Below are positions 1-35,375 of a DNA stretch of 35,375 nucleotides, piece by piece. Under the pieces are notes generated by a model that worked only from the letters and a program-made list of their open reading frames with translations, was not told the DNA's origin and ran no database searches. How positions within the stretch are numbered: the first letter of the stretch is position 1; each line of letters begins with the position of its first letter. The DNA is taken from the NCBI RefSeq assembly GCF_024220515.1, contig NZ_JAMXOT010000077.1, positions 1-35,375 on the forward strand, written 5' to 3'. Source of the stretch: Oscillatoria sp. HE19RPO (GTDB taxonomy: Bacteria; Cyanobacteriota; Cyanobacteriia; Cyanobacteriales; Laspinemataceae). Position numbers and translations under genes: made by a program.

Positions 1-320
1 AAAAACCCGCAGGCTGTTCTATGAGCGTTCCGCTAGGAAAGCCTGGGGCTACACGGACAAAGCCCGCCTGCGCGGCGTCATACAGTCTTGTTAGGTGCTT
101 AACCATCGGGATTTGGATGATTTATTTGTTGGAACACCCTAAGTAATTGATGTTTCTGTTGGCTAATGCGTCAAAAAGTATTTCAATTGTTTGAAAAAAA
201 CGTCTCGTTCAGCCCGGGCTGTTGACCAGTTTTTTACATCAAATAAGATCCCATTGCTAATAATTTCCCCAATGGCTGCTGTCATTTCCTTCCCTCTGTA
301 ACATTATCCCTCTAGAACTT
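1..320. repeat. Upstream intergenic region with partial copy of a structured repeat
   Basis: Positions 1-80 carry a reverse-orientation copy of a repeat also found at about 7879-7935 and 32712-32776. The shared blocks are AAAAACCCGCA at the very start and a block around 47-78 that includes GGCTACACGGACAAAGCCCG. In the other copies the stretch between them is a short CACCCT/AGGGTG hairpin; here it is a different sequence of about 33 bases. The copy may be cut by the window edge. From 81 to 320 I see no gene, RNA or clear promoter, only AT-rich DNA leading to the ATG at 321. Confidence 0.6.
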
Positions 321-3300
321 ATGCGTACCTATCCCTTCGCGGTTTCCCTCAATTCCACCATTCAGGTCAGCACCACGGCAGATGGCTATGCCCTCAGTCC
401 CGCGAATACCGATCCTAGCCAATCCATTGCTCCCTCTATGGTAACTCTCCCTGCCATCACCGGGATGAGCGATGCCCTAGCCCACTTACAGGAAGGAACC
501 GCTACCCTCCAACAGTTGACCCAAACCCTAAGCGCACAGGAAGGGCCGGAAGCTGGGGAGCAGTTGGCGCTGATGTTGCAAGAGATCGGCGATCGCGGCT
601 GGTTGCAATATGCTGTATTACCCTTGGCGATCGCAGTGCCAATGGTGGAATCCGCTGAACTTAACCTAGACATACCCCACTGGACTCGGGCCAGTGTCAG
701 CCTATCGCGCTTTGCCTACCAACGCAGCCACGAAGGCGGCATGGTCTTGGAATCCCCCTTATCCAAATTTCGAGTCAAACTGCTGGACTGGCGATCGAGC
801 GCAATTTTGGCCCAACTCGCCCAACCCCTATCCCTAGGCTGGGTCACGCCACCCCCCCAAATCGGAGCAGAAACCGCCTATCAATTCTTAAATTTATTGT
901 GGGCGACGGGTTTTCTCACCGTGGAAGCGGAAGCCCCGGAACTGAAGCTGTGGGAGTTCCATAACCTGCTATTCCATAGCCGTTGTCGCCAAGGTCGCCA
1001 TGACTATCTCACAGGTGATATTGCCGCCAGTTTGGAGGTTTGGGACGAGTTTCCGGTGGTAAAGCCAGCCATGAGCGGGCAAATTGTCGCCCTGCCCCAA
1101 CTGAGCATTGATGCCATCCGCCAGAAGGATAAAACCCTGACGACGGCGATCGAACAACGGGCATCGATTCGCGAATATGACGAGAATCACCCCATCACCA
1201 TTGAGCAATTGGGGGAACTTCTCTATCGCACGGCTCGCATCAAGGAAATTTATACTCATGATGCTGAACAAACCGAACTGCTCAAAGCCCAATTTGGTGA
1301 AGATTTCGAGTGGGGAGAAATCAGCCGCCGTCCCTATCCCTGTGGCGGCGCGATGTACGAACTAGAAATCTATCTGGCGGTGCGTCGTTGTGAAGGGGTG
1401 AAACCGGGACTTTATCACTATGATCCCCTCAATCACCAACTGGCTCAACTTGATGCTGCTGATGCCGATATTCAAGCCCTGATTAAAGATGCTCACCAGT
1501 CCAGTGGTGAACAGGGAATGCCCCAAGTTTTGCTGATTATTACGGCTCGGTTTGGGCGGCTGTTCCGCAAGTATCGATCGCTGGCTTATGCCCTGGTTCT
1601 CAAGCACGTTGGTGTCCTGTATCAGAACCTCTATTTGGTGGCGACAAATATGGGACTTGCTCCCTGTTCGTTGGGGGCGGGAGATAGCGATCGCTTTGCC
1701 CGGGCGACGGGATTAAACTATGTGGTGGAATCCTCTGTGGGTGAATTCATGTTGGGGTCTTTGCCTAAGGCCAATATTCAGGCGAGTGGGGTAGATGATT
1801 CAGTAGAAGATAATATTCATGCTTCTGAAGAATTGGCTGTGGAAGCGATCGCCATTGAAGCCGAATCCGCATCTATCGGGTCGAGCGAAGTCGAAAACCA
1901 AGCAACCATTCACCCCTCCGAATTGGATTCAGAAATTGAAGCAACTGAAGTTGAATCGGATTCTGTCGGATTGAGCGAAGTCGAAACCCAACCGACGGCA
2001 GTTGTTGCCTCTGCTGCTTCCACTGCCAAACATCCCCACGACTTGGACGATCGCATCCCCGGACTCGCTGAACTCCGCAACCAAACCCTCGGCGACTCCC
2101 GGATTACCATCGTCATTCTCGATGGCAACCCGGACCACACCCTCTCCTGTTTTGAAGGGGCGGAAATCTCCAAAGTCTTCCCCTATTGGCACCCCCCTGC
2201 TGAACCTGTTCCTACAGAGGCTTATCTCCTATTTCAGGCGATCGGCAAGGATGATACTTTAGATAAAGACCAAAAAGCGGAAGCCCAGAAAGCCGCCTTC
2301 CCTGAATCACTCCTCAAACGCATCCACGGCGACAACCACGCCTGCCACATCACCAGCACCATCGTCGGTCAAGAAAACACCCCCTCTCCGGGACTTGCTC
2401 CTCGCTGTCGTGTGATTAATGTCCCCCTCAATACTACTGGCACTGATGAAGAATTCATCTCACCCATCAATCTAGCTCGTGCCTTTGAACTGGGTCTGGA
2501 GTTAGGGGCAAATATCATCCACTGTGCCGCCTGCCGCCCCACCCAAACCGGGGAAGGGGAAGAAATCCTCCTGCAAGCCCTGAAAAAGTGCCAGGACAAC
2601 AACATTCTGATTGTCGCCCCCGCTGGGAATAACAAGGGAGAATGCTGGTGTATGCCCGCTTCCCTGCCGGGAGTGCTGTCTGTGGGAGCCTTAAAGCCTG
2701 ACGGTACCCCTTACAAGTTCAGCAATTGGGGCGGTAACAATGCCCTAGAAGGCATCATGGCTCCGGGGGGTGAAATTCTGGGGGCGCAACCCGCGAATGA
2801 AGAACCTGTACGCCTTCTGGGAACAAGTATGGCGGCTCCCGTGATGACGGGGTTGTGCGGTTTGCTGATGAGTCTGCAACTCCAACAGAGTAAACCTGTG
2901 GATGCGGAGGCGGTGCGGGCGGCTCTGCTCAATACGGCGATTCCCTGTACCCCTGATGATACTGATGAACCGGAACGCTGTCTACGCGGTAAAGTTAACC
3001 TCCCTGGGGTGATGGGGTTGTTGTTCGGGTCTTCAGTAACGATTTCTTTCGCAGGTGAGCAAGTCACTCGCACAGAGCATACCTCCGTTATTACCTCCTC
3101 TGCTCCCCCCTCTCCCTCTGCTTCCCCTGCTCCCTCCGCTTCCCCCGCTCCCTCTGCCGTCAAGCCCAGTAAGGCTCACTCCGGCCAGGTCTACGCCCTC
3201 GGCACGATTGGCTATGACTTTGGAGATGCGGCGCGGCGGGATACTTTTAAGCAAAATATGGCTGCGGTAAATTTGAATGGGATGATGGTGCCGCCAGACC

Positions 3301-4046
3301 CTTATGATGCTTACCAGATGGTGGAACATCTCGATCGCAATCCGAATGAGGCTCACTCGCTAATTTGGACTCTAAATCGTGACCAAAATACTATCTATGC
3401 CCTTGATCCAAAAGGCCCGTTTGCCGATGATATTTATGAAATGTTTTTGTTGATGTTCAATGGGCAACTTGAACCCGAAACGAGTGCTGAATTCATTGAG
3501 CGAGTGAGTATCCCTGGACGACAAACTCAGCGGACGGTAGAACTTTTTTCTGGGGAAGTGGTTCCGGTGCTTAATGTCCAGAACCCCCGAGGGATGTATG
3601 GGTGGAATGTGAATAATTTAGTTGAGGCAGCTTTAGCAACTGTAAATAATGCTGAAGCGGTGGGGGTAGAAAATCTCCGGGAAGGGCTGACTGCTTTTTT
3701 AAATCGGGTGTATTACGATTTATATAATATCGGGCAAACCTCTCGCGATCGCGCCCTGAATTTTGCAGTCACCAATACGTTTCAAGCTGCTGCTACCTTT
3801 GCGGAGGCGATCGCCTCTGAGCGACAACTCGACACCATCGAAGTCCAAAAAAGTCCCTACTGTCGTCTCAATAGTGATTGCTGGGATGTGCTGCTCACAT
3901 TCTTCGATCCGGAAGATGGGAGGCGATCTCGTCAGGTGTTTCGCTTCACCATTGATGTGGCCGATAGTATGCCGGTGACGGTGGGAAGTATCAAACGTTG
4001 GGCAATTCCGGGTAAAAAAAAGACCGCAGAGACAAAGCATGATTGA
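321..4046 (+). CDS. PatG-like cyanobactin maturation protein: SagB-type oxidase + subtilisin-like protease + PatG C-terminal domain
   Basis: The 1241-residue protein has three parts in the order known for PatG. Residues about 1-480 look like a SagB/ThcOx thiazoline/oxazoline dehydrogenase: an N-terminal region, a linker with FHNLLFHSRCRQGRHDY, then an FMN nitroreductase fold starting near IEQRASIREYD (about 275). An acidic Glu/Ser linker (about 485-570) contains two similar segments. Residues about 574-880 are a subtilisin-like serine protease with catalytic Asp601 (VILDGNPDH), His676 (ACHITS) and Ser836 (GTSMAAP). After a Ser/Pro/Ala linker, residues about 954-1235 match the PatG C-terminal region (VYALGTIGYDFGD). 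In the PatG family the protease cleaves the C-terminal recognition sequence and macrocyclises the core peptide, while the oxidase aromatises azolines. No precursor peptide, PatA, PatD or PatF gene is visible downstream, and only 320 bases are available upstream. There is no clear ribosome binding site; the start rests on ORF extent. Confidence 0.85.
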   Translation: MRTYPFAVSLNSTIQVSTTADGYALSPANTDPSQSIAPSMVTLPAITGMSDALAHLQEGTATLQQLTQTLSAQEGPEAGEQLALMLQEIGDRGWLQYAVLPLAIAVPMVESAELNLDIPHWTRASVSLSRFAYQRSHEGGMVLESPLSKFRVKLLDWRSSAILAQLAQPLSLGWVTPPPQIGAETAYQFLNLLWATGFLTVEAEAPELKLWEFHNLLFHSRCRQGRHDYLTGDIAASLEVWDEFPVVKPAMSGQIVALPQLSIDAIRQKDKTLTTAIEQRASIREYDENHPITIEQLGELLYRTARIKEIYTHDAEQTELLKAQFGEDFEWGEISRRPYPCGGAMYELEIYLAVRRCEGVKPGLYHYDPLNHQLAQLDAADADIQALIKDAHQSSGEQGMPQVLLIITARFGRLFRKYRSLAYALVLKHVGVLYQNLYLVATNMGLAPCSLGAGDSDRFARATGLNYVVESSVGEFMLGSLPKANIQASGVDDSVEDNIHASEELAVEAIAIEAESASIGSSEVENQATIHPSELDSEIEATEVESDSVGLSEVETQPTAVVASAASTAKHPHDLDDRIPGLAELRNQTLGDSRITIVILDGNPDHTLSCFEGAEISKVFPYWHPPAEPVPTEAYLLFQAIGKDDTLDKDQKAEAQKAAFPESLLKRIHGDNHACHITSTIVGQENTPSPGLAPRCRVINVPLNTTGTDEEFISPINLARAFELGLELGANIIHCAACRPTQTGEGEEILLQALKKCQDNNILIVAPAGNNKGECWCMPASLPGVLSVGALKPDGTPYKFSNWGGNNALEGIMAPGGEILGAQPANEEPVRLLGTSMAAPVMTGLCGLLMSLQLQQSKPVDAEAVRAALLNTAIPCTPDDTDEPERCLRGKVNLPGVMGLLFGSSVTISFAGEQVTRTEHTSVITSSAPPSPSASPAPSASPAPSAVKPSKAHSGQVYALGTIGYDFGDAARRDTFKQNMAAVNLNGMMVPPDPYDAYQMVEHLDRNPNEAHSLIWTLNRDQNTIYALDPKGPFADDIYEMFLLMFNGQLEPETSAEFIERVSIPGRQTQRTVELFSGEVVPVLNVQNPRGMYGWNVNNLVEAALATVNNAEAVGVENLREGLTAFLNRVYYDLYNIGQTSRDRALNFAVTNTFQAAATFAEAIASERQLDTIEVQKSPYCRLNSDCWDVLLTFFDPEDGRRSRQVFRFTIDVADSMPVTVGSIKRWAIPGKKKTAETKHD

Positions 4047-4127
4047 AACAAGGCATCGCTGATAGCTCTGGCTAACTATGGAGTATAACCCTCTTCTCTC
4101 AAACCCGGTTGAAAGCCTAATCACTCG

Positions 4128-4238
4128 GGGAGCATCTCAACTTGGCTCATAGACCTAACCGCCGGTGCCCCCTGACCTCCGAGGTCAGGGGGAGCAAGAC
4201 GTATAAATTCCCCTTTGAGGCCAAATTGAGATGGTCCC
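4128..4238. mobile_element. 111-bp miniature inverted-repeat element with ISKra4-like ends and 8-bp target duplication
   Basis: The left end reads GGGAGCATCTCAACTTGG and the right end, read inward on the minus strand, GGGACCATCTCAATTTGG. The flanks carry an exact 8-bp direct repeat ATCACTCG at 4120-4127 and 4239-4246. The terminal motif GGGAGCATC and the 8-bp duplication match those of the insertion sequence at 4488-5690. The element has no coding capacity. Inside it is a perfect 12-bp stem at 4168-4179 / 4181-4192. I infer a non-autonomous element mobilised by an ISKra4-family transposase. Confidence 0.8.
4168..4192. terminator. Perfect 12-bp hairpin, possible bidirectional terminator
   Basis: CCCCCTGACCTC and GAGGTCAGGGGG are separated by one base, so a few central pairs must open to form a loop. 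It lies about 120 bases after the PatG-like stop codon, inside the miniature element. No T-tract follows, so a terminator role is only possible. Confidence 0.3.
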
Positions 4239-4345
4239 ATCACTCGTGGCATGAAATGATGCCACCTCGTTAATTTGCCGTAAACTGATAGAAGAGGGAT
4301 ATCTGTGATAATCTACCAAGACTTACGCAGATTTTGAAAATCCAT

Positions 4346-4387
4346 CCTAAATGTAGCGGCGATTCGCGAATCGCCTGTACATTTAGG
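4346..4387. repeat. 42-nt near-perfect palindrome in the gap before the insertion sequence
   Basis: The outer arms are CCTAAATGTA and TACATTTAGG. The inner part is the perfect palindrome GGCGATTCGCGAATCGCC. It belongs to the GTAG...CTAC class of intergenic palindromes also seen around 6191-6219 and 14542-14570. I see no gene between 4247 and 4479. Confidence 0.7.
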
Positions 4388-4487
4388 GATTCATACTAAA
4401 TATTTACTAGGTTCGGCCTACGTTTTTACAAATCTATTTTTGAAACAATAAATTTCACTTTTGTCTCTTATTAATTAATCGGAAAAG

Positions 4488-5690
4488 GGGAGCATCTCAG
4501 TTAAGAACTAAGCAGAAATACTTACAAAAAAGTCCCCGTTCAGGTAAGCGCAGCGTAAGTGAAGGATTTTAGATACAGATTGTTTAAGCCATTGTGCTCC
4601 AGAAAGTTTCACACGAGCGCCAATACGTTTAACTGTAGATTCAACCGAACCCGAACCAATGGCGTACCCAAGGGATTGATATAAATCATAGTTAACCAGA
4701 CGGTAGCGATGTTTTGCTAAATAAGCCCGAAAATTCTGTACCCTCTGTCCCTTTCTTTCAGACAGTTCCTCTAAAACTTCATCCACACAACCTCGCCACA
4801 GTGAGCTTTTTAGTCGTTTTAATTGTTGAGATGACCCACCTTTTCTTGTAGAGGTTTTCCACCAAATGATACCAATCCAGTACATCCCTTCGCTCCGAAG
4901 ATGGTTTTAACCTACTGATGATATTCCAAACTCCATCATGGCCATCACCAACGGAGGTGATCATCCGGCTTAGGGATTGCTTATGTACCCAACTGATTAG
5001 AGCTTCATTCTCTTGAAAATAGGCTTGGCACACTGAATTATGTAAACTTACCGCTTTATAATCTCGCCATTCACAAGGCCCTGGTTTTTCGGTTCTCAAT
5101 CGGATTTTCCCCCCATTCCCACGGTGGCTATCCACCTTTTGTTTACTATCGGCTTGAGGAAAGTCACTTTTTTGGACTAAACGATGGAGACTACTGTGCC
5201 CTACTTTGATGCCCATCATCAGTGCCAGATCAAGTTTCGGCTTCCTCATAGGAAGACTTAGCACTAGCTACCCAACAACATTTTGTCATGACTGGACTTA
5301 GCTGAGTCCTGGGCGCTAATCCTAGCTGCTTTGCCCGACGGCTATTGACTGTTACTATACCGAAACAGGTCTTTACTTGCCGTTTTTTTCCTTTGACTGG
5401 AGGCTCCCCTGAAGAAAAAAAAAGGTGCCAATTTCTGGTCCGACCGTTTCGAGTATATGCTTTCGAGTAGCCAACTCGATAGGCTCAAAGTTTTGTAATT
5501 GCTCATTGGGAGTTTCCTCTTTTAAAATTTTTGCTACTTCCCTCAAATGGTATTTAAGTTTTTGTTCGTTAGCTAGGTTCATATGTTTTTGTCCTTGATG
5601 TTTGATTTTTTCACATTTTACCTTTTTTTTGGTTCCCATCCTCATTTCTGGGATAAGTATAAATACTTAAAGCATTAACGGGATGCTCCC
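4488..5690 (-). mobile_element. Degenerate ISKra4-family (ISMich2-like) insertion sequence, 1203 bp
   Basis: Both ends are visible. The left end begins GGGAGCATCTCAGTT at 4488. The right end, read inward on the minus strand, begins GGGAGCATCCCGTT at 5690. An exact 8-bp duplication CGGAAAAG flanks the element at 4480-4487 and 5691-5698. The size of about 1.2 kb, the GGG ends, the 8-bp duplication and a two-frame transposase fit what I know of the ISMich2 subgroup of ISKra4. The intact ends and target duplication suggest the insertion itself is not ancient, although its transposase is broken. Confidence 0.9.
4508..5645 (-). pseudogene. ISKra4-family transposase, broken by two frameshifts beyond a likely programmed one
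   Basis: The first frame (ATG at 5645, stop TAA at 5373) encodes 90 residues ending near VGPEIGTFFF. Its last codons GAA AAA AAC contain an in-phase A_AAA_AAC heptamer (5382-5388 on the complement), a classic -1 slippery site. The -1 frame continues as KRQVKTCFGIVTVNSRRAK through EEAET and hits TGA at 5230-5232. A one-base shift there restores DLALMMGIKVGHSSLHRLV, then SVGDGHDGVWNI and LDWYHLVENLYKK. A second shift near 4843 leads to GGSSQQLKRLK and the C-terminal YAIGSGSVESTVKRIGARVK and LRCAYLNG, ending at TAG 4508-4510. These motifs are diagnostic of the family. The slippage may be functional in relatives, but the two later shifts make this copy probably inactive. Confidence 0.88.
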
Positions 5691-5784
5691 CGGAAAAGCA
5701 CGATTTGAGGCAGCATTAAAGTGCTGAATTGGTTGCTAATATAGAAGGCAAAAAGCCCTAAAACAATATCGCCTTTAGTCAAGT

Positions 5785-5994
5785 TTATGCAATGGGTTCT
5801 CCATCGTCAAGGGTATAAAGGTCCGGTTCTTGGTTGAGAAAATTAAAGCTACTGCTGTGCAAAGCTAGGTTAATCGCCTCGGGGGTAGAGGGATAAGCAT
5901 TATCGAAAAACAGTTTTTCTTCTAAGGCGGTCCGGTCTTCTGGAGATCGGGAATGAATCAATTGAAATAGGGCGTTGACCATTGGCGTATTCAT
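5785..5994 (-). CDS. Small hypothetical protein, possibly antitoxin-like
   Basis: This 69-residue ORF starts at an ATG and is acidic. It contains SPEDRTALEEKLFF near the N-terminus and ends EPDLYTLDDGEPIA. From memory, similar N- and C-terminal phrases occur in small cyanobacterial proteins beside type II toxin genes, but I cannot verify homology here. There is no strong ribosome binding site. The insertion sequence begins about 90 bases downstream on the same strand, so any partner gene may have been displaced or lost. A short hypothetical of other function is equally possible. Confidence 0.5.
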   Translation of the reverse strand: MNTPMVNALFQLIHSRSPEDRTALEEKLFFDNAYPSTPEAINLALHSSSFNFLNQEPDLYTLDDGEPIA

Positions 5995-6190
5995 AACAAT
6001 TGTGGGTATAGAATTGATGGGTAATTACAAGGTTTCGGTGATTTTTTATCTCTTTTATTTTAAGTCATTTATCCCCAAAAAACAACCGTTCAGGACTAGC
6101 ACTGTCAAGGTGATTGCAACGCGCTCAATCGTTTGTAGTCACCCCTTTAGGGGTGTCATGAAGATGACTCTAGCCCTGTCAAGGTGTATT

Positions 6191-6219
6191 TGTAGGGGCG
6201 CTTCGGGAAGCGCCTCTAC
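6191..6219. repeat. GTAGGGGCGC...CTAC palindromic repeat
   Basis: The block GTAGGGGCGCTTCGGGAAGC continues as GCCTCTAC and forms a hairpin. The same core appears at 14542-14570 and 14628-14656, and variants occur at 25671-25696 and 35331-35375. Just upstream (about 6139-6154) lies a small CACCCC/GGGGTG hairpin, and the phrase CTGTCAAGGTG occurs twice (about 6102 and 6178). I see no gene in 5995-6215. Confidence 0.65.
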
Positions 6220-6410
6220 ATGAAATAACGATCAGGGGTGATTAAATTGAGCATCTGGGCAGGCGATCGCTCTCGCGCGGCTACATGAAATAACGCTCAG
6301 GGGTGATTAAATTGAGCATCTGGGCAGGCGATCGCTCTCGCGCGGCTACATGAAATAACGCTCAGGGGTGATTAAATTGAGCATCTGGGCAGGCGATCGC
6401 TCTCGCGCGG
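6216..6410. repeat. Three tandem 65-bp repeats containing HIP1 sites
   Basis: Units begin at 6216, 6281 and 6346 with CTACATGAAATAACG and end CTCTCGCGCGG. They are nearly identical; the first has ATCAGG where the others have CTCAGG. Each carries one GCGATCGC octamer. A diverged partial unit continues to about 6455. The array lies just past the acylphosphatase stop codon. No reading frame spans it convincingly. Confidence 0.9.
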
Positions 6411-6468
6411 CTACATGAAATGTGGCTTGAGGCGATCGCGCGAATCGCCTCTACGTCCGGAGGGGGTG

Positions 6469-6750
6469 TTATTTATATCGGGTGGTGAATCCGGTGATGC
6501 CTTGGGGGGGTTGATAGGTGACGGTGACATCGGTGACTTGGGCGGATGAGGGTCCTTGATGACACCAGGCTATCATGCGATCGAGGGTTTCGGGGTTGCC
6601 TTCAAAGATGGCTTCGACTCGTCCATCGGTTAAGTTTCTCACCCAACCGGATATTCCTAGTTTCTGGGCTTGATGGACGGTACTAAATCGATACCCGACT
6701 CCCTGAACGATTCCCGAAATTAAGACGTGAGCGCACTTTGTTTCGGTCAT
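6469..6750 (-). CDS. acyP: Acylphosphatase
   Basis: The 93-residue protein has the typical acylphosphatase length and both signature motifs. GIVQGVGYR carries the phosphate-binding Arg21, and GWVRNLTDGRVEA carries the catalytic Asn39. The family hydrolyses the carboxyl-phosphate bond of acylphosphates in the cytoplasm (EC 3.6.1.7). It starts 6 bases after the pcyA stop codon on the same strand, so the two are probably co-transcribed with acyP second. A functional link to bilin synthesis is not known to me. Confidence 0.93.
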   Translation of the reverse strand: MTETKCAHVLISGIVQGVGYRFSTVHQAQKLGISGWVRNLTDGRVEAIFEGNPETLDRMIAWCHQGPSSAQVTDVTVTYQPPQGITGFTTRYK

Positions 6751-6756
6751 GATCTT

Positions 6757-7494
6757 TTAGTCCCCTTCAGGCAGGTCAAATAAGACTTGGGTCATATAAT
6801 ATTCGGCCCATTCGTTGCCAAAGGCGTTTTCTAAAACCCGGCGCGTTTTGTCATTTTTGCGCTGATGGTCGCAGTAATTACGTTGTCCGGCGAGGATTTC
6901 GCTGTGGAGTTCGGGGGTGGCGGGGGTGTTTCTGGCTTGTTGGCAGTGAATTTGGACATACTCCTTGACGCGATTAAGAAATAGGGTTTCTTCGGCAGGA
7001 TTATCCGGTCGCACAAAGAGGCAAAATTCTGAGAAGATATGACCCCAGGGGGGGAGGTCTCGGGGATGGGTAAAGGCGATCGCCGGTAAGTCCGAAAGTT
7101 GCTGTTGATAGGGTTGGGGGAGGACGTTTTGACGAATGGGGGATAAGTCGGCGATCGCTGCCCCGATTTTGCCTTTTGCTCCTACTAAATCAGTGCCGAA
7201 CATGGGTAAATCATAGTTGGGGTTGGGAAACATCACGCAGTGCAAAATGTCCAGGGTGGTGCCGACTTTTGCCAGTTCTAAATGGATTTTCCGAAATTCT
7301 GGGGTCTGATAGCAGCGATTTTCAATTCTGAGTTTTTCCCCTTCTAATCGTCCTTCTACATATCCCAGGTCCTCCGGCAGGGGATAAGGGGATAGTTCTA
7401 ATTCTTCTTGCCACACGCCCTCGATGCAATCGGCGAGTTGTTGGATTAGGCTATGTTGTTCGGTTCGCAGGGATGGATTAGAGGTTGATGTCAT
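6757..7494 (-). CDS. pcyA: Phycocyanobilin:ferredoxin oxidoreductase
   Basis: The 245-residue protein matches PcyA (EC 1.3.7.5), which reduces biliverdin IXalpha by four electrons from ferredoxin to phycocyanobilin, the chromophore of phycobilisomes and phytochromes. The core [20 protein letters not shown] followed by TDLVGAKG is diagnostic. Glu73, His85 and Asp102 correspond to the catalytic Glu76, His88 and Asp105 of the Synechocystis enzyme. The length is normal and the ATG start gives a typical N-terminus. acyP follows after 6 bases. The upstream region (7495-8027) has a palindrome array but no recognised promoter. Confidence 0.97.
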
Positions 7495-7600
7495 GGGTTT
7501 TTCCTATATGAGGGTGGATCAATATTGCGCGGGGCGCGGTGTTTATTTTATCTTATTTAGGGGGGTGGGATGTTGGGATGTTGTTATCGTGCAGTTGGAG

Positions 7601-7841
7601 AACGACTGAAGTCGTTACTACGAAATAAGAAAGAGAACGACTGAAGTCGTTACTACGAACAGGAAGAAACGACTGAAGTCGTTACTACGAACAGGAAGAA
7701 ACGACTGAAGTCGTTACTACGAACTTTGATAAGAGAACGACTGAAGTCGTTACTACCAACATTAAGAACGACTGAAGTCGTTACTACGAACTAAGAGAAC
7801 GACTGAAGTCGTTACTACGAACTAAGAGAACAACTGTTGTT
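7601..7841. repeat. Array of seven AACGACTGAAGTCGTT palindromes plus one degenerate copy
   Basis: Intact copies start at 7601, 7636, 7668, 7700, 7736, 7767 and 7798, and a decayed copy (AACAACTGTTGTT) at 7829. Spacing is 31-36 bases. Most are followed by ACTACGAA. Each copy has 7-bp self-complementary arms around a 2-base centre. The same palindrome recurs at 32130-32680. The array lies 107 bases and more upstream of pcyA. It is not a CRISPR array because the short spacers repeat one another. Confidence 0.9.
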
Positions 7842-7842
7842 A

Positions 7843-7964
7843 TACCCAATCCGGTTGTGAAAGACCTATTTTACTCTTCAGCCTGCGGAGGCAGGCTTCG
7901 TCCGTATAGCCCCACCCTTTAGGGTGCGGGTTTTTATTAACTTTAATTCGGTGGATTTTGCCTA
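7843..7964. mobile_element. About 120-bp repeat element with a terminator-like core (copy 1)
   Basis: The left end TACCCAATCCGG resembles the ends of the element at 32683-32802. The core has a GCCTGCGGAGGCAGGC hairpin, a TAGCCCCACCC block, then CACCCTTTAGGGTG followed by T-rich DNA. The right end is diverged (GTGGATTTTGCCTA), so the boundary is approximate. It abuts the degenerate palindrome at 7829-7841 and sits just past the cphA stop codon read on the minus strand. Confidence 0.6.
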
Positions 7965-8027
7965 AAAAAAAGACTTGAAAATGGAGAGTTATCCTTTTCA
8001 AGTCTTTGGTAAAGGTTCAGTTGTAAA

Positions 8028-10721
8028 TTATGTAGAAGACTCGCTATATTCAACCGAGGAGGATTCTACAGGCTTTGAACCGTTGAGGGGAATGCGCGGT
8101 TCTTCTAGGGGTTTGCGCTTCTCAATCAGACCGATCGCCCGACTGACGCTTTCAGGCAGAATCACGACTAAGCTGCCCGATGGAGCCTCGTCTAGGGCGG
8201 TTTCGATCGCCTCGGTTTCATTTAGAATCGTTTGATACGCTGCCGGACCATTCACTTGGGCAATGCCTTTACAGATGAAGTGGGCCGCATCTCCCCGGGG
8301 ACGACCTCGGGTATCATTATCTTCTTTGACAATAATTTGTTTGAAGATTTCTGCGGAGAGTTTGCCGAGGTTGGTCAAATCTTCATCCCGGCGATCGCCA
8401 GGACCCCCGATGACGCCAATGGTTTCTCCGGGCCAATTTCGCACGAACCCGCCTAGGGCTTCATAACTGGCGGCATTATGGGCATAATCCACCAAGGCAT
8501 GATAAGTCCCCATATTGAACAGATTCATCCGTCCCGGAGTTTGGGCAACTGATGCCTCAAACGTTGCCAATCCACTGCGAATTTGCTCAATGGGAACCCC
8601 ATTGCTATAGGCAGCTAAGGCAGCGGCAAGGGCGTTGGCAATCATAAAGGGAGCCAATCCTGCCATAGTTAGGGGCACATTAACCGCTTGCTCAATCCGC
8701 AGGGTCCAATCTCCTTTAATAATCGAGAGATAGCCATTTTCATAGACTGCCGCGAGTCCCCCATTGCGAACATGATTTTGCACAATCTCATTCTCAGGGT
8801 TCATCGAGAAATAGGCGATTTGAGATTTCACCCGTTTTGCCATCTTGACGACAAGGGGGTCTTCGGCATTCAGGATCGCATAGCCTTTGGGATCAACGGA
8901 TTCAGCGAGGACGCCTTTGAGGGTCGCCATTTGTTCGATGGTATCGATATCGCCGATGCCGAGATGATCCGCAGAGACATTTAACACGACGCCGACATCA
9001 GAGCGATCAAAGGCCAAACCCGATCGCAAAATCCCCCCTCGGGCGGTTTCTAAGACCGCCACCTCAACAGTGGGGTCTTTCAAAATCAGTTCAGCACTTT
9101 GGGGTCCGGTGTTATCCCCTTTTTCGACGATAAAATCGCCGATATAAGTCCCATCGGTGGTGGTATAACCGATGGTTTTGCCAGTTTGTTTATAAATATG
9201 GGCTAACAGGCGGGTGGTGGTAGTTTTACCATTGGTGCCGGTGACGGCGAGAATGGGAATGCGCGAGGGAGTGCCTGGGGGAAAGAGCATTTCCATCACC
9301 GGGGCGGCGACGTTGCGGGGCAGGCCCTGGCTGGGACAGACGTGCATCCGGAAACCGGGGGCGGCATTGACTTCGACGATGACCCCATCATTTTCCCGGA
9401 GGGGTTGGGAAATATCCTCGGTGACGACATCAATGCCACAGATATCTAAGCCAATCAGTTTGGCAATTCTTTCCGCCATCCAGAGATTTTCTGGGTGAAT
9501 TTCATCGGTGCGATCGATGGCGATGCCGCCGGTGCTGAGGTTGGCGGTGTAGCGCAGATAGCAGATTTCGCCCTCTTTGAGTACAGTGTCGAGGTCATAT
9601 CCTTTGCGTTCCAGGATTTGCATACTGATCCGGTCTACTTGGATCCGGGTCAGAACGTTATCATGGCCGTCGCCTCGGTTGGGGTCGCGATTGGTTTCGT
9701 CGATGAGTTCCTGGATGGTAGACCGGCCATCTCCCACAGCATGAGCAGGAACCCGTTCGGCAACGGCGATCAGTTTACCATTGACCACGAGAACCCGATG
9801 GTCCCGACCTTTGTAGTAGCGTTCGACGATCACCGATCGCGTTTTGGAGGCCGTGGTGGCAGCGTCGTAGGCTTCTTCTGCATCTTCCCAAGAGTTGATA
9901 TCGATGGTAATCCCCCGTCCGTGGTTGCCATCGAGGGGTTTAATCACGATGGGATAGCCCCCGACTTCATCGATCGCCTCTTGGAGTTCATCCAAATAGT
10001 GAATCAAAGTCCCTCGGGGAACCGGAACTCCGGCATCCCGGAGGGTTTTTTTGGTTCCTTCTTTATCGCAGGCGAGTTCAACGGCTAAAATACTGCTGCG
10101 ATCGGTCAGGGTTGCCTGGACTCGTTTTTGATAAATCCCCGTTCCCAGTTGGATCATGGCTCTAGCGCTGGAGTGAAACCAGGGAATATCTCGGGTTTCG
10201 GCTTCTTTAATCAGGGTCTCGGTACTGGGACCCAAGGACGCTTTAGCGGCCAAATCTTTCAAGTCTTGGAGGTCTTGTTCTAACTCAGAAAGAGGATAGC
10301 GTCCTGTATCGACAATACTGCGACAGAGGCGCACCGCTGCTCTAGCGGCATAGCGACCTGCTTGTTCATCGACATATTCAAAGGCGACTTGGTAGGTACC
10401 TGGTGTGGAGGTTTCGCGGGTGCGACCAAAACCAACTATCATCCCCGCGAGTTCCTGGAGCTCTAAGGCAACGTGCTCCACCACATGACCCATATAGGTC
10501 CCCTCTTGGACCCGGCTGAGGAAACCTCCTCTACAACCGGGAGAGCAGTAGTGTTCTACCAAGCTCGGTAGCGCCTCCACGAGACCGTCATAGAAGCCGG
10601 GGATCAAAGATGTCGGCTTTTCTGCTAAGTCCTCTAAGTCGAGGCGCATCACGATAACCTTGTGGCGTCGAATGCTCCAGTAGTTCGGACCCCGTAATGT
10701 CTGGATTTTAAGTATTTTCAT
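8028..10721 (-). CDS. cphA: Cyanophycin synthetase
   Basis: The 897-residue enzyme polymerises aspartate and arginine into the storage polymer multi-L-arginyl-poly-L-aspartate (EC 6.3.2.29 and 6.3.2.30), using ATP and a primer. The N-terminal domain begins MKILKIQTLRGPNYWSI. The ATP-grasp domain runs from about residue 220 (KKTLRDAGVPVPRG, then GYPIVIKPLDGNHGRGI) to about 480. The Mur-ligase-like domain has the P-loop VTGTNGKTTTTRLL near 490-505, then NVSADHLG and GVIGGPGDRRDEDL. The length agrees with CphA1 proteins. The gene lies downstream of cphB on the same strand with a 284-base gap, the common cphB-cphA order. Large ORFs on the opposite strand are shadows. Confidence 0.98.
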   Translation of the reverse strand: MKILKIQTLRGPNYWSIRRHKVIVMRLDLEDLAEKPTSLIPGFYDGLVEALPSLVEHYCSPGCRGGFLSRVQEGTYMGHVVEHVALELQELAGMIVGFGRTRETSTPGTYQVAFEYVDEQAGRYAARAAVRLCRSIVDTGRYPLSELEQDLQDLKDLAAKASLGPSTETLIKEAETRDIPWFHSSARAMIQLGTGIYQKRVQATLTDRSSILAVELACDKEGTKKTLRDAGVPVPRGTLIHYLDELQEAIDEVGGYPIVIKPLDGNHGRGITIDINSWEDAEEAYDAATTASKTRSVIVERYYKGRDHRVLVVNGKLIAVAERVPAHAVGDGRSTIQELIDETNRDPNRGDGHDNVLTRIQVDRISMQILERKGYDLDTVLKEGEICYLRYTANLSTGGIAIDRTDEIHPENLWMAERIAKLIGLDICGIDVVTEDISQPLRENDGVIVEVNAAPGFRMHVCPSQGLPRNVAAPVMEMLFPPGTPSRIPILAVTGTNGKTTTTRLLAHIYKQTGKTIGYTTTDGTYIGDFIVEKGDNTGPQSAELILKDPTVEVAVLETARGGILRSGLAFDRSDVGVVLNVSADHLGIGDIDTIEQMATLKGVLAESVDPKGYAILNAEDPLVVKMAKRVKSQIAYFSMNPENEIVQNHVRNGGLAAVYENGYLSIIKGDWTLRIEQAVNVPLTMAGLAPFMIANALAAALAAYSNGVPIEQIRSGLATFEASVAQTPGRMNLFNMGTYHALVDYAHNAASYEALGGFVRNWPGETIGVIGGPGDRRDEDLTNLGKLSAEIFKQIIVKEDNDTRGRPRGDAAHFICKGIAQVNGPAAYQTILNETEAIETALDEAPSGSLVVILPESVSRAIGLIEKRKPLEEPRIPLNGSKPVESSSVEYSESST

Positions 10722-11005
10722 AAGCTGCGCGAGGATGAAGCTCTTGTTTTGGAAGCAATAGAGGCACTTGTTCTAGTTTCTGGCTTTCGTCCGTTACAAT
10801 ATGTTCATTTTGAACATCTTGATGGAGTCCAGGGAGGGACAAGCGCAAACTGAATCAGCCGAGAATGGGTGGATGGGGTGAAGCGTGAAGTCGAAGGGGG
10901 TAAAGTTTAGGCTTTCAACTTTCAAGTTTCACCGGGACTGGCCTATTCTCGTCTGTGCAGTTTAATCATAACGAGGGAGTCGGGGGGGTATGCTGCCATA
11001 AAAGC

Positions 11006-11857
11006 CTAGGTGTGGGTGGGACGACTGACGCGCTGACGTAACTCAAAGCGATCGCCGTGACACAGAATATGTAAGCGCATATTGTACAAACTCAAGGGGT
11101 CTGTGGCTCCTACTTGTTGCTCGTTCGTTGCGAAAGCCGAACCGGGATCGACAATGGTCACGGTGCCTTTGCCAATCACTTCAATCACGCCATCGCCTTG
11201 AAACATGGCGCAAGTATCTTCGTCAATGCCGATGCCGAGGCGGTCTGGATGAGAGGCGATCGCCGAGAGTAGCCTTGCCATTCGATTCCGGTTATGGAAA
11301 TGCTGGTCCACAATCACATCAGGCAGAATTCCCAATCCCGTTGCCATATCCACTAAGGAGCGATTCGGCGATTCTCCACTGCCTCCGCCTGCAATCATGT
11401 GATGTCCCATCACTGCGGCACCAGCACTGGTTCCGGCTAACACAATTTTGCCTTCGCGCACCTTCATCCGAACCTTTTCCATCAACGGCGTATCCGCGAC
11501 TAAGGCGCAGAGTCGGAGTTGATCGCCGCCAGTCATAAAGACTCCCGTACATTCTTCCATGTACTCTTGCCACTTCGGGTCCTCTCCCTGGGTCCTTTCG
11601 CGGATATCTAGCAACTCTATGCTGGTGGCACCCATCTCTGTAAAGATCTTGTGATATCGGTCCCCGATCGCCGAGGGTTCTCGTGAGGCACAAGGGACGA
11701 TCGCAATTTTCGCCTCGGTTCCTCCAGCACGAGTAAAAAACGTATGCAGGATCTCGCGGCCATGAACTTTGTCTTCCGCACCGCCAATCACCATTACAGT
11801 GCTTTTAAGTGTTTGGGGCATCTTCTGTTGTAGGGATTGAGTGTCTAACTGTAGCAT
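11006..11857 (-). CDS. cphB: Cyanophycinase
   Basis: The 283-residue protein is a family S51 serine exopeptidase that cleaves cyanophycin into beta-Asp-Arg dipeptides (EC 3.4.15.6) in the cytoplasm. The nucleophile Ser144 sits in GTSAGAAVMGHHMIAGG. Other family motifs are VIGGAEDK, FMTGGDQLRL, DQHFHNRNRMARLL and GIDEDTCAMF. An internal ATG at residue 13 (11821) would give 271 residues, the length usual for the family, so the true start could be either. cphA follows 284 bases downstream, and the gap holds no obvious gene. The pair would balance synthesis and mobilisation of nitrogen reserves. Confidence 0.97.
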   Translation of the reverse strand: MLQLDTQSLQQKMPQTLKSTVMVIGGAEDKVHGREILHTFFTRAGGTEAKIAIVPCASREPSAIGDRYHKIFTEMGATSIELLDIRERTQGEDPKWQEYMEECTGVFMTGGDQLRLCALVADTPLMEKVRMKVREGKIVLAGTSAGAAVMGHHMIAGGGSGESPNRSLVDMATGLGILPDVIVDQHFHNRNRMARLLSAIASHPDRLGIGIDEDTCAMFQGDGVIEVIGKGTVTIVDPGSAFATNEQQVGATDPLSLYNMRLHILCHGDRFELRQRVSRPTHT

Positions 11858-12362
11858 GGGTGGTCTTGACTATTGGCCCTTATTTTTTGTACGTTTCGAT
11901 CCTTCCCCAAGCGCAGGGCTTTAGAGGGCATTCTTGTCCGTTTTTGCATCACCGGATGGGCAATCTTGCGCCCAAGTGCGGACCCAGGGTCAGGGAGTTT
12001 AATTTTCTCACGTTTTTTACGATTCCACGGTTTTTTTTTCCCGTGCCTGCTGAATCCCCGGGCTAGTGAGCGATCGCCCCGCTTGCTTGCTCCTTTGGAT
12101 TTCTGCCCGTTTTTACCGGGTCAGCGCGGATGGTTATTCAGTCGATATAATGGCAAAAATTTCCACAAATATTTAGAATTCAAACATCACCCCCGAAAGG
12201 TATTGTCCTCAATAGTGGCGTGCCCGTGGCAAAGATCACAGCAGGGTAAAGCATTAGGCTAAGGCGATCGCCTCTACCGGACCTAGGAGGGATGCCCAAT
12301 CTCGGGTAGCTTGGATAGTCGGACCTATAATAAAAGATTGTGTCCGCTCCCTTGTTGTCCCT
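11858..12362. other. Divergent intergenic region between cphB and trmD
   Basis: This 505-base gap separates the minus-strand cphB from the plus-strand trmD and should hold both promoters. It has HIP1 octamers near 12069 and 12263, but no hairpin array and no believable coding sequence. The small ORFs reading through it have no recognisable composition or motifs. Confidence 0.5.
12326..12331 (+). promoter_or_regulatory. Candidate -10 box for trmD
   Basis: TATAAT lies 31 bases upstream of the trmD GTG. A TTGGAT motif at 12311 is too close (9 bases) to act as a paired -35, so only the -10 element is proposed. Confidence 0.3.
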
Positions 12363-13085
12363 GTGCGAATAGATATTATCACGTTATTTCCCGATTTTTT
12401 TACCACCCCACTGCAATCTTCCCTCCTCGGGAAAGCCCTGGCTAACCAGATTGCTGCGGTCCATCTCCTTAATCCTCGCGACTTTACGACGGATAAGCAT
12501 CGCCGAGTCGATGACGAACCTTATGGCGGAGGCGTCGGAATGGTTATGAAACCTGAACCTTTATTTGCGGCAGTCGAATCCTTACCCATCCTCCCTCGCC
12601 GCGAGGTGATTTTTCTCAGCCCCCAAGGACAACCGATGAATCGCAATCTGTTCTGGGAATTGTCCCAAAATTTCGATCAACTTGTCTTGATTTGCGGACA
12701 TTATGAAGGCATCGATGAACGGGTGATGAATCTCGTCACCCGGGAAGTCTCCCTAGGGGATTTCGTCCTCACCGGAGGAGAAATTCCCGCCTTAGCCTTA
12801 CTCGATGGGGTCGTCCGCCTGCTTCCTGGGACCGTCGGTAAACCTGAATCCCTAGAAGCGGAGAGTTTCGAGGATGGATTACTAGACTATCCCCACTACA
12901 CCCGTCCGGCCCAATTTCGCGACTGGAAAGTACCGGAAGTGTTACTCTCGGGACATCACGGTAAAATAGAGGAGTGGCGCAAAGCACAACAACTGCAACG
13001 CACCCGCGATCGCCGCCCGGACCTCCTCCAAAACTCGGACAATCTGTCAATAAAAGATGACAATTCCGAGGGGGATGGGCTATGA
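12363..13085 (+). CDS. trmD: tRNA (guanine(37)-N1)-methyltransferase
   Basis: The 240-residue protein starts at GTG and opens MRIDIITLFPDFF, the standard TrmD N-terminus. It transfers a methyl group from S-adenosylmethionine to G37 of tRNAs with a G at position 36, preventing +1 frameshifting (EC 2.1.1.228). Conserved motifs are DKHRRVDDEPYGGGVGMVM, ICGHYEGIDERV and LGDFVLTGGE of the trefoil knot, and the C-terminal ESFEDGLLDYPHYTRP with HHGKIEEWR. It precedes the DUF1517 gene by 28 bases, which may allow co-transcription. The last 20 residues are variable. Confidence 0.97.
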   Translation: MRIDIITLFPDFFTTPLQSSLLGKALANQIAAVHLLNPRDFTTDKHRRVDDEPYGGGVGMVMKPEPLFAAVESLPILPRREVIFLSPQGQPMNRNLFWELSQNFDQLVLICGHYEGIDERVMNLVTREVSLGDFVLTGGEIPALALLDGVVRLLPGTVGKPESLEAESFEDGLLDYPHYTRPAQFRDWKVPEVLLSGHHGKIEEWRKAQQLQRTRDRRPDLLQNSDNLSIKDDNSEGDGL

Positions 13086-13113
13086 CTAAATAAATAAAGC
13101 TGGGTTTTCAGCC

Positions 13114-14511
13114 ATGCATAAATTTAATCTCACCTTAACCACTCTCCTTTGCCTCTTGCTCTTTAATGAAGTCAAGATTACCCCTTCGATCCGCCCAATG
13201 GGAGAGTGGATAGAGGTTCAATCCACTGCTTTAGCCCGCACCGGAGGACGAAGCCGGGGAGGGTCTTTCAGTCGCCCCTCGCGCTCCACCCCCTCCCGTT
13301 CCACCCCTTCTCGCTCCACCCCCTCCCGTTCCACCCCCTCGCGTTCCACTCCCTCCCGTTCCACCCCTTCTCGCACCACCAATCCTTCTCCCAGCCGTTC
13401 AGCCCCGAGTTCCAGTGGCTCCGGTAGTAGCAACAGTCCCTCGCGCACGAACAATCCCCCACCCACAGAGTCCACTCCCAGTCGCGGCAATACCGGAGGA
13501 CGAGCAAGGGGCGGTTCCTTCGAGGCGCAACCCACTCCAGCCCCCACTCCGACACCCACTCCAACACCCACTCCAGTCCCCCAAACCACTTCTCCATCAA
13601 GAGGCGGAACGGTGGTGGTCCCAGTACCAGTTCCCGTGCCGCAACCCTACTATCCCACTCCCCAATACAGCGATCGCCAGTATGAGGATTCTGCCGGAAC
13701 TGGACTCAAACCCGCCCCAGTCGTCCCGCCAACTTATGTCCCCAGTCCCACAGCACCGGCAACCACCCAACCCGTCCCTGCCGCATCTCCCTCTCCCCAA
13801 TCGGGCTATGCCGGGACCCAAGCTACTGGAAATAATCGCTTTCCCTGGAAATTTTTACTGTTTTTACTGATTACCGGAGGGGCGATCGCAGCCCTGTGGT
13901 GGATTCGTTCTAAACGGGCAGCCGCAGCAGTTTCAGAACTCGACAATGAGATTGTCACCGTCACCAAATTGCAGGTTGCCCTATTAGCTTCCGCCCGAGA
14001 GATTCAATCCCATCTCACCGATTTAAGCCTCAGTGCCGACCTCGATACTCCCGAAGGACTGACGGAATTTTTACAAGAATCTGCCTTATCCTTACTCCGC
14101 CATCCTGAATATTGGACTCATGTTCAAACCCATTCAGAAACTGTCAAGAGTCGGGAAGAAGCAGGGCGAGTTTTTGAACAATTATCCATTCAAGAACGCA
14201 GTAAATTTAGTGCAGAAACCTTGAGTAATGTTGGGGGTAAAATTCGGCAGAATCAAGCCCGCTCCCACTCCGAAGGGGACCCCGCCTCTTATCTCGTGGT
14301 GACCCTCCTCCTGGGAACCGAAGATGATCACCCCTTATTCGGACCCATCCATTCTGCGGAAGAATTGCGATCGGCCCTCCAACAAGTCGCCGCCATCACC
14401 CCAGATTATCTCTTAGTGTTTGAGTTACTCTGGAGTCCCCAGGAATCCACAGATAGTTTGAGCTATGATGACTTGCTAACTCAGTATAGTGATATGGTTC
14501 AAATTGGATAA
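13114..14511 (+). CDS. DUF1517 membrane protein with Ser/Thr/Pro/Arg repeat region
   Basis: The 465-residue protein starts with a hydrophobic signal-like segment (residues 3-17). A low-complexity stretch follows with about seven STPSR pentapeptides and later a PTPTPTP run. One membrane helix lies at about 242-262 (FLLFLLITGGAIAALWW), then basic residues, then a C-terminal domain of about 195 residues containing SELDNEIVTVTKLQVALLAS, the phrase KFSAETLSNV and LLVFELLWSP. This C-terminal part fits DUF1517, a family of cyanobacteria and chloroplasts whose plant member FLAP1 affects photosynthetic acclimation to fluctuating light; a similar role here is only a guess. The next gene is a soluble paralogue of the C-terminal domain. 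Confidence 0.8.
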   Translation: MHKFNLTLTTLLCLLLFNEVKITPSIRPMGEWIEVQSTALARTGGRSRGGSFSRPSRSTPSRSTPSRSTPSRSTPSRSTPSRSTPSRTTNPSPSRSAPSSSGSGSSNSPSRTNNPPPTESTPSRGNTGGRARGGSFEAQPTPAPTPTPTPTPTPVPQTTSPSRGGTVVVPVPVPVPQPYYPTPQYSDRQYEDSAGTGLKPAPVVPPTYVPSPTAPATTQPVPAASPSPQSGYAGTQATGNNRFPWKFLLFLLITGGAIAALWWIRSKRAAAAVSELDNEIVTVTKLQVALLASAREIQSHLTDLSLSADLDTPEGLTEFLQESALSLLRHPEYWTHVQTHSETVKSREEAGRVFEQLSIQERSKFSAETLSNVGGKIRQNQARSHSEGDPASYLVVTLLLGTEDDHPLFGPIHSAEELRSALQQVAAITPDYLLVFELLWSPQESTDSLSYDDLLTQYSDMVQIG

Positions 14512-14516
14512 GCGAC

Positions 14517-14690
14517 ACCCGTCGGGGAATAAATCACCCGCCTGTAGGGGCGCTTCGGGAAGCGCCCGGGTGGTTTTAACCCCAGCGTAAGCGGCAGGCA
14601 ACAACCGTCGGGGGATAAATCAACCGCCTGTAGGGGCGCTTCGGGAAGCGCCCGGGTGATTTTAACCCCAGCGGTGGTTGCTTTTAAAAA
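14517..14690. repeat. Two direct 86-bp repeats with GGGGCGCTTC hairpins
   Basis: Two similar units start near 14521 and 14607 with GTCGGG. Each carries the self-complementary block GGGCGCTTCGGGAAGCGCCC, then GGGTG and TTTTAACCCCAGCG. They fill the gap between the two DUF1517 paralogues. A fragment of the same family (GGGGATAAATCA) occurs near 25540. They could also slow or terminate transcription between the genes. Confidence 0.85.
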
Positions 14691-14742
14691 CCGCATTTGT
14701 ATAACATTTAACTTAGTTTACCCAGGATAAATATAAATATAA

Positions 14743-15333
14743 ATGATACATTCAGAACTCGATAACGATATCGTCACCGTGAGCCAACTTCAGATTGCCG
14801 TCAGTGCTGGAGTGAGTTCAATCCAATCTCAATTGTCCAACTTAAGCCTGAAAGCCGACACAAAAACCCCAGAGGGATTATATCAGTTACTCGAAGTTAC
14901 CGTAGAACAGTTGCTCGAAAACTGTCTCTATTGGACTCATCTTTTAGGCAGTTCGGAAACTTTCGAGAGTCGCGAAGCAGCAGAAGAAGTATTTGAAAGT
15001 TTATCCCTTCAGGAACGGGGTAAATTTAGTGCAGAAACCCTGAGTAATGTGGAGGGAATCATTACCCAAACCGATAAACCGGCAGTGATTCAGGACGGAG
15101 GAGAAGGGGCGTATGTGGTGATTACGTTATTGCTGGGGACAGCACACGATCAGCCGTTATTTGCCCCAATTGATACGATCGGTGTGATGAAAACAGCGCT
15201 CAGTCAATTGCGATCGCTCTCGTCAGACTATCTGCTTGTCTTGGAATTGCTATGGAGTCCGCAAGTTCAAACCGATACCCTCTCGGTGCAAGATATGGCA
15301 ACTTACTATGGAAATATGAAGGCGATCGCCTGA
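14743..15333 (+). CDS. Soluble DUF1517-like paralogue of the preceding gene
   Basis: The 196-residue protein aligns along its whole length with the C-terminal domain of the preceding gene. Shared landmarks are SELDNDIVTVSQLQ, the YWTHLL region, LSLQERGKFSAETLSNVEG, VVITLLLGT and DYLLVLELLWSP. It lacks the signal, repeat and membrane segments, so it should be cytosolic. This looks like a local duplication of only the cytosolic domain, followed by divergence. Its function is unknown; interaction with the membrane paralogue is a reasonable guess. No ribosome binding site is evident. Confidence 0.78.
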   Translation: MIHSELDNDIVTVSQLQIAVSAGVSSIQSQLSNLSLKADTKTPEGLYQLLEVTVEQLLENCLYWTHLLGSSETFESREAAEEVFESLSLQERGKFSAETLSNVEGIITQTDKPAVIQDGGEGAYVVITLLLGTAHDQPLFAPIDTIGVMKTALSQLRSLSSDYLLVLELLWSPQVQTDTLSVQDMATYYGNMKAIA

Positions 15334-15371
15334 ACTTCCCCATCTCACTGGGGACAAGAAACCCAGTTTCT

Positions 15372-15413
15372 ACAAATGACAAATGACAAATGACAAATGA
15401 CAAATGACAAATG
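15372..15413 (+). repeat. Six tandem ACAAATG heptamers ending in a start codon
   Basis: Exact 7-base repeats run from 15372 to 15413, and the last ATG is the start codon of the next gene. This is the short tandemly repeated repetitive (STRR) type known from filamentous cyanobacteria. Upstream in-phase ATGs inside the repeat reach TGA after a few codons. Remnants of the same motif occur near 32036 and 32406 on the other strand. Confidence 0.9.
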
Positions 15414-16364
15414 ACCAGATTTATCTACGACGAATTCACCAAAAAATACATCCAGGAACTGTTAAGGCAATTAGGTCAAACTGAAACCAGCAAAACTATG
15501 GCTTCAGAACGGCGAGAAATTGACATATTTTTCACGCCCAACCCGGAAAACATCGGCGATGCTAGTCACCTAGGCTTACTCGGAAGATTGGCAACCACTC
15601 CAGCAGTGTTTGAACCCTTTAGCAATCCCGTTAAACCCAGAGAAATTCGCAGTTGCCTCGTGAAACTTTTAGACCTCACCGCAGAATTTGAACGTCAAGC
15701 CACCCGGGAAAAAAGACAGATTACTCCCGCAGAATCACCCAGGTTGTGGATTATGACTCCCACCGCATCCGCCGCCATCTTAGCAGATTTTGGCGCAACC
15801 TTAGACTTAGAAAACTGGATAAGCGGCGTTTACTTTCTCGCCAAGGGACTACAAAGCGCCATTATCGTCCTCCACCAACTACCGCCAACGCCAGAAACCC
15901 TGTGGTTGCGGATTTTAGGCACAGGCAAAGTCCAAAAACAAGCCCTGCAAGAACTGTATAAACTCCCACCGGATAATCCCACGCGAGAAACCACGCTAGA
16001 ATTACTGTACAACCTGCGTGAACTGCTAGAAGCTAGGCAAAATTTAGCCCCAGAAGAGAGGGAGTTAATTATGGAACTATCACCCCTGTATTTACAACGG
16101 TTACAAACTGTTAAAGAAGAAGGCATCCAGCAAGGAGTCCAACAAGGCATCCAGCAAGGCATCCAGCAAGGAGTTCAACAAGGCATCCAGCAAGGACAGC
16201 GGCGGTTGGTGGAAAGCCTGCTGCAAGTGAAATTTGGTGCTGTGGATGCGGAATTAGCATCTATTATCGATGCGTTAATCGAAATTCCCCCATTGGAGCA
16301 AGCTCAGTTGATTTTGCAGCTATCCCGCGAGGAACTTTTAGCTCGGTTTTCCCGTAACTTCTGA
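15411..16364 (+). CDS. Rpn-family/DUF4351-type protein with Gln-Gln-Gly repeats
   Basis: The 317-residue protein resembles the large cyanobacterial group often labelled Rpn recombination-promoting nuclease/putative transposase or DUF4351 proteins. The N-terminal part has REIDIFFTPNP, which could carry an acidic PD-(D/E)XK-like residue, but I cannot identify a full nuclease motif. Residues about 238-263 are a run of GIQQ/GVQQ units encoded by 12-base DNA repeats (about 16120-16198), probably a helical linker. The C-terminal region (RRLVESLLQVKFG through LSREELLARF) fits DUF4351. The start codon is the last ATG of a heptamer repeat. The function is unproven; a link to mobile DNA is inferred from the family name only. 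Confidence 0.72.
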   Translation: MTRFIYDEFTKKYIQELLRQLGQTETSKTMASERREIDIFFTPNPENIGDASHLGLLGRLATTPAVFEPFSNPVKPREIRSCLVKLLDLTAEFERQATREKRQITPAESPRLWIMTPTASAAILADFGATLDLENWISGVYFLAKGLQSAIIVLHQLPPTPETLWLRILGTGKVQKQALQELYKLPPDNPTRETTLELLYNLRELLEARQNLAPEERELIMELSPLYLQRLQTVKEEGIQQGVQQGIQQGIQQGVQQGIQQGQRRLVESLLQVKFGAVDAELASIIDALIEIPPLEQAQLILQLSREELLARFSRNF

Positions 16365-16397
16365 ACCTGGGGGGAGAGATAAGAAACCGGGAGGGAC

Positions 16398-17060
16398 AAG
16401 AAACCGGGTTTCTAGTAACATCTCTGGTTCTCATCAAAAACTGAGGTAAGAAACCCGGTTTCTAACTCTGGGGTAAGGGACCAGAAACCGGGTTTCTAGC
16501 AACATCTCTGGTTCTCATCAAAAATTTAGGTAAGAAACCCGGTTTCTAACTCTGGGGTAAGGGACAAGAAACCGGGTTTCTAGCAACATCTCTGGTTCTC
16601 ATCAAAAATTTAGGTAAGAAACCCGGTTTCTAACTCTGGGGTAAGGGACAAGAAACCGGGTTTCTTGCATCATCTCTGGTTTTTATCAAAAATTTAGTCA
16701 AGAAACCCGGTTTCTAACCTGTTGAAGGGGGACAAGAAACCGGGTTTCTTGCATCATCTGGGGTTTTTATCAAAAATTTAGTCAAGAAACCCGGTTTCTA
16801 ACCTGTTGAAGGGGGACAAGAAACCGGGTTTCTAGCAACATCTCTGGTTCTCATCAAAAATTTAGGTAAGAAACCCGGTTTCTAACTCTGGGGTAAGGGA
16901 CAAGAAACCGGGTTTCTTGCATCATCTGGGGTTTTTATCAAAAATTTAGTCAAGAAACCCGGTTTCTAACTCTGGGGTGGGGGACCAGAAACCGGGTTTC
17001 TTGCATCATCTGGGGTTCTCATCAAAAATTTAGTCAAGAACCCCGGTTTCTAACTCTGGG
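16398..17060. repeat. Tandem array of eight 84-bp units with paired inverted repeats
   Basis: Units start at 16398, 16482, 16566, 16650, 16734, 16818, 16902 and 16986, with exactly 84 bases each time. Every unit holds AGAAACCGGGTTTCT and, 50 bases on, AGAAACCCGGTTTCT, which are exact reverse complements (one change in the last unit). The linkers contain CATCTCTGGTT and TCAAAAATTTAG. Two linker subtypes (CTCTGGGGTAAGG and CCTGTTGAAGGGG) are interspersed, suggesting unequal exchange. A diverged half unit precedes 16398. The last unit stops abruptly at 17060 where a toxin remnant begins. Confidence 0.95.
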
Positions 17061-17216
17061 AATGCGAGTATTCTTCCCAATAATCGGGTGGTTTTTAATA
17101 TAAAGGGGAATAATTATCGGATAATTGTTCATGTTCGTTATGACCTGGGGATTGTCTTTATTCGCTTTGTTGGCACACATCAAGAATATGATAATATTGA
17201 TGCAACTACAATTTAA
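17061..17216 (+). pseudogene. higB: C-terminal remnant of a HigB-family toxin
   Basis: The open frame from 17061 to TAA 17214-17216 encodes 51 residues, NASILPNNRVVFNIKGNNYR onward to RYDLGIVFIRFVGTHQEYDN and IDATTI. This matches the C-terminal half of the RelE-like HigB mRNA interferase family. No start codon or N-terminal half exists, because the frame begins directly at the edge of the 84-bp repeat array. The N-terminal half seems to have been deleted or replaced by the array. The HigA-like gene follows 14 bases downstream in the usual toxin-antitoxin order. Confidence 0.85.
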
Positions 17217-17230
17217 AGAGGTAAAATAAT

Positions 17231-17533
17231 ATGAATTTAAAACCGATTAAAACTGAGGCAGATTATCGTCAAGCTTTAGCGGAGGTTGAACGGTTATTTG
17301 ATGCGCCTGTAAATACGACTGATGGGGATAGACTTGAGGTTCTGACCACCCTAATCGAAGTCTATGAAGAACAACATCATCCGATTGAGTTACCATCACC
17401 TTATGAGGCCATTTTATACCATCTGGAAAGTCGCCAGCCACCTGTTTTAAGTTTTATTGATGGATTGAAGCGGCGCGGGGTAAGTGAGCAGGTGATTCAA
17501 GAGGCTTTAAATGAATTGATAATTGAAAATTGA
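17231..17533 (+). CDS. HigA-like antitoxin lacking a recognisable helix-turn-helix
   Basis: The 100-residue protein begins MNLKPIKTEADYRQALAEVE and continues through DGDRLEVLTTLIEVYEEQHH and PIELPSPYEAILYHLESR. This is the N-terminal toxin-binding region typical of HigA antitoxins. HigA proteins usually continue with an XRE-type DNA-binding domain; here the C-terminus (VLSFIDGLKRRGVSEQVIQEA) is short and shows no clear helix-turn-helix. It may be truncated or a variant. GAGG lies about 9 bases before the ATG. The cognate toxin is reduced to a remnant just upstream, so this would be an orphan. Confidence 0.75.
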   Translation: MNLKPIKTEADYRQALAEVERLFDAPVNTTDGDRLEVLTTLIEVYEEQHHPIELPSPYEAILYHLESRQPPVLSFIDGLKRRGVSEQVIQEALNELIIEN

Positions 17534-17541
17534 GGGGAAAA

Positions 17542-17784
17542 ATGAGCAGTCAAGGGTTAGCTGGGCATCAGAATAAAGTGCCACTGCGCTATAAATGAAC
17601 TTTTGTGATTGTTGAGGCGGGCCAACCTTTTGCTAAAATTGCTTCTGCCAAATCTGAGGGAATTTTAGAGGCGTTTGATGCTTTGGCAATTCGCCTTTTT
17701 GATGAGGGTATAGACTTAGAGGGTGATGATATTTTTGCCAAGATTCGAGACGATACCCCAACCCCTGAAACGCTTTGCTTGTGA
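17542..17784 (+). pseudogene. Small gene interrupted by an in-frame TGA
   Basis: An ATG at 17542 preceded by GAGGGG opens an 80-codon frame that meets TGA at codon 19 (17596-17598) and then stays open to TGA 17782-17784. The downstream part reads TFVIVEAGQPFAKIASAKSE and EGIDLEGDDIFAKIRDDTP, with protein-like composition. It follows the HigA-like gene by 8 bases. I do not recognise the family. A nonsense mutation is the simplest reading; a sequencing error or a downstream restart are alternatives. Confidence 0.55.
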
Positions 17785-17816
17785 TGATGAAAATAATTTA
17801 TCTTTTTTGAGGTAAT

Positions 17817-18065
17817 ATGATGAGCCTAGTGATTTCCGAAGACATTGTTAAAGCTAGTGGACTTTCTGAACAGGAGTTAATTATCGAGTTGGTATTATTG
17901 CTGTTTCAGCAGGAAAAAATTAGCTTGGGTAAGGCAGCAGAGTTACTGAATTACTCGCAGGTTAGATTCCAACAAATTCTATCAGAGAGGGGCATTAATA
18001 TTCATTACGATGTGGAGGAATTGCAGGAGGATATACAGGATTTAACGGCTAAGGGATGGCTATGA
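17817..18065 (+). CDS. UPF0175 family antitoxin
   Basis: The 82-residue protein matches UPF0175. An acidic N-terminal part (SEDIVKASGLSEQELIIELV) is followed by LFQQEKISLGKAAELLNYSQ, a likely helix-turn-helix, and a C-terminal ERGINIHYDVEELQEDI toxin-binding tail. GAGGT lies just upstream of two consecutive ATGs (17817 and 17820). The stop overlaps the start of the PIN-domain toxin gene by 4 bases (ATGA at 18062-18065), typical of translationally coupled toxin-antitoxin pairs. Its role would be to neutralise that toxin and autoregulate the operon. Confidence 0.85.
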   Translation: MMSLVISEDIVKASGLSEQELIIELVLLLFQQEKISLGKAAELLNYSQVRFQQILSERGINIHYDVEELQEDIQDLTAKGWL

Positions 18066-18551
18066 TTGTTGTGAGTGATACTTCTCCTTTAAGTGGGTTG
18101 GCTCGCCGGTTATCTGGGGTTATTAGAACAACTCTACGGACGGGTATTGATTCCTTCGGGGGTTTTGCATGAATTACAGCGAGGAGGAGAAGATGACCCG
18201 CGCATCACAGATGTGTTGGGTCTTGATTGGATTGAGGTTCGCCAACCCACTAATCAACAACTGGTAAATGTTTTACAAACTGAACGTCATTTAGACCGAG
18301 GAGAATCAGAGGCGATCGCATTGGCATTGGAAGTGAATGTAGAAGAATTATTGATTGATGAACGGTTAGGACGAAGGGAAGGGATTAATTTAGGGTTGTC
18401 GCTTACGGGATTATTAGGAATTTTGCTAGTGGCAAAGCGTCGGGTTTTGACTACTCAGATTAGACCGATTATGGAGAGTTTAATCTGGGAGGCTAATTTT
18501 CGGATTGGGCCAAATTTATATAGAGAGGTTTTAGCGGCTGCTGGGGAATGA
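18062..18551 (+). pseudogene. PIN-domain (DUF3368) toxin with a frameshift
   Basis: The first frame starts MIVVSDTSPLSGLA, which carries the first acidic active-site residue of the PIN/VapC-like DUF3368 nuclease family. Just after this, around 18104-18108, the homologous sequence moves to another frame and continues GYLGLLEQLYGRVLIPSGVL, DRGESEAIALALE, LLIDERLGRREG and GLLGILLVAKRR. A one-base insertion or two-base deletion explains it. A downstream GTG (18093) could restart translation, but the product would lack the N-terminal aspartate. The UPF0175 antitoxin gene overlaps it by 4 bases. Confidence 0.85.
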
Positions 18552-18586
18552 TAAAGTGATAAAAAGCTGCGTTTGGGGTGGGGGAA

Positions 18587-18652
18587 AAGAAACCGGGTTT
18601 CTAGCAGCATCTCTGTTTATTCACAAAAATTTAAGAAAGAAACCCGGTTTCT
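18587..18652. repeat. Single copy of the 84-bp-array inverted repeat
   Basis: AGAAACCGGGTTTCT and, exactly 50 bases on, AGAAACCCGGTTTCT frame a CATCTCTG...CAAAAATTTAAG linker. It lies between the PIN pseudogene and the CHAT gene and is a solo unit of the family forming the arrays at 16398 and 24131. Confidence 0.9.
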
Positions 18653-18706
18653 GACTCGCGGGGATGGGGTAAAATCAGGATGGTATCCCCTACCCGGTGT
18701 GTGGCT

Positions 18707-21700
18707 ATGGATGAACAACGAGTGCAGGCTTATCTCTCTCTGATTAAACAACTCCTCGACTGTCCCAGTGGGGAGGAAGTGCAAATCCTCGACGAGCATC
18801 TGGAGTTGGTGGATGAGGGGTTTGTGCGAGTGTGCGGAGTGTTGGCGGAACAGTTGCAGGAGGAGGGGGAGGAAAGTACGGCGGCGTTTTTACGGGATGT
18901 GGTGCAAGAGGTAGAGGAATATCTCAATTCATATGAAGATGAGGATGATTTCATAGAAATCCGAAGTTCCCCCACGCCGGAAGACTATTTCAACTTTTTA
19001 ATAGATGTATTGCAAGCTACTCAAGATAGTCAGGGTAATCCCAATGTGGTTTATCCGCTGCTGCAACATAACCTTGATAAATTGGATAAAAATCTGTATG
19101 ATATTCTGCCAATATTGGCGAGTCAAGTTTTGAAAAAACATGAAAACAATCAAGTGATTAAATTTGCAGCAATCATTGGTGAATTTGCTAATTTAATTCA
19201 GCAGTTTCCCTTGGGAATTAGAGCGGATAATCTGGAAATTGGAATTATAGGTTATGAAATTAGCTTAACTGTTTTCACACAAGAGAGACACCAAAAAATA
19301 TGGGCAAAACTTCAGAACAATCTAGGGACTGCCTACTCCGACCGCATTAAAGGAGAGCGTGCGAACAATCTTGAGCAGGCTATTGTTGCCTATAAAGCAG
19401 CATTAGTAGTCCATACTCGTGAATCATTTCCAAAAGATTGGGCATTGACTCAAAACAACTTGGGGAATGCCTATCGTGACCGGATCAGAGGAGAGCGAAT
19501 AGACAACCTAGAACAGGCTATTATTGCTTATCATGCGGCATTAGAAATACTTACCCGGGAAGACTATTCAACCGATTGGGCGACGACCCAAAATAATCTG
19601 GGGCTTGCCTATAGAAACCGGATTAAAGAAGAACGAGCGGATAACTTAGAATATGCTATTGCCGCTTTTCAATCTGCCTTAGATGTTTATAATTTTACTT
19701 CTTTTACTGAAGATTGGGCAATGACTCAAAATAACTTGGGTACTGCCTACTATTACCGGATTAAAGGAGAGCGATCGGATAACTTAGAATATGCTATTGC
19801 CGCTTTTCAATCCGCTTTAGAAATTTATACCTCTACTACCTTTCCTGAAAAATGGGCAATTGCTCAAATTGGTTTGGGTGCAGCCTACTCTGACCGCATC
19901 AAAGGAGAGCGGGAGAATAATCTTGAGCAGGCTATTATTGCCTATAAAGCGGCATTAGCAGTTCATACCCGTGAAGCTTTTCCCGAACATTGGGCATTGA
20001 TTCAAAATAACTTGGGGCTTGCTTACAGTAACTTGATGGGCGAAGAGCAAGCGGACAGCTTAGAACGGGCAATCGCTTTCTATACAGCGGCATTAGAAGT
20101 TCGTACCCGTACCTCCTTTCCTTACGAATGGGCACAGACTCAAAATAATTTAGGCAACGCCTATTGTGACCGCATTCAGGGGAAAAAGGTGGGTAATATA
20201 GAACAGGCAATAGCTGCTTTTGAATCTGCATTAGACATCTATAACCATAAGGCATTTCCCTATGAATGGGCAACGACTCAAAATAACTTAGCCAATGCCT
20301 ATGTGGAAATAGATAAAGTCGAAGCTGCTACGATCTGTTACCGAGCCGCCTTACAAATCTATACTCCTTCTTCCTTTCCGCTCAACTGCCTTGGAACCGG
20401 ACGCAACCTCGGCGACCTGAGTTATGACCTCCAAAACTGGGAAATCGCCATCGAAGGATACAACCAAGCCATCCTTGCCATCGAACAAAGCCGCTACTGG
20501 GCGACCTCCGAAGCCACCAAACGGGAACTGATCGCCAACTCCCTCAATATCTATCAAAAAATGGTGCAAGCCTGCATCAACCACCAAGACTACGCCCAAG
20601 CCTTGCTCACCGTCGAACGCAGTAAATCCCGCACCCTGATCGAACTCCTCGACAGCGCCCACCTCTACCCCAAAAACGCCACGGACCAACAAAAACAACG
20701 CATCAGCGACCTGCGCCGTCAAATCGCCATCTACCAACAACAACTCGCCTACACCCCCAGCGACACCCTCACCCCCACCACGGAGAAGCACCCCAACCAA
20801 CCCTCACCCCAAACCCTCATCCGCCAACAACTCCAAGCCGCTAACCAGCAATTCCAAGACCTGCTCACAGAACTCGACGACCCCAACTTTAGCCTCACCC
20901 AACAAGTCCCCCCCCAACTCCCGGACTTGCGCCGCCTCCTCCCGCCTCAAACCGCCCTGATCGAGTGGTATCTCCCCAGGGAAGCGGACTCCGGGTTTTA
21001 TGCCTTCCTCGTCACCCGCCGAGAGGAGCAAATCCAGATTACCCCCCACCCCTTCAGCGCCGAGGACCGCCAACACCTGGACCAAGCCCTACAGGACTAC
21101 CGCAGCGACTACGGAAAACCCACCTGGAATCAGCAACTCCCCCAACGCCTGGAAACCCTCAGCAGTGCCCTGCAACTCCCCCGCATTCTGGCTGAATTAT
21201 CCGAGATTCAACAGCTCATCCTGATTCCCCACCGGGAACTGCACCTCATCCCCCTCCACGCTCTCCCCGTCTCTCTCACTTCGCCTTCTGGGAGTGAGGG
21301 AAAACCCTTGCAAGACTGGTTCCCGGTGCAATATGCCCCCAGTTGTCAAATTCTCAACAACCTCCAGCAGCGTCCCCCCCTCAACCGGGAAACGGTCCCC
21401 TTCTTCGCGATTCAAAACCCGACGGAAGACTTGGACTATGCGGAGTGGGGGGTGGAACTGTTGCGTCGCCAATTCAGCCCCCATCAAGTCTTGCGTCGCC
21501 ACCAAGCTACCCTGGATAATTTCACCCAACCCCACACCCAAACCTTCCTTGAGCAGAGTCACGCGGTCCACTTTGGCTGTCACGGTGAGTTTGACGATCG
21601 CAACCCCCTCAACGCCTATCTGAGACTGGCAAATCAGGAAAAGCTGACCTTTCTGGATATTTTCAACGGTCTTAATATTCCCCTCTGTCGCCTGCTGGTG

Positions 21701-22081
21701 CTGTCGGCTTGCAAAACTGGCTTGGTGGAAACTTCCCACACGGATGATTATGTGGGATTATCCAGTGCTTTTTTCTACGCCGGAGCGCGAACGGTGGTCG
21801 CCAGTCTCTGGAATGTGGATGAACTGGCCGCGACTCTGGTGACCCTGCGCCTCTATCAAATTTTACCGGATTATCCCTCGGTGACAGTCGCCCTGCAATC
21901 GGCTCAAACCTGGTTGCGGGGGTTATCTTCTGCTGATGTTCTGGACTGGCTAAAACATGACCAGAAGGCGACGGAGGAGGAAGTGGAAGAAGTGGAAGAC
22001 CGTTTGAGTACATTTGATGATCCTGACTCCCCCTTTGCTAATGCCTATTATTGGTCAGCGTTTACGGCAACGGGTTTATAA
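18707..22081 (+). CDS. TPR-CHAT domain caspase-like protease
   Basis: The protein is 1124 residues from the ATG at 18707; an upstream ATG at 18680 would add nine. I prefer MDEQRVQAYLSLIKQLLDCP because, from memory, cyanobacterial relatives begin this way. After an acidic N-terminal module come about eight TPR-like repeats of roughly 50 residues (about 200-610) with the core ALTQNNLGNAYRDRI. The C-terminal CHAT domain (about 750-1120) has the putative dyad His959 (HFGCHGEFD) and Cys1002 (LVLSACKTG), plus AFFYAGARTVVASLWNVD. CHAT proteins are caspase-like clan CD peptidases, often effectors or activators in bacterial immunity and cell death. The downstream two genes are closely packed. The TPR half is AT-richer than the C-terminal half, which uses many C-ending codons. 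Confidence 0.9.
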   Translation: MDEQRVQAYLSLIKQLLDCPSGEEVQILDEHLELVDEGFVRVCGVLAEQLQEEGEESTAAFLRDVVQEVEEYLNSYEDEDDFIEIRSSPTPEDYFNFLIDVLQATQDSQGNPNVVYPLLQHNLDKLDKNLYDILPILASQVLKKHENNQVIKFAAIIGEFANLIQQFPLGIRADNLEIGIIGYEISLTVFTQERHQKIWAKLQNNLGTAYSDRIKGERANNLEQAIVAYKAALVVHTRESFPKDWALTQNNLGNAYRDRIRGERIDNLEQAIIAYHAALEILTREDYSTDWATTQNNLGLAYRNRIKEERADNLEYAIAAFQSALDVYNFTSFTEDWAMTQNNLGTAYYYRIKGERSDNLEYAIAAFQSALEIYTSTTFPEKWAIAQIGLGAAYSDRIKGERENNLEQAIIAYKAALAVHTREAFPEHWALIQNNLGLAYSNLMGEEQADSLERAIAFYTAALEVRTRTSFPYEWAQTQNNLGNAYCDRIQGKKVGNIEQAIAAFESALDIYNHKAFPYEWATTQNNLANAYVEIDKVEAATICYRAALQIYTPSSFPLNCLGTGRNLGDLSYDLQNWEIAIEGYNQAILAIEQSRYWATSEATKRELIANSLNIYQKMVQACINHQDYAQALLTVERSKSRTLIELLDSAHLYPKNATDQQKQRISDLRRQIAIYQQQLAYTPSDTLTPTTEKHPNQPSPQTLIRQQLQAANQQFQDLLTELDDPNFSLTQQVPPQLPDLRRLLPPQTALIEWYLPREADSGFYAFLVTRREEQIQITPHPFSAEDRQHLDQALQDYRSDYGKPTWNQQLPQRLETLSSALQLPRILAELSEIQQLILIPHRELHLIPLHALPVSLTSPSGSEGKPLQDWFPVQYAPSCQILNNLQQRPPLNRETVPFFAIQNPTEDLDYAEWGVELLRRQFSPHQVLRRHQATLDNFTQPHTQTFLEQSHAVHFGCHGEFDDRNPLNAYLRLANQEKLTFLDIFNGLNIPLCRLLVLSACKTGLVETSHTDDYVGLSSAFFYAGARTVVASLWNVDELAATLVTLRLYQILPDYPSVTVALQSAQTWLRGLSSADVLDWLKHDQKATEEEVEEVEDRLSTFDDPDSPFANAYYWSAFTATGL

Positions 22082-22114
22082 TGGAGGAGAGTTAAGCCAT
22101 TATGAGGTCGGACG

Positions 22115-22489
22115 ATGCCCACTGCTGAAAATGAACGAATTGTGCGGGCTTTTTTACTGCTTCTCCATCAAGAAAGCCAAAAACCAGAGAGTGCGATTAT
22201 TCCCCCCAAGGCTTGGGAAACTTTAGGCGAACTGAAAGCCAGCCTCGCTCAAGCTAATGATGATGTGAGAACCCTCGCCCGAGGGATTACGAACTGGTGT
22301 CGAGAACATCAATATAGTTCCATTTTACAGGCTCTCCGACCCGTCCAAGGTGATGCGATTCCTGAAGAGGAAGACCCGGATGAGGACGAAACTGAAACGC
22401 AAATCCTGAGAGTCAGTAACTTATCTCTAAGATTTGTGGAGGAAACTATTAGTCAATCTCAAGAGCAGCATCAGCAGCAATCATCATGA
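22115..22489 (+). CDS. Small acidic protein of the CHAT operon
   Basis: I do not recognise a named family in this 124-residue protein. The first 80 residues look helical (NERIVRAFLLLLHQESQKPE, then WETLGELKASLAQANDDVRT and GITNWCREHQYSSI). A very acidic stretch follows (PEEEDPDEDETET), then a short helix and a Gln-rich tail. It starts 33 bases after the CHAT stop with GAGG upstream, and its stop overlaps the start of the next gene by 4 bases (ATGA). That coupling suggests a complex with the membrane protein or a role as regulator or protease substrate. Confidence 0.7.
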   Translation: MPTAENERIVRAFLLLLHQESQKPESAIIPPKAWETLGELKASLAQANDDVRTLARGITNWCREHQYSSILQALRPVQGDAIPEEEDPDEDETETQILRVSNLSLRFVEETISQSQEQHQQQSS

Positions 22490-24126
22490 CCGAGCCTATC
22501 ATTTATGCTCCAGAAATTCGCTTGTTTACCTATCATTTAAAACGCCTCAAAACCACTGACCTTAAAGCAACCGATAAGGATTTAGATTTGAGGTCAATGA
22601 TTGCCTATTATTTGCAGTTATTGGCGGATTATGGACTATTAAATTCGCTTATCAAGAAGTTACAGCAAGACATTTTATTCCCTTTGTCAATTTGGGAGAG
22701 TTGGCTTCCGGATATTGATAAAATTCAGGTTTTGGTTTGGTGGAGTCAACCGAACCTAACTCTGCTCAAACTCTTCATTGATTTAGACAATCATCTGAGC
22801 AGCTTGACCCTAGAAGATGTCATTCAAGACTATCTATTTCGGTCGGATTTTGAAAAATTAACGAGTGCTAATAGTCCATTTTTTCAAGGCATTAAGAATC
22901 CGGGCAAGATAGGCATTCAACGAATTAATTTCAATTCAAGATATCGCGGGTTTTTCCACCCTCAATATATTAATGATAGCTATAGTTTTCTACTGCACTT
23001 ATTCCATCCCCAGAAACAAGGAAAAGATGGGGTTAAATTCTCAGAGATTGCAGAATTAAGACCTCCTACGTCATTTTTTAACGGAACCTCATCAACCCTG
23101 GACCAACCCCTGCAAACCCATCTCCAGCAAGCATTTTGGGGGACAACGATTCTGTTTAGTGGTTTTATCGACTCTTCCGCAGCGAGTCTGGAGGGGAGTA
23201 AACCATTAGCCAATCAGTTATTACAAAACCTGTTAGGAGTTGAATCCCTAGAATCAGCGCCGCCTTTCTTCGCTTGTCGAGAGTTTTTAGGGGGATTTCT
23301 GTATGAGTATCAGGATGTTTATAATCGCCATCCCTACGGACAGATTCTGATTTTGCTGATTTTTTTAGAAGAGAGTAAAGAGAAACTCAATGCGGTTCAG
23401 TGGTCTTTGCCGGAGTTGTTTTGTTATGAACGCAAGATTTTTCAAAATTACCTAGACAGTCGGGGGGAATATAAAAAGGCGAATCAGGATATTGAAACGA
23501 TAGAAGAGACGATTCGGACGTTTCCGCCTAATATTGCGACGAATATTCCACCGGATTTGTCCGACAAAGAGTTAAGGTTATTAAAACAGGAAATTAAGAA
23601 TTTGTTGGACTTATCGTTGCGCTATTCGCAGCGAATGCGGAGTTTGGTCACTTTCGAGAATACGATTGAGATTAATCGGCAAAATTATCTGAATACCTTG
23701 ACGCGGATGGAGGTGAAAAGTCAAAGTGATTTGACGGGTTGGCGGAATCAGTCGAATCAAATTTTTGGGATGTTTCAGGGACAAATTAAAGCGGATTTGG
23801 TGTATCTGCAACAAGGGGAACGGCTGTTAGATACGGCAATTAATACGATTCGCGGTTTGGTGGAAATTGACCAGGCGGAACGCGATCGCATTCTGGAAAA
23901 CAACATCCAAATCATCGGGGTGGGGATTGCGGTGGGGGCGATCGTTGCCTCTACCTCAGCGTTAATCTTTCAGCAAGAACCGATGACTTTTCCCTGGGAA
24001 GCATCCCACGGCGATCGCCCCCATCCGTTTATTTTTGCCTTGCTGCTGAGTTTCGCCTTTGCTGGTTTAGCGTCACTCGTGGCGATCGCCTTGATTAAGT
24101 TCAGGAAAAAGCGGCGATCGCCTTAA
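22486..24126 (+). CDS. Uncharacterised protein with CorA-like helical stalk and two C-terminal membrane helices
   Basis: The 546-residue protein has a large soluble N-terminal region of no family I can name (about 1-340). A helical region follows (about 355-470) with QGERLLDTAINTIRGLVEID and QAERDRILENN. Two membrane helices lie at about 475-496 and 515-538, joined by an 18-residue loop containing PWEASHGDRPHP, and a basic end RKKRRSP. Long helices running into two terminal membrane segments resemble CorA-type channels, but the GMN motif of CorA is absent. It is translationally coupled to the small acidic protein and downstream of a CHAT protease, so I infer a membrane-acting effector or sensor. 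A transport role cannot be excluded. Confidence 0.7.
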   Translation: MTEPIIYAPEIRLFTYHLKRLKTTDLKATDKDLDLRSMIAYYLQLLADYGLLNSLIKKLQQDILFPLSIWESWLPDIDKIQVLVWWSQPNLTLLKLFIDLDNHLSSLTLEDVIQDYLFRSDFEKLTSANSPFFQGIKNPGKIGIQRINFNSRYRGFFHPQYINDSYSFLLHLFHPQKQGKDGVKFSEIAELRPPTSFFNGTSSTLDQPLQTHLQQAFWGTTILFSGFIDSSAASLEGSKPLANQLLQNLLGVESLESAPPFFACREFLGGFLYEYQDVYNRHPYGQILILLIFLEESKEKLNAVQWSLPELFCYERKIFQNYLDSRGEYKKANQDIETIEETIRTFPPNIATNIPPDLSDKELRLLKQEIKNLLDLSLRYSQRMRSLVTFENTIEINRQNYLNTLTRMEVKSQSDLTGWRNQSNQIFGMFQGQIKADLVYLQQGERLLDTAINTIRGLVEIDQAERDRILENNIQIIGVGIAVGAIVASTSALIFQQEPMTFPWEASHGDRPHPFIFALLLSFAFAGLASLVAIALIKFRKKRRSP

Positions 24127-24130
24127 AGCA

Positions 24131-24466
24131 AAAAACCACGTTTCTGGCAAAATCTGTGTTTCTGTGGAAAAAATTTAGGAAAGAAACCCGATTTCTAACT
24201 CTGGGGTGGGGGTCAAGAAACCGGGTTTCTCGCAACATCTCTGGTTTTCAGCAAAAATTTGGTCAAGAAACCCGGTTTCTAACTCTGGGGTGGGGGTCAA
24301 GAAACCGGGTTTCTCGCAACATCTCTGGTTTTCAGCAAAAATTTGGTCAAGAAACCCGGTTTCTAACTCTGGGGTGGGGGTCAAGAAACCGGGTTTCTCG
24401 CAACATCTGTGTTTCTGTGGAAAAATTTGGCAAAGCAATCCGGTTGGTGAGAACCCGTTGTCCCTA
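24131..24466. repeat. Second tandem array of the 84-bp repeat, four units
   Basis: Units start at 24131 (diverged), 24215, 24299 and 24383, again exactly 84 bases apart. AGAAACCGGGTTTCT is followed 50 bases later by AGAAACCCGGTTTCT in the middle units. The spacer here reads CTCTGGGGTGGGGGTC. The last unit decays after 24420. Because 84 is a multiple of 3, long repetitive frames cross the array on both strands, but they are not genes. 24467-24622 shows nothing more. Confidence 0.93.
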
Positions 24467-24622
24467 TCTCTGAAAATTAGGCAATGAGGCGAAATAACTT
24501 GGGTTCTGCCTCCGGTTATCCCATCGGGTGAGATTGAGTTCAATCTGCCTCCAGAATTTTCTCACAAGTTTGCGGATAAATTGCCCTTTGTGCTATAGGA
24601 CTGGAGGGATGGAGGCAGGGGT

Positions 24623-24829
24623 TTAAGCCGGATTGAGTTTTTGACTGACGAAGGGAATCGTCAATAGGGCAAGTTTCACCATCCAAGGTGCAAATATTAG
24701 GCTTAAAATCACACAAAAGGCAGCAAGAACCGTGGCGGCGACTTTGACGACTTCTTCGCTGGTATTGACACTCAGACAAAACGCTAAGGAAGCGACTGCC
24801 AAGGATATTAATGAAGGCACAAGCATCAT
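24623..24829 (-). CDS. Small two-helix membrane protein
   Basis: The 68-residue protein has two hydrophobic segments: LISLAVASLAFCLSV (about 7-21) and a longer one around VLAAFCVILSLIFAPWMVKL (about 34-53), joined by NTSEEVVKVAAT. It starts at an ATG with GAGGT a few bases upstream on the minus strand, which supports translation. Similar short hydrophobic proteins are common in cyanobacteria, but I know no function. A longer ORF in another frame covers the region, but it has less protein-like composition. Confidence 0.65.
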   Translation of the reverse strand: MMLVPSLISLAVASLAFCLSVNTSEEVVKVAATVLAAFCVILSLIFAPWMVKLALLTIPFVSQKLNPA

Positions 24830-25026
24830 TATATTTACCTCTATATTTTATCGACAGATGCAATGCGTTCCTTCGGCTAGAATACCTACTTCCGTTTTTC
24901 CCCATTGAGCAAGCGATCGCCTGGGGAAAAATGAACGATTAGATTATTTGATATTTTTTACAACTTTTTTGTAAGTGTTGTCAAGCCTTGACCCAAATGA
25001 GTTACAAGGTCCCTCGATTCTCCTGA

Positions 25027-25251
25027 TTATTGGGGTTCGGGAATGGTTTGAGGAATGGGTGCAGGAACGGTTTGGGGGACGGGTTCTGGTACGGTTTCCG
25101 GTACAGGTGCCGGAACAGTTTGCGGAATGGGTCCAGGGACGGGTTCCGGGGTCGGAGGTCCTGGATTGGGGGGGGATTCCGGTGTCGGTAAAGGTTTAGG
25201 TTCCGGTATTTGAATCCCTTGAGGGGTGGGTTCAACGGTGAGATAGCTCAT
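25027..25251 (-). CDS. Small proline-rich protein
   Basis: The 74-residue ORF begins MSYLTVEPTPQGIQIPEP and then consists of PEP, PVP and PIP units separated by ETV, QTV and APV. Proline codons vary (CCG, CCC, CCA, CCT) while the peptide pattern is kept, which supports selection at protein level. Two other frames overlap but are less regular. There is no clear ribosome binding site. It may be an extended, protein-binding or surface-associated peptide; the function is unknown. Confidence 0.5.
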   Translation of the reverse strand: MSYLTVEPTPQGIQIPEPKPLPTPESPPNPGPPTPEPVPGPIPQTVPAPVPETVPEPVPQTVPAPIPQTIPEPQ

Positions 25252-25770
25252 AATTGTTTTGAATTTAATCAGAAGTTTTTACAGCAGAAAGGAGGCGATC
25301 GCAGGTCTATACTTCAAGATTGTTTGATAAAACTCTTATTATATAGAGGGCCATCCCTGATATAATTTTTTAGTAAAAAACCAATGCTATATTCGGCAGA
25401 ACCGTTCAACAGCACGATTTAGTTTAGGTAACTCCAGATTAGCGACAATCCTCCCCAAAGCGCATCTGTCAAAAGCAGCATTTTTTTTCCTGGGTTGAAT
25501 AATCTCTCCCTTCCTTTTGGGCGATCGGTCAACACCCTGCGGGGGATAAATCAAGCGCCTAACAGCGTGCATTCGGTTGAAACCGACTGAAAAAAAGTCG
25601 AATTGCATGATGTTTTTAGGGGATTGCAAAATATAAATCCTCCAAACGTTAAACTGAAAGAAAGGTATATGTAGGGGCGCAAGCATTGCGCCCCTACATA
25701 TAAGGGGCTACTCCGTTGATTCGTCACTACGAACGAACGTTTTGGAGGTTTTATTTTTTGGAGTTCCCTT
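25252..25770. repeat. Intergenic region with palindromes and a long repeat shared with the window end
   Basis: 25671-25696 is a GTAGGGGCGC...GCGCCCCTAC hairpin. From there to about 25770 the sequence is the reverse complement of about 35260-35345, with shared blocks such as GGGGCTACTCCGTTGAT and GAACGAACGTTTTGGAGGTT. Near 25538 a fragment of the 86-bp repeat (GGGGATAAATCA) appears. The ORF crossing 25387-25686 is not convincing, and I see no gene here. Confidence 0.75.
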
Positions 25771-25773
25771 AGA

Positions 25774-25828
25774 GGAGTGCGAGCATCTTGCTCGCTATCC
25801 TAGAGTGCGAGCAAGATGCTCGCACTCC
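25774..25828. terminator. 22-bp perfect inverted repeat beyond the MATE gene
   Basis: Arms 25774-25795 and 25807-25828 are perfectly complementary (core GAGTGCGAGCATCTTGCTCG) around an 11-base loop. It sits 43 bases past the MATE stop codon on the minus strand and directly follows the long repeat at 25671-25770. A strong hairpin here could terminate transcription or protect the 3' end. A short T-run (TTTTTTGGAG complement side) is not immediately adjacent, so termination is unproven. Confidence 0.55.
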
Positions 25829-25870
25829 AAAAACGTACCTCATAGCTATGGGAAACGCTATAACCCTAGC

Positions 25871-27244
25871 CTATTTAGAAAACCCTGTTTTTCCGGTTAA
25901 TAAATAAGCGAAACGACAGGTTAACAATAAACCGGAAAAAGCGAGTCCGAGGACTAAGCCTAACCATAAGCCAACGCCGCCAAAATTTAGACGTAAACCG
26001 AGGATATAACCACTGCATAGGCCAATACACCAATAGCCCAAAAAACCAATTAACATGGGAATTCGGGTATCTTTCACTCCGCGCAAAGCACCGGCAGCTA
26101 CCACTTGCATTCCATCAAAAATTTGAAACATGGCAGCGATACCTAACAAAGATATTGCTGATTCCAAGACAGGTTGATTGTCGGAATTTTGAATATCCAA
26201 ATACAATGCGACAATTTTATCCGGGTTGGTCCACAAAAATAACCCGGTGAGACTCATGAAACTGACCCCCATCGCAATGCCGACATATCCAGCACGTCTG
26301 GCACTGAGGATATCTTTTCTCCCCATTGCTTGGCCAACTCTGACCGTGGTGGCAAGAGACAATCCCACGGGAACCATAAAGGTGATATTGGCGGTTTGTA
26401 AGGCGATGTTATGGGCGGCTAATGTGACTGTTCCTAGGGTTCCCATGAGAAAGGTGGTGACGGCAAAGAGTCCGTTTTCTATGGCAAAGAGTCCGGCGAT
26501 CGGCCAGCCAATTTTGACTATTCCCCAAAATTCTCGGGCATCAAACTGATAAGAAGTCCGAAAAATGTGATAGGGTTTTAACCTGCGACTCAGGGTGAGA
26601 AAACTAGCAGCGGCGATAAACATTACCCAAAAAGATAGGGTGCTGGCCCATCCAATTCCGGCTAATCCCAAGACGGGTAAACCGAATTTGCCAAACATCA
26701 AAACGTAATTTCCGCCAATATTCAGGGGGACGCAACAGGCAACGATCGCCATTATCGGGCGGGTATAATTGAGGGCGGAGAAGATATTGCGTAATACGGC
26801 AAATCCTACGGCAGCGGGAAATCCCCAAATTAGCGCCTGGAGATAGGTTTGCGCGAATGCCACAGCCGTCGGGTCCTGTCCGAAACGCAGTAACAGGGGA
26901 GTGAGATTCCAGATTAGGAATCCCATCGGGACCGAGAGTGCGAGGGTTAACCAGAGTCCCTGAATGGTCAGGCGACTGATGCGGTGGAGTTCTCCGGCAC
27001 CTTGCGCGGTGGCGGCGATCGCCCCAACGGAGGACACCATCCCGGTAGAAATGAGGATGACGGTGAAAAAGATAATCGCACCTAAACCCCCGGCGGCTAA
27101 CGTCTCACTGCCGAGTAACCCCATCATGACTGTATCCACAAATCCGGTGGCGGCTTGCGCCAGTTGTGCGGCTATCAGGGGAATGGCCAGGTGCAGGGTG
27201 GCTTTGGCTTCGGAAAAAACTTTCGACTGAGACAGGCTGTGCAT
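25871..27244 (-). CDS. MATE family multidrug/toxin efflux transporter
   Basis: The 457-residue protein has about twelve hydrophobic segments and MATE features. The N-terminal part has ATLHLAIPLIAAQLAQAATG, FVDTVMMGLLGSETLAAGGL and SVGAIAATAQGAGE. The second half repeats the pattern with GLFAIENGLFAVTTFLMGTL, AAHNIALQTANITFMVPVGL and TTVRVGQAMGR. MATE proteins in the NorM branch export cationic drugs or metabolites in exchange for Na+ or H+ across the inner membrane. The gene follows the TspO-like gene by 31 bases on the same strand, suggesting an operon. The substrate is not predictable. Confidence 0.93.
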   Translation of the reverse strand: MHSLSQSKVFSEAKATLHLAIPLIAAQLAQAATGFVDTVMMGLLGSETLAAGGLGAIIFFTVILISTGMVSSVGAIAATAQGAGELHRISRLTIQGLWLTLALSVPMGFLIWNLTPLLLRFGQDPTAVAFAQTYLQALIWGFPAAVGFAVLRNIFSALNYTRPIMAIVACCVPLNIGGNYVLMFGKFGLPVLGLAGIGWASTLSFWVMFIAAASFLTLSRRLKPYHIFRTSYQFDAREFWGIVKIGWPIAGLFAIENGLFAVTTFLMGTLGTVTLAAHNIALQTANITFMVPVGLSLATTVRVGQAMGRKDILSARRAGYVGIAMGVSFMSLTGLFLWTNPDKIVALYLDIQNSDNQPVLESAISLLGIAAMFQIFDGMQVVAAGALRGVKDTRIPMLIGFLGYWCIGLCSGYILGLRLNFGGVGLWLGLVLGLAFSGLLLTCRFAYLLTGKTGFSK

Positions 27245-27275
27245 GAAAATAGTATCGGGGCAAGGGATATTTTCG

Positions 27276-28058
27276 TCAAGTTTTCCGGCGCTTCTTCCAC
27301 CAGGGAACTATGAGGAGGAGAAGCAGCCCGATCGCCAATCCCAAAGCGGTGCTGACAATCACTATATACTCGCTTTGACGGACGGCGATCGCAATATAAG
27401 CCCAAACAAAGACCAGATTAAAGGCGGTATCCGCTCGTTGAATCGTGGTGACAGCGGCGATCGCAGCGGTGACCCCGAGCATAATCACGGTCCAAAATAC
27501 CAAAATATTCGGGTCATCCCAACCCCAGGCATAGAGGGTACTGGCAATATTCACCACGGTGGCGACACTAATCCAGGCCAAATAAATACTTAAAGGAATG
27601 TTAATCAACCACTTTTCCCGAGGGGGGACTCGTTCTTTCCCTATCTGGAGGCGCAGATAAGTGAGAATCAGAGACCCTAAAATAATCAGCATGGCTAACA
27701 CGGACCAGCCAAACTGGAGATATTCAAACAAAAATACCCAAGCAATCTGAGCTAAACTGGCGAGAACCAGCAGGTAACTCATCTGCCTTAACCGAGGATG
27801 ATGGCGTTGCGCCGGTAAGACTTGATAGATGCCAAAGCTAATCAGGGATAAATAAATTAGCCCCCAAATGGCAAAGGCATAGTTAGCGGGAATAATTAAA
27901 ACATCCCGAAACATTTGGTTAGAAATTTCGCCAATCGTTAGGCCATTAAAGGGGAAAAGATTGGCGATAATATTAGTAACAAAGGCCGCCAGAATCGCCA
28001 GCAACGTTGAGACCGACCGGAATAGGTCAGAGTTAGAGCGTTCAGAGAGCTGTGTCAT
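27276..28058 (-). CDS. TspO/MBR-like tryptophan-rich sensory membrane protein
   Basis: The 260-residue membrane protein has about seven or eight hydrophobic helices. Segments PANYAFAIWGLIYLSLISFG, IYQVLP, AQIAWVFLFEYLQFGW and IPLSIYLAWISVATVVNIAS resemble the extended cyanobacterial relatives of TspO, labelled tryptophan-rich sensory protein. Classical TspO is about 160 residues, so this is the long form. TspO proteins bind tetrapyrroles or sterols, but no binding residue can be assigned here. It precedes the MATE gene by 31 bases. The assignment rests on remembered motif resemblance. Confidence 0.65.
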   Translation of the reverse strand: MTQLSERSNSDLFRSVSTLLAILAAFVTNIIANLFPFNGLTIGEISNQMFRDVLIIPANYAFAIWGLIYLSLISFGIYQVLPAQRHHPRLRQMSYLLVLASLAQIAWVFLFEYLQFGWSVLAMLIILGSLILTYLRLQIGKERVPPREKWLINIPLSIYLAWISVATVVNIASTLYAWGWDDPNILVFWTVIMLGVTAAIAAVTTIQRADTAFNLVFVWAYIAIAVRQSEYIVIVSTALGLAIGLLLLLIVPWWKKRRKT

Positions 28059-28208
28059 GGGGAATGACTCCTAGATTCTAAAGATTATCCTAGGCGATCG
28101 GCCATGACTTTGCACTCTTCCTGGGAGTGTATTTCCCCAGGGTTAGCGGCAACCGGGAGTGCAATTCAACGGACGACGAATACACCCTGCCCGTTCACCG
28201 CCCTAGAA

Positions 28209-28823
28209 TTAAATCACAAACTCTTCCGTGACCCGATCGCGCTCTAAAGTAACCTGAATGCTATAGCGTTCTCCTGGTTGTCCGCTTAACTCCATTTGTA
28301 GGCCGGAGTCAGCATTGCGCGCCACCACCTCATGGAGGCGATCGCCGTGGTGAGAGAGTAAGGTCAGTTGTAACCCGGCGGGTAATTCTGGGCGATCGCC
28401 TTTGGGATAAACCTGGACTAATACCCCGGTTTCCCCGTGAGATTCAGCCTTAATCGTCACAATCAAGGCGATCGAGCGATGCTGGCTATTGTGATGGCCC
28501 AATTGCAACGTTTTAGCCCGTTTTACCCCTGCGGTTTCCCGGATTAGCGCCAGGGAATCTTCTTCCGGACAAAAGACTTCATCGATCGCCTGCCATCCCG
28601 GTTCAAATCGCTCTTGAAACCACTTTCCCAAATTCACTGGATTCTGCCATTCCGGTCCTTCTCCCCAGGTTTCTAACCAATCCCCTTCTACATCCTCGAC
28701 ATAAAGATTAACGTGTTCCAGACCCAATCTGATCCGGTTCTCCTGTAAATCTTGAGCCGATTGAAGGGCTTGCCATGCTTGTTCGAGGCGGTCTTTACTT
28801 GATGTTTGGATTGTCGTACCCAT
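28209..28823 (-). CDS. DUF1822 family protein
   Basis: The 204-residue protein fits the C-terminal DUF1822 region of cyanobacterial proteins. The landmarks are LGKWFQERFEPGWQAIDEVF, VKRAKTLQLG, HRSIALIVTIKAE, VQVYPKGDRPELPAGLQLTL and a final GERYSIQVTLERDRVTEEFV. Many DUF1822 proteins are larger and lie near sigma-factor-like or stress genes; this one is short. No signal or membrane segment is visible, so it is likely cytosolic. The function is unknown, and the gene is monocistronic by spacing. Confidence 0.8.
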   Translation of the reverse strand: MGTTIQTSSKDRLEQAWQALQSAQDLQENRIRLGLEHVNLYVEDVEGDWLETWGEGPEWQNPVNLGKWFQERFEPGWQAIDEVFCPEEDSLALIRETAGVKRAKTLQLGHHNSQHRSIALIVTIKAESHGETGVLVQVYPKGDRPELPAGLQLTLLSHHGDRLHEVVARNADSGLQMELSGQPGERYSIQVTLERDRVTEEFVI

Positions 28824-28881
28824 ATCTAAGTCTTTTAAAAAAGGTTTGTTGTCGAATGGAATGTTTAAGAAATCGAGTTTC

Positions 28882-29574
28882 TTAAAAACTAAATTTCAGA
28901 TATTTTGACTCTTCCAGATGGCTGCTGTTATGCAACACCAAATTCACCATTTGACTCACGAATTCTTCTTTTCCTGGATTGTAACTCACAAAAATCCCCC
29001 GCTCTATGTTCCAGTCTTTCAGGGTTTTTTTCCATTCTTCGTATTTATGTTCAGAAAAATCATCAGAGATGCTAGTGACCTGGACGCAAAGTGGTCTGCC
29101 CTTGTTGCTGCTGACGATCGCATCTGTTGCCATAGAAAAATCTGCCACATACCGTTGGACGAGGCTCCCTTCACGAATCTTTATCTTTTGTGCGATTAGG
29201 TCAATCAGTTGAGCATCCTCCTGATTGAATTCTCCGGATCTTAATTTTTGTTTCCAAATGTAAAATTTGTTATCTTTTTCATTAAACCACTTGGGGAACA
29301 GGAATTCATACCAATACCGGACCGGGGGAGTAAGCTGATTTAAAAATGATTCCCGTTCCTCATCGGTGAGAACTTTCAGCGCTAACCAAAATTCTGCATC
29401 CTTGATGACTTCGAGCAGAAACCCCATTAAAAATTTTTTCTGCATTAATAAACCCGGTCTCATATCTTTGATCCAACGCCAGATTTCCTCCAAACGGTAC
29501 TCTAGCCCTGGATCCACTGAGGAAGCTATCCCCATGAGTTCCCTAAGTTTCGGCTCGATTTCAATGGCTTGCAA
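28882..29574 (-). CDS. Hypothetical protein, possible PD-(D/E)XK-like nuclease fold
   Basis: The 230-residue protein begins at TTG (29574), preceded by GGGGGAG 4 bases upstream; the first ATG is codon 14. The N-terminal half is helical with many Trp, Phe and Leu (FLMGFLLEVIKDAEFWLALK). The C-terminal half has VQRYVADFSMATDAIVSSNK then CVQVTS, KYEEWKKTLKDWNIERGIFV. The order of acidic residues, a beta strand with Q-x-T and a later helix is compatible with a restriction-endonuclease-like fold, but the lysine of the motif is missing. I do not recognise the family. Confidence 0.6.
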   Translation of the reverse strand: MQAIEIEPKLRELMGIASSVDPGLEYRLEEIWRWIKDMRPGLLMQKKFLMGFLLEVIKDAEFWLALKVLTDEERESFLNQLTPPVRYWYEFLFPKWFNEKDNKFYIWKQKLRSGEFNQEDAQLIDLIAQKIKIREGSLVQRYVADFSMATDAIVSSNKGRPLCVQVTSISDDFSEHKYEEWKKTLKDWNIERGIFVSYNPGKEEFVSQMVNLVLHNSSHLEESKYLKFSF

Positions 29575-29707
29575 ACACTCCCCCTACATCCGCCAAGCGC
29601 TTTTCAAAGCATATTTATGATCTTACTGTAAAAAGTGACCGTCTGAATAGAGGGGCGATCGCCCTCCCGATAGAGATTCCCAGTGAAATCCCACTCCGGT
29701 TAAACCT

Positions 29708-31906
29708 CTACTGGAACTGCCACACCTTAATTGTATTATCTTGACTCCCACTTGTCAGCATTTTGCCATCAGCACTAATCGAAAGCGAATTAATCGTATC
29801 CGAATGACCCTTAAGAGTCTGTAACAATTCTCCTGTGCCAATATTCCAAAGTTTCAGGGTACTATCGAGAGACCCACCGCCACTGACCAACGTCTGACCA
29901 TCAGGACTAAAGGCGATCGCGTGTACCGCATCAGAATGTCCGAATAACGTGCGGACCAACTGACCACTACTCACCTGCCAAATCAGAATCGAACTGTCTC
30001 CACTGGCACCAGCCACCCACTGACCATTGGGACTAAAAGCCACCGACCGAAACCGATAGAACCCCCCTTCTAACGTGCGGACCACCTCTCCGGTTTGAGT
30101 ATGCCAGATTTTAATCGAGCGATCGAAACTGCCACTGGCTAACAGTTGACCATCGGGACTATAAGCTAAGGAAAACACCCAACCCGAGTGCCCGGCGATC
30201 GACCGAATCAACTCCCCACTGTCCACATTCCATAACTTAATCGTATTATCAAACCCACCAGAGGCTAACTGCTTGCCATCGGGACTAAACGCCACCGACA
30301 TCACCCAAGCCGCATGATCCGTTAGGGTATGTAATAGCTTACCCGTACTCGTGTCCCAAACTTTTATCGTCCCATCTCCACTACTACTGGCGACCTTACT
30401 GCCATCGGGACTAAAGGTCACTGACCAAATTTCATGGGAATGACCGGATAAACTCTGGCGGACCTGACCGGATTCAAGATCCCAGATCTTTACCGTTTTG
30501 TCAACGCTACCACTGACAAGCAGGCGGCTATCGGGACTCAGCGCGATGGAATTAACCCCCCACAGATGACCCCCTAGGGTTTTCGCTAAGGTGATAGGAC
30601 TGGAGGCAGCTAGGGGTTGAGCCGATACCGTAGCGATCGGGGTGAAGGGTTCCGGGTTAGCGGGAACTTCAGGCATCACCCCAGGACTGCCATAGTTCAA
30701 CCAGAGTAAAGCGGAGATATTCGGTACTGTAAATCCGCCAAAGAGTTGAGTGGCTGTTCCCGCTAAGGCTAAGAAAAATCCACCCACGAGCAATTTTGGA
30801 GCTAATTTTAGGGCTTTTTTGTGATGAAAGCGCGACGATCGCCGACTGTGACGACTATAATTTCTGGCACTATTCAATCGCAGCAGACGAGTGGGAATCC
30901 TTGCTGCTGCTTGATAAGGTCGGATTCCAGCAATCGGTTGAGGCGATCGCGCAGGCATTGGGGAAGAACCCCAAGGTTGCTGCATCTCCTGTTCAATTTC
31001 CTCCAACCGCTTTAAAATTACCTGAGTATTTTGGGGGCGATTTCCCGGAAAAGGGGCCATCATGTAATCAATACAATCCGCCAAAGGATTCGTCGTGAAT
31101 CCCGCTGTGGGACTGTGGCGACTCCCATCCGATCGCCACAAAAGTTGACCCGTGCGCGTATCTTCAGGAAAGGCATTGGGTTCCTTTCCAGTTAACAGAA
31201 ATACAAAGGTTCGTCCTAGAGCAAAAAAATCCGATTGGGGAACCGCTTTGCCATTCGCCTGTTCTGGAGGCGTGTAACCGGGAGAAACAATTCCCGTAAT
31301 TTGATGACCCCCTCCCACTTTTGCCAGATAGGTTCCCGTCACCTCTCTAGCACTGCCAAAATCAATCAACGCCAGTTGACCATTCGGCTGAAGCATGATG
31401 TTGGAGGGTTTGATATCGCGGTGGAAAAACTGCTGTTGATGGACAATATTTAAAATTTCCCCAAGCTGTTTCAACCAATTGAGGGCCTGATGCTGGGGAA
31501 TCGGCAAATGATGGCGATCGGCCATCCACGCCTCTAAATTTCGGCCCTCAATCCGTTGCATCACCAGACAGTGTAACGGCTGCTGGCTATTTCTGGGCAG
31601 CACGGTAAAGTAACCCTCTGCTTCCACCCGGGGAATCCCGGGGTGATTCAAATGGCTTAAAACTTGAGCTTCGCGCTGAAACAGGGCGATCGCCTTGGGA
31701 TTATCATCAGTCAGGACCTTCAGAACCTTGAGGACCCCCCCATCATTCACCTCAAAGGTTTGACCAAACCCCCCTTCCCCCAATAATCGCCCAATCCGAT
31801 AGCGCCCTTGGAAAATCAAAAGCGAACCACAATGCCGACAGATGCGGTTCTGTGCATTTAAGGGGTCAGCCCGATTGGGGCATTTAGGATTGAGGCAATA
31901 ACTCAC
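29708..31906 (-). CDS. Serine/threonine protein kinase with zinc ribbon and seven WD40 repeats
   Basis: I place the start at GTG 31906 (732 residues), giving the N-terminus MSYCLNPKCPNRADP common in cyanobacterial kinases; a TTG at 31921 would add five. Cys4, Cys9, Cys23 and Cys26 form a zinc ribbon. The kinase domain (about 35-300) has the glycine loop GEGGFG (43-48), HRDIKPSN (about 162), DFGSA (about 183) and SPGYTPPEQ. A membrane helix lies near 370-390 (LLVGGFFLALAGTATQLFGG). Seven WD40 repeats (about 445-732) end in IKVWD or LKLWN motifs and likely form a propeller outside the cytoplasm, a plausible ligand sensor controlling the kinase. The targets are unknown. Confidence 0.92.
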   Translation of the reverse strand: MSYCLNPKCPNRADPLNAQNRICRHCGSLLIFQGRYRIGRLLGEGGFGQTFEVNDGGVLKVLKVLTDDNPKAIALFQREAQVLSHLNHPGIPRVEAEGYFTVLPRNSQQPLHCLVMQRIEGRNLEAWMADRHHLPIPQHQALNWLKQLGEILNIVHQQQFFHRDIKPSNIMLQPNGQLALIDFGSAREVTGTYLAKVGGGHQITGIVSPGYTPPEQANGKAVPQSDFFALGRTFVFLLTGKEPNAFPEDTRTGQLLWRSDGSRHSPTAGFTTNPLADCIDYMMAPFPGNRPQNTQVILKRLEEIEQEMQQPWGSSPMPARSPQPIAGIRPYQAAARIPTRLLRLNSARNYSRHSRRSSRFHHKKALKLAPKLLVGGFFLALAGTATQLFGGFTVPNISALLWLNYGSPGVMPEVPANPEPFTPIATVSAQPLAASSPITLAKTLGGHLWGVNSIALSPDSRLLVSGSVDKTVKIWDLESGQVRQSLSGHSHEIWSVTFSPDGSKVASSSGDGTIKVWDTSTGKLLHTLTDHAAWVMSVAFSPDGKQLASGGFDNTIKLWNVDSGELIRSIAGHSGWVFSLAYSPDGQLLASGSFDRSIKIWHTQTGEVVRTLEGGFYRFRSVAFSPNGQWVAGASGDSSILIWQVSSGQLVRTLFGHSDAVHAIAFSPDGQTLVSGGGSLDSTLKLWNIGTGELLQTLKGHSDTINSLSISADGKMLTSGSQDNTIKVWQFQ

Positions 31907-31979
31907 GGCAACTCTATCCAACGATTGAGGATATCTTGATTATCCTAACTTTCCCTGGGAAAAAACAACTATCCTTGGT

Positions 31980-32680
31980 CATACGTCGTTATCAAGAAAT
32001 GACAGGGTGGATTGGTCATGGGTCATTGGTCCTTTGTCATTTGTCGTTTCCTCTTGACGTGGCGATCGCCATCACAGCAGCAATCTGAGGGTCTATCAAC
32101 AGCAATTGAAATTGCTCCTTTTTGTTCGTAGTAACGACTTCAGTCGTTGCCTCTTGACGTGGCGATCGCCATCACAGCAGCAATCTGAGGGTCTATCAAC
32201 AGCAATTGAAATTGCTCCTTTTTGTTCGTAGTAACGACTTCAGTCGTTGCCTCTTGACGTGGCGATCGCCATCACAGCAGCAATCTCAGGCTCTACCACC
32301 TACCTGCTGGGGAATTGGAGGCAGAGCTTGACATGGGCGTTACTGGGCTTCAGCCAACTAACGAGGAAACGACTGAAGTCGTTACTACAAACAGAAGAGT
32401 TGGTCCTTTGTCATTTGTCGTTTCCTCTTGACGTGGCGATCGCCATCACCGCACCAATCTGCGGGTCTACCAACCGCAATTGAAATTGCTGCTTTTGTTC
32501 GTAGTAACGACTTCAGTCGTTGCCTCTTGACGTGGCGATCGCCATCACAGCAGCAATCTCAGGCTCTACCACCTACCTGGTGGGGAACTGGCGGCAGAGC
32601 TTGACATGGGCGTTACTGGGCTGAGGCCCAGTAACGAGGAAACGACTGAAGTCGTTACTACAAACAGAAGAAAACGACTT
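31980..32680. repeat. Nested repeat block: 100-bp units, composite repeats and palindromes
   Basis: A unit beginning CTCTTGACGTGGCGATCGCC starts at 32051, 32151, 32251, 32425 and 32524. The first two units are identical at 100-base spacing and end in TTCGTAGTAACGACTTCAGT. A second module (GGCAGAGCTTGACATGGGCG onward) occurs at about 32287-32400 and 32560-32672, ending in AACGACTGAAGTCGTT. Remnants of the CATTTGTC heptamer repeat are at about 32036 and 32406. An open frame of 78 codons (32247-32483) crosses the block but follows the repeats. Confidence 0.88.
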
Positions 32681-32682
32681 CA

Positions 32683-32802
32683 TACCAAATCCGGGTATGA
32701 AAAGTCGTTTTTATGGAGTAGCCCGCGCAGGCGGGCTTTGTCCGTGTAGCCCCACCCTTGAGGGTGCGGGTTTTTATAGACCTTTGACAACCGGATTCTG
32801 TA
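32683..32802. mobile_element. 120-bp miniature element inserted in a palindrome, 3-bp target duplication
   Basis: Ends are TACCAAATCCGG and, inward from the right, TACAGAATCCGG (10 of 12 match). TCA flanks both sides (32680-32682 and 32803-32805). Removing the element and one TCA restores AACGACTTCAGTCGTT, the palindrome repeated throughout the region. The core has GCCCGCGCAGGCGGGC, TAGCCCCACCC, and CACCCTTGAGGGTG followed by GCGGGTTTTT. It is the best-preserved copy of the element at 7843-7964, and a partial copy lies at 1-80. Confidence 0.75.
32753..32775 (+). terminator. Rho-independent terminator-like hairpin inside the miniature element
   Basis: CACCCTTGAGGGTG folds into a stem, and GCGGGTTTTT follows. 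The same structure with a T-run occurs at about 7911-7934. If transcribed on the plus strand it would be a plausible terminator. Confidence 0.45.
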
Positions 32803-32918
32803 TCAGTCGTTACTACAAAAATCTCCCCCATCCACCAATGACCCATGACCCATGACAAAAAAAGGGGCCAATTGCCCCTTTAGTCGGATTCTTCAGGTGA
32901 TGAGTGCAACCCGATCGC

Positions 32919-33746
32919 TTATGCGTCTGGTTCCACGCGACCGTAAAATAGACCGCGAATCTTCACCTCTACAGGTTCTTTCGCACCTAAATCAGTATCC
33001 GAAGACTGTTCGCTGACGAAAATACCAGCAATTTCCCCAGTGGCACTATTGACTTTAGAAACACTCAGGGAAATATGACCTTTACCCTGAAGTGCACGCT
33101 TGACGTTAGAGCGATTCAAATCTGCCGCATCAGAACTGGCAGGCAACGCCACCGCGTTATCATATCCAGTGGCTCCACCGCGACCCTTGGGGTCTAGGAA
33201 GGAAGCAGAACGATAGGACGGAACGGTATAGTCCCCTTCAAAATCAGTCGAGGTATTAATACTGTCAAGTCCGGGTTGACTGGTTGCCGTTAAACCTTTG
33301 ACGGTGAACAAGAAAGGAACTTCTTCACCACCGGGAAGCATGACAGTGATCGCTTGGAAGTCAATCCCATCTTTTTCCACAAAGGTGAAGCTGCCATCGG
33401 ATCCCAACGTCAAGGGTCCTTGGATTTGAGTCAAGGAGGAGGTATAACGAGTCAACGGTTTGCTGGGAATATATTCGGATTCTTTCCGTTTATTGGATCC
33501 TTCTTCCAGAACGAAATATTCCGTCGGTTGCAAACACAGTTCACTCAGCAAATAAGATTGGCTGCTATCAATGGGAATTGCACCCCGAGCGGTTTCTGCC
33601 AATTCCGGACAGCTATTTGCTAAACCTGTGTTTCTGATATCATCATAGGTGAGTTCTTTACTCCCCACCGTCGGCCCTTCACTACAAGCCGTTAGCACGC
33701 TCAAGCATACTGCTAGAAATGCGACAATTAAAGCGCGATACCTCAT
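32919..33746 (-). CDS. psbO: Photosystem II manganese-stabilising protein PsbO
   Basis: I start at ATG 33746 (275 residues), which has AAAGG upstream and gives the standard MRYRALIVAF; the longer frame begins at TTG. PsbO is the lumenal extrinsic protein that stabilises the Mn4CaO5 oxygen-evolving cluster. Diagnostic segments are LTYDDIRNTGLANSCPELAE, FVEKDGIDFQAITVMLPGGE, STDFEGDYTVPSYR, GYDNAVALP and SEQSSDTDLGAKEPVEVKIR. Two cysteines (in LANSCPEL and SELCLQP) form the conserved disulfide. The signal segment ends LSVLTAC, a good lipobox, so the mature protein may be lipid-anchored. The gene is monocistronic with a hairpin in its leader. Confidence 0.98.
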   Translation of the reverse strand: MRYRALIVAFLAVCLSVLTACSEGPTVGSKELTYDDIRNTGLANSCPELAETARGAIPIDSSQSYLLSELCLQPTEYFVLEEGSNKRKESEYIPSKPLTRYTSSLTQIQGPLTLGSDGSFTFVEKDGIDFQAITVMLPGGEEVPFLFTVKGLTATSQPGLDSINTSTDFEGDYTVPSYRSASFLDPKGRGGATGYDNAVALPASSDAADLNRSNVKRALQGKGHISLSVSKVNSATGEIAGIFVSEQSSDTDLGAKEPVEVKIRGLFYGRVEPDA

Positions 33747-33795
33747 GGTCAACCTTTATTTCAAAATTTAACAATCCCACCAGGGGTTAATCTTT

Positions 33796-33835
33796 GGTTT
33801 GGGTTCAACTTCGTTCGGACGAGGGAACCCAAACC
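33796..33835 (-). promoter_or_regulatory. Hairpin in the psbO upstream region
   Basis: GGTTTGGGTTC (33796-33806) and GAACCCAAACC (33825-33835) are perfect 11-bp arms around an 18-base loop, 50 to 90 bases before the psbO ATG. If transcription starts upstream, this would be a 5' leader stem-loop that could affect mRNA stability or translation. No T-run follows. Confidence 0.45.
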
Positions 33836-34623
33836 GTTAAGCCTTTGCAAGTTCGATTCAGAACGAATGAGTAAACTTACTCATCTATGACAACGAAACG
33901 CCTACCGCAGAAACAACGACTGAGCAACCCACATCCTCAATCGGTTTTGTCAGTTGTGGCACTGTCGAAAAATAGTGCGGGCGTTTTTGTTCGGCGATCC
34001 GGGATTGAGGAGGTAGCATCTATAGTCAGTCACCTGGATTAGGTAAGTTGACCGGAAGAGATGATCTCCTGAGTCCGTTTCAGCTTGCTACGGCGACAAG
34101 GGGACTCCGACTTCTCAGAGAAGTGGGAATTCTCATGTCGAGGTTTAAGCATTTTACGTTGCTTTTAGATGCCATAGAGCATTTTACCGAAATAAGCACC
34201 CATCGTAACGTAGGTTGCTTTTAATTCTTTTGCAGGGGGGAAAGAATGCAACGGTTGTGATCCCCAGACTGTATTTTCCCAGAATCCAATGGTCTTTTCA
34301 TCCATGCCAGAATGCACCACTTATCGGGATCCTTTTTGGAACCCGACGCCTTGAAAAAATCCCAGTGGGGAGTGAACACAGGGGTGCAAGCGGGTCCGAT
34401 CGCCTTGAATCTGGGTTCATCTGGGTAACCCTCCTGAGCGATCGCCACGCCAACAGAAACTTGTGACACAGAACTGTGGACTGTTCAGGACTAACGCTGA
34501 GTGGGATGAGATCCCCAGGACCAGAAACCGGGTTTCTGGCGGGAATTGGCGGTTAAGTCGGTAGAGAGTTTTTCCAGAAACCCGGTTGTCTTCCCCATAG
34601 AAGACCGATCGCTGCTTTAAAAA

Positions 34624-34678
34624 TGGAGGGGGTCACCGGGCGATCGCCTCGCCAGACCCTAATGTTTGACCCCCTCCA
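34624..34678. terminator. 12-bp inverted repeat around a HIP1 site
   Basis: TGGAGGGGGTCA and TGACCCCCTCCA are perfect arms separated by 31 bases that contain GCGATCGC. It may act as a terminator or as a structured leader for the plus-strand gene at 34815. No T-run is present. Confidence 0.4.
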
Positions 34679-34718
34679 AGGCTCTCGTTGCTCTCCCTCG
34701 GCACAAAGTTAGATAAAA

Positions 34719-34732
34719 TATCAAATTTGATA
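34719..34732. promoter_or_regulatory. 14-bp perfect palindrome TATCAAATTTGATA
   Basis: The palindrome lies 83 bases before the ATG at 34815 and overlaps AT-rich DNA (TAGATAAAATATC) that could contain a -10 box. Its symmetry suggests a dimeric regulator site, but no regulator can be named. Confidence 0.35.
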
Positions 34733-34814
34733 GCCATAGACTCCCAGCACGAGCCGGTGAAAGCCCAGCTTAAGGATTGGAATGTTTACCCGCGACTTTT
34801 AGGCAAAAAACTAC

Positions 34815-35162
34815 ATGGACTTGAATACAAATCTTGACTCTGACGGCAAACTACCCAATTTAAGCAGTACGATTGAAGACTTGCGACTTGTCGCCAATCA
34901 TCATCAGGGGGATTGTCTGGCACTCTTGGAGTTACTGCGGACTTTAGAGCAACTTCATCGAGAAATTTGCGAAAGTTTGTTTTTGGAATCTCTACCCAGT
35001 AACCGACAGGCACTTTACAACTTATTGCGAGATATCGAAACCTCTGGAGGGTGGCCCTACATCCAGCGGATCAAGTTGCGATCGCTCTTGGATGTTTTAT
35101 CCGAAGCTGCCGTGGAACATACCCCGGATCTTGAGGATTCGGTGAGCAAGGAAGGAGAATGA
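34815..35162 (+). CDS. Small conserved hypothetical protein
   Basis: The 115-residue soluble, helical protein has segments DCLALLELLRTLEQLHREIC, ESLFLESLPSNRQALYNLLR and DIETSGGWPYIQRIKL. I believe such sequences recur as uncharacterised proteins in filamentous cyanobacteria, but I cannot name a family. The ATG is preceded by a purine-rich stretch (GGCAAAAAACTAC). The C-terminus is acidic. It stands alone, with palindromic DNA on both sides. Confidence 0.7.
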   Translation: MDLNTNLDSDGKLPNLSSTIEDLRLVANHHQGDCLALLELLRTLEQLHREICESLFLESLPSNRQALYNLLRDIETSGGWPYIQRIKLRSLLDVLSEAAVEHTPDLEDSVSKEGE

Positions 35163-35259
35163 CGACTTTGGGGAGAGGATTTTCACTATCCCCTTCCCCC
35201 CTTCCCCGGGTCACTTTTTACCAAAAACAAGTCTCCCACCTAACTTTTGCAGGGGTTTG

Positions 35260-35375
35260 AGGGAACTCCAAAAAATAAAATCTCCAAAACGTTCGTTCGT
35301 ATGACGGATCAACGGAGTAGCCCCCTCAATGTAGGGGCGCAATGCGCAGGCCCTCCGGAGGGCCTGCGCATTGCG
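35260..35375. repeat. Inverted copy of the 25671-25770 repeat and a 38-nt palindrome at the window edge
   Basis: 35260-35345 reads as the reverse complement of about 25690-25770, with blocks GGGAACTCCAAAAAATAAAA and CCAAAACGTTCGTTCGTA. It then enters GTAGGGGCGC at 35331. The final 35338-35375 is a perfect palindrome with 19-bp arms (CGCAATGCGCAGGCCCTCC and its complement), and the window ends inside the hairpin family. 35163-35259 holds nothing I recognise. Confidence 0.85.

Follow-up and report, generated by a model that had tools for sequence, protein, structure and literature searches.

The window analysed here, a stretch of 35,375 nucleotides from Oscillatoria sp. HE19RPO, contains three consecutive genes on the forward strand that encode a TPR-CHAT caspase-fold protease (CHAT), a small protein (SM) and a membrane protein (TM) (Table 1). 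These genes, with the 33-base gap that separates the first two and the 4-base overlap that joins the last two, lie where an earlier note on this DNA had first described them, and the features which that note had read from the encoded proteins also proved to be present. In particular, the large TPR array of the CHAT protein includes units specified by 138-bp tandem repeats (found with TRF), the catalytic pair given as His959/Cys1002 is the His968/Cys1011 of Table 1 and is kept in relatives, and the two membrane helices assigned to the C-terminus of TM correspond to two hydrophobic segments followed by a basic tail. (Note that the residue numbers 968 and 1011 count from the first ATG of the CHAT open reading frame, which spans 18680–22081 and specifies 1133 aa. 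The start at 18707 is likely the better one because a matching segment, M..QR.AYL..LL.CPS, opens the reading frame in the two relatives compared, L036 and L227.)

Table 1 Positions of the cassette, its parts and its flanking features in the window
Feature	Position	Strand	Remarks
84-bp repeat array, left of island	16392..17060		repeat finding; matches L243
UPF0175 antitoxin-like gene	17817..18065	+	upstream of CHAT
DUF3368 PIN-like toxin gene	18093..18551	+	apparently without a start
TPR-CHAT caspase-fold protease	18707..22081	+	1124 aa; Pfam CHAT 4.4e-44; His/Cys dyad kept
138-bp tandem repeat array	19331..20018	+	TRF; codes for 46-aa TPR units
CHAT domain	21149..22075	+	Pfam CHAT; holds His968/Cys1011
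CHAT catalytic residues (from 18680)	His968 21581-21583; Cys1011 21710-21712	+	conserved dyad
SM	22115..22489	+	124 aa; starts 33 bases past CHAT
TM	22486..24126	+	546 aa; 4-base overlap with SM; A1/A2 alignments
TM stalk, residues 430-472	23773..23901	+	conserved (..IRG.VEI.QAERDR..); enters membrane helix 1
TM membrane helix 1 (approximate), residues 473-492	23902..23961	+	hydropathy and column counts
TM membrane helix 2 (approximate), residues 513-535	24022..24090	+	HPF before, basic tail after
84-bp repeat array, right of island	24169..24445		repeat family of the left array; matches L243

The domain of the window CHAT protein scores 151.5 bits against Pfam CHAT (PF12770), above the family cut-off of 24, and six of its eight PDB sequence matches, the best included, are CHAT chains of Csx29/Craspase. 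Among 72 TM-linked CHAT rows, the His is present in 68 of 68 and the Cys in 67 of 67 that have sequence at those columns, the remaining rows having gaps there. The host genome holds 45 CHAT matches. In a quick tree, from which rows shorter than 220 residues were left out and which 36 of these 45 matches entered, the TM-linked rows form one group (62 linked rows together with 2 unlinked rows near contig ends) that includes the window CHAT, and 32 unlinked rows fall outside it; the program flagged long branches in this tree as well as in both quick trees of TM. A pair of cysteines beside the active site, C967/C1003, had been considered as a redox switch. Of the linked rows, 64 have both and 2 have neither; of the unlinked rows, 2 have both and 33 neither, and 1 further row is mixed. 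We make no redox claim because the pair follows the CHAT grouping and may reflect one ancestral change.

SM, as aligned in A3, comprises an N-terminal part with an invariant Trp61, an acidic linker, and a tail with a near-invariant Asn102. The window protein matches no Pfam, NCBIfam or PADLOC family and its relatives match none convincingly, a PDB profile search found nothing (best E 0.28), and no EAD domain is among the families listed for SM. SM proteins fall into classes A and B, whose profiles do not match each other (probability 1.7%). The tail Asn is present in 10 of 10 SM-like proteins encoded beside C14-STAND genes and in 11 of 11 long CHAT-linked SMs; because the residue is common to both sets, docking of the tail on TM fits better than its use as a cleavage site. 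We presume that SM is an adaptor.

TM, presumed to be the effector, appears to represent an undescribed family: there is no convincing match in Pfam, NCBIfam, PADLOC or the PDB (where the best profile hit, at E 0.16, amounts to nothing found), nor was any family of housekeeping transporters, the alternative the earlier note had raised, matched convincingly. Family members are 430–580 aa long, with about 15 matches in the host genome. By a simple hydropathy threshold, two C-terminal hydrophobic segments are found in 53 of 72 relatives and one in the other 19; the loop between the two helices is ~20 residues and variable in length, and helix 1 is Gly-rich (G478, G480, G484). Six of the nine columns that are invariant across 72 TM proteins lie in the juxtamembrane stalk. 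Of 91 proteins, 89 have an insert of 0, 7, 11, 18 or 36 residues between stalk and helix 1, and a quick tree built without the truncated L062 and the divergent L188 gives 23 parsimony changes in this length. The same lengths occur in 12 of 12 measurable proteins among 44 additional rows, the other 32 being without the motifs searched for. These lengths, the sole basis for the reading, suggest that the stalk is probably one rigid helix that continues into membrane helix 1. From topology alone, TM is predicted to form a pore or channel.

The synteny search across cyanobacterial genomes that the earlier note had proposed indicated that the gene order is conserved. Among 81 loci, which were gathered by TM similarity, a TPR-CHAT gene lies upstream of TM in 59, CHAT is absent from only 8, and 14 are undecidable; SM was detected in 55 of the 59. 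TM genes lacking a CHAT neighbour, whose predominance the earlier note would have taken as a refutation, are a minority. As a check free of the bias of fetching by TM similarity, we used two near-complete genomes, G004 (three contigs) and G021 (one contig), in which 15 of 20 TM rows have a CHAT ≤4.5 kb upstream (random placement gave a mean of 0.36 and a maximum of 3 in 2000 runs) and a linked CHAT lies upstream of each of the 11 SM rows. This count excludes a CHAT row on G004:C3 and the second piece of one TM row. The five TM rows without CHAT include one with a C14-nSTAND1 partner instead. Distances in the CHAT and TM trees are correlated over 48 loci (Spearman 0.83, 0 of 999 permutations), and the nearest neighbour is the same in both trees for only 22 of the 48. 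Since the order recurs in many genera, far above random placement, chance is excluded: judged by its genomic arrangement, CHAT-SM-TM is a real unit, conserved as such. An open-access literature search found no description of this cassette, and the proposal of an uncharacterised three-gene protease/linker/membrane system is well supported by the synteny, the single CHAT group and the co-variation, as well as by fusions and by presence or absence at one site (see below).

TM relatives have a patchy distribution: of 292 genomes sampled across the phylum, 36 contain them. The best 80 of 160 TM loci are all cyanobacterial, as are eight plasmid matches, each from Nostoc, Tolypothrix or Microchaete, and a search of phage records and viral contigs for TM relatives found none. 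In some filamentous cyanobacteria the cassette is present in several copies, and a single genome can have about a dozen TM paralogues and as many as nine sets linked to CHAT.

Other partners are found beside TM. At 11 loci, the neighbour of TM is a gene for a caspase (C14)-nSTAND1 protein in head-to-head orientation; these TMs belong to a divergent branch and cluster on a tree from which L062, L188 and L189 were left out. The His and Cys motifs of caspases could be aligned in all 11 of these partners, and among the matches listed for the partner proteins scanned Pfam C14 appears at E 0.001 in L194 and L197 only, with none in L195. Neither CHAT nor C14-nSTAND1 is present at 10 of 43 hand-picked loci, a fraction that is not a rate, 40 extra loci having been chosen by hand from weak or CHAT-less matches. 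TM genes with neither partner have no common neighbour; some lie beside a histidine kinase gene and others, on a reading by eye, beside an FAD-oxidoreductase-like gene. Two fusions were seen: in L227, CHAT is fused to SM, and in L232 the cytoplasmic part of TM is joined to bDLD1 and trypsin domains and is without a hydrophobic helix. L232 is the sole TM relative with a Death-like domain (25.9 bits for bDLD1 against a cut-off of 25).

The cassette behaves like an island. The broken toxin-antitoxin neighbour of the earlier note consists of the UPF0175 and DUF3368 genes, and the latter appears truncated, its start looking cut when compared by eye with L040 and L051; in some relatives, CHAT and SM are separated by a pair of similar genes. 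The flanking repeats it had reported are 84-bp arrays on both sides, and both arrays match one single stretch of L243. In eight genomes of the same genus, the site is empty in two, decayed in one and occupied by a divergent version in one, and the length of CHAT at this site differs between sister loci (1133, 1263 and 1740 aa). On a conjugative plasmid, a copy of the cassette lies between transposase genes. Identified neighbours in the window are mostly housekeeping-like (tRNA methyltransferase, DUF1517 proteins, a MatE transporter and a PsbO-type protein).

Several known systems resemble the cassette in part. In bacterial gasdermin (bGSDM) systems, whose protease gene sometimes comes with NLR-like and death-domain-like parts, a protease gene likewise lies beside a membrane-acting effector. 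In the cassette, by contrast, the membrane protein (430–580 aa) has a stalk and alpha-helices at its C-terminus, and a further small protein is almost always present. No gasdermin is among the TM and SM matches in Pfam, NCBIfam and PADLOC (libraries that may hold no bGSDM model) or among the families listed for TM and SM relatives. Passages of PMC9729208 implicate TPR-CHAT in cleaving bacterial gasdermin and provide a precedent for TPR-CHAT adjoining its substrate. Craspase (type III-E CRISPR, Csx29 with Csx30/Csx31/RpoE) also combines TPR-CHAT with dedicated neighbouring partner genes, but the partners are unrelated. The window CHAT scores 69.3 bits against NCBIfam Csx29 (NF041237), below the cut-off of 300, and a Pfam scan of 20 window proteins revealed neither Cas7-11 (gRAMP) nor Csx30. 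The ternary/EAD conflict systems of multicellular prokaryotes, as described in passages of Kaur 2020 (PMC7159879) and Burroughs 2021 (PMC8195603), are likewise cyanobacterial and multi-copy, have caspase, trypsin, nSTAND1 and bDLD1 parts, and share membrane-proximal variants (EACC1, SLATT). Unlike them, the cassette has no MoxR-vWA core (neither a MoxR ATPase nor a vWA gene turned up in the scan of 20 window proteins), the window TM has no Pfam match to SLATT and none is among the 25 families listed for 31 and 72 members, and the CHAT-SM-TM order was not found in those passages. Finally, part of PMC12799240 describes Canu and trypsin/caspase-nuclease pairs in which one effector family is found with different protease classes at different loci and is activated by the protease; the Canu effector is an MBL-fold nuclease, whereas the candidate here is a membrane protein.

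We consider the odds somewhat better than even (roughly 55%) that the cassette is a protease-switched membrane effector for biological conflict in filamentous cyanobacteria, with an anti-phage or other cell-death or dormancy response as its probable role. By analogy, the best reading is of a putative effector module that works like bacterial gasdermin systems, and the cassette may be a built-in alarm that kills or shuts down infected cells. The TPR array of the CHAT protein, which varies in length between sister loci as recognition domains do, would bind a trigger or a trigger-binding complex, and the CHAT protease, with its conserved dyad, would be released. SM would couple the protease to TM, its N-terminal domain docking on the CHAT protein (the two are fused in one relative) and its Asn-containing tail docking on TM or gating it. 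The two C-terminal helices would anchor TM, and the stalk, phase-locked to judge from the observed pattern of lengths, would tie the cytoplasmic part mechanically to helix 1. Cleavage of SM or TM, or a rearrangement driven by the protease, would then move or oligomerise the Gly-rich helix and permeabilise the membrane. The head-to-head gene arrangement suggests that a related effector pair could be driven by C14 fused to an NLR-like nSTAND1 NTPase. More tentatively, TM may define a new class of executioner that acts at the membrane and is known to date from cyanobacteria only, in which a rigid, helix-phase-locked protein is driven by different caspase-fold switches via a small adaptor. Such a class would take in the TPR-CHAT and C14-nSTAND1 switches and the Death-like/trypsin version of the cytoplasmic module, and with them an independent gasdermin- or MLKL-like cell-death branch expanded in filamentous, multicellular bacteria.

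Signals might also pass in the reverse direction, with TM as a membrane sensor or scaffold that detects envelope damage or a change in membrane potential, the rigid stalk passing the motion on to the inside, SM relaying it, and the CHAT or C14-STAND protease acting as the effector on cell proteins. Phase-locked stalks and helix-phase-preserving indels are typical of inward-signalling receptors, and the indels in the TM stalk, the concentration of invariant columns there, and the resemblance of the C14-nSTAND1 proteins to self-sufficient sensors or executors are all consistent with such a flow. However, the inter-helix loop is short and variable and has no external sensor domain, and the replacement of the membrane module in L232 by a Death-like domain and trypsin reads like an effector swap; we judge reverse flow rather unlikely. 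That TM serves stress physiology as a regulated ion channel or transporter, tuned by proteolysis and with no role in conflict, seems to us quite improbable. The CorA magnesium channel has a cytoplasmic domain, a stalk helix that enters TM1, a short loop, TM2 and a basic C-tail, a layout similar overall to that of TM, and the several paralogues in a genome could be used under different conditions. A comparison of TM1-loop-TM2 with CorA by hhalign covers 63 columns (single-comparison E 0.0034, probability 9.5%). Against this, GMN is not in the commonest letters of columns 487–495 at the end of TM1, a CorA (PF01544) profile search of 19 genomes gave 1–2 places per genome and none a TM place, and CorA is not among the best 25 of 113 weak families for 72 TM members. 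Also unlike housekeeping genes, the cassette is variously present, absent or decayed at one site, has copies on plasmids and changes in TPR length. Because the profile comparison is weak and GMN is absent, we rejected TM as a CorA member and keep CorA as an analogy only. Very improbable, finally, is a selfish, addiction-like cassette that spreads with toxin-antitoxin genes and repeats and in which the protease restrains a toxic TM so that loss is punished: toxin-antitoxin-like genes do occur inside the cassette or next to it, repeats lie on both sides of it and some sites are empty, but the toxin-antitoxin genes are not constant members, and CHAT-less TM genes persist in the same genome, which an always-toxic TM would forbid unless they are degenerate.

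Filamentous cyanobacteria can carry dozens of CHAT proteases and, to our knowledge, no substrate is known for most of them. The reading of the cassette as a protease-switched membrane effector would provide one group of these proteases, through a conserved and co-varying SM/TM pair, with a concrete hypothesis for both substrate and effector. The exchange of CHAT for a caspase-NLR around one TM family ties two unnamed families to apoptosis-like machinery, as does the swap, in one relative, of the membrane helices for a Death-like domain and trypsin. With a cassette this small, the long-standing question whether cyanobacteria undergo programmed cell death becomes testable.

The ORFs of the window have the gene order, spacing and overlap that the earlier note had read for a TPR-CHAT protease gene (CHAT), a gene for a 124-aa small protein (SM) and a gene for a 546-aa two-helix membrane protein (TM), here together called the cassette. 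The CHAT domain of the protease far exceeded its Pfam cut-off, SM matched nothing in Pfam, NCBIfam or PADLOC, and the sole match of TM in these three libraries was a sub-threshold one to FtsX (13.2 bits, cut-off 25.5). Among the matches listed from weak Pfam scans of relatives (72 of TM, 54 of SM), no recurrent family was convincing, and PDB profile searches with TM and SM found nothing. At its C-terminal end, TM has a conserved stalk, two hydrophobic segments flanking a short loop, and then a basic tail (on average 3.4 K+R and 0.4 D+E in the 72 TM relatives); by a simple threshold, 53 of the 72, including the TM of the window, have two such C-terminal hydrophobic segments and 19 have one.

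Genes of the cassette in the window
Feature	Position	Strand	Basis
CHAT gene	18680/18707-22081	+	ORF reading
SM, 124-aa gene	22115-22489	+	ORF reading
TM, 546-aa gene	22486-24126	+	ORF reading

We compared 81 loci (the window and 80 others), a set fetched by TM similarity and hence biased, scoring CHAT as upstream when it lay on the same strand within 4.5 kb and as absent where at least 3.5 kb of sequence was present. CHAT lay upstream of TM at 59 loci and not at 8, with 14 too short to judge; SM was detected at 55 of the 59 CHAT-linked loci and at 64 of all 81, and it had the 4-base overlap with TM at 15 of these 64. Because this set had been fetched by TM similarity, we made a second, bias-free count in two near-complete genomes, G004 (3 contigs) and G021 (1 contig). 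There, 15 of 20 TM rows had CHAT upstream (random mean 0.36, maximum 3, in 2000 runs), TM lay downstream of 14 of 96 CHAT rows, and all 11 SM rows lay downstream of TM-linked CHATs. One of the five CHAT-less TM rows (L196) had instead a partner with a caspase (C14)-like domain fused to an NLR-like nSTAND1 NTPase; TM genes with neither partner (4 of the 20 rows) may have been co-opted, may be silent or may rely on partners acting in trans. By hand count over seven genomes, SM was followed by TM in 21 of 23 SM rows. One cassette of G004 (C1:1592281-1596441, minus strand) lies directly upstream of that genome's only CorA match, possibly by chance.

The proteases and membrane proteins also vary together. 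In a quick maximum-likelihood tree of 96 CHAT domains, which has several long branches so that fine placement is unsure, all 62 TM-linked CHATs fell inside one group of 64 (SH-aLRT 99), whose other two members are unlinked and lie close to a contig end on the side where TM would be. The remaining 32 CHATs fell outside this group, 28 belonging to the genome of the window. Distances in the CHAT and TM trees were correlated (48 loci; Spearman 0.83; 0 of 999 permutations), with a nearest neighbour common to both trees at only 22 of the 48.

In the window's genome (7.67 Mb, 511 contigs), TM has about 15 matches and CHAT has 45. Of the 59 genomes drawn as relatives, the window's own included, 36 contain TM relatives (E 0.001); among 292 genomes from the phylum, 36 do so at E 1e-20. 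The titles of 80 of 160 TM loci from named genomes were all cyanobacterial, mostly of filamentous genera. Within the window's genome, a CHAT near a contig end (L178, C364:28140-29099) and an SM-TM pair at the beginning of another contig (L032, C76) look like one cassette split by the assembly, and a very divergent TM-like ORF (L189, C85:3155-4723), whose match to TM in the genome search is limited to a short stretch, lies next to a Cmr3 CRISPR gene.

The clearest mechanistic signature of the cassette is the length pattern of the TM stalk. The length between the conserved residues G457 and G484 (window numbering), an interval that takes in the stalk and the beginning of membrane helix 1, was compared in 91 distinct TM proteins. 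Relative to the TM of the window, the difference is 0 residues in 41 proteins, 18 in 24, 7 in 20, 11 in 3 and 36 in 1; the remaining two are a protein truncated by a contig end (-1) and a divergent paralogue (+1). When mapped on a quick tree of TM made without the columns concerned, these length classes require 23 changes. Segments 317-329, 363-401 and 438-456 are nearly constant in length, and segments 219-269, 329-363 and 484-514 take many consecutive lengths. Because 7, 11, 18 and 36 residues are close to whole numbers of helical turns, the stalk very likely forms a single unbroken helix for which the rotational phase with respect to the membrane helix is important. Such a pattern is as consistent with a receptor signalling stalk as it is with mechanical gating of an effector.

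A divergent branch of TM, found at 11 loci that include plasmids of Tolypothrix and Microchaete, is without an upstream CHAT and stands head-to-head with a caspase-like nSTAND1 gene, which also encodes WD40 repeats or, in Tolypothrix, trypsin. The nSTAND1 domain was identified by Pfam at six loci (L038, L194, L195, L197, L200 and L211) and by BLAST at the rest; among the matches listed, Pfam C14 (E 0.001) was found at L194 and L197 and not at L195, and the caspase His and Cys motifs aligned in all 11 partner proteins. The TMs so linked are clustered (2 changes among 129 tree rows), 10 of the 11 falling within one group of 11 (support 68). An SM-like gene of 153-178 aa lies beside TM at 10 of the 11 loci. 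These STAND-type SMs matched the long SMs found at CHAT loci (hhalign 96.5%, E 9.5e-10), and the long SMs in turn matched window-type SMs only weakly (33.9%); window-type against STAND-type SM gave 1.7%. A tail Asn is kept in all three classes (10/10, 11/11 and at least 90% of 54).

Two fusions, one case of each, bear on the roles of the parts. At L227, the CHAT protein carries an SM domain (E 2.6e-6) fused at its end, and TM follows downstream. At L232, a TM relative adjoining a CHAT gene retains the cytoplasmic part (33-394) and carries a marginal Death-like domain (bDLD1, 25.9 bits, cut-off 25) and Trypsin_2 (52.6 bits), without a hydrophobic helix (highest 19-residue mean 1.04, versus at least 1.72 in 72 relatives). 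Because of these fusions, we suggest that the membrane end of TM behaves as an exchangeable output (one case, L232) and that SM works with the protease (one fusion case, L227).

The window's cassette occupies a site with flanks conserved in the genus. It is present there in its own genome, G004 and G006. Contig ends interrupt it in G001, G002 has an internal deletion or replacement, and G003 and G007 lack the cassette; in G005 a divergent cassette (TM 56%) lies beside the right flank, the left flank being absent from that contig. Both sides of the island bear one 84-bp repeat family, and at this repeat in G003, window positions 16498 and 24864 come to lie within about 40 bases of each other. 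Sister loci encode CHAT proteins of 1133, 1263 and 1740 aa, differences apparently due to TPR copies. On the Nostoc plasmid pC052_C, conjugative according to PLSDB, CHAT, SM and TM are flanked by transposase genes, with SM and TM annotated as hypothetical.

Other genes accompany the cassette. A 100-aa ORF (window 17231-17533, plus strand) aligns with the PADLOC PD-Lambda-2_B model over its first 71 positions. After it, positions 17531-18250 (UPF0175 and PIN gene start) look like an inserted toxin-antitoxin pair, because they are missing at the same place in G004 and G006. Some relatives have toxin-antitoxin-like or other accessory genes, partly identified by reading, between CHAT and SM; at L041 (4580-6774) and L053 these are 420-aa ATPase-like and 307-aa genes that, by reading, look like an OLD/TOPRIM-type defence pair. 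Just past the right repeat is a glutamine riboswitch aptamer (24862-24939, minus strand; Rfam RF01739, 52.9 bits, cut-off 35). Elsewhere in the window are a 1241-aa protein with nitroreductase/ThcOx oxidase, subtilase and PatG domains, comparable to cyanobactin maturation proteins (321-4046, plus strand); adjoining genes for a short protein that matches the end of DUF1822, a Pfam-less protein and a protein kinase with WD40 repeats (28209-31921, minus strand); and a single CRISPR-DR28 repeat match (32719-32742, minus strand) beside 100- and 273-bp tandem repeats (32043-32671).

Sequence comparison establishes a conserved unit, a conserved protease dyad, co-variation, the stalk length pattern, exchange of the protease partner and of the membrane end, and gain and loss at one site. 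Published accounts offer parallels: a TPR-CHAT protease is implicated in bacterial gasdermin activation, and the substrate of Craspase is Csx30 (PMC9729208); effectors are partnered by either trypsin or caspase (PMC12799240); and conflict systems of multicellular bacteria contain Death-like, trypsin, caspase and nSTAND1 parts (PMC7159879, PMC8195603, PMC10907252). By the tests made the cassette is not a member of Craspase, and membership among bacterial gasdermins found no support in the libraries searched with TM and SM, which may lack a bGSDM model. In the mechanism we propose, a trigger would be sensed by TPR or WD40 repeats and the protease released after sensing; with SM as a bridge, SM or TM would be cleaved or rearranged, and the resulting membrane damage would lead to death or dormancy. 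On this reading, the cassette would be a gasdermin-type module in its manner of working.
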